Origin: Isoetes taiwanensis
Lineage: Eukaryota; Streptophyta; Lycopodiopsida; Isoetales; Isoetaceae
Assembly (NCBI GenBank): GCA_021234155.1
Contig: JAJEKV010000006.1
Coordinates: 7,903,003 to 7,967,002 of the forward strand
DNA: 64,000 nucleotides
Direction of reading: 5' to 3'
Shown here: one piece after another, positions 1-64,000 of the stretch
Numbering within the stretch: the stretch's first letter is position 1
Layout of the letters: every line of letters begins with the position of its first letter
Notes under the pieces: model-generated
What the model was told of the DNA's origin: nothing
Seen by the model: only the letters and a program-made list of their open reading frames with translations
The model's database searches: none
Translations under genes and position numbers: made by a program

Positions 1-185
1 ATTTTGCTGTCCGGACAGAATTTTGCTGGACAGAATTCCAAAGCATGCTGAAATGTCTTAACAGTTCTGAGATCTCTCTTGAAATCATTTGAAAATCAGA
101 GCCTTAAGAAGAGTAAGAGCTGTTAAATCTTTCTTCTTGTCTTCTGGAGTAACAGGATTCCAAGCAGGTTTCAAAACTTCGCGCT
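1..185. other. Unassigned sequence before the first repeat
   Basis: I see no gene or recognisable element here. The paralogous repeat copy starting near 49664 aligns with this window only from about base 186, so this stretch lies outside the repeat. A short near-duplication (ttttgctg..gacagaatt) occurs within the first 40 bases. Confidence 0.4.
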
Positions 186-329
186 GGAGCCATCAAAAAA
201 TCCTCAGAGACATTTTCCCCTTCATAAAATCCCCTGTTTTTGTTAGTTTTGTTTGATCCGTGGATTTTTGTTTGGATTGTAATGTGTGAATATGTTTTTT
301 GGCATGTATAAGGTCATTTCGGGAGCTCT

Positions 330-560
330 GGGTGATGATTGACACGCTCAATCCGCCAAAAAAGGCCGGAACGTGGCCTGCTCTTTTTAGGGTTCTTAGA
401 TTTTTCTAGAACAATATCCCACAGGCCGAGATCACGAAAGTCCATAGGGTATATATACAGCCCTCTAAGTTTTATAAGTAAATTTACGTGCTACCTTCAC
501 GTGGGATTCGGCCCGTTGCCGCCCCACATGCCCGGGGGTACCACGTGGGGGATCAAGATT
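330..560 (+). promoter_or_regulatory. TATA box plus paired CCACGTGG module of family R
   Basis: A TATA motif (tatatata, 450-457) follows 'atatcccacaggcc' and is followed about 45 bases later by two G-box-type sites, cacgtgg at 498-504 and ccacgtgg at 541-548. They flank a conserved GC-rich core (cgttgccgccccacatgccc). The same order appears near 50187-50285 and 63090-63190, and in diverged form near 13485-13590; the G-box core without a clear TATA box is at 6700-6765. This order is what a promoter looks like, but no open gene follows, so activity is inferred. Confidence 0.5.
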
Positions 561-1291
561 GGATGGAGAAGTGATTAGGCATTGCCCGGGGGGAGGAAGG
601 GGGGTGTGTGGTGCGCCTTTGCTGATGAGGAAGGTAGATAGGAATTTTTTTTTTATTTTTTCAAATGAACAATGAAGGTCAATATGGGTCTTTTTCAAAA
701 AAAAAAAATTCCACAAGGAATCTTTTTTGATGCTCTACAAGATGGGAGAATCATTTTGCAAAAAAGGAGCACTTGATTTTTTTTTACTAAAAAAGAGAGT
801 GAAATTTTATGATGTGGCAAGTTGGTGGGGCGATTTGGCAAATGGTGGTGACATGGCATTATAAAGTGATGAAGTGTCAAGTAAGGTGGCAAAATCACTT
901 TTTTCTAGTCAAAACTTTTTATGAAGTGGAGATGATGTGGATGACATGTGTATGATGATGTGGAAGCACTTGGGGATGATGTGGCATCATGGGATGATGA
1001 CATGTCCCAAAATTGCCACAAATTTGTCACAAATCCCAAAATGAACAATGAAGGTCAATATGGGTCTTTTTCAAAAAAAAAAAAAAATTCCACAAGGAAT
1101 CTTTTTTGATGCTCTACAAGATGGGAGAATCATTTTGCAAAAAAAGAGCACTTGATTTTTTTTACTAAAAAAGAGAGTGAAATTTTATGATGTGGCAAGT
1201 TGGTGGGGCGATTAGGCAAATGGGTGGTGACATGGCGATGAAGTGTCAAGTAAGGTGGCAAAATGACTTTTTTCTAGTCAAAACTTTTTTG

Positions 1292-2247
1292 GTGAGAGAC
1301 TCGTCTGGATAGATAGGCATATCTTTCATCACAGCAGTGTACAACATTTTGAAAAATATCTAAGGTGGAGGGTAGTCCACCAATTGGGTCTGACTACCCA
1401 CTAATAATAAAGGAGACCTGCCATAGGAACAACCCAGGCCCCGTTTAAGATGGCGTAAAATAAGAAAGGCAAGTAGGAGGCAACGTGCGAAAGTTTATCA
1501 CCGGGATGAAAAACCCCGCCCTTTCGGGTTTTCGAGGAAAACCCTAATGATAAACCTTCGCCCGACGGCTCCAAAGAAAAAAGCCCGGGCCATCAAAGTG
1601 AAGATCATTGATGAAAAAGTCGAGGAAGCACAAGATGGAGGTCGCAAATTAGATGATGCATCTCAAACTCCATGAGAGAGTCGAACAAAAGAAAGAAATA
1701 GCGATGATCACCTGAAAACTTAGGAGAAAAGAAAACAAACAGAATGCATTAGACGTTAGAAAAGTAACGCAACAAAGTCGCCATAGGAGGAGATGACCTG
1801 AAAAAACAACAAAAAGAAGCAATTAACTCAAAAAATAGAAGCCATCACGCCGGCTCGGCGAAGCCTCCAAAGGAGGCTGGTCCATGATAAATCACAATCC
1901 TCCAATAAGAGAAGGGGCTGGTCACGCGAGCCACGCGACATAGGAGCATATCTTCAAACAATATAACCTCTCAAATACAGAGGGGCTGGTCACGCGAGCC
2001 ACGCGACATAACATCATATTTTAAAATTTTCTCAAATATAGAGGGTCTGGTCACGCGAGCCACGCGAAATGGAATCACAAATCGAAAGGAAAAACATGAA
2101 TGCAAACAACTTAGGGTGGGGAGGGAGGGAACCGAGACTAAAAAACTGCTGTGAGAAGACGCCGATAATGGAGAAAGAGCCCTACAACATATATATAGCC
2201 TCGTCTCTCCCCAAAATGGCGATCCGACGGTGTCGAATCGCATGCAT
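1292..2247. mobile_element. Insertion of about 0.95 kb in family R, type unknown
   Basis: In other copies 'ctagtcaaaacttttt' runs directly into 'atgaagtggagatgatg' (for example at 3808-3840). Here the two halves are separated by about 955 bases of unrelated, more GC-rich sequence. That sequence contains an inverted pair around 'ccccgcccTTTCGGGtttt' (about 1515), a triplicated 25-base word (1914-2070) and a TATA-like run near 2190. I could not identify terminal inverted repeats; a short T-run could be the target duplication. No coding capacity is visible. Confidence 0.55.
1914..2070 (+). repeat. Three direct copies of a 25-base GC-rich word
   Basis: 'ggctggtcacgcgagccacg' followed by cga occurs at about 1916, 1984 and 2046, spaced 67 and 61 bases apart with AT-rich spacers. 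The third copy has ggtctgg for gggctgg. The regular spacing and conserved core look like a binding-site cluster or short minisatellite; the function is unknown. Confidence 0.7.
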
Positions 2248-2248
2248 T

Positions 2249-5066
2249 TATGAAGTGGAGATGATGTGGATGACATGTGTATGATGATGTGGAAGCACTT
2301 GGGGATGATGTGGCATCATGGGATGATGACATGTCATCTAAGGTATCAAGATAACTTTACTCAGGTCAAAATTTTTGAAAAGATAAGTTTTGTGGTAGGT
2401 GACACGTGTATGATGACATGGATGTGCTTAGGTGGTGATGTGGATGGTATTTGGCATTCTTGAGGATGATGTGGACTTTGGCAACCAATTTGGCACTAGT
2501 GCATATACCAATAGATCTTTTATGCAATGGCTTGGATAATTTACTTTTCCATACTTGTTTGAAGAAAATGTGCACTTTCTCTCTCTAGCTTAGCTTTTAG
2601 AGAGAGAGGATGGTTTTAGAACATGGAAATAGCCAAACTTGGTGGGATTTTTTGCTTTTCTCCAAGGTGGTGAATGTATGATGGAGTGTGATGCATATAT
2701 GGGCTAGGGAAAATGATGATGAGGCATGAAGATGTGAGTTATAAATCTTGTATGGTGTTCATGAATGGGATTGAGGTGATACGATCATGTGAGAAGCCTT
2801 GGAAAATAGAACTCATGCCAAAATGATTTGGAACTAGCCACATACCAAAGAAACTTGAGAGGTCTTCCAAACTTCAATCTTGAGGGGTCTTCCAATCTCT
2901 AAACTCAAGTTCACTTGGTTGAATCTTATCCTCTTTGCTACACTTGTATAATGTCCTTCCCGTGGTTCTTCAACAAAAGTGTCAATTTGTGATCTTCAAA
3001 GATGGGAGTCTTCAAACTTCTAGCTCTTGCACGCATATATTAGTCAAATATTAGACAAAAATGTGCAAATTGTGCGAATTGCTCTTCTATGCTGCCAAAA
3101 TATGGCAGCAATACTTGATGTCTTCTGGAGTTCTTCAATGCAAAATGTTTTCAAAATCAATGGTACATTGGCTCATGCACACATGTCAAGCAAAAAGGTT
3201 AGCTAGGAATGTGAAGTGTGCCATGGCTCTTATGTGCTACAAAAATGTGGCAGCAAGGCCCAAATCTTCCTTAAACATGCCAAGATAAAACCATAGCCAC
3301 AAAAAAATTAACATGGATTGGGCAAGATTTGGACCGAAACAGGAGGGGGCTTTTGTTATAGATGAATTTCGAAGGCTTTCGGTGAAGATATCAATCTGCT
3401 TACCTGTGGTACTGGCCGGAACACTCGACGACTGTTCAAAATTACCTTCTTTGCCTCATGAATTAGCTATCTTGAAGGAGAAGTGACTAGGCATCGCGCG
3501 AGGGGGGGGGAGGTGGGGAGGAAGTTAGATAGGATTTTTTTTTTCAAATTTGTCACAAATCCCAAGAAACGAACAATGAAGGTCAATATGGGTCTTTTTC
3601 AAAAAAAAAAATATCCACAAGGAATCTTTTTTGATGCTCTACAAGATGGGAGAATCATTTTGCAAAAAAAAGAGCACTTGATTTTTTTTACTAAAAAAGA
3701 GTGAAATTTTATGATGTGGCCAGTTGGTGGGGCGATTTGGCAAATGGGTGGTGACATGGCATTATGAAGTGATGAAGTGTCAAGTAAGGTGGCAAAATGA
3801 CGTTTTTCTAGTCAAAACTTTTTATGAAGTGGAGATGATGTGGATGACATGTGTATGATGATGTGGAAGCACTTGGGGATGATGTGGCATCATGGGATGA
3901 TGACATGTCATCTAAGGTATCAAGATGACTTTACTTAGGTCAAAATTTTTGAAAAGATAAGTTTTGTGGTAGGTGACACGTGTATGATGACATGGATGTG
4001 CTTAGGTGGTGATGAGGATGGTATTTGGCATTCTTGAGGATGATGTGGACAATTTGGCAACCAATTTGGCACTAGTGCATATACCAATAGATCTTTTATG
4101 CAATGGCTTGGATTATTTACTTTTCCATACTTGTTTGAAGAAAATGTGCACTTTCTCTCTCTAGCTTAGCTTTTAGAGAGAGAAGATGGTTTTAGAACAT
4201 GGAAATAGCCAAACTTGGTGGGATTTTTTGCTTTTCTCAAAGGTGGTGAATGTATGATGGGAGTGGGATGCATATATGGGCTAGGGAAAATGATGATGAG
4301 GCATGAAGATGTGAATTATGAATCTTGTATGGTGTTCATGGATGGGATTGAGTTGATAGGATCATGTGAGAAGCCTTGGAAAATAGAACTCATGCCAAAA
4401 TGATTTGGAACTAGCCACATACCAAAGAAACTTGAGATGTCTTCCAAACTTCAATCTTGAGGGGTCTTCCAATCTCTAAACTCATGGTTGAATCTTATCC
4501 TCTTTGCTACACTTGTATGATATCCAATGAATGTCCTTCCCGTGGTTCTTCAACAAAAGTGTCAATTTGTGATCTTCAAAGATGGGAGTCTTCAAACTTG
4601 TATCTCTTGCACACATATATTAGTCAAATATTAGACAAAAATGTGCAAATTGTGCGAATTGCTCTTCTATGCTGCCAAAATATGGCAGCAATACTTGATG
4701 TCTTCTGGAGTTCTTCAATGCAAAATGTTTTCAAAATCAATGGTACATTGGCTCATGCACACATGTCAAGCAAAAAGGTTAGCTAGGAATGCGATGTGTG
4801 CCATGGCTCTTATGTGCTACAAAAATGTGGCAGCAAGGCCCAAATCTTCCTTAAACATGCCAAGATAAAACCATAGCAAAAAAAAAAACAAAACAATTAA
4901 CATGGATTGGGCAAGATTTGGACCGAAATAGTAAGGGGCTTTTGTTACAGATGAATTCCGAAGGCTTTCAGTGAAGATATCAATCTGCTTACCTGTGGTA
5001 CTGGCCAGAAAACTCGACGACTGTTCAAAATTACCTTCTTTGCCTCATGAATTAGCATTCTTGAAG
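2249..5066 (+). repeat. Pair of 1.23-kb direct repeats within family R
   Basis: 2249-3477 and 3823-5066 are nearly identical, starting 'tatgaagtggagatgatgtg' and ending in 'cttgaag'. A third copy starts at 50606 and is truncated at about 51708. The 345 bases between the two are another copy of the 'gatgctctacaagatggg' block, so the arrangement is a tandem duplication of about 1.57 kb. Short frames that happen to be open in all copies (starting MCKLCELLFYAAK, at 3061, 4641 and 51402) overlap a palindrome and are probably not genes. Confidence 0.8.
3090..3110. repeat. Conserved small hairpin (TGCTGCCA / TGGCAGCA)
   Basis: An 8-base perfect stem encloses a 5-base loop. The stem is kept at about 4670-4690 and 51430-51450, where the loop reads aaacg, and in the inverted copy near 57483, while the loop differs. 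It may be a structural element of family R, or chance conservation in young copies. Confidence 0.5.
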
Positions 5067-7052
5067 CAAATCATGAAGAAATTTTTGTTTTGGCATTTTA
5101 TCATGTCTTGTGAGACTCAAGAGCTCCTGGATTTCTTGCAAGAAGTGTTGTACGGTGATCTAATAAAATGAAAATTTAAACTTGGTGTATTTGCACTTAA
5201 AGTTGAAAAACCTAAGCTAAACTAGTGATTTAGGTGAAAGTCTTGTTGAAGCATGGCCTGGCTTGTAGACTCACTTTGAAGTATAAAATAGTGTGCTTCA
5301 AGATTTTAGGAAATATTGCATAAAAAAAAAAAAAAAACCTCCAAAAAAGAGCAAATTGTCATTGTTTTGGAAAACTTAAAAGTCTCTTGCATGAGTCTTA
5401 CACTTATATCATGACGCAATCCTTAAAATATTGCAAGAAGATATCCACAAAATACATACTACTATTTTTCTTAAGTTGCACTAGTTTCTTAGCAATTTTC
5501 CATCAAAAATCATGATTCCTTTGAGCAGATTTGCACCTCTTTTGTTGGCAACATCTAATGCACACTAGTTGCAGGGTTGTTAGAGTTTGGGGAAGTGTCG
5601 GGTTAAACAAGATCGCATTTGTTTGAGTTAATAAAATTTGCTTGCTGGTTAGCTTTGTGACTGTCTGGCTTGCAAAAATAAGATTTTTTTAGCCTATTTG
5701 CATGATTTTTGTGGAAACAACTGGATGTACTAGGTTTGCAGATCTCAAAGTTAATACAAAGCGTCAAAAGTAAAAAACTCATCAATTATTTCATCTGCAA
5801 AAATTAGCATCTTTGGGGGGGAGCATTGATCAAGTTTTCACTTGGATAGATTTTGCAAATTTGAGAGTGTTCTGCATATATTTTCTTGCATCAAACTTTT
5901 GAGCATAGATTCTTTACATGCCAAAGCATCTTTTTGAATTGCAATTGCATTAAAATTTGATTCTAAGAGCAAATGGCATAACTTTTACTGAGGTCACATT
6001 TTTCTTTGTCTTGGAAAAGCACTTTCAACTCAAAATTTGACCTTTTTCTTTGCAATCTTTTTGGTCAGAGTTGTTGTCTCAAGCAACCTGGAGGTCCTGA
6101 ACCACTGAGGTTAAAACTTTGCCAGGAATGCCTTCAACATTTTCCAAGCTCAAAAGTTAGCAAGACCATTTTTTTCTAGTAAAAAATGCACCATTCATTC
6201 ATGGCACATGAAAAAATTGCTAAAGTTCCATCAAAGTTGGCCATTTCTAAGGTCAAATTGAATTTTCGTGGCCGTAGATTTGATCCAAGGGTTAAAACGT
6301 CATCACCTGGCGACAAAACCTAGTTGCCTTCAACGTGGACAACCTTAAAATGCATCTAACCGTGGACTCGTGTTTGTGCAAAAATGGGGAAAAAAAAAAA
6401 AAAACCGTGTAGTTTATACTTGCAAAAAAATGTCTATTATGTTCTGCGAAAGTAAAATTATTCGTCTATATGCTCAATGAAGCAAACTATAGGAACCCTT
6501 CATGTCTATCACCTTGTTTCATCAACACGATGCTCCAGGTACCTCATGGCATTGATTTTGGTGATGACGTTGCAGAAGAACTGCCAACCACCAATGCAAT
6601 GTAAAAGAATGGCCACATTGCTTCATAAAGATCTATAATGAAAAAAGCAGGATCAGATATAAATATGAATCTGCAAGCAAAATATTTGATTTGTTACGTG
6701 GACTTCCACGTGGGAACCATGGACCCGTTGCCGCCCCACATGCCCAGATGTACACGTTGCAGAAGGGGATAGAAAGAGAATGGGTGTAGGTAGGTAGGAG
6801 TAGATAGCCCCCCCCTTTTTTTCGTTATGCCAGGCATCCCAAAAAATGGATTTTGGAGGTCTAAAAATGGCCACATTTAATTTTCTCAAATCCTATACAA
6901 TAATTTTTCCATGCTCTACCTTATTGAAAAGGAAATTTGAAAAATGAGAACTTTTTAGTTTAGGGCAAAGATGGCTAAGAATGGACGATTTGACAAAAAG
7001 TTGTGGTGATCTACCAAGTAATTGGTGACATGGCAATGTGAAGGTGCTATAA

Positions 7053-7372
7053 GGCCCAGGTTCCACTATTGCGGCAAATTCAGATCATGTTGCCATCAAC
7101 AACATGGCAATTTGAAGCAAACTGCAATAGAATCAGCATTCCGTCGAGGTCATGGTAGTTCCTAGATTCAAGCATTCTTTCGCTTAGCTGGCAAGCTTTG
7201 CATGCATCTGCCGCGCAGCTGCTGGCCAACATACATCGTCAAAAAAATTTGGATTTCTCTTTATGTCAGGAATTTCCACCCTGCAGTGGAATCGCAACTG
7301 CAACATCAGTCACTTACCTGTTTCTCTCAAATTCGTCGCCACAACAACCGTCGGCCTAATGGAATCTGGGCC
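7053..7372. mobile_element. Harbinger-like MITE with TAA target duplication
   Basis: Terminal inverted repeats GGCCCAGGTTCCA (left) and TGGAATCTGGGCC (right) are flanked by TAA at 7050-7052 and 7373-7375. A three-base TTA/TAA duplication with GGCC termini is typical of PIF/Harbinger-derived MITEs. At 320 bp it matches the second copy (63665-63985) in length and ends, and shares internal text such as 'tggaatcgcaac'. No transposase is encoded. Confidence 0.8.
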
Positions 7373-8710
7373 TAACTCTTTTCCTAGTCAAAAACTTTTT
7401 ATGACATGGTGATGATGTGGAGGTGACGTGGATGATACGTGGTGATGATGATGATATGTGATGGTATATGATGAGTTGCATGAAGAACTCTGACATGGAG
7501 GCACAAAGGTGCTTGATTTTTGAGATTTTTATGCCAACTTTATGTTATGTCAGAAATTCTAGAAATGTTATGTCAGAGGTGCACTCTCTCAATCTATCTT
7601 TGTTTCTAGAGAGAAAATATGGTTTAATTTTGGACCTTAGAAATGGGCAAATTTGATGGAACTTTAGCAATTTTTTCATGTGTGATGGATGATTTATTTT
7701 TACTAGAAAAAAAAATGGTTTGCTAACTTTGGTCTGGAAAATAGCAAATTATGTATGAAAGGAGAGAAATCAGGTGTGAGAGATGGTTTTTGGATAGTAT
7801 GATAGTAGCTTGGAAAGTAGAATATCCTACCAAAAACTTGCAAATTACCAATATGAAACTCGAGGTGTCTTTCAAACTTTGACTTCAAGCCCTTAAGATC
7901 CTTAGATAATCAAAAGTGTTTCTGGAAATGCCTATATGATGCTAAATCGGTGTCCTTCCTTTGGTTCTTCATATCAAAATGTCTTCTACAAGTTGCCAAG
8001 TGATGAATTTCGTCAAGTTTCATGCTAATCTCACATACATGTATGAAGTCAAATGTTAGCAGCATTCATCTCGCGATAAAGCGATAATATTTCCCAGAGC
8101 CATTCAAGTCGAGCCTAGCAGATAAACACTGGGTATAAACACATGCTATTAGCTCTTAGATGGTTCTATATATAAACTTACCTTATATTCTTCCATGTTG
8201 CAACACTAAGGTCATTTATATCATTTTAGAAAATACACAAGTTCAAATAAATTGCGAGTGTAGATACATGCAATCTTTATAGGATGCTCAACAAATGCAT
8301 TTATTATGTTTGCTACAGGAAATATTGAATTCGACTTATCCTTCCAAATTAAAAGGTTAGTTCATATCCTCACACATTTAGGTTGTCCATCAATCATAAG
8401 AAAGAAGAACAACCAATCAGATCAAGCAACTCTTGAACAATCCCTTTGGTCCTCTAGTTTAAAAGGGAGGCAACATAATCCCCAATCATACTATATGACT
8501 GAGAATAGTGAGTTGTTGAATGTATTCCTAGCAAACCTTCAATCTTAGTGCTTTGAAGTAATCCACTTGCAAAATTAGGGGGAAGAGATCTATCTCTGAA
8601 AGGCTCTGAAGTCTCCTATCTTCCATTGGTTCTTGCTCTGCACAAAGTACCCAGGCCGATGTCCAGCATATAGTCTATATTTTATTCCTAAAGAAACATT
8701 AAAAAATTGT

Positions 8711-8713
<3 letters not shown>

Positions 8714-8752
<39 letters not shown>
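8714..8752 (+). repeat. A39 homopolymer
   Basis: This is an uninterrupted run of 39 A within the 3' part of family R. The inverted paralogue at 15500-15530 has only a short T-rich tract, so the run expanded in this copy or is an assembly length error. Confidence 0.9.
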
Positions 8753-8756
<4 letters not shown>

Positions 8757-10319
8757 TGACTTTCAAGTTGCATTAGCTTAGTGAGAATCTGCCATCAAAA
8801 AAAGAAATTTCTGAGCATAATTGCACGATTTTATTGAAAGCACTTGATGCATCTTGCTTGCGGTATGTCGAGATATAATCTGTCGAAGTGAAAAAGGTTG
8901 TCATTTTCTTCATTTGAAAAAACCAGCTTGTTGTTTCTTGCTCACAGTTCACTGGCCAAAATTCTAATCCATTTTGAACTCAATTTTCTCCATCATTTCA
9001 GTTCCAAATCAAGCCAATTTTTTTTCCACAGGCTCTCACAACTTTTTCCTGATATTTATGTCATAAATCAGCAAAAACTACTTAATAAAACTCGAGATAT
9101 CATCATTTGAGTGTGCATACATGTTTTACGTTCGGGGAAGTGCAGCGGCCAACTTTTTACGTCCACTTTGAACATATATATCCAAATTGAGCCAAAGTTT
9201 TTCCACATCTCATGCCAAGATTTTCTCTAATTCATCCTTCAAGGATCATTTTAAAAGATCAAGACAACTTCGGGATATTTAGATCGAGTGCAATTGTCTC
9301 ATTTTGCTTTTTATGGATCCTAAAGTCATTAATATTTTTGCAGATTTTGCACAAAGATTGGTTGCCTTAAGAAACCTGAGATTCTAAACTACTGAGGTTG
9401 AAGGTTTGCAAGGTATACCTTCAACATGTGATGCCAAGAAACATACCCACCCGCAAAAAACAAGGAAATCGACCCGGATTTAGCGAGAACCAAACGAAAT
9501 AAGGGGTTTTAAGAGGGTTTTTTTTAATCTCGAGGGAGATTTTTCAAAGGCTTCAACGTGATTGTCAACCAATTGTGACCAAATATTGACTTGGTCAGGA
9601 TTGCAAATTTGAAGGATTTTGCAAATTGTTTTGGGCGGACTTTTTGATCATAGCATGTTAGAGCATCTTCTTGAATTGGAATGGCATTAAAATCGGGATT
9701 TATTGTGCATGGCATAAGTTTTGCTTTCGGTGTCTTTTTTTGTTTTGGAAAATTACTTGGAACTTGGATTTTTTGCATAATCTTTGCAATTTTCTTGCAT
9801 ATATTGGTTACACGGATGAGGTTCTAACATCGAGCTTGAAGGTTTGCGGGAACACCTTCAATAAAGATCCCCTATATTCCCTAATCTCCCCTTAGATTCC
9901 TCAAGATTGGATTGGGTAAAATTTGCACCAATCCTCGATCAAATGCATATCCACCCTTTGTTTGACATTTTACCTTTTCAATATCTTATCACATAAATCA
10001 AAGTTAAGGTTTGAGCAAAATCCATTGCCCGATAGACCGTTTTAGAATATGAATTCCATTACCTACACTACAGATTCTATACTTAGTTCCTTCTTAAAAC
10101 ACTTATTTTTTTTCTTCATTACCTAGAGAACATTATTATGAAATGAAATGGTGCCTCGGGGAACGGGGCGGGGGCTATTAGAGCCTCATCCAACTTTACT
10201 TACGTCACCTCAAGCTAGTCACGTCACCTCAAGCTACTTTAATCATCGAGACCAAGAGTAGTGATGAAGCGGTCCGGTAGGATTCTTTAATTTTCGATCT
10301 TGCAGGGAATTACTTGCTC

Positions 10320-10440
10320 TATATTCTCGGCCTTCATTCCTGTCAAGAACTCTGTTCCTACAAGAACAGAGTTCCTACAAAAGAATTACTATGTTCCTCT
10401 TGTATTCTCGGCCTTCATTCCTGTCAAGAACTCTGTTCTT
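10320..10440 (+). repeat. Short direct repeat with embedded palindrome
   Basis: 'attctcggccttcattcctg' followed by tcaagaactctgttc occurs at about 10322 and again at about 10405. Between them gaactctgttc / gaacagagttc (10347-10374) forms an 11-base perfect inverted repeat. It lies just upstream of the open frame starting at 10445. Confidence 0.7.
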
Positions 10441-10444
10441 CAAG

Positions 10445-11950
10445 ATGAGGCCTAGAAAGACTGCATTTAAGGGTGAATCTTCTCGCCAGAGCCGTTGGGA
10501 AGATATGGATGACCATAAAACTATTGATCAAGAAAGTAAGGATTGGAAGATCATCCTTAAAATGGAGAAGGATGGCGACCCTGCATGGATAAAAATGAGA
10601 CAACTTCGCGGTCTCCTTCAATATTATCGAGAGAGCAACAAAATCTTCATTGTCGAATGTATGGGAATTAAAAAAGAAGGGCTCATTCTTTGCATGCCAA
10701 GAAGAAATTATAAAATTTTGGAAAATCAATATCTTTGCGGAAGGAAAAGCCGGTGATCGAGATTTAGTTTGGAATATGATCAAAAAGCTTCAAGAACTTG
10801 ATCTTCTTCTCTATCAAATGATTCGGATCAAGTCGGGACACTCTAAAGATGACTGCTGCAGTCTGAAAAACCAAGCTTTCAAGAAAAGCATGTCTGAGTT
10901 GCTCCAATCAACTAAAGGCCTGTTGAAGAACTTGAATTCTTGGGTTGGAATTACGTGGCCTCTTTTAAATGCGGTCCAAGTTTGGGAAGGTGCGGATGAC
11001 CACGAGACCATTAGATTCAAGGAAAAATTCAAGGATGATCTCTCCTTTGTTATTTCTTTCTTTGAGCTCGAGAAATATTGAAGTGGATCATGATACCGTC
11101 CTCCATAAATTATTAGTTCCTACAAAAGAATGCTCTATATGTGATTCCAATGGTTATTTCAATCCCCGAGAGGCTGCTCAATGTTCCTGCCCAAACTGCT
11201 CGAAGATAGTCAACCTCCATCTGGACAAGCGATCAACTTAAGATCTCGACACTAAACTCAAAACAAAATTCCTACCTTGGGCAAATCACGACAGGGATAA
11301 ATGGTGCGCTCCCCTCCTTTAAAAGTGCTCTTCTAAATTCTATTGATGGGGAATGTACTTTTAACAATATGGATGGTAATCCCAATAGCATTAGGAGGAA
11401 CTCCTTTTTTAAGATGAATGTGTCCATTCTCCAGCATGATAGTTTTCTTAGTGATTTTGAGCAAATTTATGGCAGAATTCCTAAGCCTAAGAATCAGTTT
11501 GGTTGGATGGATTGGTGGGTTCAAACATCCAAAAATATTAAGAAAAGCAAGAAGCTCTCATCTTTGATGAGGAGATTGTTTGGCCCAGGGCTGTGATCGA
11601 ACAGTCCAAATATGATATCAAATGGATTAATGAGGTATTTCATTAACTTACTTATTTCTTCTGTTGGATTTTTCAGGCAATATTCTGGTGGGACAGAAGA
11701 AGCTGAAATGGGATCGAATCAACCTTATTGTTAACTCGATGTGGCTGGATCAATTTGGTGCCAACTCAGAATATCATGGAGACCAATGCCAATGTGACTG
11801 TTCCTGCATCCAAAATCTTGATTACAGAAGAATCCTGATATGTGAAGCCTTGGATCATACCGGTCGTTTCAAACCGTCCAAATTCCAGACTTGCAACTGC
11901 CTCTATTGTGCTTTACGCTCAACAACAAGGGGATTAGGTGAAAATGATAA
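10445..11950 (+). pseudogene. Unidentified multi-segment coding region with CxxC motifs
   Basis: I do not recognise the family. Protein-like segments follow one another on the plus strand with frame changes: 10445-10670 (start MRPRKTAFKGESS, charged), then 10675-11080 in a second frame with the break at an A6 run, then 11080-11241 containing CSICD...CSCPNC, a possible zinc-binding pair. After a gap, 11335-11596 reads on with WMDWW. 'GAG|gtatttc...ttttcag|GCA' at about 11633-11676 looks like a short intron of about 44 bases. Breaks fall at homopolymers as well as elsewhere, so some may be sequencing errors. Downstream frames (to 12377) merge into an inverted family R fragment. It could be a decayed host gene or an unknown element's ORF. 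Confidence 0.35.
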
Positions 11951-12169
11951 AACTTTGATCTTTATGGGATATTTCAGAACCACATTTTTGGTTATATATT
12001 TTGGACTAGAGAATGCGTTACCTATATCTCATGCATTTCTCAACTTTACGTACTTACTCTTCACTATATTAATATACTTCTTTGAAACCTTGTTTTTTAG
12101 TCCAAATACTTCTACATTTGGACATTTTAAAGTTAGTGGAACTAATAATTCTCTTAGAAATATATTTCA

Positions 12170-12520
12170 ACAAGAGCATCATGTGTTTTTTGGTGTTCTG
12201 GAAAAACCCACAACCTCGATTGGTTCAGAACCTCCGGGTTGCTTAAGGCAACCACTCACGAGAGTGCCAAAGTTCCAAGAAAAATGTTCCAACAATTTTT
12301 TCGCGCGGCTTTCCACGAAGAGCAAAAAGTCCGTCTCGAGAAAAATGGTTGCCAAATACACACCAAATGAATTTTGATTACGTTTCTTGTGTACATGGCT
12401 GCCCAAAAGCTACATCTATCACATTGCGAGAAGTCCGATGGGATTTGATAAGGCTAGATAGATAAAAAGACATTCCGACCAAGTCAATTTTTGGTCAATA
12501 TCCTGGCGAGAGAGCTCGAT
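12170..12520 (-). repeat. Family R fragment, inverted
   Basis: Read on the minus strand it contains 'attgacttggtcgg' (about 12505), then 'ttgccttaagcaacccggag' (about 12245) and 'gttctgaacc', the same order and wording as the 3' end of family R at 5840-6110 and 9575-9830. It is old and diverged. Confidence 0.6.
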
Positions 12521-12529
12521 TTTTAGAAC

Positions 12530-13400
12530 TTCGATCTTTTGGTGCTTCTTTTGAGATCTAACACCTTTGCCTATTCTGAAAATGTCGCACTCAATGGGCC
12601 TTGATGGTCTTTGCTAATGGAAATCAAGATTTTCTATTTTTTGAAATTTTCTTAGGTGAATGTTGCAAATCAAGAAGCGAGGTAGGAGCAGATCTATCCT
12701 CTGAGAGTGTAGGCAAATATGGTTCTATGAGCAACAACCATGCATGAGAAAAGGTCCTAAAGACTTTGAGAGTCTTTATGCATTGCTACATGGCTGAATG
12801 TAGGTCTCTACTTCAATGAGTTGTAATAAGAATGCACTTCCTTATACTGATGGTTCAGGCAATCGAGAGAGTTGGACAACACTTGTATTGTGCATGCTTA
12901 AATACCAACCAATAATGTCATAACTCTCGGGATGCAATGCATAAGGTAAACAATGCTGGCAGAGCGTTTTTTGCCAATAGGGTAATATAGAACACTGGGA
13001 ACTCAACAACAAGGGTCGGATTTTCAATTAAATCAGGTACACATAGGCAAATAACATGAATCCCAAGCTCTGAGTCTTGGGTACAGGATCAAATAGGTAA
13101 ACATTCAAATAATCAGATGAATTCGTCAATAATTCAAGCTGAAAATCAAGTATGGAGGTCAGAATCAAGCTTCAATCAAGCAAGCCGATCCTTCTTCAAG
13201 GTAAACAATCGCTTATTCACCTCAAAGCCCTCGAATTTTTCTTCTGCACAAAAGCCCCTTTTTGTAATTCCCCTGTTCTGTTGCATTCTTGATCAATTCC
13301 ATTTAATTCCCTCTCCTTTTATTTCTCTGATGCATTCTTGGCATTAAACAAGGTTATTCGGCAGGTTTGGAATATGATTGCACAGTTAGTTTGGCCGAAT
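12530..13400. other. No gene or element recognised
   Basis: This is AT-rich sequence with only short chance frames, none with a recognisable motif. It separates the inverted family R fragment from the next family R copy. Confidence 0.4.
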
Positions 13401-15100
13401 CGACCGGACCTTGGCATTCACAGGTTTAGGGTTCTTAGAAATTTTCGATGATATATCCCACAGGCCAATTTAGATTTGGTAGATCAAGCTATATAAAGAC
13501 TAACAAATTTCTCATTTATAACCATTGCGTGCAATATCCACGTGGGATTCGGTACCTCCACCGCCCCACACGCCCGGATGTTCCACGTGGCATGCAGAGA
13601 TTGGCCGGGGAGAAAAATAGGCTTTCGGTGGTGGGGGCGGCTAGATAGGAATTTTTTTTTCTCCCATAGACTATGGCACGATTCCCAAGGAAGCAAGTTT
13701 GGCCAAAACAAATGAATTTTTCAATTTTCTTTTTTTCAATGAGAATCTTTTCTCATGCTCTAGAAGATTCTGGAATCTTTTTTTGCAAATGGGCATTTTC
13801 GAATTTGGCTTAAAAATAGCTCAAAAGGAGGTGATGTGGCATGTGAGAACAATGACATGGCAAGGTAGGGGTGACATGGCAAACAAGGATGGTTACGTGT
13901 CAATCAACTTGGCTTAGAATATTTTTTCTACTCAAAACTTCGAGTGAAGTGGACATGTGGATGGTGATGTGTCATCTAATGGATGCAACTTGAAGGCTTT
14001 TTGCAAAATATTGGAGTATGAACATGGTGACAAGTACATGACATGACATGGCAAGAAGGGTGACATATGTGATGATTTGGCATCTCAAATGTGTTTTCAT
14101 GGGTCAACTTTTGTATAAATGCATAATATTGGCATTTTCTAGGCAAATTTGATTTTTGAATGTTTCCCTTAGGGATTTTATGATTCTCTCTCCTCTTTGA
14201 CTTTGAGGGAGGGAATGTTGAGCTTTGACCACATGAATGAACAAGTCAAGTGAAGTTTAGAGCTTTGAATGATGTAGAAATGGTATGGTAAGTATATGGC
14301 ATGTGAATGACTCATGAAAGTGTAGTTTTGACTAGAAAAAATCTTCAAGGCCAAATTTGACTTGGAAATGAGGTGTAAGCATGGAATTCAAGATCTCATG
14401 GGCATTTCATGGTGGTATAAGGCAAGGGAGATGTGGAATGGGAATCAAAATGTGCAATAATGCCAAGAACTCAAATGATCACATACCAAGAAATCTTCAA
14501 GGGATCTTCTCTCTTTTGCTTGATTCTCCTTTTGCCTCATTTGTGTGACCTGAATCAATATGGTGACAAGTACATGATATGACATGGCAAGAAGGGTGAC
14601 ATATGTGATGACTTGGCATCTCAAATGTGTTTTCATGGGTCAACCTTGGTATAAATGCATAATATTGGCATTTTCTAGGCAAATTTGATTTTTGAATGTT
14701 TCCCTTAGGGATTTTATGATTCTCTCTCCTCTTTGACTTTGAGGGAGGGAATGTTGAGCTTTGACCACATGAATGATCAAGTCAAGTGAAGTTTAGAGCT
14801 TTGAATGATGTAGAAATGGTATGGTAAGTATATGGCATGTGAATGACTCATGAAAGTGTAGTTTTGACTAGAAAAAATCTTCAAGGCCAAATTTGACTTG
14901 GAAATGAGGTGTAAGCATGGAATTCAAGATCTCATGGGCATTTCATGGTGGTAGAAGGCAAGGGAGATGTGGAATGGGAATCAAAATGTGCAATAATGCC
15001 AAGAACTCAAATGATCACATACCAAGAAATCTTCAATGGGTCTTCTCTCTTTTGCTTGATTCTTCTTTTGCCTCATTTGTGTGACCTGAATCAATTGTCC
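13400..15100 (+). repeat. Family R, copy 3, with a 536-bp tandem duplication
   Basis: 13428-13600 has 'ttagggttcttag', a TATA-like 'ctatataaag' (about 13490) and the paired ccacgtgg sites around 13539 and 13582. 13675-13800 has 'cacgattcccaagg' and 'atgctctagaag'. It is followed by two head-to-tail copies of a 536-bp unit, starting 'tggtgacaag' at 14025 and 14561, the second ending near 15095 at 'tgtgacctgaatcaa'. The two units differ at only a few positions, so the duplication is recent relative to the family. Confidence 0.75.
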
Positions 15101-15209
15101 TCACCACCTTGCTCTTCAAGCCTTCAAACAGTATTGCTGACTATTTTGTCATGCAATTATCTATTTCTGTACTTATTCTCTATAATTAATGATTAAAAAG
15201 CTTCATTCC

Positions 15210-15600
15210 CTCAAAAAAACAAAAAAAAATTGGCTTGATTTGGAACTGGAATGATGGAGAAAACTGAGTTCAAAGTGGATCAGAATTTTGGCCAGTGAAA
15301 TGTGAGCAAGAAACAACAAGTTGGTTTTTTCAAATGAAGAAATGACAACTTTTTCACTTCTTGACACCTGATTATATCTCTGACACACCTACAAGCAAGG
15401 TGCAACAATTGCTTTCAACAAAATCATGCAATTTATGCTCAGATTTTGAATTTTTTTTGTTGCCAGATTCTCACTAAGGTAATGCAACTTGAAAGTCAAG
15501 GCTTTTTATGTTTTTTCTTTTTTATGACAATTTTTTAATGTTTCATTTGGAATAAAATATAAACTATATGTTGGACACCGGCCTCGGTACTTTGTGCAAG
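15210..15600 (-). repeat. Inverted partner of 8640-9030 (family R 3' part)
   Basis: The minus strand reads 'ggccggtgtccaacatatag' (about 15585), then 'aaattgtcataaaa' and 'ttgccaaaattctgatccac'-like text, matching 8650-8990 on the plus strand. The pair forms a roughly 0.39-kb inverted repeat separated by about 6.2 kb. The tract between 15095 and 15210 has no assigned identity. Confidence 0.65.
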
Positions 15601-16595
15601 TAACTCTTTCTAAGTTGCAAAATTAATAACCAACAAAGCACTAATGACTAACTTTTGCAATTTTTTAAATTTTTTTGTGGCTTGATATTCTCAGAGACTT
15701 ATAAACACTCAGGATTGCATTATAAACTAGTCTAGTACAGGCTATATTTCAACATTACTTTCACTAAAACTTTGATGTTACCTTGTTCTAGCACTTTTGA
15801 ATGCAAATGCACAAACTACTTCTTACCAAGTTCAGATTTTCATTGGTACAAGATCATCATACAAGATATTTTGTAAGCAATTCCAAGCTTTTTATATGTT
15901 TGAAGGGAGCAATATATTATGAAAAGGGGGAGACAATGCAACGATGAACAAAGGGCCATTGACTAGTATTAAGGAAGGACACTAGTAGGGGAGGCAACGA
16001 TCATGTATATGGAGAGGGGGAGGGAAAGGAGAAGGGAAAGGGAAGAAGTCCATTTGTTATAACACTGACCATCTGTTAGTAGCTGACCATACAACAGACA
16101 AGCAGACAATGACCACGGAGTTGACCAGCTGTCTTGTGGTATTGATTAGAAGGGAGACAAGAAGTTGGAGAAGCCATGTGTTATACTGAAAGCCGCAAAT
16201 TCAATAGAGAAGGAGGCCAATGACCAATTGCCAGAATCAAATCTAGTTTGTGATTATTGATCCAGAATCCTTTTCTATTCCTACGTTGAGATATTGCATT
16301 GACGAACATTAGACCTTGAGATATTGTTTTGAAGGATATTAGGCCTTGAGAGATTGCCTTTGGTACTTGTGATAAACCAGAAGACTCGAAGTTGCTATGT
16401 TGTCGACCACATAATAAGCAAGAAGTTTGGGGTGTGTAAGATTTTTTTGGGATCATTAGATTGCATAATCTTATGGGGAATATCCCATATGAGGCATTCT
16501 GGGCCATTCCCTACAAAATAAGATGGGGTCAAACCGCCACATTTGGACTTGCCCATAAATTTGTGATACATGACCACTATGAATAGCAAAACTGA
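15600..16595. other. No gene recognised
   Basis: The sequence is AT-rich to about 15900, then purine-rich near 16010-16060 (GGGA/AGGGAA words). Short minus-strand frames near 16181-16507 have no recognisable domain. It may contain an old non-coding element. Confidence 0.35.
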
Positions 16596-17000
16596 AATAA
16601 TTGAATTGAATTGAATTGAATTGAATTGAATTGGTTTTTAACGTCCTCGAAAACTAGATTCAACAGACTAAAAGATGAGGTAGAGCCTAGGGAGGTGAAC
16701 CCTGGCAAGGTTTCCACGCTGGTCAAGTGAGGCCATCATACCGTACGAAGGGACCGAAGCCAGCTAACAGATCCAGCAAGATAGTCTCAAACGGACAAAG
16801 GCAAATAAAATATGAAGCATGTGAAGAAGGCAATGCATTATATCTGCAGCAAGGAAATAGTGTTCCATCTATGTAGAGGAAAATAAAATAACATGGGAAG
16901 AAGGCAATGCCTTATATCTGCGGCAACAAAATAGTGCTCCACGTGTGACGAGGCCATTGCAGTTCACATCTTCCAAACGTGTCTGACATACAACAATTAG
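16595..17000 (-). mobile_element. Probable LINE 3' end with (TTCAA)n tail
   Basis: On the minus strand the sequence runs to 'ctcgaggacgttaaaaacca'-like text and then a clean pentamer array, (ttgaa)6 on the plus strand at 16601-16632. Such simple-repeat tails are characteristic of some plant LINE 3' ends. A direct repeat of about 84 bases ('gaagaaggcaatgc', about 16826 and 16902) lies within. No reverse transcriptase frame is visible, so it is heavily 5'-truncated. Identity rests on the tail and is tentative. Confidence 0.4.
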
Positions 17001-17599
17001 CAAAACCAGATCACATTCACTAGAATAGAACAATAGTAACTAAATTAACCATTGATGGATCAACTTAGGTTAAGGCTTACAACGTCGTGGCTATCTATAC
17101 AAGAAACAGAAAATCTGTTAGCCTCTCCTAATCTTGTCGAATGCATGGTTTGCTTTAGCTAAAATTTCCACAAGCAACAAGCCTGACCACTTTATGATGC
17201 AACGGAAGAGCAAAACGGCCAGGAAACCAAACTCTGAGCACTATAAACAATGCCCAATCCAACCAGAGATAAAATCACCAGCCCTGTAAAACCAATTCCA
17301 GATGCACCTATCTACTCTCTGCTGCTGAGGAAGAGAAAAGAAACACGATGTGCAAAGAAAAAACCAAACCGACAAGCAAAACCAAATTCAACCTGTATAA
17401 ATGGCTGAAGCAATCCAATCCTGAACTCTAAGAAACCCATGTGAGCGGCGGCATGACTGACTCCCAAGAAGATCTGCGCCAAAAAAATCTAAACCCTAAC
17501 ACAAACACAACATACTCCTTCTCGACCATAACTTAGGAGCCCCCGTCACCAACATATGCTTCACCCTTACCAATACTACTTAAAACCATACGGTATAAA

Positions 17600-19284
17600 C
17601 ATATGGTTTAAAAATTGGGATGTTTTATAATAGTCTCTAATACGATACGAGCCTTTAGTTTGTCTAGAACTTTTACTCCAATGACAATGACGAACGGAAA
17701 CAGATCAGGCGGATCGAAGAGGCCCCAAGTCACGTCCAGAAGCCGCATGAAGCTGTGCCTCTGTCAGAAATGTAGACTCAAGAATCCAGCTGGTGTGGTG
17801 ATTCCTAGCTCAACATGGTGGGATCACGGCCTTAAAGGAACAAGTGGGCTTTGTTGGCAAGCATCCCAAAACCGAGGGTCGTGGTGAGGGCTGCATTTGC
17901 AAATGCGAGAGGTGTGTAATTGTGAATCCCAATGGTTTGTCATTTAAGCGGTGATTATGTAAGACATTTTGGACCCGAGAAAATGCAATTCTTGGTTTCA
18001 ACCAGCACCATGACATGGATAAAGACAGGAATGAAGATTGCGATGCAATGCAGTTAGAAGAAGTTGCACACCTCACTCGCACCGCGGTGGACCAAGAAAC
18101 ACAACATGGTAATTCAGGTAATAGTGATACTTACGAGATTCATGTTCTTTGGGGAAAAACAGATTAGAGGAAATTAGTGGTGGTCACGACCTTTTGATCT
18201 CTATGGAAGAACAGTTACATGATTTTTTCTGATCCACGAGATTTTTGTTGCACTGAAGATGAGTTAGATATAGAGGAAAGCGGGGAGGAAAATGATGATT
18301 CCCCCAAGGTTTACAAAGTAGAAGACATTGCAGATGCAGCACTAGAAGATAAAATTCTCCTGGCTATTTTGGAGCTGGAGAATGTCTTTGAGATGCACTC
18401 GGTCTCGGAGAGCTTAAAGAATGCCATTCTTAGGATCTTATTCGCTGATAACAAAGAATGTAGCCTGGCCGCCTTGCTCTCTCGAAAGGGTAACTGGGAT
18501 GGCCTGATCAATGGTCTGAAAGTTCCCTCTAGTTCAAAGACCATGAAACGATTTCTAATCCAATTGGGTCTCACGCCAATTCAACGTTATGCAATCTGCT
18601 ACCACAGAGAGGGATTTGAAGGAGAGAAGAAGCATGTCTTTGGTGCAGCGGAGGACGATGAGAGTGTGGTTACTTGCACAAATTTCTGAGTGCTGCCGAG
18701 CATGCAACAAAACACGAAAGGATGGTGTCCAATTCGCCGTAATTCCATTGACCAACCGCATTAGGCAGATGTGCTCGGTGCCTTCACTTTGTTGGAATTT
18801 ACTTCACAGCTGGAGGTTGCGAGCTGATTGGCTTGGCAAGCCAATTGATTCTGCCCCACAGGTATTAATGGCACAAACTTATGGCTCCCTTGTTTGTTTA
18901 GGTTTTATTTTTGGAAATCCGTTAACTAATGAAACGTGCATTGATTTGCAGTTCATGAGACATTTTTGTCATGGCAGAATTTGGAGGCAACGACAAGATA
19001 CGTGGAATCAAAGGCAAGGATTGAGCTCCGGCTATGTGTCCAAAGTGTGACCACAGGGCACGGATGTTGGCACGAAGTTCATCCTGCGATTATGGACAAG
19101 AAAGAGTATCAGTCCGGTTTCTACATACGATGTGTGAATTGCTGTAACAATTCAAGAAATACGAACCAAAGATACATTGCGGGGGATCCGCGACATTGGG
19201 CTACCTTGTTGCACGAGAGATGGTTTCAAACTGCGACAACAAAAGTGCATTCCGTTGAAGCTTACACTTTGGTTGTCCTCAATG
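17600..19284 (+). pseudogene. Transposase-like gene (tnp2/En-Spm type), 5' block
   Basis: Segments in several plus-strand frames include a cysteine-rich stretch (LCLCQKCRLKNP, about 17755), an acidic segment and helical region (18219-18689), CRACNKTRKDGVQF with IPLTNRIRQM (about 18695-18770), and a final open segment 18966-19284. Frame changes may be introns, errors or decay. The last segment is cut at 19284 by LTR element 1 and continues at 31643. Counting one copy of CAATG, the frame entering the junction stays open to 31935. The CACTA-type identification comes mainly from the middle block. Termini of a CACTA element were not found, so it may be a domesticated or host copy. Confidence 0.5.
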
Positions 19285-20886
19285 TGTGGCAGCAATATAT
19301 ATATCGACCCTCGGACGTATACATACGAGGACTTTCCCCTCCCATGGCAATCCTCTCACCATGGCGGGGCCCTCCGTCTATTTCGGTCCATCTATGAAAT
19401 GAGGCCGAAGAAGGGACCTGAAGGGTCATTCGCCCACGCCTTGATGGGACTCCTACGTCGCGGAAGCATGAATACAAGGGTTAGCACCACGGCATGAATA
19501 TACATAAATAACCACCACGAAGGGTGGCGCATCCATCTAATATACCAGCGGCATAGAATATGCATCTAATCCCTCTGAAAACACCCGGAACCCGGGTTCT
19601 ACCCCAGCTCGGACTCCGTGAGGATCGTTGGCCGGTGAGCCTCAAAGAGATCAGCAGGGCCAGAGTCTTGGCATGGCGTTAGCTGGCATAGAACATTGGC
19701 TAGGGTTGTCCACTCTATCCGCCCCTCACATTGCACACTTTGCGGATGGGTCAATTCATGCTATGGCTTTGCTATAGCCTTCAGGAGAGCATAAACTCGG
19801 GGCATCACCCTCGAGCCTACTCGGGTTCATGGCCTTTGGTCCGATGAGGCAGGTCGGGGGCGTCCCCTTCGAGAATCTGCCGGTGGTTCCATGGGTGAGC
19901 TAGAGAATACGTGCGCATCAGCGACCCCGCATCCGTACCAGACTTACTCACCCTAAATCTACTCAAAGTGCATGGTGCTCCATCACGGATCACACCACTA
20001 CACCTGTGGAGTGTCGGACCCATACCCGGCCCTCAGCGTGACCGGCTATCGGCCCTAGCCCTTTGTAGGAGTCTCGGGGAGCCTTGTATGCTCATGCAAG
20101 ACCCCACCCCTCATGTCACCTTGTGTTCCTTGTGCGGTGCTAAGCCGGACCATAGCATCTAGGACCCGGTGGGTTCTTGTGCACATCCGCATTTAATGGG
20201 ACTCTACAGGCTATCTAGGAGCATACTACAATACGGTTGGAGGCCTCTACCCCGTAATCCCCGTTTGAGTCGAGATTAAACAAAGAACTAACAATCCATC
20301 CTTTCGAGTAAGACCAAGAATTGAATATAAAGAGAACTTGTTTGTACAATCAAGGGTTAGTTTCTATGATTGATTCACAAAGAGAAGAGAGAGACGAACA
20401 CAACCAAGTGTTATCTAGAATTCACATAGCCACCACCTGAATTACGGCTGGACTCGTTTCCATGGGGCCTCCATCTTTGGGAATTGAGAATTCAGTTTGT
20501 TACTTCACCGAGGGATGGCATTACGGTGATCTTACGCAGAACTGGCGTATGATGGGCTCGGCTCTGGCCTTCCTTGGTCGATCTTGAGGAGTCAATCCGG
20601 GGATAGGGGTCAAGTTGGCATCAAACTTGGCAATCCCCATGCTACCCAATCGATTGGGGTGGGTGGCGCCTTCCCAAATGGTACTTAGCCTAATTTCCTA
20701 GGTTATAGGTTATTATTATTAATGTGTTAAATTAGCATAGCTAATTTAATCCTTTTAAGGTAACCCCTAGGTTGCAATTAAGTTCCCATACCCCCATGGT
20801 AAGCGTACCTTTAGGGAGTGGCGTGCTTGTATTTATGCGTGTCGCGTATAGTAGGACCCAGAGTATAAATACGTGGAACGATCACA
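19285..20886 (-). repeat. Element 1 3' LTR
   Basis: On the element's strand it starts TGTGATCG and ends CCACA, giving the usual TG...CA boundaries. It is about 1.60 kb and near-identical to 30030-31637 except at scattered, mainly CAG/CTG, positions. Host CAATG abuts its outer end. Confidence 0.92.
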
Positions 20887-20900
20887 TTCTCCCCTCCTTA
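20887..20900 (-). promoter_or_regulatory. Element 1 polypurine tract
   Basis: The minus strand reads taaggaggggagaa directly before the 3' LTR TGTGA. This is the expected plus-strand primer site, and element 2 has the similar aaggtggggagaa before its 3' LTR. Confidence 0.85.
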
Positions 20901-21557
20901 AAATAATTGTCCTCGGCATTGGGGTTAGCTAATTGAATACATATCGTAAAAGCGAATTAGAAAATGAAGTTAAGAATATAACATTGTCACGTTGAGATTA
21001 TAGTAATTAGGACAGTAATACATTGAAGTTAAAATATCAAAGTACAAGCACCAAGGTGCGATACAAACTTATGATCAAGGGAGTTTAGGACCGAAGTCCC
21101 ATTTAAAACATTACGACAAACAAAAATCACACATGTAGACAAAACCAATACGGGAAAAGTTGGGTCATCGGCAACCCTCTATACAAGGCGGTGGCGACTT
21201 GTTCAGCGGCACACACACAACCATATACCCGTAGGTTAATAATATGATTAAGTTGTGGTTGAAGGGACCACCCCCTACAAACAAAAGAAAAAAATATCTA
21301 GAAGGGTACGGCTTGCAATTCATTTACTAGATACCTTCCTAGCAATTCGCGGTCATGTCAACATCAACAATACACCACGTCCTAGAGAACACGAAGGTGA
21401 TCTCATCATCGGTTATTATTATCATATACGATGCGTCTACCCCTCTAAAACATGATTCTCGGTCAATCAAGCCTTCAAGCTTACAGGCGGGGGCGGGTTT
21501 GATAGCATCGTTGATGGTGCGGCCTTGAGATTCCCGCATGAAGTCGGATAGTGCTTC

Positions 21558-21990
21558 TCAAGGTCTATCTTCATCACCGGGTAGCATCTTCAAGCTGGTA
21601 AGTGCTTCCACTTGACCAAGTATTGCAACATTTGAGTCCTTACGGTACGTTTTGTAAGCTTCGATCAAGAAGAGCTTGGGCACTATCTCCAGCTGCTCTT
21701 CAGTCATTTCTAGGAGGGTAGGGGTATCCAAAACCTCCTCTGGATCAGGGGTGTGTTGCTTCAGAAGACTCACGTGAAAGACCTTGTGGATTTTCAAGCG
21801 GGGTGGCAAGTCCAAGCGATATGCCTGTTCTCCTATACGTTCAGTAATCCTGAACGGTCCAGCCCATCTGGGTGCCAACTTCTTACAGTTACCAATTTTA
21901 AGCTTGGCTTGTTTTACTTTGATCTTAAGCCAAACTGACTCACCCACCTGGAAGATTCGTGGGGTTCGGTGCTTATCCGCTAGACTTGGT
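21558..21990 (-). pseudogene. Element 1 integrase C-terminus and broken chromodomain
   Basis: The segment contains VWLKIKVKQAKLKIGNCKKL and APRWAGPFRI, then LKIHKVFHVSLLKQH, the GPY/F-type integrase C-terminal module. It ends in a region matching element 2's chromodomain (element 2 has YLVKWKHLP). Here the chromodomain loses frame where 'cagcttgaagatgctacccg' (plus-strand complement of about 21578-21600) differs from the expected wording at CTG sites. The segment is joined directly to the integrase zinc domain with the catalytic core absent. Confidence 0.8.
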
Positions 21991-22257
21991 TTGCTGACAA
22001 ACCTGACACTGTTTGATGTACCTAGCAATATCCTTCTTCATGGAAGGCCAAAAATAGCTGGAGCGGATCTTAAAGTAAGTTTTCATAAAACCCGCATGTC
22101 CTGCTATAGGGCTGTTGTGTGTGTCATGGAGAATCAGCTTTCGCACCCCTGAAGTCGCTGGAACACACAACTTATCTTTGTAATATAATAAATTGCCCTC
22201 TTTCTTATATGAACGGAATGCTTCACGTTCTCTATCGGTACGGGCTTCCTTACCCAA
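21973..22257 (-). pseudogene. Element 1 integrase zinc-binding domain
   Basis: The HHCC pattern is visible: LILHDTHNSPIAGHAGFMKT (histidines), then IKQCQVCQQTK (the CxxC pair). In the family the D,D-35-E catalytic core should follow; instead the frame stops within a few codons and the C-terminal module starts. The element probably arose by an internal deletion of roughly 0.8-0.9 kb relative to element 2. Confidence 0.85.
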
Positions 22258-22302
22258 ACTTTCCCAAATATTACGAATTAGGGATCGTGGCCAAGGTCTG
22301 TT

Positions 22303-22737
22303 CTATTTGCTTCCCAAAACTTTGGTGAGTGTGGAAATGGCATTACAATGGGTGCGGGTTATGAAGGGATGACGTGACAAAGCATCCGCAACCACATTGT
22401 GCTTCCCTGGTTTATATACAATCTCGAAGTCATATTCCTCGAGGAATTCCATCCATCTGCGCTGGCGGAGATTCAGATTTATTTGGGTGGATAAATGGCG
22501 GAGACTCGATGATCCATTATCCAGCTGAAATCTTCTACCAAGAAGGTAGTGTCTCCAAAACGGAGAGCACGAACAAGCACCCGACAATTCACGGTCATGG
22601 GTAGGATATCGCTGCTCTGCATCGTTCATCTTCTTTGAATCGTAAGCAACAACTCTCCCCTCCTGCATTAGAACTCCACCAGTAGCTATCTTACTAGCGT
22701 CGGTGGCTACTGATTTATCCTTTTCAGGATCAGGCAA
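22303..22737 (-). pseudogene. Element 1 RNase H domain
   Basis: DASKIATGGVLMQ, YDSKKMNDAEQRYPTHDREL and DFEIVYKPGKHNVVADALSR are the conserved Ty3/gypsy RNase H blocks. The frame is mostly open for 144 codons, with a disturbed patch (ACSCSPFWRHYLLG), where element 2 reads AVVVALRIWRHYL. Confidence 0.9.
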
Positions 22738-23900
22738 GGTAAGGGGGCGGTGCGGATGTTAAGGCATCCTTGAGCTTCGAAAGCCGGCTTGGACTTTTGT
22801 TTTCCAATGTTCCATCCAATCCTTTACTTTCTCATGCCTTGTGAGATTAGTAAGAGGTGCGGCAATTGTTGCAAAATCCTTAACAAATTTCCGATAATAT
22901 CCTGCGAGTCCCAAGAAACTCCGGACCTCTGAAACATTAGCTGGAATGGGCCAATCCTTCTTTGCTTCTATCTTAGCTGGGTGTGTAGCAATTCCTTATC
23001 TTTGAGATAATATGCCCCAAATAGTCTACCCTCGAGTGGCGAACTTGCATTTAGAGAACTTGGCGAAGAGCTGATGGCGTCTTAGCTTCGCAAAGCTAAT
23101 CGAAGATGTTGTTCATGTTTTTTGCAAGGTTTTACTATAGATGAGAATGTCATCAAAGAAAATGACAACAAAGTCATCCAAGTATTGGCGGAAGATGTCA
23201 TTCATCAACCGCATAAGCGTTCTTGGGGGCATTGGTCAATCAAAAGGCATGACGGTAAATTCATAATGCCCATATCGGTGCGAAAAGCGGACTTATGAAT
23301 GTCCTCCTCCTTTATCCTTATCGATGGTACCCCGGAGCGCAAATCAATCTTTGAAAAATATTTTGCCCCTTGTAACTGGTCCATAAGATCATCTGCCCTA
23401 GGAAAGGCATAGTGATTCTTGATGGTATACTTATTGAGTTGCCTATAATCAATACACATCCTTAAGAAGCCATCTTTCTTCTTTACAAAAGAATAGGGCC
23501 AAATGGTGAAACTTGGGCGAATAAACCCCATTCAATTAACTCTTGTAGTTTGTTTCTTAAGCTCTGCTAACTCGGAGGACTCATTGATGCGGGGCTTTCT
23601 TTGGTAGGCTTAGTACCTGGTTCAAGAGTTATCTCACATTCCACCCCTCTAAAAGGAGGAAGCTTGTGGATCTCATCTGGAAAGAGATCGCTAAATTCTC
23701 GAAGAAGGGTAGCAATGTCCGATGGTAAGGCGTCGATTACTTGCTGCTGTTTGGAGTCCGACTCAATAGAAGCAAGTTTAATGAGGCAAAGGAGTTCATT
23801 CCTGGCGTATAGCTTTTCCTAGCTGCTTTATTGACATTGGATCGCATAGCGGAGTGTAATGAATCACCTTTTATTGTCACACGTGCTCCATTAGCGGCAT
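22738..23900 (-). pseudogene. Element 1 reverse transcriptase (frameshifted)
   Basis: [26 protein letters not shown] and SKIDLRSG are readable in 23205-23531. The catalytic FFDDI motif is encoded around 23150-23175 in another frame. Several indels prevent one continuous frame. Relative to element 2 the differences are often at CAG/CTG sites, so apparent inactivity should be treated with caution. Confidence 0.88.
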
Positions 23901-24159
23901 TGAAGGTGACCTCCGTTTTTCACGGTCTATGTGGGCCTGGCGGACGCTAAAAACTCCATTCCCACAATAAGATCATATTTGCCAATGTCCATTAACTTTC
24001 GGCACCCAAGGCAATGGAATTGCCCGGCAACCGTGCATTTTAAAGGTTAATATGGCGCCATGAGTGTAATGCGATCTTCTTCGCTAGCTAATGTGACTGG
24101 CTTAGGTAGGGATCTCAACGTTTCCAAGCTAGCATGCACGGGCCATTCTAGGAGAAGCA

Positions 24160-25560
24160 AAATTATCGTGCACTACCCGTGTCCATCAAAATTATGAAGG
24201 GCTTCTTGTCTACTTGGCCTATTGTAGAAATAATGTAAGGCTGACTTTCAAGCGTTACTGTTTCTATAGCGGCAAGAATATGAGACGCACCATGAATGTA
24301 GTCGGGAGCCTCGTCCTCGCGGCAAGATTGGACTCCAAATCTTCCCAATCCAGTCGGCCATGGCCGGTTGAGCGATCTGGCGTGGCGTCGCGGACAATTC
24401 TGCATGAATTGTCCGGGCCTCATGCACTGCCGTAGCATGCCTTATCGGCGAGCTGTTCTCACGGCCTCTTTAGGAATGGATTTGTAAGAGGCCCGAACTT
24501 CCTTACCGGCATTGTTACGCTTATCCGTGCTAAAGGCGACTTTCTTCTCCGGCGGCCATAAGAATTGTCTTTGAGAGGGCCCCGGACTTGGCTGACGGGG
24601 TTTGTAAGGTGTGGACGACGTGGCTGCGAGTAAGGAGCAGTCAGCGGATCTTGGCTCCTTGGCGTGTCTTCCTCAAGGCTTAATGCCTTAGCTTCGCCCT
24701 CTGCCTCTTGACTTTGGGTCGATGGCCTTGACCATTCGTTTAATGGATGGGGCCAACCCTTCAATGTAGCCCTCTCTTTGCTCTTTTCTCATTCATTTCG
24801 CGCATTACAACCTCAAGCGCATGAATTGCGTCGGTGTAGGCCTGCGGACATGCCCTTCCTGTTCCAACTTTGTAGAAGGTCGAATACGTTGGCATTTTTG
24901 CGCCGCGAGGCACGTAATGCGATTTAAAAGCCTTAGCAAACTTCCCGAACTTGCATCTGCTCCTATCCGGTGTTTAGCTCGGCGTATCCCTTCCACCAAA
25001 TCACGGGCATCTCCGGTAAGGTTCGTGGTGGCGACCTTCCCCGTATCTTTCTGTCATTCCATAGGACTTCGAATTCCTTCATTTCGATCCAACCAAGATT
25101 CCGCGTTCAAGCCTCCTCTGGATTTCCCATCAAACCGAGCCAACTTCCGGTTCTTCCATATACTAGTGATGGTCGTATCAGCGGTTTTCGGTATTCCTTA
25201 TCCTTACGCCTTGAATGGTCACCATTTGTCGGCGGCGAGGACGAAGAACCCGAAGTGGTTGAATGTGAGGAAGGCGCTATCCTTAGAGGAACCGATGGCG
25301 CTTAGCATGAGTCCTCCTCAATGCAATGTACTGGGGGCTAGCTCGGGAGGAGATGGCTGTTGTGTGTGGACTCAATGGTCGCGGAGGTAATTCCGGTCCG
25401 TCCTCCTGAGTATGTGGCAGTGGATTGGTATGCAACACATAAGCCTGTAACTCGCCGAGTTGCCTTTTCATTAACATCAATTCCTGTTCAGGGGTGAGCC
25501 TACTGGCGTTGGAGGGTGTTTGCCAAGCGGCGTTACGTACACCGTCTATAGGAATCATTC
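24160..25560 (-). pseudogene. Element 1 gag and protease (frameshifted)
   Basis: The N-terminal segment 25558-25283 (MIPIDGVRNAAWQ, then a coiled region MLMKRQLGELQAYVLH) is followed by gag pieces to 24459. The zinc knuckle near 24395-24427 (CMRPGQFMQNC) has Q where the family has H and its first CxxC is incomplete. The protease signature ILMDTGS lies at about 24172-24190. The order is normal for a Ty3/gypsy polyprotein. Confidence 0.8.
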
Positions 25561-25791
25561 ATGAAAATATAAGCAGATTTACATTAATGTACAATCCCTT
25601 TTTAAATTAATCGGGACAAAAGTATATACAAACAGAAAACAATATTTGTATTTCATTCAAGTTGAGTACAACAATGGGTTGATTGATACATGGATTGAGA
25701 CAAAAGTAGGTATGATACAATGGAAACTTTTAAAGTTCTACTTGCACACAGCGTAACCACAACAACGAAAACATAACGGAAGAGACCAAGC

Positions 25792-26279
25792 CTAGGGGTT
25801 GGCGAAGGGGTCTGAGGATCGCATAGCGGTACTCTCCCGCAGCTTCCGGACGAAGTTTATAGCGTGCCGGGCTTGGACAATGATGGCTTGGTACTCCCAT
25901 GTTGGGCTGATAATCAGAAGGTTAAAGAGCCTTCGCATCGCATAAAAGAGTTGCCAAAGATGGTCGTTGGCGTCCTCGAAGGCTTCGTGCCTGGTCATAT
26001 TCCAATAGTCCCAGGTACGACACAGGGTCATCTTCAGATCCTCGAAAGCTCGATCCCTGAGGATGTTAACTATCTCCAGCCCTTTGTCGGTCGTGATAGT
26101 TTCCCACGGTGGCGGTGGTTCGGTTTCATAGCCTTCCTCCCCACACGGATATTCACCATATCTCTAGGCCATAGTCACAGTGCGGCCCCGGGATCGTCCC
26201 TCCTAACCATATCGGTGATTCTCTCCTCATATTCCCAAATGTTTTCCTCTGCAACATAGTTGGAATAAATAGAGAACAT
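25792..26279 (-). CDS. Element 1 accessory ORF d, unknown
   Basis: It starts MFSIYSNYVAEENIWEYEER and, with one internal stop at a CTG-like position (about 26176) and a frame change, ends STAMRSSDPFANP*. The C-terminal 79 codons are open and rich in aromatic and charged residues (LWQLFYAMRRLF). About 230 bases of AT-rich non-coding sequence (25560-25790) separate it from gag, so it is not simply the gag N-terminus. I do not recognise the family. Confidence 0.4.
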
Positions 26280-26515
26280 TTTGTAATTCCATTATATTCC
26301 ACACAATTCAATAATACTCCTCAAGAGAACTTTGTATTTAATAAGTAAATAAGGTACACCATTTGTCAATATGGTCCATTCAATTGCCAACCGAAAATCC
26401 CAGAACACACATATATAGATATATAAGAAAAAAACTAGCAAAACATATATATATATATACATTTTTCATAGCAAAATTATACTAGGAACTAGGCCCTGCC
26501 TCCTGATCCTTAGCC

Positions 26516-27879
26516 CTAGGAGGTGGTGGAGGCGGGCCGGTGTCGCAGCAGAGTAACCCTGTGGTCTCTTGTGGCAGCCGGCAACGTGATGCAACCTCCG
26601 GTGGATAGGCAGCGGCCAATGGGGCTGCCGTGAGGAGCTTCATGCCCATCCAAGGCGCAATGTCGACCCAAGGCGTCGGGGCAAGATCCCGTCAGACGCA
26701 GTACATGCGTAAACGCGATGCGATAGGGAAGCTTCTTGTGGCCGGCCGGTGTAGAGAGTGCACGGAGGCCCCACCATGAAGCTTGACCGGGCGCTAGATC
26801 TCGGGCTATGAAGAGGACTTGTCCGTATTTGAAGGCCCGAAAAAAGAAGCGGGTAAGATGGTTACCCGGCACTTTCCCTTCGCGAAGTCTCGGATCTTCG
26901 CCACTTCTTTATCAGTCCATGGGGACTTCTTCCTCCTTGAGCTCTGTTGCTCCTCCTTCTTGTGCGCGGGGTTATGGTATAAATCTTCACCCTCATCATC
27001 GAGTCGGAGGAGGGAACTTCCACCATCTTAATGTTTGGGACGTGAGGTCCCATAGCCGTGAAGGCATCAGTGTGCAAAGGCGGCCGGTTTCCGCGAGAAG
27101 TCGCGAAGGCGTAGTAGAGTCTCCGCCCGGCTCTAGAGTCTCGGCCGACGGAACGGAAGGAGCTGGTGCACCTCCAGGAGGCTTCGGTAGAAGTGAAGTC
27201 GATGAAATCATCCATACAATACTCCGCAAGCTCGTAGAGTACATGGTCTTTTGCGCTGCGTGAAATCCGCCACCACCGTGATGCGTCCGGATAATATCAT
27301 CCAAGAGAAGGTATTCACATACGGTGATAAATAAGCTGGAAGGCCGTCTAACCCCGACAAGCCTATAGATTGGTCGCGGCGGTGGTAACTCCTCTCGCTA
27401 GCTCTTTCCAGCGGGCAAAGTCGCCCATTCCGATATGCTCGTCATCCCCTCCTCGGAGGATTACGGCAGCTTGCCCTTCTCTCGCCGGCAAGGTTTCATC
27501 CTCAACGTATTGGTCCATGAGGATGGCTAGAGCGAAAGTAGCTTCCGAATCACTGCTGCCCCGATCTTTGGACCAGCGGTAGGTGTTTACCCCATCGGAG
27601 TTTCCCCCCGGGGACATCATAAGCATGTGTGTCCCCGCCCTAGCATCTGCCGAACTATCTCCGCTCCAAATACAAGTGGGGAGGATCCCCAGGAGGGGCC
27701 TGATGGAGGAAGCATTTCCTCCATGTAAAGTCAAGGAATCCGGCGTAGTCAGGATGCCCCACGATATTGGCAAGGAGATCTATGCGTTGGCATAGCAAAG
27801 GCTGCAAAGGTCGAAGGGAACACGGTGGATCCCATTTCTCTCCATCAAGGTACCAGGGCAGCAAGGTCGGCAAACCCAT
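26516..27879 (-). CDS. Element 1 accessory ORF c, unknown (about 450 codons, broken)
   Basis: It starts at 27879 (MGLPTLLPWYLDGEKWD) and continues through 27773-27363 in another frame (...FARWKELARGVTTAAT), 27304-26862, and 26872-26516 (HLTRFFFRAFKYGQVLFIA, KKLPYRIAFTHVLRL). The last part resembles, in general character only, the poorly defined 'putative plant transposon protein' ORFs found in plant LTR elements. It is not a histone. Frame changes are numerous. AT-rich tracts (27900-28040) separate it from ORF b, giving it the look of a separate module. Confidence 0.4.
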
Positions 27880-28552
27880 GGCACTAGAGGGGAGGAGAGA
27901 GGAAAAGAAGCGTTTAAAATAACCTTACAAGTCCCCTTTTAAACCCTTTTTTTTTTAAAACCGGCGTCGGCATTTTATTTTAAATTTAACATAAAAAAAA
28001 CATTAAACTTTTAATTCAAAATAAAAGCCTCTTTATTAATTATCAAAAAAAATATGTACAAATGCGGATCCCCCTAAAGTAGGCTAAGGTTGCTCCCCGT
28101 ATCCTACGGGCGAGGGCTAAATCCTTAGGCATTATGGTGACCCTCTTTGCGTGGATAGCGCAAAGGTTGGCATCACCAAAAGTGCTACCAAGTAGGCTTC
28201 GGTGACCTCTTGGGCGCCAAAATTACAAAAGGTCCGGAAGCGGAGATCGGTCTTAAATTGGCGTGCGATCTCCGCACCGACCTACGAAAAGGCAGCTTCC
28301 GATCGGAAGGTCCGTGGACTTCTGAAATTTGGCGGATCTCCCGCAATGCCACGATACCAGTCGAACCGATGAGGCTTCATTGCGGCCCCAGGCCCCGACG
28401 ATGTTGGCACCGTCTTAGCCCCAAAGAACCGTGGGGAGTTATCCACTCTTTCGCGCCTCCGTTCGGGCTGGTCTTCTTCCCAAAAGCCCCGACGGTCTTT
28501 AACTTATCCTTGTATTGGCCCGGCCTTATGGGCGACTCCCTTCCTCAGGAGC

Positions 28553-28991
28553 TTAGCGGTCGGATCGTGGGTTTTGGGTCGAGCCACTCCCGGATGCACC
28601 TCCTCCCACGTTGGTCCCGTGATCTTGTCGGTCCCGCTCCTCTTGTTCCAACTTCTCGCTCTCCCGAGCTCTCCTTAGGTCTTCTTGGATCTGAGCAAAA
28701 AGTTGGGCTCGCGACGGCGATTAAGTTCGGCGTGGTACCTTTTGTGGCCGAAGACCCATATCTATCGAATAGTTGTCGGATAGTCTATCTTTGATGGGAT
28801 TTCTCCCCATACAAAGCTGTTGGAACCCTCATGCCAATGGTATGGGGAACCTCAATGGCTCTACCATCGATGGCGGCAAAGCCGCCCCAGAATCTGGGCA
28901 TTACTCCCTACCGGGCTCTTTGTGTCACCGGCTCAATCTCCGGTGGTCGTCTTCCCGGCAAAACCCTAATACGATCGGCCTCCGTCGACAT
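28553..28991 (-). CDS. Element 1 accessory ORF b, unknown
   Basis: It begins MSTEADRIRVLPGRRPPEIE and ends in a charged helix (IQEDLRRARESEKLEQEERD) followed by a Gly/Ser/Thr-rich tail. Two in-frame TAG codons (in ...RAR*GVM and HQR*TIRQ) and one frameshift interrupt it. Both TAGs would be CAG if the C were miscalled or deaminated. No family recognised; the helix suggests a coiled coil. The complementary strand is also open over 28210-28794, but its translation shows no known motif. Confidence 0.4.
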
Positions 28992-29043
28992 CTTCCTCCT
29001 CCGTATGGCCTTCCTGTCGGGGGATAAAATTTGATGAGCATCA

Positions 29044-29286
29044 TTACCATATCAGGTTGTTCAACAAGGGTATATGGGGTGGCGTAGGTTCATTTGGGAT
29101 GAGGAATGGCTCTGAGAAGTGATAGACAGGATATGGAATCCTATCGTTGTTCTCAAACCTATTGACCAGCTCATCCAACAAGATGTCGATGAGGGCTGGG
29201 TCAGTAGCCATGTGCTTAGCAATCATGGCGTAGATCTCCACGATGCTCATGGTGGACGGATCCGGAGCGCTCTTGGTAATAGCCAT
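29044..29286 (-). CDS. Element 1 accessory ORF a, small protein of 80 residues
   Basis: It reads MAITKSAPDPSTMSIVEIYA and ends HIPLLNNLIW*. It is short, acidic-helical in the middle (DPALIDILLDELVNRFE) and uninterrupted. It is the first ORF after the 5' LTR and PBS. An upstream in-frame extension exists but is low complexity, so the MAIT start was preferred. No homology recognised. Confidence 0.4.
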   Translation of the reverse strand: MAITKSAPDPSTMSIVEIYAMIAKHMATDPALIDILLDELVNRFENNDRIPYPVYHFSEPFLIPNEPTPPHIPLLNNLIW

Positions 29287-30013
29287 AGCGGGTAGTGCGG
29301 CGCTGGCGGCGAAGGGGATGGCAAAGGGGCTTAAGATGCACAAAGCACAAGGGCGCAGGATCAAGGTCGGTCCGGTGGCGATGAGGGCGGCTCAGGCGGT
29401 TGGAGGCACGGAAGCAAAAGCAAATGACAGGAAATGGTTTGCTAAACGGCCAATTAACTTTTAAAATTTCAAATTTTTTTCTTATTAACTTCAAAATTTT
29501 ATTATTAAAAAAATTATACGGCGGAAATACGCGCCACATACGGTCGGGCGCCGATGGCATTATACGGGTTTCTGCCTCGACTGGGTGTCGTCGAAATGCA
29601 AGCGGCGCCCGAGTTGACCTGGCGGGCCCGCGTTGACTTCGAAGTCGGCCGGGTCGGTATGCCTTGACATTTCGGCGCCGATCTTGACTGCAAAGTGACA
29701 AAAGGCAAGCGGCGCCCGAGTTCATTTTTGGGCCTGCCCTTGACCATTTTTCGCCTAGAGTTGACTGTTTTAGGGTAATTCGAGTACGCCCAATCCAATG
29801 GAGCCATCATCTTTGTCATTTGAGCTACCCACTGGCACCTGCTAGGCCTCCAATCTTGGCCCCTCCACTTCAAAGCTACAATTTCTTAACTTAACCTAAC
29901 ACCAAGCCAAACAACAAAGAGAACTAACGACACATTGACTTAGCCTCCTCCCTAACTACCGTGCTTTACGAAGTTAGTGTTTGCTGCTGCTATGATTTCA
30001 ACAACAACGAAAT

Positions 30014-30029
30014 CACGGCTCGATACTGC
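30014..30029 (-). promoter_or_regulatory. Element 1 primer binding site
   Basis: Directly after the 5' LTR end (CCACA) the minus strand reads gcagtatcgagccgtg. It resembles the initiator-tRNA-Met complement TGGTATCAGAGCC with the CAG triplet collapsed to CG; element 2 shows the same CG form. Confidence 0.7.
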
Positions 30030-31637
30030 TGTGGACGCCCTCCAATATATACGACCCTCGGACGTATACATACGGGGACTTTCCCCTCCCATGGCAATCC
30101 TCTCACCATGAGCAGGGCCCTCCGTCTATTTCGGTCCATCTATGAAATGAGGCCCAAAAGAAGGACACGAAGGGGTCATTCGGCCCACGCCTTCAGTGGG
30201 ACTCCTACGTCGCGGAAGCATGAATACAAGGGTTAGCACACAGCATGAATATACATAAATAACCACCACGAAGGGTGGCGCATCCATCTAATATACCAAC
30301 GGCATAGAATATGCATCTAATCCTACGAAAACACCCAGAACCCAGGTTCTACCCCAGCTCAGACTCCCGTGAGGATCGACTGACGGCTGAGCCTCAAGAG
30401 ATCAACAGACCGAGTCTTGGCATGGCGTTGGCTGGCATAGAACATTGGCTAGGGTTGTCCACTCCATCCGCCCCTCCTGTGCACACTTTGCAGATGGGTC
30501 AATTCATGCTATGGCTTTGCTATAGCCTTGGGAGACGCAAACTCGGGGCATCACCCTACGAGCCTACTCGAGTTCATGGCGCCTGGTCCGATGAGGCAGG
30601 TCGGGAGGCGTCCCCTTCGAGAATCACAGTGGTTCCATGGATGAGCTAGAGAATACGTGCGCATCAGCGACCCCGCATCCGTGCCGACTTACTCATCCTA
30701 AATCTACTCAAAGTGCATGGTGCTCCATAACGGATCACACCACTACACCTGTGGAGTGTCGGACCCATACCCGCCCTCAACGTGACCCGGCTATCAGGCC
30801 TAGCCCTTTGTAGGAGTCTCAGGAGCCTTGTATGCTCATGCAAGACCCCACCCCTCATGTCACCATTGTGTTCCTTGTCTGGTGCTAAGCCAGACCATAG
30901 CATCTAGGACCCGGTGGGTTCTTGTGCACATGCCGCATTTAATGGGACTCTACAGGGCGCTATCTAGGAGCATACTACAATACACGGTTCAGAGGCCTCT
31001 ACCCCCGTAATCCCCCGTTTGAGTCGATTAAACAAAGAACTAACAATCCATCCTTTCAGAGTAAGACCAAGAATTGAATATAAAGAGAACTTGTTTGTAC
31101 AATCAAGGGTTAGTTTCTATGATTGATTCACAAAGAGAACAGAGAGAGACGAACACAACCAAGTGTTATCTAGAATTCACATAGCCACCTACCTGAATTC
31201 TGGCTGGACTCGTTTCCATGGGGCGCCTCCATCTTCTGGGAATTGAGAATTCAGCTGTTACTTCACAGGGATGACTGTTACGGTGATCTTCTGCAACTGT
31301 ATGATGGCGCTCAGCTCCTGGCCTTCCTTGGTCGATCTTCAGGAGTCAATCCCAGGGATAGGGGTCAAGTTGGCATCCAAACTTGGCAATCCCCATGCTA
31401 CCCAATCGATTGGGGCAGGTGGCGCCTTCCCAAATGGTACTTAGCCTAATTTCCTAGGTTATAGGTTATTATTATTAATGTGTTAAATTAGCATAGCTAA
31501 TTTAATCCTTTTTAAGGTAACCCCCTAGGTTGCAATTAAGTTCCCATACCCCCATGGTAGCGTACCTTTAGGGAGTGACGTGCTTGTATTTGTACGTGTC
31601 CCGTATAGTAGACCGTATAAATACGTGGAACGTCACA
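30030..31637 (-). repeat. Element 1 5' LTR
   Basis: It pairs with 19285-20886; on the coding strand it begins TGTGACG and ends CCACA. Differences from its partner are largely CAG versus CGG or CG, and CTG versus ACG (for example cccagaacccagg here, cccggaacccggg there). The host CAATG duplication follows at 31638-31642. Confidence 0.92.
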
Positions 31638-34222
31638 CAATGGAGATCCGACGTTACCGGAGTCGGAGTCTTTCCTTCTTCCACTCATGTACATTCCATC
31701 AGAGCAAGTTCCTGAAGCAGGGTCAAATGTGTTTGATGTGTTCGAGGATGTTATAATGAAAATGATTGATCGGTTATTCTGCTATGGCACGGAAGTGGAC
31801 TATGCAATTGATATTCCTGACTTCGAAGACGTAAAATTCAGTCGTCATTTCATCCACAGGACCTCTTTTTTTGGATTCATGGGAGACCATATTGCACATT
31901 GTGCTATCAGCAAAACTTCTCAAGGTAATAATTGACATTTGTTTAATTGTTCTCTAGAATTTTAGGCTAGTTGCTTACATTGTGAGAACTCAGAGGGTGG
32001 CCTAAACCCGGGCCGTTCATCGCCACGTTCGTACGGGGGATGGTGTTTTCTCGGAGCTGCACAAAAAGTCAAGGTTTCCAGATCAGCCAAAGACAATGCA
32101 GTTCATCCTTGAGTCGATTGACAAATATGAGAGGAGCAAGTCAACCTTCAAGGATCATGGAGTGAAGGGGAGGTCCACACTTATGCGACTCCATCATTTG
32201 CAAGGCCACGATCTCACAGCGCATCACCCTATCGATACGATGCACACAGTAGCCCTCGGTAACACCCTTAATCCAGCAAGAAAACATAACCAAAAACAGA
32301 AAATGTTATTTGGATACATGAAAGCGAAAGGGAGGTGTAAATGGTGATCTTATATTGCAAAGTGTGAGTGTAGCGGTAAAGTGAAACCGGTATCTTTTGC
32401 GAGGTGTGGCCAAAGACACCAATGAAAATACATTTAGGCTGCTGGAGATTAAAGATGGGGACACCTCAAAACGCAAGGAAGTCGAGAGGCGTGTAATTGA
32501 GGTAAAGAGAAATAGGACACCGTATTTACGCAATAGAAGATTTCCAGATGAACCTTTTTAGCCGTAGAGGGTATTGGAAAGCAGATGAACATCAAACCTT
32601 TGCCCAGTTGTATGCCGAATATGTTTTCTGCGGTCTAATTTCAGAGGACAGAATGCAGCTACATCAACTACAGGCCGATTGCTGTCGTCTCATATATGAC
32701 TACACGAGGACTAATGGCTGGTCTCAAGAAGCTCTTGATTGTCTTGGTAATCTGCAGGCTGCCTGGAGGGTTATGAGCGAGGCTTTTCTTGGAAGTAACT
32801 CCAAGATCATTCATCATCTTTTCGGGTCGAAGCACATGATTCAAGACATTCGCAACTATGGGGGGCTGGATGGCACATGGTGTTACAGGTATGAATATTC
32901 TTTGAGCTTGTTTCTTTCTATCATGCCATTCATTTAAAAGTGCTTGCGTATGTTCATTTTTTTGTAGGATGGAGAGGCGGTTCTCAAAAGTCAACAAAGT
33001 ATTCACCAATCACTTGCATATGGAGCTCACCTTCGCCAAATTTGCAAACAAGATCTTCTTTTCGGAGATTTTGTTTGCTCGAATCCGAGACAGGAATGGC
33101 CTTCTACATCCGCAGAGGTGGGAGAACTTGCTGCATTCATCGCTTACAGGCGACTTGAAGACAGGTAAATGACCTAGTGTTTGTTAGCAGAGTAGGGGTA
33201 TGTGATGCATTGTTCTTAGTAGCGATTATATGAGATTGATCTTATCCTCTACCCATAAAAGTGTTCCAGTCTCAAGTTAATTACCTTGTGGAACGAAGGT
33301 TATAAATGGAACTGCAAGTCCTTTAGTACTCACGCTATGTGTATTTGGATGGAAATGTCTTTCAAAGAGGAAAAGTCTGATGCAAATACAAAGACGAGAA
33401 TCCTAAAAGGCTTTGGTGCTGAGAAAATGTGTTGACAACAAAAAGCAATAGCATCCCTTCAGAGTGGATGTACAAACCTAGATCTTCCATGAGACCAGTA
33501 TTTATTTTTTGAGTTTAGCTATGTACCAGTCCATTAGTTTCCTATGTACTGTTAAATGATATATTTAGACAGATTAAGTTTCCAATTTCTTGCCAGTAAC
33601 CACTTGTGCAGGGTATTTGCTTTAATTACCAGAGCTACACTACCTCAGCCTTTACCTGCAGTGCAGTCTTAGAGTGTATAGATGACGCAACATCTTTCAA
33701 AAAAGGAATAACTCTGAGTCACGCTGTTGAATAAATGGGTAAATACTTGCTATGATTTCCTGCTGGTATGAGCACAAAACTAATAATCAGGGAAGACATC
33801 CCGTGCATGCATCGGCCGATTTATATGAAAGGTTTCATGCTTATTTGATTGGGGTTCTTTGAGTTCACTGAGATTTGATTATAAGTTTTTAAATGTGCAG
33901 GGCACATTGCGACACGAAACCAGGAGGAAGCAAGATTTCTGGGCAGCCAAGGCGTGCCAGAGAAATGGCAGGAAATCATCAGGGAGACTCCAATACTGTG
34001 CGGAAGAAGCCAGACGAGGAATGTCTCGCCGATGGAACTATCAGCTGCTAAACAATATGACCTTCAGTTGTCCTCCGACCAAGTGTTGGTGTTCTGGTAT
34101 GCTCAATTGGTTAACATAATTGTATTTAGCACAAGCACGGGTTCAGCTGTATATTTCACAGGCCTTTATTACAAGATATGCTTTCTTCAAGATAACAAAG
34201 ATTGAGAGGGACAAAGACGAGG
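31638..34222 (+). pseudogene. Transposase-like gene (tnp2/En-Spm type), middle block
   Basis: 31643-31935 continues the exon from 19284 in frame (LLPLMYIPSE, then FEDVIMKMIDRLFCYG). 32050-32340 has GVKGRSTLMRLHHLQGHDLT followed by HHPIDTMHTVALG, resembling the conserved 'DPMHN..LG' block of tnp2-family CACTA transposases. 32548-32887 resembles the DUF4218-like region (HLFGSKHMIQDIRNYGGLDG). A GT-AG intron is clear at about 32888-32967 (...ttttttgtag|gatggagagg), and another probably ends at 33900 (aaatgtgcag|ggc). A frameshift lies near 32560. The block is interrupted at 34222 by element 2. Confidence 0.55.
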
Positions 34223-35904
34223 TGTGACGTTCCAGCCACGATATATCGCCGGGACGATACCGCATCGCCTCAAATCACGCATTACACGCCACTCCACCGA
34301 CGGTACGCTTAGGCGTGTAGCCAGGTGAGTAGCCCTAGGGGGCAACTTGCTAGAAATATGTGCAACTATTAATGTGCACATTTTCCAATGTACACATTAA
34401 TGTGGGCACACATTTCCAAGTGGACACTTCATGCCAAGTGGGCCACACCCATAGGTGCAATTAATGTGCACATTTTCCAATGTACACATTAATGTGGGCA
34501 CACATTTCCATGTGTGCACATTTGGCCACCTAGCCCTTAAAGGCAAGTGGGCCCATTTCCAATTATCCCACATGCCAAAAGGGGATAATTGGAAACCCTA
34601 GCCAACCCCCTTGTCTATATAGGGTAGGAAACCCTAACTAGCCCAATTTTCGATTTTAGGGCTTTAGAACTCTGTTTTGGCTGCCTCAACAGCCTAAAAC
34701 CGCCCCCGCGAACTCTGGGAGAATTGCATCCTTAGTTCCCCTTAATTCGGCGCCTCGGCCAGGATGGTCGAGCTCAGTCGGGGAGGAGCCTCTCAAGGAT
34801 CAGTATTTGGCCAATTAGATAGTCTAAACCCTATTTTAGTCATTGAATCAAGAAGGTTTAGCCTATTAGATTGGCCATAACAGCCCTCTAGATCTCTAGA
34901 TAGCAGATCCTAACTAAAGAACCTAACTCTATGTTGTAGATTAGATCTAGTTCTTTAGTTCTCTCTGCGGAAGTATATGGATGATGTATCTCTATGAACT
35001 CCTTGTATTGGGAAGGGGGTAGAGACCTAAAGCTTTGTAGTTGATGCTCCTAGAGTAGCCTCTCTAGCATAATTGTAGATTCGCCTGTGCACAAGAACCA
35101 CACCTGGTTGTGGGTGAAGGGGCGGACCGGGCTTAGAAGGAGGTTCGTGTTCTGACTCTTGAACGATCCCTATGGTGTGTTAGTGCTACCAGGGATCATT
35201 GTGACTAGGTCTAATGGCTTACCACTGAGTGCGGGTAAGGCATGGGCTCGACACCCGTGAAGTGGTGCACACTTTCCAGTGGGTTGGGTTCACCGAATAC
35301 GGGCAAAGTGGCCCTCTAGTCACCTTGAGTCAGCATGTAGACCCTCTGGAGGGAGTGATCCCCTACCGCCCCATCGAACCGGGAGATGGAACCCGTGAAT
35401 AGCCCTTTTGGCTATGCATCCGGCGGGCTACAGTCAGGTCCCAACACTTTTCAGCCTACTCTGCAAAGTGTGCACAGGAGGGGCGGATGGAGTGGACAAC
35501 CCTAAGCCATGTTCATATGCCAGCCAAATCCATTGCCATGAATTCTGCCCCGCAAAGAACTCGAGACCCAAGCCGTCAGCCATCCCCTTGAGTCTGAGCC
35601 TTGGGTAGGATTCCCTATGTGATGTGCTGATCTTTGTCTATGCAGATATGTGGAGGACCATCCTTCGTGATGGTCATATGATGTTGATGTATGTGCTACT
35701 CGACATGTATGTTTACGCCCGCAGCCTAGGTAGGCCCCGAGGGGAGGGGGGTGCAATGACCCTTCCACTCTTCCCACGGAACCCCGCCACGCTGCAAAGT
35801 GTCATGTGGAGGGCCCCTGTATTAGCATGGAGCTGGTATGGGGATGAACTCCTGTTTGTGTATACGGTGAGGGCACCGTGATAATGACAGTAGGGGACGC
35901 CACA
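34223..35904 (+). repeat. Element 2 5' LTR
   Basis: It begins TGTGACGTTCC and ends GCCACA. A TATA motif (ctatatagg) lies at about 34614-34622. A 58-base block (attaatgtgcacattttcca...) is repeated at about 34368 and 34463 in this LTR and likewise in the 3' LTR (46027 and 46136), so the internal duplication predates insertion. It differs from the 3' LTR mostly at CAG/CTG sites. Confidence 0.92.
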
Positions 35905-35907
35905 AAG

Positions 35908-35918
35908 TGGTATCGAGC
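35908..35918 (+). promoter_or_regulatory. Element 2 primer binding site
   Basis: tggtatcgagc lies three bases after the 5' LTR. It equals the initiator tRNA-Met complement TGGTATCAGAGC minus the A of CAG. Confidence 0.85.
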
Positions 35919-36108
35919 TATGTTCTTGGAGACCAAGAGCAAAAGCATCGCCATGTTCCCAAGAGCACTAACTTGATAGGATCCTTAAACCTCGAAAAAT
36001 GGGAAAATTTTTCTCATTTTTGTAGTTTATGCTAAGCTAGTAACAGTTAAAATGAATAGAAATGTAAAAAGATTAAAAATTAATGAGCCAACATCCAAAA
36101 GTAGGGTG

Positions 36109-36361
36109 GTCTCACACGTCACGCCAGATGATTTCTACATTCTAGAAATCGGGCTGGGCGCAACGTATGAGACATTCAGCTTTGACACCAAAAACTTGTA
36201 AATTACAGTAAAATACCTTGATAATTCTAATTTTAAGCTAAGAATTAGTAGATTTAGCATGTTACATGTTAATTTAATAGTGGGCCCCACCATGTCTCAC
36301 ACGTCCGCGCCAGACAGGTTTCTAGATTCTAGGAATCGGGTCGGGCGCAACGCGGTGAGAC
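36109..36361 (+). promoter_or_regulatory. Two copies of a 65-68 bp imperfect palindrome upstream of the H3-like ORF
   Basis: Copy 1 is 36109-36173 and copy 2 is 36294-36361. Each begins GTCTCACACGTC, has an inner GATTTCTA / TAGAAATC arm pair and ends CGGGCGCAACG...GTGAGAC, so nearly the whole unit can pair with itself. Copy 1 contains ACGTCA, the plant histone-promoter hexamer. The GGGCGCAA core is reminiscent of, but not a textbook, E2F site. The same palindrome recurs twice before the next ORF. Whether it acts as DNA (operator) or RNA (hairpin) is unknown. Confidence 0.8.
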
Positions 36362-36434
36362 CTTGCTTGATTAGGTGTTTTAGGTGCTCTAGACAACCCA
36401 AAAGGTAGTTTAAAAGTTGACCTAAAATTAGCCC

Positions 36435-36442
36435 TATAAATA
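36435..36442 (+). promoter_or_regulatory. TATA box before the H3-like ORF
   Basis: tataaata lies 112 bases upstream of the MARTKQ start and 74 bases after palindrome copy 2. The same spacing logic is seen at 38418, which argues that it is a real core promoter internal to the element, separate from the LTR promoter. Confidence 0.55.
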
Positions 36443-36543
36443 GACCCCGGACCCCTCCCATTTTTCCTGTTCTTCCCTAGAACTTCGCCAGGATCGGCAA
36501 GGCGATCTTCCGGGCTTTTAGCTCCGATCGACAAACCGAAAAG

Positions 36544-37831
36544 ATGATGGCCCGCACAAAGCAGCATCGCAAGGAAGCCTAGCCGGTTGATCCTCCGGGG
36601 CCGCCCGCCTCTTTCACAGATTCTTCGGGAACGCTTTCTCCACGACGCACGAATCTTCGCCGAAGCGAGGAAGCAGGGTCGGACCGAGCCACTATCGTGA
36701 GCTCTTGGAGGATGACCGCCAGATGTCATGAACCGATCCTCACTTTAAATTGCGCGGAAGAGGAAAGAAGCGGCAGCCAGCAGGAGCAACACCAGAGGAC
36801 GCCAACCCACGTGAAGAAAGTAGAGGGAACAAAGGACCCCATCAACAGCCCAGGAGCAAACCCCAGTGCCGAGATCCACCCGCAGGAGGAGCAGGAAGAG
36901 AGGAGCAACCACCGAACTCACCCCGGAAGAAGAGGCCGACCTCGCACGCTTCGTCCACAAGTACGAAGCCAAGGAGCGCCGCCGGGAGCAGAGGACAAAG
37001 AGTCGGGAAGACGACCCGACTACAGCCAGCGGACCCAAGAAGAGGAGGGCCAAAGCCGTAAAGGCAGGCAAGAGGAAGCTGGTAAAGGTCGGGAAGCGAG
37101 CCGAAGGTCCCGTCATCAACGAGCCGTCGGGAGGGGAGACCCCGCCCACCACCGACGACTCGGATGGAGACTACGTGCCGGGCGCAGACGGGGCAAGCTC
37201 TTCAAAGCCCCCGGTCGTAGAGGAAGAGGTCCCGGAGCAGACAGCCCAAGAAGGGGAGGAGACCGGACAGCTAGCGAAGCCCCCACCTTTTCCGACGTGG
37301 GATAGAGTCAAAGCCCCGCGGCCGCAACGGGAAGCATATGTGATAGACCCCCTAAAGGTCTATCAGAAGAGGATCAGGGAACACAACGCTTATATGGCAA
37401 GGTGGGAGGCGTACAACGCATATTACCAGGAGCACCGGGTGAGAACGATTGAAGGCGGACACCCGACGAAGAGCCAGACACTGAAGCCCCCTCCACCAAA
37501 ACCCAAGCCTCCCCGAGCACCAGGGAAGAAGCGGAGCAAGAAGAAGAAGCTGGAAGACAGGGCACTCAAGGAGATCCGCCACTTCCAGAAGAGTTACGGA
37601 CTCCTGATTCCCCGGGCGCCGTTCCAGCGTTTGGTCCGCGAAGTCATACAAGAATACAACACAGACATGCGCGTGACCGACGAGATGCTGCTGTGTTTAC
37701 AAGAGGCGGCCGAAGCGCACATAGTAAAGCATTTTGAAGATTCAACGGCCTGCACGGTGCACGCGAAGAGGGTTACCCTCATGAGGCAGGATATGTATCT
37801 TGCCAGGCACATCAAGGGAGAACGCCCTTGA
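36544..37831 (+). CDS. Histone H3-like protein with long N-terminal tail, encoded by element 2
   Basis: The last 90 codons (37559-37828) are a complete H3 core: alpha-N helix [42 protein letters not shown], and the end [10 protein letters not shown]. Roughly half of the core residues match plant H3 by eye, with no insertion in loop 1 (so not the usual CENH3 lengthening) and conserved HAKRVT. The frame is open without stops from 36866; before that an acid/base-rich tail includes basic NLS-like runs ([23 protein letters not shown]) and proline-rich linkers. The proposed start at 36547 reads MARTKQ, identical to the H3 amino terminus, but a TAG 11 codons on and a frame change before 36866 separate it from the long frame; the TAG could be a misread CAG. 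Predicted nuclear, nucleosome-binding. It has its own TATA box and palindromes. No introns seen. Confidence 0.9.
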
Positions 37832-37973
37832 ACCTTGTAAATAACTGAAAAATTTTGTTAATATAAAGAAATTTTTGTGTAAATAAAGTGTCAAACCCTG
37901 TTTAAATAGGTTAAGATATCGATCCCTAACTTTTGTTTTGATTAAATTGGAGCTTTGAGCAAAATTGAGACGA

Positions 37974-38240
37974 TGTCTCACACGTCGCGCCAGGACAGAT
38001 TTCTAGATTTTAGAAATCGGGCTGGGCGCAACGTGTGAGACCATACCCAAAAATGCCCAAAACAGCTCCAAATCGAACAAGTAAGGGGTCAATTCTGCCT
38101 AACTCGATGAGTTTAGTGGAATTACAGCCTTAGATCACTTAAATTGAGTGAGCCTAGCCCAATTGGGACCCATGTCTCACACGTCGCGCCAGGACAGATT
38201 TCTACATTTTAGAAATCGGTCTGGGCGCAACGTGTGAGAC
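37974..38240 (+). promoter_or_regulatory. Two further copies of the palindrome before the second cargo ORF
   Basis: Copies 3 (37974-38041) and 4 (38174-38240) are almost identical: GTCTCACACGTCGCGCCAGG at the left and GGGCGCAACGTGTGAGAC at the right, with GATTTCTA and TAGAAATC inside. They share more with each other than with copies 1 and 2. They lie between the H3-like stop codon (37831) and the TATA box at 38418, repeating the layout of the first unit. Confidence 0.8.
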
Positions 38241-38417
38241 CCCGTACCATTTCTTCACCAAATGATCTCCAAACTGTACAATAGGTTCAAGAGTCGTTCT
38301 TAGCATGCTCAAACTCTAGAAATAGTCTTCAAACTTGCAATTGCATCCCTTAATAGATCAGAATTGCCTAATCTCAGTAAAATCTAGGTCATCCAAAAAT
38401 TAGGGTTTTCCCCTTTC

Positions 38418-38425
38418 TATAAATA
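38418..38425 (+). promoter_or_regulatory. TATA box before the second cargo ORF
   Basis: tataaata lies 123 bases upstream of the ATG at 38541. The surrounding text ('ctataaataagtcccccatt') parallels 'ctataaatagaccccggacc' at 36434, so the two promoters look like duplicates. Confidence 0.5.
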
Positions 38426-38540
38426 AGTCCCCCATTTCTCATTTGGCACCCTGCAAATTTGCTCCCCAATCGCTAGGGCGTATCTTTCAGCCCCCGAGGC
38501 GCTTACAGATCCGTTTGATACTCCCTTCCTTGCTAGATCA

Positions 38541-40085
38541 ATGGCCACTGCTGATTTCGGGCGATGGTACAGCGCCAGTGCCCATGCTGCTGAGGCGGAT
38601 GTCAACGACATCTTCCAAGTCTTTGTGAAAGAAATCGACATCCAAGCTACGCTAAATGCAACCCCAGCTTATAGGCAGGTGCTAGCAGAATTTCAAGCTA
38701 GGGTAGGACCCTCCCTTGTTCAAGTTCCCCCTTGCATAGGATACTTTGTTCCCCGCCCATCCCTTCAAGCAGCCTTGGGCGACGTCCCCAACATCGCCAA
38801 GTACTTGACTAACAAGGCGCAGAGACTACCTGACTACATGGTCCTGACAGCCAACAGGACCAAGTACTTCTCTTACACAGCAGCCCTAGCCATCTTCTTA
38901 TCCCACCGCGCCGAGAACCCGATGGGGGCAACCTCTATCCCTCCGATGGAGGTAGACCCCATAGCAGTCCAAGCAGAAGAGCGTATGCCGCTGCAAAGAT
39001 CAACAGAACGAAGCAAGAGAGGATGAGGAGGAGTCGGACGACGGCGATACACCCGAGTCGACTCGGATCGAAGAAACGGCCAAGCGTAGCAGGAGCTGAT
39101 CAACTTCGAAAGCAGACCCGCAGGCATCGTGAGTCGCCTTCACTCGCTAGGCATCACAAGCCTAGCCCCTATCATCATTAACTGAGAGGAGTATCTACTC
39201 CCGACATCCGTAACCTTCCCAATGCGTGGAGAGGGAGCTCGTGTTGGACTAATCGCTCCACCAATCAGCGGTAAACCGACATGGGACTTCATCGCCGGGG
39301 AGCCTCGAACTTTCCACCGCAAGTGAGGGAGGCCGACACCTGCCACGGGGGAGACGACCCCGATATCCGTGCCTACAAAGCAGCATAAGGCAAATGATGG
39401 ACGAAAGGAGCCGCCAACGTAGGGAGGAGTTCCTCGCCTCCAAGAACAGATGGGGATCCGTGGAAGACCACGAAGCATCCTAATGCCGAAGTCCTTCGAC
39501 ATCACCCCCGCCAAAAGGAGAAGGAATCGACCTCGGGAGGCTCGACCGCGACGATTGAAGACTACAGGAGCTCACCGGGTTGAGGTCGACGAGCACGCCG
39601 GGCGGCACGAGCTCGAGGCCAAACAAGCCGAGAAGCTTCGGCGACACACAACGGCCAGTCGCCGTGTACTACTTGCCGCCGGGCTGAGGGATGGGAGAAT
39701 AGCGGTAATTCACCGCAAGTTCAGTCCCGAGGCTTAAGAAGGAGGTTCATGCTGATTGCACTCAAAGCTCGTGCATGCTCGAATAGCAACAAATGTCGAC
39801 TATGCTGTCCTCGGGTCAAGAGGGCAATGGCACTCGACCTCTTCGACTTCGCCATACCCCACCGACGCCAGCGAGATTAGCAAAGGATCGGCGCCCTTAC
39901 ATCCGACGCAGTGGTAGAAGACCTGGTGAGAGCCATCCAGTGGAGGCTCATCGGCAAAGCATCATCGGGAACTTGGGTCACCTTCGGTAGGGACGGCCCA
40001 AGTTAAGAAGTTTTTGAAGACAACCCGCCTTACCAAGGACATTTCAAGACTAGTTAGACTCTTGATCCCGGAGACTTTTGTATCT
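38541..40085 (+). CDS. Second cargo ORF of element 2, unknown, with acidic segment
   Basis: It starts MATADFGRWYSASAHAAEAD and stays open to 39026. In the adjacent frame it continues with a strongly acidic run (EDEEESDDGDTPE) followed by basic AKRSRS near 39090. Further protein-like pieces in changing frames extend to about 40085, where an AT-rich stretch looks like a 3' untranslated region. It precedes and is distinct from gag, which resumes near 40270. No family recognised. Acidic stretches occur in histone chaperones, which would fit beside a histone, but that is only a suggestion. The frame breaks often fall at CAG/CTG. Confidence 0.45.
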
Positions 40086-40269
40086 AAAATATTATATGAT
40101 ATATGAATATAAATCCTATTGCACTTTAAATGCTTTGTTGATGTATTTTTGCCCCACAACTATACCAACAAACATAAACAATGCAAGAGAACAAATGAAA
40201 CTAATCATATAGCCATGAATTGCTTGTGTATGCAGCTAGAGGCCTAAAACGCTAGGGGAACGATTAACC

Positions 40270-41510
40270 GCGAGATCTTATAGAAGAGCAAACCCCACCT
40301 GCACCACCCCCCGCAAGGAACCTATTTGAAGATATGGAACCCATGACCCCAGAGGAGGAGATAGCCCGTGATGAGGACCGGACTGGAGCAGATAAAGGCA
40401 TTACCGTCCGCCGTAAAGCGTGGAGTGGGGTCGGGTGGGCAATGCTCGGCTTTGCCGCAAGCATCAGCCTCTGAGGGCAGGAAAAGACAAGAAGAGGAGC
40501 AAGAGAAGGAGATCCTCCAGCCCGAATCTTCCGACTCAAGTTCGTGACTCGTGACTCGGACCAGGAAGAGGAAGAATGTGCTCAAGAATCCAACAGATGG
40601 AAGGCGAGGAATACCCTTAAGGACGACAAAGAGATACCGTGGTCTCCTCGACTACCGAAGAAGGTAGATTCCGCGACGGGCAATGTATGGAAGGCCCGGA
40701 ATCGAACAGGGCTCGTGGGGAGAATGTGTCGATTGGAAGCAGAGGCATGGCTGGACGAAATGAGCGAAGGCACGAAATGCTTATGGCATGAAGGATAAGG
40801 ACAAAGGCAGAATTGCAACAGCCAACTTGAAAGGAGCCGCCGGATTTGGTGGAAGGGTTATGCAAAGGCACATGGCTTAAGCAGGATGCTTGTAAGTTCG
40901 AAAAGTTTGCTAAAGCCTTCAAGCGCCATTACGCCCGAGGGAACATAAGTCCAAAGATGATGCAAAGCTTTGGCACAAAGCTGCAAAACAAGGCAACAAA
41001 TCACCCGTAAATATACAGAGGAATTCATGAGGCTAAGGTCAGACGCGCCGGGTTGGGAGAGAAGCATGCAGTAGAAAGCTATATTGAGGGGCTGAATGAG
41101 GAGATCCGCAAGCTTGTGAGGGCAATAAACCCTAGGACAGTATCAGAAGCGGAATCCAAGGCTATAAGCTTGCAGGGTCGACCTCGTAATAGCGGGCGTA
41201 TGCAAAGAAGATTTCCGTGATAAAGGCAAGGCGACAGAAGCTATAGCCCTGTGGCAGCCAATCGTGTCCAGCCTAGAGCCCCATATGGTGGGAACCGGGG
41301 AAACAAAGCAGAGAAGAAGCAGGTGTCCTTCAAGGACAAGCAGGAGGGGTCAAACTACTCCAAAGCAGTGCGATCCTTTTTGCAGGCAATGCCCAAGGAA
41401 AAGAGGCAGGAGTGCATAGAAAAGCAGTTGTGCTTCAGGTGCTTCCAGCCAGGCCATAGGACAGCAAACTGCCCCTACGTCATGAGTGCAGCTCTAGCGG
41501 AGTTGGGAGA
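40270..41510 (+). pseudogene. Element 2 gag with zinc knuckle (frameshifted)
   Basis: Pieces include MEPMTPEEEIARDED (40334), a capsid-like stretch encoding WWKGYAKAHGLS and YTEEFMRLRSDAPGWE (about 40850-41060), and a clean CCHC knuckle CFRCFQPGHRTANC at 41431-41472. The order and spacing to protease are standard for Ty3/gypsy gag. Confidence 0.85.
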
Positions 41511-41790
41511 TTGGGGACGATCACGGACGACGACGGCGAAGAGGCCCGCGACTACATTCAGGGTGAGTGTCATATCTTTGCCGCAATAGATACGGAGCAA
41601 GCAGAGAGCCAGTATAAGGTAATTTCCACAATAGGGAAGGCCAAGGCTAAGTCCTTCATAGTCTTGATAGACTCAGGAAGTAGCCATAACTTTGCATCCC
41701 CCAGAATGGTTCAGATGTTGAAGTTGAAGCCGCTAAAGTCAAAGCCAAGACCCGTTGTTTTAGCAAGTGGTGCAAAGTAGGCGCGCGGCG
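41511..41790 (+). pseudogene. Element 2 protease
   Basis: The aspartic protease signature FIVLIDSGSSHNF is centred at 41670-41684, preceded by ECHIFAAIDTEQAESQYKVI, the counterpart of element 1's ASHILAAIETVTLESQPYII. It is open for 89 codons, then a frameshift follows near 41780. Confidence 0.88.
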
Positions 41791-42129
41791 GCAAGAGAAT
41801 TAACTTTCGACATCGACTTGCGTGCATTAATATCCGTGATGGGGGCGAATAATGGGCATTGGCAAGTATGACTTGATCATAGGAATGGAGTACCTTGGGC
41901 CTTGGGGGCCATTATCGATCGCGGAAAGCGGAAGGTGACCTTCCCAACGCCGACGGCAAGATCATTGAGATAACAGTAAGGAAGTTGTTCCCATCATGCA
42001 AAGTGTATGTCTTCTAAACGGTTTGTTCAAGTGCATCAAGAGTGAGCAAGTGGCATACATCTTCAAGCTTGAGATTAGTGAGCGGAATCGGAAGGAAGCA
42101 AAGAAGACAACGCGGCTCAACAAGTTGCC

Positions 42130-43110
42130 GGGCAAGTAGCTCAGCTGATCACGGAGTTCCATGATCTCTTTCCAGATGAGATCAAGCAGCTCCCTCCTTA
42201 TAGGGGAGTTGAGTGCGAGATTGCACTCGAACCGGGAACAAAGCCAACGAGCAAGGCTCCATATAGAATGACAACGCAGGAATTGTCGGAGCTAAAGAAG
42301 CAGTTGCAGGAGCTGCTTGACCTAGGTTTTATTAGACCTAGTGTTTCGCCATTTGGAGCGCCCATTCTCTTCGTTAAGAAGAAGGATGGCAGTCTAAGGA
42401 TGTGCATAGACTATAGGCAGTTGAACAAGCACACCATTAAGAACAAGTACGCAGCCCCCGCATCGGATGACTTGATGGATCAGCTCCAAGGTGCAAAGAT
42501 CTTCCAAAATCGACTTAAGGTCGTTATCATCGATCAGGATAAAGGAAGAAGATATCCATAAGACCGCCTTCGTAACGCCAGATGGGCACTACGAAGTTCA
42601 CGGTGAATGCCTTTCGCTTATCGAATGCCCCCGCAACGTTCATGAGGCTCATGAACGACATCTTCAGGGAGTTTTAGACACCTTTGTGATTGTTTTCTTT
42701 GATGACATTTTGGTGTATAGCAGATCCCTTGAAGAGCACGTACAACACTTGAGAAGAGGCCGAGAAGTTGAAGAGGCACCATTTTGCACGCCAAGTTGTC
42801 GGGCGCCACTTCAAAAGAGAAGGTGGAGTATCTAGGTCATGTGATCTCAGCAGAAGGCATCTCGACGGATCCCGCAAAGATTGAAGCCGCCATTCGCTGG
42901 CGGGCCTACCAAGAATGTGCATGAAGCCCGAAGTTTCCTCGGCCTAGTGGTACTACAGGTGAAGTTCGCCAAAAAACTTTGCCAAGATAGCAGCCCCGGC
43001 TAATGACTTGACGCTGGCGGAGAAAGTGAAAGATTGGGCAGAGCATTGGCACAAGAAAGCCCAAAGCTGTGGTTTGAATTGTTGAAGGAAGCTTTAACAA
43101 CAGCCCTAAG
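42130..43110 (+). pseudogene. Element 2 reverse transcriptase (frameshifted)
   Basis: [20 protein letters not shown] and [15 protein letters not shown] (42300-42440) and the catalytic FFDDILVYS (about 42695-42721) are clear. Breaks occur near 42520, 42770 and 42900. Sequence similarity to element 1's RT is high. Confidence 0.92.
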
Positions 43111-43560
43111 CCTTTAACTCCCGGACCGGGAGAAAGATAAGCTTGTAGCAACAGATGCGAGTAAGATAGCTACTGTGTGCAATGGTTTATGCAAGAAGAG
43201 CGTGGTAGCGTGATGATTCCGTGAAGATGAACGACGCCGAACGCGCTTACCCCACGCACGATCAGGAATTGCTTGCGGTTGTCGTGGCATTAAGAATTTG
43301 GAGGCACTACCTTTGGGAAGGAAGTTCCACTTGGATACGACCACCACCGAGCCTCCAATATGTATTCACGCAACCACACCTCAACCTGAGGCAGAGAAGG
43401 TGGATGGAGTTCCTTGAAGAGTACGACTTTGATATAGTCTACAAGCCAAGGAAGCTCAATGTGGTAGCGGACGCTTTCAAGGCATCCTCGACAACTAGAG
43501 TACATTGTAATGCAATTTCGACGCTCCAAATGACTTTGGTAAGAGGATTGAAGAGTCCTT
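43111..43560 (+). pseudogene. Element 2 RNase H domain
   Basis: The KMNDAERAYPTHDQELLAVV and YDFDIVYKPRKLNVVADAF blocks lie in 43221-43490. The N-terminal part around 43140-43220 (ATDASKIA-type) is frameshifted. Confidence 0.88.
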
Positions 43561-44770
43561 GCCAACGGATGTGGATTTCGTGGAAGTATGGGCAAGCCTT
43601 TCTAAGGAGGCTAGAACAGATAAAGAGCGGGAGGCCTTCAAGCATTATAAGAAGGAAGGCAACCCGTTATACCATAAGAACAAGTTGTGCGTGCCAATCA
43701 TCGGGGTGTAAGGAAGTTGATCCTCCATGACACGCTAATAACAACAGCCCAATAGCCGGCCATGCGGGATTCATGAAAAACATATTTCAAAGTGCGCAGC
43801 AGCCTATTATTGGCCAGGAATGAAGAAGCAAATAGCTCGCTACATCAAGGAATGTCAGCTATGCCGCCAGACGCGAGCAGCGACCGAATTCGTGGGCATT
43901 AGAGCCATTAGCGGTGCCAAACGCTAAGTGGGAGGTAATCAAGATGGACTTCATCACGGGACTCCCAAGGACAGCAAGAGGGGAAGGATGCCTTGATGGT
44001 AGTGGTGTCACAAGTTGTCTAAGATGGCACATTTTGTACCTTGGGACCACGATACATCTACTATGGATACAAAGCTCTTCACCAAAGAGATCTCGTGCTT
44101 CATGGCATGCCAAGGGAGATCATCTCAAACCCAGGATCCGGTTCATGGAGCTTTGGCAAGACCTCTTTGGCGACAATCCGCATTTTAAGCTATCCATGAG
44201 CACGGCATATCATCCTCGACGGATGGCCGACGAGCGGACCAACAGATTTTAGAGGACATGCTATTTAAACTATGTCCGAATAAGCAAAGTATGTGGGAAG
44301 AATTTATTCACTTGGTGGAGTTTGCATACAATAGCACCAAGCAGAATCATCCCAAATGTCGCCGCTTTATGATCAATTACGGCCATCGATTGCCTAACTC
44401 CGGATACTTGGCACAACCCCGTCAAAAGTGGAAGTTTCGGCAGCCAGATGTTGGCCGATATGCAGCAGCCTTGTGGAAGAAGTTCGAGGTTATCCGCTAG
44501 CAAAAGAAGTCGCGGTAAGAGCATCGCCGACAAGCATCAAACAGTAAGAGAGTTCAAAGTTGGAGATGATGTTTGGCTCAAGATCAAGGTGAAGCAGGCG
44601 AAGCTCAGGATCGGGAATTGCAAGAAGCTTGCTCCAAGGTGGGCTGGACCTTTCAGAATAGTCGAGAGAGTAGGTAATCAATCCTACAAGTTAGACTTGC
44701 CAGCACACCTAAAGATTCATAAGGTCTTCCACGTGAGTCTGTTGAAGAAGCATACTCCAAATCCGCATTT
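43561..44770 (+). pseudogene. Element 2 integrase
   Basis: The zinc domain is at about 43730-43880 (IAGHAGFMK..., ECQLCRQT). The catalytic core starts NAKWEVIKMDFITGLP (about 43920) and runs through STAYHPRRMADERTNRF (44200-44250). The C-terminal GPY/F module is at 44560-44740 (APRWAGPFRI, LKIHKVFHVSLLKKH). Several frameshifts are present. Unlike element 1 the core is retained. Confidence 0.88.
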
Positions 44771-45052
44771 TAAGTCTTGGATTCTCCAACGTTGTTGGAA
44801 ATGACGGAGGAGCAGCTGGAAATAGTTCCAGAATTGATTCTTGATAAAGCTTTCAAGAAAACGAGGAGATCAGAATTCCTCCAGTATTTGGTCAAGTGGA
44901 AACACTTACCAGTGGAAGACGCGACGTGGGTACTTAAGAAAGATTTAGTAAAGCAGTATCCACAGTTTATGGAGCAATGGGACGGCAAGGTCATCTCCGA
45001 AGAAATCGGCTCAGGCATGTCGATTTGTGTAGGTAAATTCTGGTGTAGTTAA
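44771..45052 (+). CDS. Element 2 C-terminal chromodomain
   Basis: The open segment contains FLQYLVKWKHLPVEDATWVL followed by KKDLVKQYPQFMEQW, a clear chromodomain (aromatic Y...W...W arrangement). This places the element in the chromoviruses, whose integrases use the chromodomain to target marked chromatin. It is separated from the integrase module by a frame change near 44775. Confidence 0.9.
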
Positions 45053-45885
45053 GATTAATCTACGCATGCAACCTATGCTTAGTATGGGTCGCATGCGTTG
45101 TTACCGATGATGGGACCACTACGGTGATCTCTAGGGCGTGGTGTAATGTCAATGTAGGCATGACCAAGCTTCCGCTTTTGGGCGAAAGTGGAAGGTAGAT
45201 TAGAAAGTCTACTCGCCCCACTAAGTAGACGACCTCGAGAGAAAGGAGGTCATGAAGGAATGCATTGATAGGGAAAGCACCTTTAGCCCCATATATGCTT
45301 TGATAGGAGGAATCTATCCTTCGGCGCCCCACGAGAAGGATATCCTCCACGCTGGGCAACTAGAGGTGTAGGCATGAGCGGCATATAGGCATATAGGCGC
45401 TGTCTCCGCGGCCATAATGGAAGATTCACCCTCTTCCTACGCCGGGAGATTAGCCATGCATCCATGTAGATAGGTGGGGTGGTCACCATATAACCAAAAT
45501 TTTATTTAATAATTAAATGGTACTAACGTAGTGTCGAGCGCCAAGAGAGAGAGCTCGGGAGGGCAAGGAGGTCAAGATGAAGACTTGCAACACAAATTTT
45601 GTTGGAATGTGTTGCAAGGAATGAAGAGTGCCTCAGACGTTAATTTTAAATTTTGATAAACTTAATTGTAATGTTAAGTGAATTTTGGAGTAATCTGTTA
45701 GTAATGTTGTGAATTGATAAGTTATGTTATAATATAATAATGTGATAATGTCATACAAATATTACCTTAAGGTAATTTTAATAAATGTGTAGGAATTATA
45801 GTAGCGATCGTATGTATCAAGTTGTTGCAGGTTAGGTTGATCCCAAGGTGGGGAGACCCACGATGTCCGGGACAAAGATCATTTC
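45053..45885. other. Element 2 3' untranslated region
   Basis: No motif-bearing frame is present. The sequence becomes AT-rich after 45600. An extra polypurine-like 'aaggtggggaga' at 45846 precedes the functional-looking one at 45886-45898. Confidence 0.6.
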
Positions 45886-45898
45886 AAGGTGGGGAGAA
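45886..45898 (+). promoter_or_regulatory. Element 2 polypurine tract
   Basis: aaggtggggagaa lies immediately before the 3' LTR TGTGACG. Confidence 0.85.
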
Positions 45899-47561
45899 TG
45901 TGACGTTCCAAAGACAAAGACGCCGTGGGGCGATACCGCATCGCCTGCCCACGCCGCATTACCCACCCCAGCTGACGCGGTAACGCTTAGCGTGTAGCCA
46001 GTGAGTAGCCCTAGGGGGCAACTTGTTAGAAATATGTGTAACTATTAATGTGCACATTTTCCAATGTACACATTAATGTGGGCACACATTTCCAAGTGGA
46101 CACTTCATGCCAAGTGGGCCACACCCATAGGTGCAATTAATGTGCACATTTTCCAATGTACACATTAATGTGGGCACACATTTCCATGTGTGCACATTTG
46201 GCCACCTAGCCCTTAAAGGCAAGTGGGCCCATTTCCATTATCCCACATGCCAAAAGGGGATAATTGGAAACCCTAGCCAACCCCTTGTCTATATAGGGTA
46301 GGAAACCCTAACTAGCCCAATTTTCGATTTTAGGGCTTTAGAATTGCTTTGGCTGCCTCAAGCAAAACAAACCGCCTCCCCTTCTTGCCTGGGAGAATTG
46401 CATCCTTAGTTCCCCTTAATGAAAGGCCTCGCCAGGATGGTCGAGCTCAGGTCAGGAGGAGCCTCTCAAGGATCAGGTATTTGGCCAATTAGATAGTCTA
46501 AACCCTATTTTAGTCATTGAATCAGTAAGGTTTAGCCTATTAGATTGGCCATAACAGCCCTCTAGATCTCTAGATAGCAGATCCTAACTAAAGAACCTAA
46601 CTCTATGTTGTAGATTAGATCTAGTTCTTTAGTTCTCTGTGAAGTATATGGATGATGTATCTCTATGAACTCCTTGTATTGGGAAGGGGGGTAGAGACCT
46701 AAAGCTTTGTAGTTGATGCTCCTAGAGTAGCCTCTCTAGCACACCGTAGATTCGCCTCAGGCACAAGAACCACACCTGGTTGTGGGTGAAGGGCAGGCCG
46801 GGCTTAGAAGGAGGTTCGTGTTTCGACTCTTGAACGATCCCTATGGTGTGTTAGTGCTACCGTGGATCATTGTGACTAGGTCTAATGGCTTACCACCGAA
46901 AGCGGGTAAGGCATGGGCTCGACACCCGTGAAGTGGTGCACACTTTCCGGTGGGTTTCAACACGGGCAAAGGGCCCTCTAGTCACCTTGAGTCAAAGCAT
47001 GTAGACCTCGGAGGGAGTGATCCCTACCTGCCCCATCGAACCGGGAGATGGAACCCGTGAATAGCCCTTTGGCTATGCATCCCGCGGGCTAAGGCCAGGT
47101 CCCAACACTTTTCAGCCTACTCGCAAAGTGTGCAATGAGGAGGGGCGGATGGAGTGGACAACCCTAAGCCATGTTCATATGCCGCCCAAATCCATTGCCA
47201 TGAATTTCGCCTCAAAGAACTCGAGACCCAAGCCGTCGGGCCATCCCCTTGAGAGTCCGAGAGCCTTGGGTAGGATTCCCTATGTGATGTGCTGATCTTT
47301 GTCTATGCAGATATGTGGAGGACCATCCTTCGTGATGGTCATATGATGTTGATGTATGTGCTACCGACATGTATGTTTACGCCTCCGGCAGCCTAGGTAG
47401 GCCCCGAGGGAGACGGGGTGCAATGACCCTTCCACTCTTCCCACCGAACCCGCCACGTTGCGGTGTCATGTGGAGGGCCCTCAGATAGCATGGAGCTGGT
47501 ATGGGGATGAACTCTGTTTGTGTACGGGTGAGGGCACCGATACCCAGTAGGGGACGCCACA
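45899..47561 (+). repeat. Element 2 3' LTR
   Basis: It pairs with 34223-35904, with the same TGTGACGTTCC start and GCCACA end. It carries the same duplicated 58-base block and TATA motif (about 46289). The host sequence resumes at 47562 with acagg. Confidence 0.92.
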
Positions 47562-48002
47562 ACAGGAAAGTGGTGTTGCAAGGAACTCTTGCAATGACTT
47601 CGGCCAGATAGGCCACTCAAGCATTTGCTTAGAGAAATATGCATATTGATGGTGACGGGGGCAGCGTAAAAGGTGGTTCTAGAAACCAGGACATTTGAAG
47701 TTCCTTCCAGACTACTTTCGCTTGGTGGTGTGGGAATTCCTCGTCACTACCCATGTGAGGGGGACGTCGTGAGACTGCAGCACTCCCAGAACGAGGTTTG
47801 GATGGGTGTAATTGACACAGTTGACTATGAGACACAGTTTTTCACGATGACATGGTTGAGGAGGTTGAATCGTGGTTGGGTCCGACACTACAAAGAAAGA
47901 ATTGAGCAGCCCTTTGGCTCTATTTTGTATGGAGTTCCTTGCCAGAAGAAGGTTTGGAAGGGTAAAGGTACCGTATATGTTCCTGAAGTTGAATTGAATT
48001 AA
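47562..48002 (+). pseudogene. Transposase-like gene, 3' block
   Basis: After the element, an open stretch 47673-48002 reads PCEGDVVRLQHSQNEVWMGV, then DYETQFFTMTWLRRLNRGWV, and ends VPEVELN*. The pattern (GDxVxLxH...WMGxI...W) recalls small beta-barrel chromatin-binding domains (Tudor or BAH-like) more than a catalytic domain. That is only a resemblance. It is taken as the C-terminal part because it follows directly on the same strand. Confidence 0.45.
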
Positions 48003-48439
48003 AATGAGCTTATATGGTTGAATCAATAAGGTAGCTATTTCAAGTAGACATGCATGGTTTGCAACTATTTCAGCCCATGCAAAAGAAGCATGAGCGCAGA
48101 AGATGATGGTTCAAATGGCAGTTATTGTGTAAATATTCATCTCCTGAATCAATGTTAATATTTATAGCTCTGCTACTTTCAGAAATTTTGGTCCGTTGCA
48201 AGCTGCTAAAATTTTTATGCAATGAGTGACTTAACTCCCTTCAATCTCTTCTCCTTTCGATGATTATTTCCTGAACATACATGTCTGATCTTGTCTTCTA
48301 TATTTGTAAAAAAAAAGTCATGCAATGTAAGAATCCAATTATTGACATATAGGATGTTGTTCCAGCATACTCTAAAGTGTAAAGGTATAGTTTGGATGAT
48401 ATTCCTCTCCCTAGCTCACTTTGGGAGTGTAACGCAGTA

Positions 48440-49295
48440 TAACAGAACCGACAAAGAAACAGAAAATTTTCAAGAGATGTTTCTCCTGGCCCTCGTGCCC
48501 ATGCAATTGGAAGCCATGATGCTGGCCCTGCTTTTATCTTGGCTGCAAAAAAAGAGGCCTCTTTGATGGCCTCTGCTGCAGATACCCCTGGCCCTTGAGC
48601 TTATAACCAGGATGGCAGGCCTGGTTCACCTGCATACACTTTTGCTTCTAGATATGGAAAAAAAATTGAAGAGGAAACCCTTGGTCCAGGTTCTTACAGT
48701 GTTGGTTCCAGTATTAAAGGGCCTTCTTTTTCCACAGCCAGACGTCAAGCTTCTGCTCCTGTAGAAAAAAGTTCAGGTCCTGGTCGGTATGCTTATGGCC
48801 TGAACAGAGCTTATCAAAGAAAAGAGCCTGCTTTTAGCATTGCTGGAAGACCTAAGGTCATCAAGAGGAACCTGGACCTGGCCGTGGTGCTTATAGTCTA
48901 GAGGTATTTGTACAGAGTTGCGTCACTCTTTTAGCATTTCTGCCAGATTAAAACATGGAACCAAGTCTACAAAAAATTCTACCTTTGCTTCTCCTGGTCC
49001 ATTCTACCTTTGCTTCTCCTGGTCCTGGAGCTTATTTTCTTAGACAAGATCAGACATCACCAACACCTGCTTTTATATAGCTGGTAGACATCCAAAGGTA
49101 ATACAAGACTTTGTGCCAGGTCCAGGAACTTATGACCCCCCTGAGAAATGCCAAGGTCCTGCATTTTCTTTGTCTTTTAAACAGCCCAACAGGGAAACTT
49201 CAGTCAAGGTGAAGGATGCAGATTCATCTTGTAAAACATTTTTCTTAAAGTTCATGAATAACTGTTCATTGATAACAGTACACTTGTGTTCATGA
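48440..49295 (+). pseudogene. Sperm-tail PG-rich repeat protein, decayed intronless copy
   Basis: About six STPGR modules can be read: VSPGPRAHAIG, DTPGP*AY (stop in place of Gly), TLGPGSYSVGSSIKGPSFS, SSGPGRYAYG, EPGPGRGAYSLE, SPGPGAYFL and VPGPGTYDPPEKCQGPAFSL. These PGPGxY repeats bind along ciliary or flagellar microtubules (ODF3/SHIPPO-like proteins). It is broken by a TGA near 48596, a frame change near 48857, a tandem duplication of about 26 bases near 48980-49030 and a stop near 49078. No introns interrupt the modules, so it may be a processed copy; no poly(A) tail is visible. Confidence 0.75.
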
Positions 49296-49663
49296 AATCC
49301 TGCTCTGAACTATAATTCAATGGCTTTACATTATATTCATATATGTCCACAGATTCAATGGCTGAAATTCAATGGCTTTACATTACATTAACGTATGTAT
49401 ACAGATTCAGCGGCTGAAATTTTATACCTGCTGAGCAGCTAGTTACAAGGGAGTGTGCCGAATTTTCATTGATGTGGACATCATATAGAACAATTTGCAG
49501 ACTAAACCAAGCTCAGGGGTCATGGGCACAGGATGTCTTTCACAATAATCAGAAATTTTTTCAAATATTGCCTTAAAAATCAGTCTTCCTTGAGGCAGAA
49601 AGGCATTTCTCAGTATCAAAGAAGCAAACCGGTTTCGTCCAATAATATTCACATGATTCTTCA

Positions 49664-52600
49664 CGCTGGAGCCATCAAAAAATCCTCAGAGACATTTTCC
49701 TCTTCTTAAAACCTGTTTTTGTTAGTTTTGCTTGATCCGTGGATTTTTCTTTGGATTGTAATGTGTGAATACGTTTTTTGGCATGTATAAGGTCATTTCG
49801 GGAGGTATAGGCTATGATTAGCCTGCATTAACTCCTAAAAATACCAATCCGGCATGCATTCTCAGCTACAGGACATGAATCCGGCATGCACTAATGCTCA
49901 GCAAGTAGATAATCTCGCGCGCGAAAGGCCTTCAAAACGATCTCAGATGAAATCCCCTTTTTGGATTCCCCTGCTTCGGCCTGTTTTGGCAAATCCGGAT
50001 CTAATCTCTGTCTTTTGTGAAAGATTTGGGTTTCTTGGAATTAAAAAGATTAAATCGGGAGCTCTGGGTGATGATTGACACGCCCAATCCGCCAAAAAAG
50101 CCCCGAACGTGGCCTGCCCTTTTAGGGTTCTTAGATTTTTGTTGGAATAATATCCCACAGGCTGAAACCAAAAACATAAACAGGGTATATATACACTGCC
50201 CTAAAGTTTCAATTAAAATTACGTGCTACCTTCACGGGATTCGGACCCGTTGTCTTGCCCCACATGCCCGGGGGGTACCAATGCGCATGCAGAGGTTGGA
50301 TTGGGGATGATACTATGCTTGTTGGGGATTTTTTTTTTTAAATTTGGCACGATTCCAAAAGCAAGATTTGAACAATGGTCAATATAGTTCTTTTTAAAAA
50401 ATTCTTTTTTCCAAAAGGAATATTTTTTTATGCTCTACAAGATGGGAGAATCATTTTGCAAAAAAAGAGCACGTGATTTTTTTTACTAAAAAAAAGAGTG
50501 AAATTTGATGATTTGGTGGGGCGATTTGGCAAATGGGTGGTGACATGGCATTATGAAGTGATGAAGTGTTAAGTAAGGTGGCAAAATGACTTCTTTCTAA
50601 CTTTTTATGAAGTGGAGATGATGTGGATGACATGTGTATGATGATGTGGAAGCATTTGGGGATGATGTGGCATCATGGGATGATGACATGTCATCTAAGG
50701 TATCAAGATGACTTTACTTGGGTCAAAATTTTGAAACGATTTTTGTGGTAGGTGACGTGTATGATGACATGGATGTCCTTAGGTGGTGATGTGGATGGTA
50801 TTTGGCATTCTTGAGGATGATGTGGACAATTTCGCAACCAATTTGGCACTAGTGCATATACCAGTAGATCTTTTATGCAATGGCTTGGATAATTTACTCC
50901 TCCATACTTGTTTGAAGAAAATGTGCACTTTAGAAGATGGTTTTAGACCATGGAAGTAGCCAAACTTGATGGGATTTTTTGCTTTTCTCAAAGGTGGTGA
51001 ATGTATGATGGGAGTGTGATGCATATATGGGCTAGGGAAAATGACGATGAGGCATGAAGATGTGAGTTATGAATCTTGTATGGTGTTCATCGATGGGATT
51101 GAGGTGATAGGATCATGTGAGAAGCCTTGGAAAATAGAACTCATGCCAAAATGATTTGGAACTAGCCACATACCAAAGAAACTTGAGAGGTCTTCCAAAC
51201 TTCAATCTTGAGGGGTCTTCCAACCTCTATTTACTCAAGTTCACTTGCTTGAATCTTATCCTCTTTGCTACACTTGTATAATATCCAATGAATGTCCTTC
51301 CCGTGGTTCTTCAACAAAAGTGTCAATTTGTGATCTTCAAAGATGGGAGTCTTCAAACTTCTAGCTCTTGCACACATATATTATTCAAATATTAGACAAA
51401 AATGTGCAAATTGTGTGAATTGCTCTTCTATGCTGCCAAAACGTGGCAGCACTACTTGATGTCTTCTGGAATTATTCAATGCAAAATGTTTTCAAAATCA
51501 ATGGTACATTGGCTCATGCACACATGTCAAGCAAAAAAGTTAGCTAGGAATGTGATGTGTGCCATGGCTCTTCTGTGCTACAAAAATGTGGCAGCAAGGC
51601 CCAATGCCAACCATAGCCACAAAAAAAATAACCTGGATTGGGCAAGATTTGAACCGAAACAGGAGGGGGCTTTCGTTACAGATGCATTTCGAAGGCTTTC
51701 GGTGAAGATAGGTGAAAGTCTTGTTGAAGCATGGCCTCGGCCTGTAGACTCACTTTGAAGTATAAAATAGTGTGCTTCAAGATTTTAGGAAACGTTGCAT
51801 TAAAAAAAAAAAACCTCCAAAAAAGAGCAAAGCATAAAACATTATAGTATGGCTAATTGTCATTGTTTTGGAAAACTTAAAAGTCTCTTGCTAAGAATTT
51901 CTTGCATGAGTCTTACGCTTATATCATGATGCAATCCTTAAAATATTGCAAGAAGATATATCCGCAAAATACATATTACTATTTTTCTTAAGTTGCACTA
52001 GTTTCTTAGCAATTTTCCATCAAAAATCATGATTCCTTTGAGCAAATTTGCACCTCTTTTGTTGGCAACATCTGATGCACACTAGTTGCGGTGTTCACGA
52101 GTTGACGTGAGGAAGTGTCGGGTTAAAGAAGATCACATTTGTTTGAGTTAATAAAATTTGCTTGCTGGTTTAGCTTTTAGGATACCGTCTGTCTTGCAAA
52201 AATAAGATTTTTTGAGCCTATTTGCATGATTTTTGTGGAAACAACTGGATGTACTAGTTTTACAGATCTGTCAAAGTTAATACAAAGCGTCAGAAGTAAA
52301 AACTCATCAATTATTTCATCTGCAAAAATTAGCATGCTGCCAGGAGCATTGACCAAGTTTTCACTTGGTTAGATTTGCAAATTTGAGAGTGTTCTTCATA
52401 TACTTTCTTTCATCAAACTTTTGAGCATATTCTTTACATGCCAGAGCATCTTTTTGAATTGCAATTGCATTAAAATTTGATTCTAAAGAGCAAATGGCAT
52501 AACTTTTACTGGTCACATTTTTCTTTGTTTTGGAAAAGCACTTCCAACTCAAAATTTGACCTTTTTCTTTGCAATCGTTTTCCTCAGAGTGGTTGTCTCA

Positions 52601-52790
52601 AGCAACCTGGAGGTCCTGAACCACTGAGGTTAAAGCTTTGCCAGGAATACCTTCAACATTTTCCAAGATCAGAAGTTAGCAAGACCATTGTTTCCTAGTT
52701 AAAAATGCACCATTCATTCATGGCACATGAAAAAATTGCTAAAGTTCCATCAAAGTTGGCCATTTCTAAGGTCCAATTGGCACGATTCCC
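49664..52790 (+). repeat. Family R, copy 4 (simplest full copy)
   Basis: It runs in one piece from 'gctggagccatcaaaaaatc' through the TATA/G-box module (tatatata near 50187; cccacatgcccgg near 50265), the 'gatgctctacaagatggg' block (50430), the 1.1-kb segment shared with 2249-3477, and the 3' part ending at 'caagcaacctggaggtcctg' (about 52600). Relative to copy 1 it lacks about 300 bases after 51708 and the internal duplications. It is the best reference for defining the unit. Confidence 0.8.
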
Positions 52791-53010
52791 AAGCAAGGTT
52801 GGATTTTTTTTTTAAACCATGGCACGCTTCCCAAGCGAGGTCAAAACAAGGCCATTTTATTTTATTTTTTTCGAGATGGCATATTTTTGATGCTCCACGA
52901 GATAGAAGAATCTTTTGCAAAAAAAAAAAAAAAAAAGACGGCTTCATTGAATGTTGGAGGAAGGAAGGAAGGAAGGTTCTTTTATCGTCCGGGCACGAGG
53001 GACATTAATG

Positions 53011-53400
53011 TATATTCTATTCTATTCTATTCTAATTACACGGTGCAGCAAGCCCCGTTGCTACCCGGATTAACCCCCCCCTAGGGAGGGAAAACCGTCA
53101 GAGCAAACACTGGCCGGGCATTTGCATAAATATACATATAGACATGAATTTCCGGCACCTCAAGTAGGCGCCCGGGGGCAGAGGTGAGTCCGCAGATCCT
53201 AAACCTCCTGGAGGTAGGAGCCAAGGGATCGAACTGATGGCAGGGGCAGACCAAGTCGCACCAAGAGAATGTAGCGAGCCCGAATCTGACTATAGGCTGG
53301 ACAGCTCTGCAAGGCATGGCTTTCATCCTCAACAACCCCCCGGCAACACCGACAAAGCCCGGCCCCGGGCGCTGCTCTCCAACCCACCAACCCGTTTCAA
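53011..53400 (-). mobile_element. LINE 3' end, 5'-truncated
   Basis: The minus strand encodes LCRCCRGVVEDESHALQSCP, then AYSQIRARY, the CxxC...H....C zinc motif at the C-terminus of many plant non-LTR retrotransposon ORF2 proteins. It ends on the plus-strand side in a pentamer array (attct)n at about 53015-53033, a LINE-type simple-repeat tail. Only about 390 bases remain. Confidence 0.7.
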
Positions 53401-53439
53401 GCCGAAGATGGTGGGCCCCTGTTCGAATGGACGCGATGG

Positions 53440-53790
53440 TGTAAAGATTTTTTTTTTAAAACCATGGCACGATTCACAAGGAAGGCCAAAACGAGGCCAT
53501 TTTAAAACTTTTCTTATCCCAATGGGCATATTCTTTGTTGCTCTACAAGATGGAAGAAATGTTTTTGGCAAAAAAGAGACACTTTGATTTTTTTGTGAAA
53601 AGAAAGATTCAAATTTGGTGAGATGTGGCAAGGGTGAGTGAGAGGTGATGTGAAAAACAAGTGTGACATGGCACAAATTAGATGATGATGTGGCAAGTGA
53701 AGTGGCAAAGAGTATGTTTCTCGGCCAAACATTTTATTAGGTGAGTGATATGGCAAGTGATGTGGCACCTCCAAGATTGCTCCCATTTCC
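53440..53790 (+). repeat. Family R fragments around the LINE
   Basis: 'ccatggcacgattcacaagg' (53459), 'ttgctctacaagatggaag' (53539) and repeated GTGATGTGG words match the middle block of family R. A further copy of the same start is at 52780-52930 just before the LINE, as if the LINE had inserted into or between family R pieces. Confidence 0.65.
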
Positions 53791-53799
53791 AATCCGCGT

Positions 53800-54046
53800 A
53801 AAACACATTGGTTTTTGCGATAAGATCCATCACATACCACCAGAGTAACAAGATCATTTGACACCGCAAGGCAGAACAGAATGTCTCCATCTCGGATGCT
53901 AATTCCACTTAGAAAATTTTTCCAACCATTCCCAAAAAACATCCTGGAGCCTACATATGCAACATAAACTTCATACTTCTTCCTATTTGGTCCTTGCATC
54001 AAAATATTTTGATCAGTTCTTAGAGGCACATGCTCTCATTCCTAGA
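53800..54046 (-). pseudogene. B3 DNA-binding domain exon fragment
   Basis: The minus strand reads VPLRTDQNILMQGPNRKKYE, VYVAYVGSRMFFGNGWKNFL and SGISIRDGDILFCLAVSNDL. The order (PL...; W/Y-V; F..GW..F; L.GD.L.F; V.V.D) is that of plant B3 domains of the REM type. The exon appears to start after a 3' splice site (tttacatttctag, minus strand, about 54047). No further exon was found upstream. Downstream it fuses into family R. It is either a captured exon or the remnant of a host gene. Confidence 0.65.
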
Positions 54047-54049
54047 AAT

Positions 54050-55290
54050 GTAAAAAAAAAAAAAATCATAGTAAACAATAGAATCTGAAACCCTACAGAA
54101 AGAATTAATCCTTAGAAAGTGTCAAACAAAGGATTGAGTATGCATTTGGTTGAGGGATGTCGCAAATTATTACTGGCGAATCTTGAGGAATCTAATAAAA
54201 TCTTGGGGGAGCTTAGGAAATCTAGGGGGATCTTAATGAAATCTAGATGAATTTTTTTACACATGGTGTGTTTTGTAGAATCTAGGAAATTCTTAAGGGA
54301 ATCTTTATAGGGTTTCCTTAGCTTCCAATTGAAGAATTTGGGCTTCTAGTTGAAATGATTGAAAAATGTGAGAGTGGTGATTTTAATGGAGACACCTCCA
54401 TGTATTTGTTCTGCAATTAGTGCAAACTAGGGTAGAAGTAACAGAGTTCGACTTTAACTCCTTGGAGCACTTAGAACATATATATCTGTTAACTTCCAAG
54501 CATGTGAAGGCTCCAAAAGGGGGACCATTTAATATGAGCTTTCAGCATATACACTTCCCACGACATTATCATTTAATTCTATGGATGGAGAAGTTCTAAT
54601 AAACAACTGTGCGCTTCTAACTGTGAAGAATCTTGGAAACATTGAATTTGACTTATCTAGTGGAACTCCATAAGAAGATGTTTGCTAAAGGAAACATTAA
54701 ATTTGGCCTATCTAACTCGGCTTATATACTTTGTTGGACAAGTTCTTTTGTATGTCAAGCACAGGTACAAATAGTTGGTCACATCTTTTTAAGTTGAATA
54801 CAATGCTTTGTCTAGTAAAATTTGAACTAGCCCTATGATTATATGGAATATCTAATTAACCTCGAGATCTACTTGCAATAGTTGTAAAGTGCATGTGGTT
54901 CAGATAAATCAATTTCAGCCTCTCTTCTAAGAGTTAGCTATCTCAGATTCATTGAACAACGATATTAAATTGGTCTAGCTGCAAATTGTTCAAATCATCG
55001 ATCTTAATGCATCTAGACACTAGCTTTAATTTCCTAATGTTGATCTAATGGCCTTTTTCAATGTCACCGATATGGTAGCATGGGGTTTTTCTGGGGGAGG
55101 GACGGAGGGAGGGAGAGAGAGCGTAGAACACCTTAGGACAAAAGCTAAACCCAGTGAAACTATATTTTAACTAAATTATAGTATAGTGTAATATTTGAGA
55201 ATAAAATATCTCTATAGAGTAAATTATAGAACTATTGCATTCAGACAAATAGAAATAATTACTCCCTTTATGAAGGCAACTTTTGCTGAC
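54050..55290. other. No gene recognised
   Basis: This is AT-rich sequence with only short frames and repeated 'aatctaggggaatctt'-type words near 54180-54300. A GGGA-rich purine tract is present at 55095-55120. Confidence 0.35.
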
Positions 55291-55299
55291 AAAATACGT

Positions 55300-55745
55300 T
55301 AAAGGTCAAGGAGGGAGGGAGGGAGGGAGGGAAGAAAGAAAGAAAAGAAAATGGTGTGTTTATTGTCCGTGAGACCATCAGGTCTATAAGACATCAAAAT
55401 TGCTTATACATCGTCCATCTGATCAAATGAGCTCTCCATTAGAGCATCATTGTTCTCTCTCTCCTCATCTTCCTATAACTCTAACAATTGTTTATAATTC
55501 TTAATAGCTAACTCTCTCACTTTCCAGCTATCTATCAAATGGTTACATATATTTTCTAGTGGTAGCCTAAAGAAGGCATGTAGTGAGATCCCCTGGGTAT
55601 ATTAAACTTACGTCTCAAGTTTTGATATGCAGGGCACTTCAGTACAAAGTGTTCTTCATCCTCTATTTCATCCTCACCACAACCCTTACGCAAGTGCGTC
55701 TGCTTCTAAGGAAATTACCCCATCTGCCCGCCTCCACCCCCAGAT
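55300..55745 (-). mobile_element. LINE fragment 1, 3' end next to a GGGA tract
   Basis: The minus strand encodes EDEEHFVLKCPAYQNLRRKF, the C-terminal zinc-motif region of a LINE ORF2. The shared 3' text (tgtgagaccatcaggtctag, plus strand 55364 and 55836) lies just inside a (ggga)n/(gaaa)n tract at 55308-55345. Confidence 0.65.
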
Positions 55746-55774
55746 AAGACAAGATAAGAGAGAGACGCGGGGGG

Positions 55775-56660
55775 GAGGGGGGGGGGGGAGAGGGAGGGAG
55801 GGAGGGAAGATAAGATAAGATAATGTTTTATTAAGGTCTGTGAGACCATCAGGTCTAGAAGACGACCATCAACACAAGTACAGTTTTAAACATCTAATGA
55901 TCCTTTTCGGAGGTATCAATAGTCTATATCTCCCTCTTTCTCATAAGTATCCAACAGACTGTTATAATTCTTTATAGACATCTCTCTCACTTTCATGACA
56001 TCTGTTAAAAAATCTCCAACGGTGGCGCATGTCAAAGAACGCACGTAGAGGCATTTCTGAGGATATCATAATATGTCTCAGTGCCTGATATGCTGGGCAA
56101 TGCAGTAACAAGTGTATCTCATCCTCGATCATTGCATGTGTGCCTATGTCTTGGAAAGTCCCCCCACCGTCCCACTTCTACTTCTAAGTGATGGAAACTA
56201 AGGCGCAATCTGGAGAGAAGATGTTTAAAATGTGCAAGCCCGCCAGCCAAGTGTGAAGCCTCTTTTAGCTCTGGGTTAATCATTTCCCTGTAAAAAACCA
56301 TCTTGGTGCCAGGATTCCTCCAGCCTTTATCGCGTGCTTTCTTGTAAGCATATAGTCATTTAATTTGTCTGTTTCATCTAATATCTCATATCACGTCATG
56401 TCCCATCATCTCAACCATGTAACTACACTTGCAAACCACCTTTTTAGGCTACTATGAATCATAGCCTTTCTAGGCAGTCTATCATGATCTATATCTTGAA
56501 TTTTTCTAACATATTTTATGGTCTGCAGTAATGCTTCAATTTCCAATTCATACAACCCTGTTTCAGCAAGCATCATCTGGTACGGTGTTTGCATTTTAAC
56601 TCCCAGTTCTGCTAGCAAAAACTTTTTTTGGATCTCCTCTACTCTAGTCCACATATCTAG
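55775..56660 (-). mobile_element. LINE fragment 2 (ORF2 C-terminus)
   Basis: 56406-56654 on the minus strand reads WTRVEEIQKKFLLAELGVKM, then QTPYQMMLAETGLYELEIEA and LLQTIKYVRKI, the conserved post-RT region of plant LINEs. It continues through FKHLLSRLRLSFHHLEVEVG to DEIHLLLHCPAYQALR (about 56080). It ends at (ttatc)n (minus strand, about 55808-55822) beside a GGGA/G-rich tract at 55769-55808. The longest LINE remnant in the window. Confidence 0.75.
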
Positions 56661-56698
<38 letters not shown>

Positions 56699-57350
56699 GG
56701 AGGGAGAGGGAGGGAGATTACACTCAACATTACAAAATATGTCTTCTAATGCATCTTCTGACAAAAACCATTAGACCCCTTATAACATCAGCAAGTCCTT
56801 GTCAATTCTCTATGAGATAATAATTCCTTTAAATACATACCAACCTGGCAATTCAAAAAAAATCCAATAAAGAACTTGAGTATACCATGCTTGTGTTAAA
56901 TTCCCGCATATGAAGGACATCTTATGAAGACATGTACCTCATCTTCAACATCCTACAGATTGCACAAGTAGCAAAACCTCAATGCATGAGAAATATTACT
57001 CCAACGCCCTACTTCCACCCCAAGTCTATTGGGAGCTAAGCCGCATTCTACTTATCGTATACCTCTGCTCAAAGGTATACCTTCCTTAAGATGCTTGGCC
57101 TCTCGGAGTGTAGGGTTTATATATATTTTGTAGATCTCCTTTTTTGTTTCTAGGACTCTCCAATTCCTTCTAATGAGATGGTCATGCACCCATTCCCTAA
57201 TATTTGCTCCATTCTCGTGTAGGTGAAGAATGTCTAAGCCCCATTTCCTCATCCACTCTGCAATATCTGCATACCAACCTTGATTTCTTGTCTCTTCTAA
57301 AGCCAGTCATTATCATCATATCAGGGTCTCCTCTAGTGTTATATCCCTTC
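56655..57350 (-). mobile_element. LINE fragment 3
   Basis: The minus strand encodes WMRKWGLDILHLHENGANIR, LREAKHLKEGIPL, then ECGLAPNRLGVEVGRWSN and a degenerate CYLCNL...EDEVHVFIRCPSYAG zinc motif with frame changes. Its 3' end again abuts a purine microsatellite (ggga/ga, 56660-56717). Confidence 0.65.
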
Positions 57351-57469
57351 TAGCCAAAACATAGATAGAGACATGGGCACTTTTGGTTCGGATGAGTCGA
57401 CTTAGATCAATCGAATTCATGCTTCCTCTAGCAAAACCATAAGCATATTTGTTGAATGGTCTATAAAAA

Positions 57470-58000
57470 CTATAATACTGCTGCCATAAAATGGCAGCAT
57501 AGAAGAGCTCTACACATGCTTTTGCGTATTTGCTATAATATTTGACTTATATATTTGTGTGAGAGCTTGTAAAGCAAGATATTTGAAGACATCTGTCACT
57601 TGGTTTCTTCTAGAAGACAAATTTGCATGAAGAACAAAAGAAGGACAATGATTTGACATCAAGTAGGCATTTCTTGAAGGAGATATGAGTATCAAAGCTT
57701 CTAGTCAACATTTGAAGACTTGAAGTGAAGACGTAAAGACCCCAAAGTAAAATATTGGAAGGACCATCGAAATTCAATGGTAATTTGCATGATTCAAGCT
57801 TTTGAGATAATATTCTAGTGCTAAAGGCGTGATTTACTATGTCCAAGGCTATTCTACTTCCATTCCACGCATAAACCATTGCTCATACCATATTTTTTCT
57901 CTCATAAACCGTTACCCTTTTGCTAAATCCAGAAATTGGCTAGTATATTTTTCTCAAAAGTGCACCCTTCACCATCACATATGAAAAAATAGCTAAATTC
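57470..58000 (-). repeat. Family R fragment, inverted and diverged
   Basis: On the minus strand 'gctcttctatgctgcc' and 'atggcagca' (57480-57505) match 3080-3110. Further text toward 58000 follows the family R order in reverse orientation. The small hairpin stem is preserved. Confidence 0.5.
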
Positions 58001-58620
58001 CATCAACTTTTACCCTTCCTAAGGTCCAAAATTGCATTTTCTCTGGGCAAAGGTTAGCCCATCTATGGGAAGGTCTGATGTCTGATTGATTCTTTCCAGA
58101 AGAATTGTTTACACCCATTTTCTCCTTGATTCCCAATCTGAGGTGGACTTCTTGAATCTTGGCTTGGGGGGCTTGAGGAGTTTGTAGGGGATAGGAATGC
58201 AAGTGCGGCACGAGTTTTTCATACTCATTGTATGTGGGTAGAGAGTAAAATAGTTGTTAAAGTTTACAATTAGATCTCATAGGTCAGATAGTGCCAGATT
58301 TCGAAGATAGAAAAGGCAGGGAAAAAATATAAAAAAATAAGGACAATCATGGGACAGAATGTGGAAATGATTAAGAAGTTGGGACAGATGGGAAAATGGC
58401 AGATTTGAGGGAAAAGGAAGTGTCAGGAACAGAGAAGAATAATGACAAAATAAGGGAGATTAGATTTGGTCCGTACGTTGAGTGAGGCATAACCTAATAG
58501 AAAACGAGAATTGGAAGCGCCCATATTCGGAGATCGCTGGTCATCTGTTCTTGAGAAGGGGAAACAGGTAGGTGACGGGCTTTGTAGTATTTGGAGATTC
58601 TTACATCGCTTCCAGACATG

Positions 58621-59525
58621 GTGAATACCAGGAGAGCATCTGGAGTCGGAACACTGCAGCGTCAGCAAGAAGCGGTCAAACAGATTTTGGAGTATGCAAA
58701 TGAGGTGCAGCAAGCAGTGCGAAAGGAGTTATTGACTGCAAAAGAACCGGCATTTGTTGGTGAGCCCCTCAGAAACGCTGCTGTTGAAATTAAGTTGAAA
58801 TTTTTAAAGTCCCGGGGTCTTATTGGGTGTATTCCTTATGAGGGAGTCCGTCTTCAATTTCTCAAAAGTGAATTAGAGAGGATGGAACAAGGGATCTCAA
58901 TTAACAGTATCTATTGGATAGATTTCCCCAAAACCTTGAAGCTGGCCAGGGGAACTTCAAATCAAGCTACTCCTTAATAAAAGCCTCAAAACAAATGTCT
59001 GTCTAGCCAAATATAATGGTCAGATCTCTGATAGGTGTCAATTGGGCTGTGGTCAAGCTGAAACTTCTGCTCCTTTGGTGAAACTTCAAGCTGAAACTCT
59101 TTGGGTTCCTTTCAAGGTTTTTTCTCTTTCTTCTCATCTCACCTTTAACACTTTGTCTGATGCTGCTGACAGATTATCTGGTTAGAAAACACTTGGAGGG
59201 TGGGCATGCGAGGGAGGTCCCGGCGGGCACGATTCCTCTTACTCACCAGGAGGTCATTGGGGCCCTTTACTGGGTCAAAATCCATATCATTGAGGTCAAG
59301 ACTTTGAGAAGAATTCTGGCAGATGATGATATTTGGCAGTTCAAATCTGAACTCAAACAGTACTTCCAGGAAAAGCTTGGTGTTTGTGAATTTGCTCTGG
59401 ATTCATGGATATTGGATATCCTGGATTCCTCCACATATGGGCCCGGGAAACTTGATCAGCTGTTATTTTCACATACAGGAAATATGTTTGCTATAATTAC
59501 TCTGGATGGGGTCGTGGATTTGTGA
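58621..59525 (+). pseudogene. Unidentified broken coding region
   Basis: The first frame starts MVNTRRASGVGTLQRQQEAV, open for 118 codons to 58977. The adjacent frame then reads CQLGCGQAETSAP near 59035, which recalls the zinc-binding segment after some plant reverse transcriptases. A third frame, 59160-59525, is open (LTDYLVRKHLEGG ... ITLDGVVDL*). The segments follow each other on one strand, suggesting a single gene with frameshifts or introns. Family not recognised; a LINE-like or host origin is possible. Confidence 0.35.
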
Positions 59526-59878
59526 GGCAGCAATTGGATTGCGGACATGAAATTTGCAGACCCTATAGTACTTTGAAACTTCCATAGTTTTTTTCCTTTT
59601 AAAATCTAAAAGAATATATAACTGTGGTTGTTTTCTATTAATACTTTTCCTCCTTATGGAGTGTTAGGCCGATTTGACTGCGGTGTGTCGCTGCCCTTTA
59701 TCTCGAGAGATCTTCTACGAATTTTTGTATTACTATGTATCTTTGCATGTAATATAATACCGTTCCTAAAAAACCCAGTCCATGCTAGCCATAGCTCACT
59801 GCAGATTTGTTAATTGGCTCAAACCCATTATAGCTCCAAATGTCTAACAATTTAAGGCTAATTCTAAAAGCTTTTCGA

Positions 59879-60612
59879 GAATGTTTGTCTAGATTACTTG
59901 GGTAGTATTCCTTTTACTACCATGCATGTGCCAATTTCCATCAAGCGAGAACTACCTAAGCATTTAATTCTTTGCAAGTAAACTGTCATGCATGTGCACC
60001 TTGCGTTATCGGGACAGGCCAGACGATGATTTCATATGTTCTTATTAATCAATATAAACATTTGCATGCAGGTCCCTATGTCCATGCATGCCTTATCCAC
60101 CATTATACTGACATGTCTTTAGATATTTCGAGATTAGAACTCAAATTCCATTATTGATCGATGCATGTAGGTCCTAATGCCAATGCATACCCTAATTTTT
60201 CATCCATAACACTCATGCATGCAGCCATTTTTAGACTGTTATTCGAAAGAATGTTTGTCTAGATTACTTCGGGTAGTATTCCTTCTACTACCATGCATGT
60301 GCCAATTTCCATCAAACGAGAACTACCTAAGCATTTAATTCTTTGCAAGTAAATCTGTCATGCATGTGCTGACGTTATCGGGGCAATGACGGGTATTTCA
60401 TATGTTCTTATTAATCAATATAAACATTTGCATGCAGGTCCCTATGTCCATGCATGCCTTATCCACCATTATACAACATGTCTTTAGATATTTCAGAGAT
60501 TAGAACTCAAATTCCATTATTGACTGATGCATGTAGGTCCTAATGCCAATGCATACCCTAATTTTTCATCCATAACACTCATGCATGCAGCCATTTTTAG
60601 ACTGTTATATCA
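59879..60612 (+). repeat. Tandem duplication of about 370 bp
   Basis: Units starting 'gaatgtttgtctagattact' at 59879 and 60249 are nearly identical to the end 'ccatttttagactgttat'. Both are rich in CATGCATG/GCATGC words. Differences between the copies again include CTG/CAG positions (actgacatg versus acaacatg; ttcgagat versus ttcagagat). Confidence 0.85.
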
Positions 60613-62100
60613 TGCCAGTCTGTTAAAACAGTTCATAAGTGATTATTTACACTAGTGCATAATGAAAAATGCCACTTTATTACCTTCTGCATAATATTCG
60701 ATTAATTGGGATATAACAGGGCTAATACCCTGAGAACTCAGCGTTTTTGTCACATTGCCTTTTTAAATTCACTGATATCAGCATATGCAAACTCCATTAA
60801 TCTGAACACAAGGGAGGCCATAATATTTTTCCATTCCAATAAAGTAATTTGCAGACAATGAAGCCTTTAGAAAATACATATGCTTTGCAAACATATGTTT
60901 ACTTAGATGCTATCACACCTGCAAGCAACACTCAGGACTCATAGTAAAGCAGGATGCTACATATTGTAGACTGTTTGACTGAGCAGGATGCTGCATATTA
61001 TAGACTGTTTGACTGTGGTCACCCCCCGTGTGAATATGCACCCAAACCAAAGGGGGTTTAAGGGGGATTTTAATTTAAATGTGTTGGACCCAATGGTTGT
61101 GTTAATTAATGTCAATGGTAGTTATGTGTTGGTCTTTAATGTCAATGGTTGTCATGTGTTGGTTGTTATGTGTTGGGGGATTTAATTTTTATATGTTGGA
61201 TGTTAATGGTTTGTGTTGCAAAGGCCTTAGGGACGTCCCCCCCCTCCCCCCGTAGCTTTGAGGCTTTCATCACCTGTAGCTTTTGAATTTCATCACAATA
61301 AAACAAATAGAACATAAGTAAAAGTTACCATAAAGATAGAGCAGATTGATCTCATTATTCTAAAAGTCATAAAGTTTGCAACACCCATACACAAACATTT
61401 TTCAACTGGAATTTAACAGCAGCCTTTGGCCTCCATGGATTCTTGTGGTGAGAAACCAAAGTGGGAAACGTTTCTGCTTGTTAGCACAAGGATCTAGAAG
61501 CCTTGGAATTTGCTTAATAACTGCCTCAAAATCTAAAAATGCATGGTAATTTTTTGCAAGCTTCATTCGGAATGAGCCATAAAACAATATCCAATAACGC
61601 AATCCTGTATTAATCAGCTGGTAGGATGTGAAAGCCTACCAAACCCGGCCGGAAAATTGCTGTTTTAGCATAGATAACTTAACCAAACATATCCATATCA
61701 TACACTATCACAAAGATCTCGGAGAGAGCTTTCCAACGCAATAAAAATCATCTCAAACAGAGCTCTGGATCAAAAGTTATGATAAGAAATGTGTTGCCGG
61801 CGGGGAAACTGCACTACATGCGCCCTTCAAGCCCTTCATGTGCCCATTATGCACCAGGGTAAGAGCATGTTAGGGCCTACATGTTTTGGAAACTACCTGG
61901 AAAATACTCTGGGTAGTCAAAGATGATGATATATTTGAGTTCTTAACATCTTCTTGACATCACAAAGTACCTTACAACATGTATGTACTACTACTCTTGA
62001 ACATAACACAATTTCTTTTAGTCAATCTTGTAGTCTAGGTACTTTAAAATACAATTATGTACTTGCACAGAAGTACACAGAAAAGTACCTTTTTGGTAAT
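60613..62100. other. No gene recognised
   Basis: This is AT-rich sequence. It contains a near-duplicate of about 30 bases (gcaggatgct... about 60950 and 60982), short 'gtcaatggttgtcatgtgtt' variants at 61080-61200 and a C-run at 61239-61247. No motif-bearing frame. Confidence 0.35.
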
Positions 62101-62129
62101 TTTTTATGTAGGCCCTAACATGCTTTCAC

Positions 62130-62350
62130 CCACCACACATACAAAAAGAGGGCTTTTGTTGTGAGCCATTGGTTGTTGACCATTATGCACCACACGCACA
62201 AAAAGAGGGCTTTTGTTGTGAGCCATTAGTTGTTGCCCATTATGCACCACACACACAAAAAGAGGGCTTTTGTTGTGAGCCATTGGTTGTTGACCATTAT
62301 GCACCACACGCACAAAAAGGGCTTTTGTTGTGAGCCATTGGTTGTTGACT
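62130..62350. repeat. Minisatellite, four copies of a 57-bp unit
   Basis: The unit contains 'caaaaagagggcttttgttg' and 'ccattatgcaccacac', repeated at about 62143, 62200, 62256 and 62313 with few differences (the last lacks 'agag'). As 57 is divisible by three, the minus strand stays open with a 19-residue period (VVHNGQQPMAHNKSPLFV), probably a by-product. Confidence 0.85.
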
Positions 62351-62744
62351 ATTGGAAAAAAAAAAGGCTAAAATCAATGGCTCAGAAATGGTGCATTCTA
62401 GATGTACGCATTAGTACATCCATTTGAATACATCACGAAATCATAGGAAAACCTTAGTGAAAAGCGTACAAAAACACAAAGAAAACCCCCTGTTATTATG
62501 CTACATATTTAGAGTACATCGAATCCGAAAAACATATAACTCTATATAAACTTTGCCTTTTAACCATTAAAACTATAAACTTCAGATAAAGTTTGCATCC
62601 GAATGTCATAAAGTTTAGTTAATCCTTCCCTTGAGACATCACGTATTATAAACCCCACTTGTTCATACAAAATTGCAGTGATGTTTTCTTCCAGCTAGAC
62701 TTGTACTTGAAAGTAAAAAGATGACAAAAGAAGGAGAAATCCGT

Positions 62745-63661
62745 ACTGATTAGCCCGCATGAACTGCCAAAAAGACCGATCCTGTATACGTTCTCAGACA
62801 TAGGACATCAATCCGGCATGCACTAATGCTCAGCAAGTCGATAATCTCGCCAAAGGCCTTCCAAAACGTTCTGAGACGAAATCCCCTTTTTTTGGCAAAT
62901 TCGGATCTAATCTCTGTCTTTTCTGAGAGGTTTGGGTTTCTTGGCATTAAAGAGCTTAAATCGGGAGCTCTGGGTGATGATTAACACGCCCAATCCGCCA
63001 AAAAGGCCGGAACGTGGCCTGCCCTTTTTAGGGTTCCTAGATTTTGTTGGAACAATATCCCACAGGCTGGAGGTAAAATAAAAGTCAGGGTATATATAGA
63101 TAGCTTTCAAGTTAATAATAAAATTACGTGCTACCTTCACGTGGGATTCGGCCCGTTGCCGCCCCACATGCCAAGGGGGTACCACGTGGCGCGCGGAAAT
63201 TATATTTAGTAGATACTGGGCTTGGGGGATTAGATAGGAACTTTTTTTTTCAAATTTGGCACGATTCCCAAGAAATGAACAATGAAGGTCAATATGGTTT
63301 TTTTTCAAAAATTCTTTTTTCCAAAGGAATCTTTTTTGATGCTCTACAAGATGAGAGAATCTTTTTGCAAAAAAAGAGCGTGAAATTTGATGAAACATGG
63401 GAAATGGGTGGTGACATGGCACTATGAAGTGATGAAGTGTCATGTAAGGTGGCAAAATGACTTTTTTCTAGTCAAAACTTGTAATGAAGTGGAGATGATG
63501 TGGATGACATGTGTATGATGATGTGGAAGCACTTGGGGATGATGTGGCACCATGGGATGATGACGTGTTATCTAAGGTATAAAAATGACTTTACTTAGGT
63601 CAAAAGTTTTGAAGAAATAAATTTTGAGGTAGGTGACACATGTATGATGACACCGATGTGC
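62745..63661 (+). repeat. Family R, copy 5, interrupted by a MITE near the window end
   Basis: It shares 'ccggcatgcactaatgctca' (62814) with copy 4, has tatatata near 63092, paired cacgtgg at 63139 and 63183, and the 'gatgctctacaagatg' block at 63338. It continues after the MITE as 'ttaggtgagtgatg' and leaves the window. Confidence 0.8.
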
Positions 63662-63664
63662 TTA

Positions 63665-63985
63665 GGCCCGATTCCACTAAGCCGCCATTTCGGATCTCTT
63701 TGGCAAGAACTAGCGGGTGATCGGCAACAAAACAAGGCTTATCTACCATCATCTACATTCCATTGCAGCTTCGAGACTTCGCGGATTCTAAGCTTTGTTC
63801 ATCCAAGTCACAAATTTTCGAAAACTCTCGGGCAAGATCCCCGTCATATTTCTATGATAACTCACTCCACGCGGGAAACTTCCACCCACACCATTTGCAA
63901 TGGAATCGCAACAAGGGTGTTAATTGATTATTTGTGGCTCGTGATTCGTCACAGACTAACCGACTGACACAATAGAATCTGGGCC
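63665..63985. mobile_element. Harbinger-like MITE with TTA target duplication
   Basis: The left end is GGCCCGATTCCACT and the right end AGAATCTGGGCC, flanked by TTA at 63662-63664 and 63986-63988. The empty site is preserved in copy 1 of the host repeat (gtgcttaggtggtgatg, about 4000), proving insertion at this position. It is 321 bp, the same family as 7053-7372. The left end lacks one A relative to GGCCCAGATTCC, again at a CAG. Confidence 0.88.
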
Positions 63986-64000
63986 TTAGGTGAGTGATGT

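Follow-up and report, generated by a model that had tools for sequence, protein, structure and literature searches.

Analysis of a 64,000-nucleotide stretch of the Isoetes taiwanensis genome (assembly GCA_021234155.1, contig JAJEKV010000006.1, positions 7,903,003 to 7,967,002; hereafter the window) shows two related families of LTR retrotransposons, A and B, in which each family carries a histone H3-like gene apparently preserved by selection, and suggests that such elements may alter DNA packaging through their own histone. We favour, with a probability of about one half, the view that a lineage of lycophyte chromovirus-type elements acquired an H3 gene and kept it as an accessory gene, and that the element-encoded H3 enters nucleosomes and alters chromatin.

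The family A copy in the window is, on sequence grounds, an old chromovirus-type (Ty3/gypsy) LTR retrotransposon with an H3 gene located between the 5′ LTR and gag (Table 1). Its LTRs are about 91-92% identical (K2P divergence of 0.082), and no clear target-site duplication is visible in the flanks of this old copy. The initial annotation described a complete LTR element, and the LTR pair, a PBS-like site, a purine-rich stretch 5′ of the 3′ LTR and the domain order all support this architecture, while the reverse transcriptase (RT) is assigned by eye only, the stretch 42082-42558 giving no Pfam match. The Pfam matches occur in the order zinc knuckle, RNase H, integrase zinc finger, SH3_Tf2-1 and chromodomain, such that RNase H lies 5′ of the integrase and the chromodomain is at the integrase C-terminus. 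The protease, recognized by eye in the window, was matched as RVP_2 in another family A copy (L061, the same locus as L029), which matches the window element at 83% along 8.4 kb. No hAT domain was found among the Pfam matches of the window stretches scanned, which display LTRs and retroviral-type pol domains instead. The window also contains 1-1.5 kb blocks that are repeated at 79-95% identity (2247-6260, 49659-52779 and 62747-63666) and head-to-tail duplications at 14018-15095 (about 542 bp, 98%) and 59878-60608 (about 365 bp, 94%).

Table 1. Features of the family A and family B elements in the window.
Feature	Position	Strand	Basis
Family A element	34223-47561	+	LTR pair
Family A 5′ LTR (TGTGACG...CCACA)	34223-35904	+	LTR comparison
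PBS-like TGGTATCGAGC, putative, after 5′ LTR	35908-35918	+	sequence
Palindromic repeat pair, each ~70 nt (36105-36174 and 36292-36361), 5′ of H3 gene	36105-36361	+	
TATA box TATAAATA, 113 bp 5′ of ARTKQ start codon	36435-36442	+	
Family A H3-like gene, disrupted in window copy	36545-37831	+	stop at 36581
H3-like ORF, open part, 335 aa	36824-37831	+	
H3 core of family A gene	about 37559-37828	+	
Second palindromic repeat pair (37973-38042 and 38172-38241), 5′ of ORF2	37973-38241	+	
TATA box TATAAATA 5′ of ORF2	38418-38425	+	
Family A ORF2, disrupted in this copy, without Pfam match, approximate end	38541-40080	+	
gag-like region (approximate start) containing a zinc knuckle	40280-41589	+	
pol remnant: protease and RT (by eye), RNase H, integrase, chromodomain	41460-45052	+	
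Chromodomain ORF of window element	44774-45049	+	
Family A 3′ LTR	45899-47561	+	
Family B element	19297-31637	-	same window
Family B 5′ LTR	30045-31637	-	LTR comparison
Family B H3 fusion (MAITKS... N-domain and H3 core), broken here, ends approximate	28080-29286	-	
Family B ORF2, broken in window copy, ends approximate	26480-27880	-	
Family B pol, 67% nucleotide identity to family A	22003-23689	-	
Family B 3′ LTR	19297-20886	-	

The proposal that an ORF of this element ends in an H3 core free of indels was borne out. The core of ORF 36824-37831 matched PF00125 in a profile search (E=4.4e-27), residues 207-334 matched H3.3 in the PDB (E=1.6e-28), and the family A core aligns with host H3 without internal indels. 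The window copy of the gene is broken; a frame opening with MMARTKQ at 36545 stops at 36581, and the later ORF lies in the same frame. The over-long tail ascribed to the protein is real in that a long linker is present, but open family A copies begin with H3's own MARTKQTARKP, followed by the linker and the complete H3 core. In 12 of the 29 loci for which the core frame was cut, a single open frame spans both the ARTKQ start and the core, and MARTKQTARKP is identical in 15/15 starts matched by pattern, with variants in L025 and L030. The tail keeps the H3K4 and H3K9 positions and has a proline at position 10, and thus K9 methylation would be possible but the switch normally provided by phosphorylation of serine 10 would be unavailable. 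A structure model of the last 184 residues of the family A protein, which is only moderate (mean pLDDT 66, pTM 0.29), displays H3-like helices preceded by a 34-residue helix; Foldseek matched it to nucleosomal H3 with low TM-scores (0.27/0.45). Linker residues 95-315 yielded 1202 protein candidates, none at E ≤ 0.01.

The family A core is 56-60% identical to host H3 (26 cores) and is altered at R63, K79, K122, R129 and the 87-90 site, while R69, R72, R83, E97, H113, K115, R116, T118, D123 and L126 are unchanged in all 26 family A and all 15 family B cores; the unchanged residues are nucleosome positions. Residues 87-90 are EMLL in family A, FAIL in family B and SAVL, TAVL or HAVL in the host loci. 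This segment is described in section 9 of PMC9145170 as a chaperone site, with SAIL and TAIL present in viral H3s.

Searching the assembly (1,658,258,908 bases in 1110 contigs) with the family A H3 scored at least 120 places, with E values from 1.7e-219 to 5.9e-145, of which about 80 by hand count have no stop inside the match; the 12,536 loose first-look candidates do not represent a copy count. An LTR end lies upstream of the H3 gene in 28 of the 29 other loci selected through H3, and ORF2 lies downstream in 27. All 15 host H3 loci lack element flanks and are matched only by the H3-coding DNA of family B. A survey independent of H3, in which the LTR-leader junction was the query, returned 40 full-size matches and one short piece. 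By hand comparison nine of the 40, the window included, were already in the H3-selected list, and from the other 31 we fetched 12 loci, every one of which contains the H3 gene, always with frameshifts or stops. Given that it adjoins the LTR in 28/29 H3-selected loci and is present in 12/12 junction-selected loci, the H3 gene is, as far as the genomic copies tell, a fixed part of family A. The initial annotation had viewed the ORF as cargo of the element, which is supported by its position between LTR and ORF2 and by its presence in other family A copies; the refuting case named there, an ORF missing from all other copies, does not hold. Chance similarity, or an adjacent host gene, was rejected on the basis of the core matches, the LTR and ORF2 flanks and the junction-selected loci. 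Many small indels are seen in the H3 gene of the junction-selected copies (L081-L092), some of which may be assembly error rather than decay.

The H3 gene and ORF2 are each preceded by the TATA box TATAAATA, which is located 108-114 bp 5′ of the H3 start in 23/23 family A loci with a recognizable start (of 30) and 121-123 bp 5′ of the ORF2 ATG in 16/16 loci with a recognizable ORF2 start; on the plus strand of the window element the motif occurs at these two sites only. Four palindromes of about 70 nt, two ahead of each TATA box, are all present in 22 of the 30 loci, with three in the other 8. The window palindromes are near-perfect and are candidate cis-elements or RNA hairpins.

Values of dN/dS (NG86) for the core in the H3-selected copies, which were chosen by protein similarity and hence give lowered values, were 0.032-0.05 in family A and 0.031-0.036 in family B, compared with 0.02 for host H3; across open copies the core dS is about 0.5 and the dN about 0.02. 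The ART tail displayed 0.06-0.08 in open frames and 0.35 over all 29 loci, shifted frames included. Within the same H3-selected copies the PFPTW module gave 0.05 and the family A acidic stretch 0.24-0.33. ORF2, which was not the basis on which these copies were chosen, has a dN/dS in its N-terminal part of 0.056 in family A (n=13) and 0.076 in family B (n=8), and of 0.336 in the middle of the family A protein (n=7 copies). The 12 junction-selected, decayed copies gave 0.45 in the core and 0.51 overall. Our reading is that the active lineages would be constrained and that copies decay after insertion.

In family B the first gene comprises an N-terminal domain fused to the H3 core, and the ARTKQ tail is absent. 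A search with canonical H3 scored 150 places, of which 15 are host loci (96-98%), leaving 135 others. Fifteen of these others were inspected (L046-L060); 14 match the ORF2 DNA of family B, and the 15 cores are 86-89% identical to host H3. Two family B copies, that of the window and L062 (also listed as L058), show the H3 gene linked to LTRs. The ORF2 proteins of the two families are homologous, the longer pieces aligning with an hhalign probability of 94.5 (E 7.5e-8; the score of 60.4 compares with 26.5 for the best of 100 column shuffles) and the C-terminal part with an E of 4e-4 (score 33.7, against 21.4 in 60 shuffles); an initial comparison of short pieces was not significant (E 0.062). 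Since ORF2 is common to both families, the H3 slot probably predates the A/B split, while the occupants of the slot possibly derive from separate H3 captures or from the replacement of one H3 by another. A relationship between family A ORF2 and the family B N-terminal domain was unsupported (hhalign E 0.33 and 0.38), and a SANT-like stretch in the window family B copy proved to be a shifted-frame artefact, as copy L062 reads differently. An AlphaFold model of the ORF2 domain from one sequence was uninformative (pLDDT 42.7).

The phylogeny places the family B core with host H3 and the family A core apart, on the side of the centromeric H3 (CENH3) with support of 92/90 and 87/78, which is not significant; C_P0182, for which the pattern cut no core, was left out of the 87/78 tree. 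A single clade of A and B was not rejected (AU p of 0.076 and 0.096). We consider it unlikely that the H3 of family A is a captured CENH3 that forms CENH3-like chromatin. This grouping, together with 14 of the 37 family A differences from host H3 that equal one of two plant CENH3s, points in that direction, but besides the insignificant support two of the three CENH3 sequences are provisional, loop 1 of family A has the canonical length rather than the longer form of CENH3, and no host CENH3 was found in a genome search swamped by family B and host H3.

Incorporation of an element-encoded H3 variant into nucleosomes is the most likely function suggested by the genomic data. The protein would be made while the element is active, would pair with host H4 through the preserved core and would be placed in nucleosomes, where the changed tail may alter the chromatin of the element or around sites of integration; in our view the element would most probably gain by evading, or by exploiting, H3K9-based silencing. 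Several lines of evidence argue for this view: the Pfam and PDB matches of the core, the 12/12 junction-selected loci, the ORF2 common to both families, a core dN/dS of 0.03-0.05 compared with 0.24-0.34 in the family A acidic region and ORF2 middle, the identical MARTKQTARKP starts, the unchanged nucleosome positions and the fixed distance of the TATA box. That the element builds modified nucleosomes, as the initial annotation suggested, would fit the conserved core and the low dN/dS in open copies. The suggested involvement of the chromodomain is weakened, as one of three aromatic cage positions is kept by eye in ORF 44774-45049, consistent with a type II chromodomain; PMC3059260 describes this type as lacking the residues that read methylated H3K9. 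This chromodomain also counts against the nucleosomal variant, as do the decay of the junction-selected copies, the selection of low-dN/dS copies by protein similarity, the family A changes at R63, K79, K122, R129 and 87-90, the lack of an ARTKQ tail in family B and the moderate fold model.

Other roles have to be weighed against a nucleosomal variant. The protein might act mainly outside nucleosomes as a soluble decoy that starves silencing by binding H3 chaperones, methyltransferases or readers of the tail; the exact ARTKQTARK start of family A on a long charged linker and the change of the 87-90 site in both families are in keeping with this, but conservation is strongest in the core instead of being limited to the tail, and family B has no such tail, leaving it a minor possibility. 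Rather improbable, in our estimation, is a packaging or pre-integration factor, a histone that would condense the element cDNA or anchor the integration complex. Its basic linker, the retained DNA-contacting core positions and an integrase with a chromodomain in the same element would suit such a factor, but the gene has its own TATA box apart from gag-pol, no gag fusion was seen and the H3 fold normally requires H4. We regard as highly improbable that a captured host gene is simply copied along as a passenger without benefit: most junction-selected copies are broken, with a core dN/dS of 0.45, and hundreds of H3 copies on hAT elements of Pseudocercospora fijiensis have been inactivated (PMC6710886), but the dS and dN of the core across open copies, the retention of the gene by two diverged families and the conserved spacing of its promoter argue against it. 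A more elaborate form of the nucleosomal reading, which we offer tentatively and think doubtful as a joint claim, is that an ancient lineage has its own histone toolkit, in which a promoter-equipped H3 (that of family A possibly from a centromeric histone) and a partner ORF2 form nucleosomes specific to the element, which would resist silencing or direct integration.

Plants place silencing marks on retrotransposons, with the H3 tail as substrate, and an element with its own H3 would act on this substrate and not on the enzymes. Such an element supplies numerous natural H3 variants shaped by selection on the element, makes it testable whether mobile elements build their own chromatin, and is relevant to the way in which elements with a chromodomain locate or evade heterochromatin. 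H3-fusion families of a like kind in other genomes, such as the ENA family described next, would make the histone toolkit a recurrent strategy, if that reading is true. The last 105 residues of family A matched 157 proteins; among the 120 listed, one is named CENH3 and 98 clusters (of P0121-P0240) fit a hand-made pattern of an unnamed ENA family. In this ENA family a new N-terminal part (PPINRNLP..LDWTPAQK..) is fused to the H3 core, and some of the remaining listed clusters have another N-terminal part (LYPIHKK..). The large number of its 90% clusters resembles that of a repeat family in a different eukaryote, which may likewise be carried by elements. Relatives of family C were found at eight loci in genome contigs, matching the H3 part, and none was confirmed in viral contigs.

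The literature searched, which excluded most subscription journals and all preprints, contained no retroelement-encoded histone, and the word 'histone' is absent from the main text of the Isoetes genome papers. The nearest precedent is the fungal hAT DNA transposons with H3 (H3L of Pyrenophora tritici-repentis, and those of Pseudocercospora fijiensis and relatives), which, according to PMC3538342 and PMC6710886, likewise carry and multiply an H3-like gene. They are TIR DNA transposons with near-identical recent or RIP-inactivated copies, whereas the Isoetes elements are LTR retrotransposons, old, in two diverged families and with long fusions. Plant LTR elements with an additional ORF, such as an orchid Gypsy element with an m6A demethylase domain, Retand, Grande and PvRetro13, resemble the Isoetes elements in carrying an extra ORF besides gag-pol in many copies (PMC7264820 and PMC9289625); a histone is not named as such an ORF in these main texts, the word occurring zero times in the former and twice, in other contexts, in the latter. 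In Isoetes, by contrast, the extra ORF sits between the 5′ LTR and gag. The single H3 or H4 genes of viruses (bracovirus H4, xenomavirus H3, phycodnavirus H3) each encode one host-like histone, several of them tail-extended, and are thought to enter host nucleosomes (PMC9145170, section 9); these belong to DNA viruses, unlike the Isoetes retrotransposons, and the terms 'retrotranspos-' and 'retrovir-' do not occur in the main text of that review. CRM chromoviruses share with the Isoetes element a chromatin-related integrase tail (PMC3059260), but they target centromeres via the CR motif, whereas the Isoetes element combines a type II-like chromodomain with an encoded H3.
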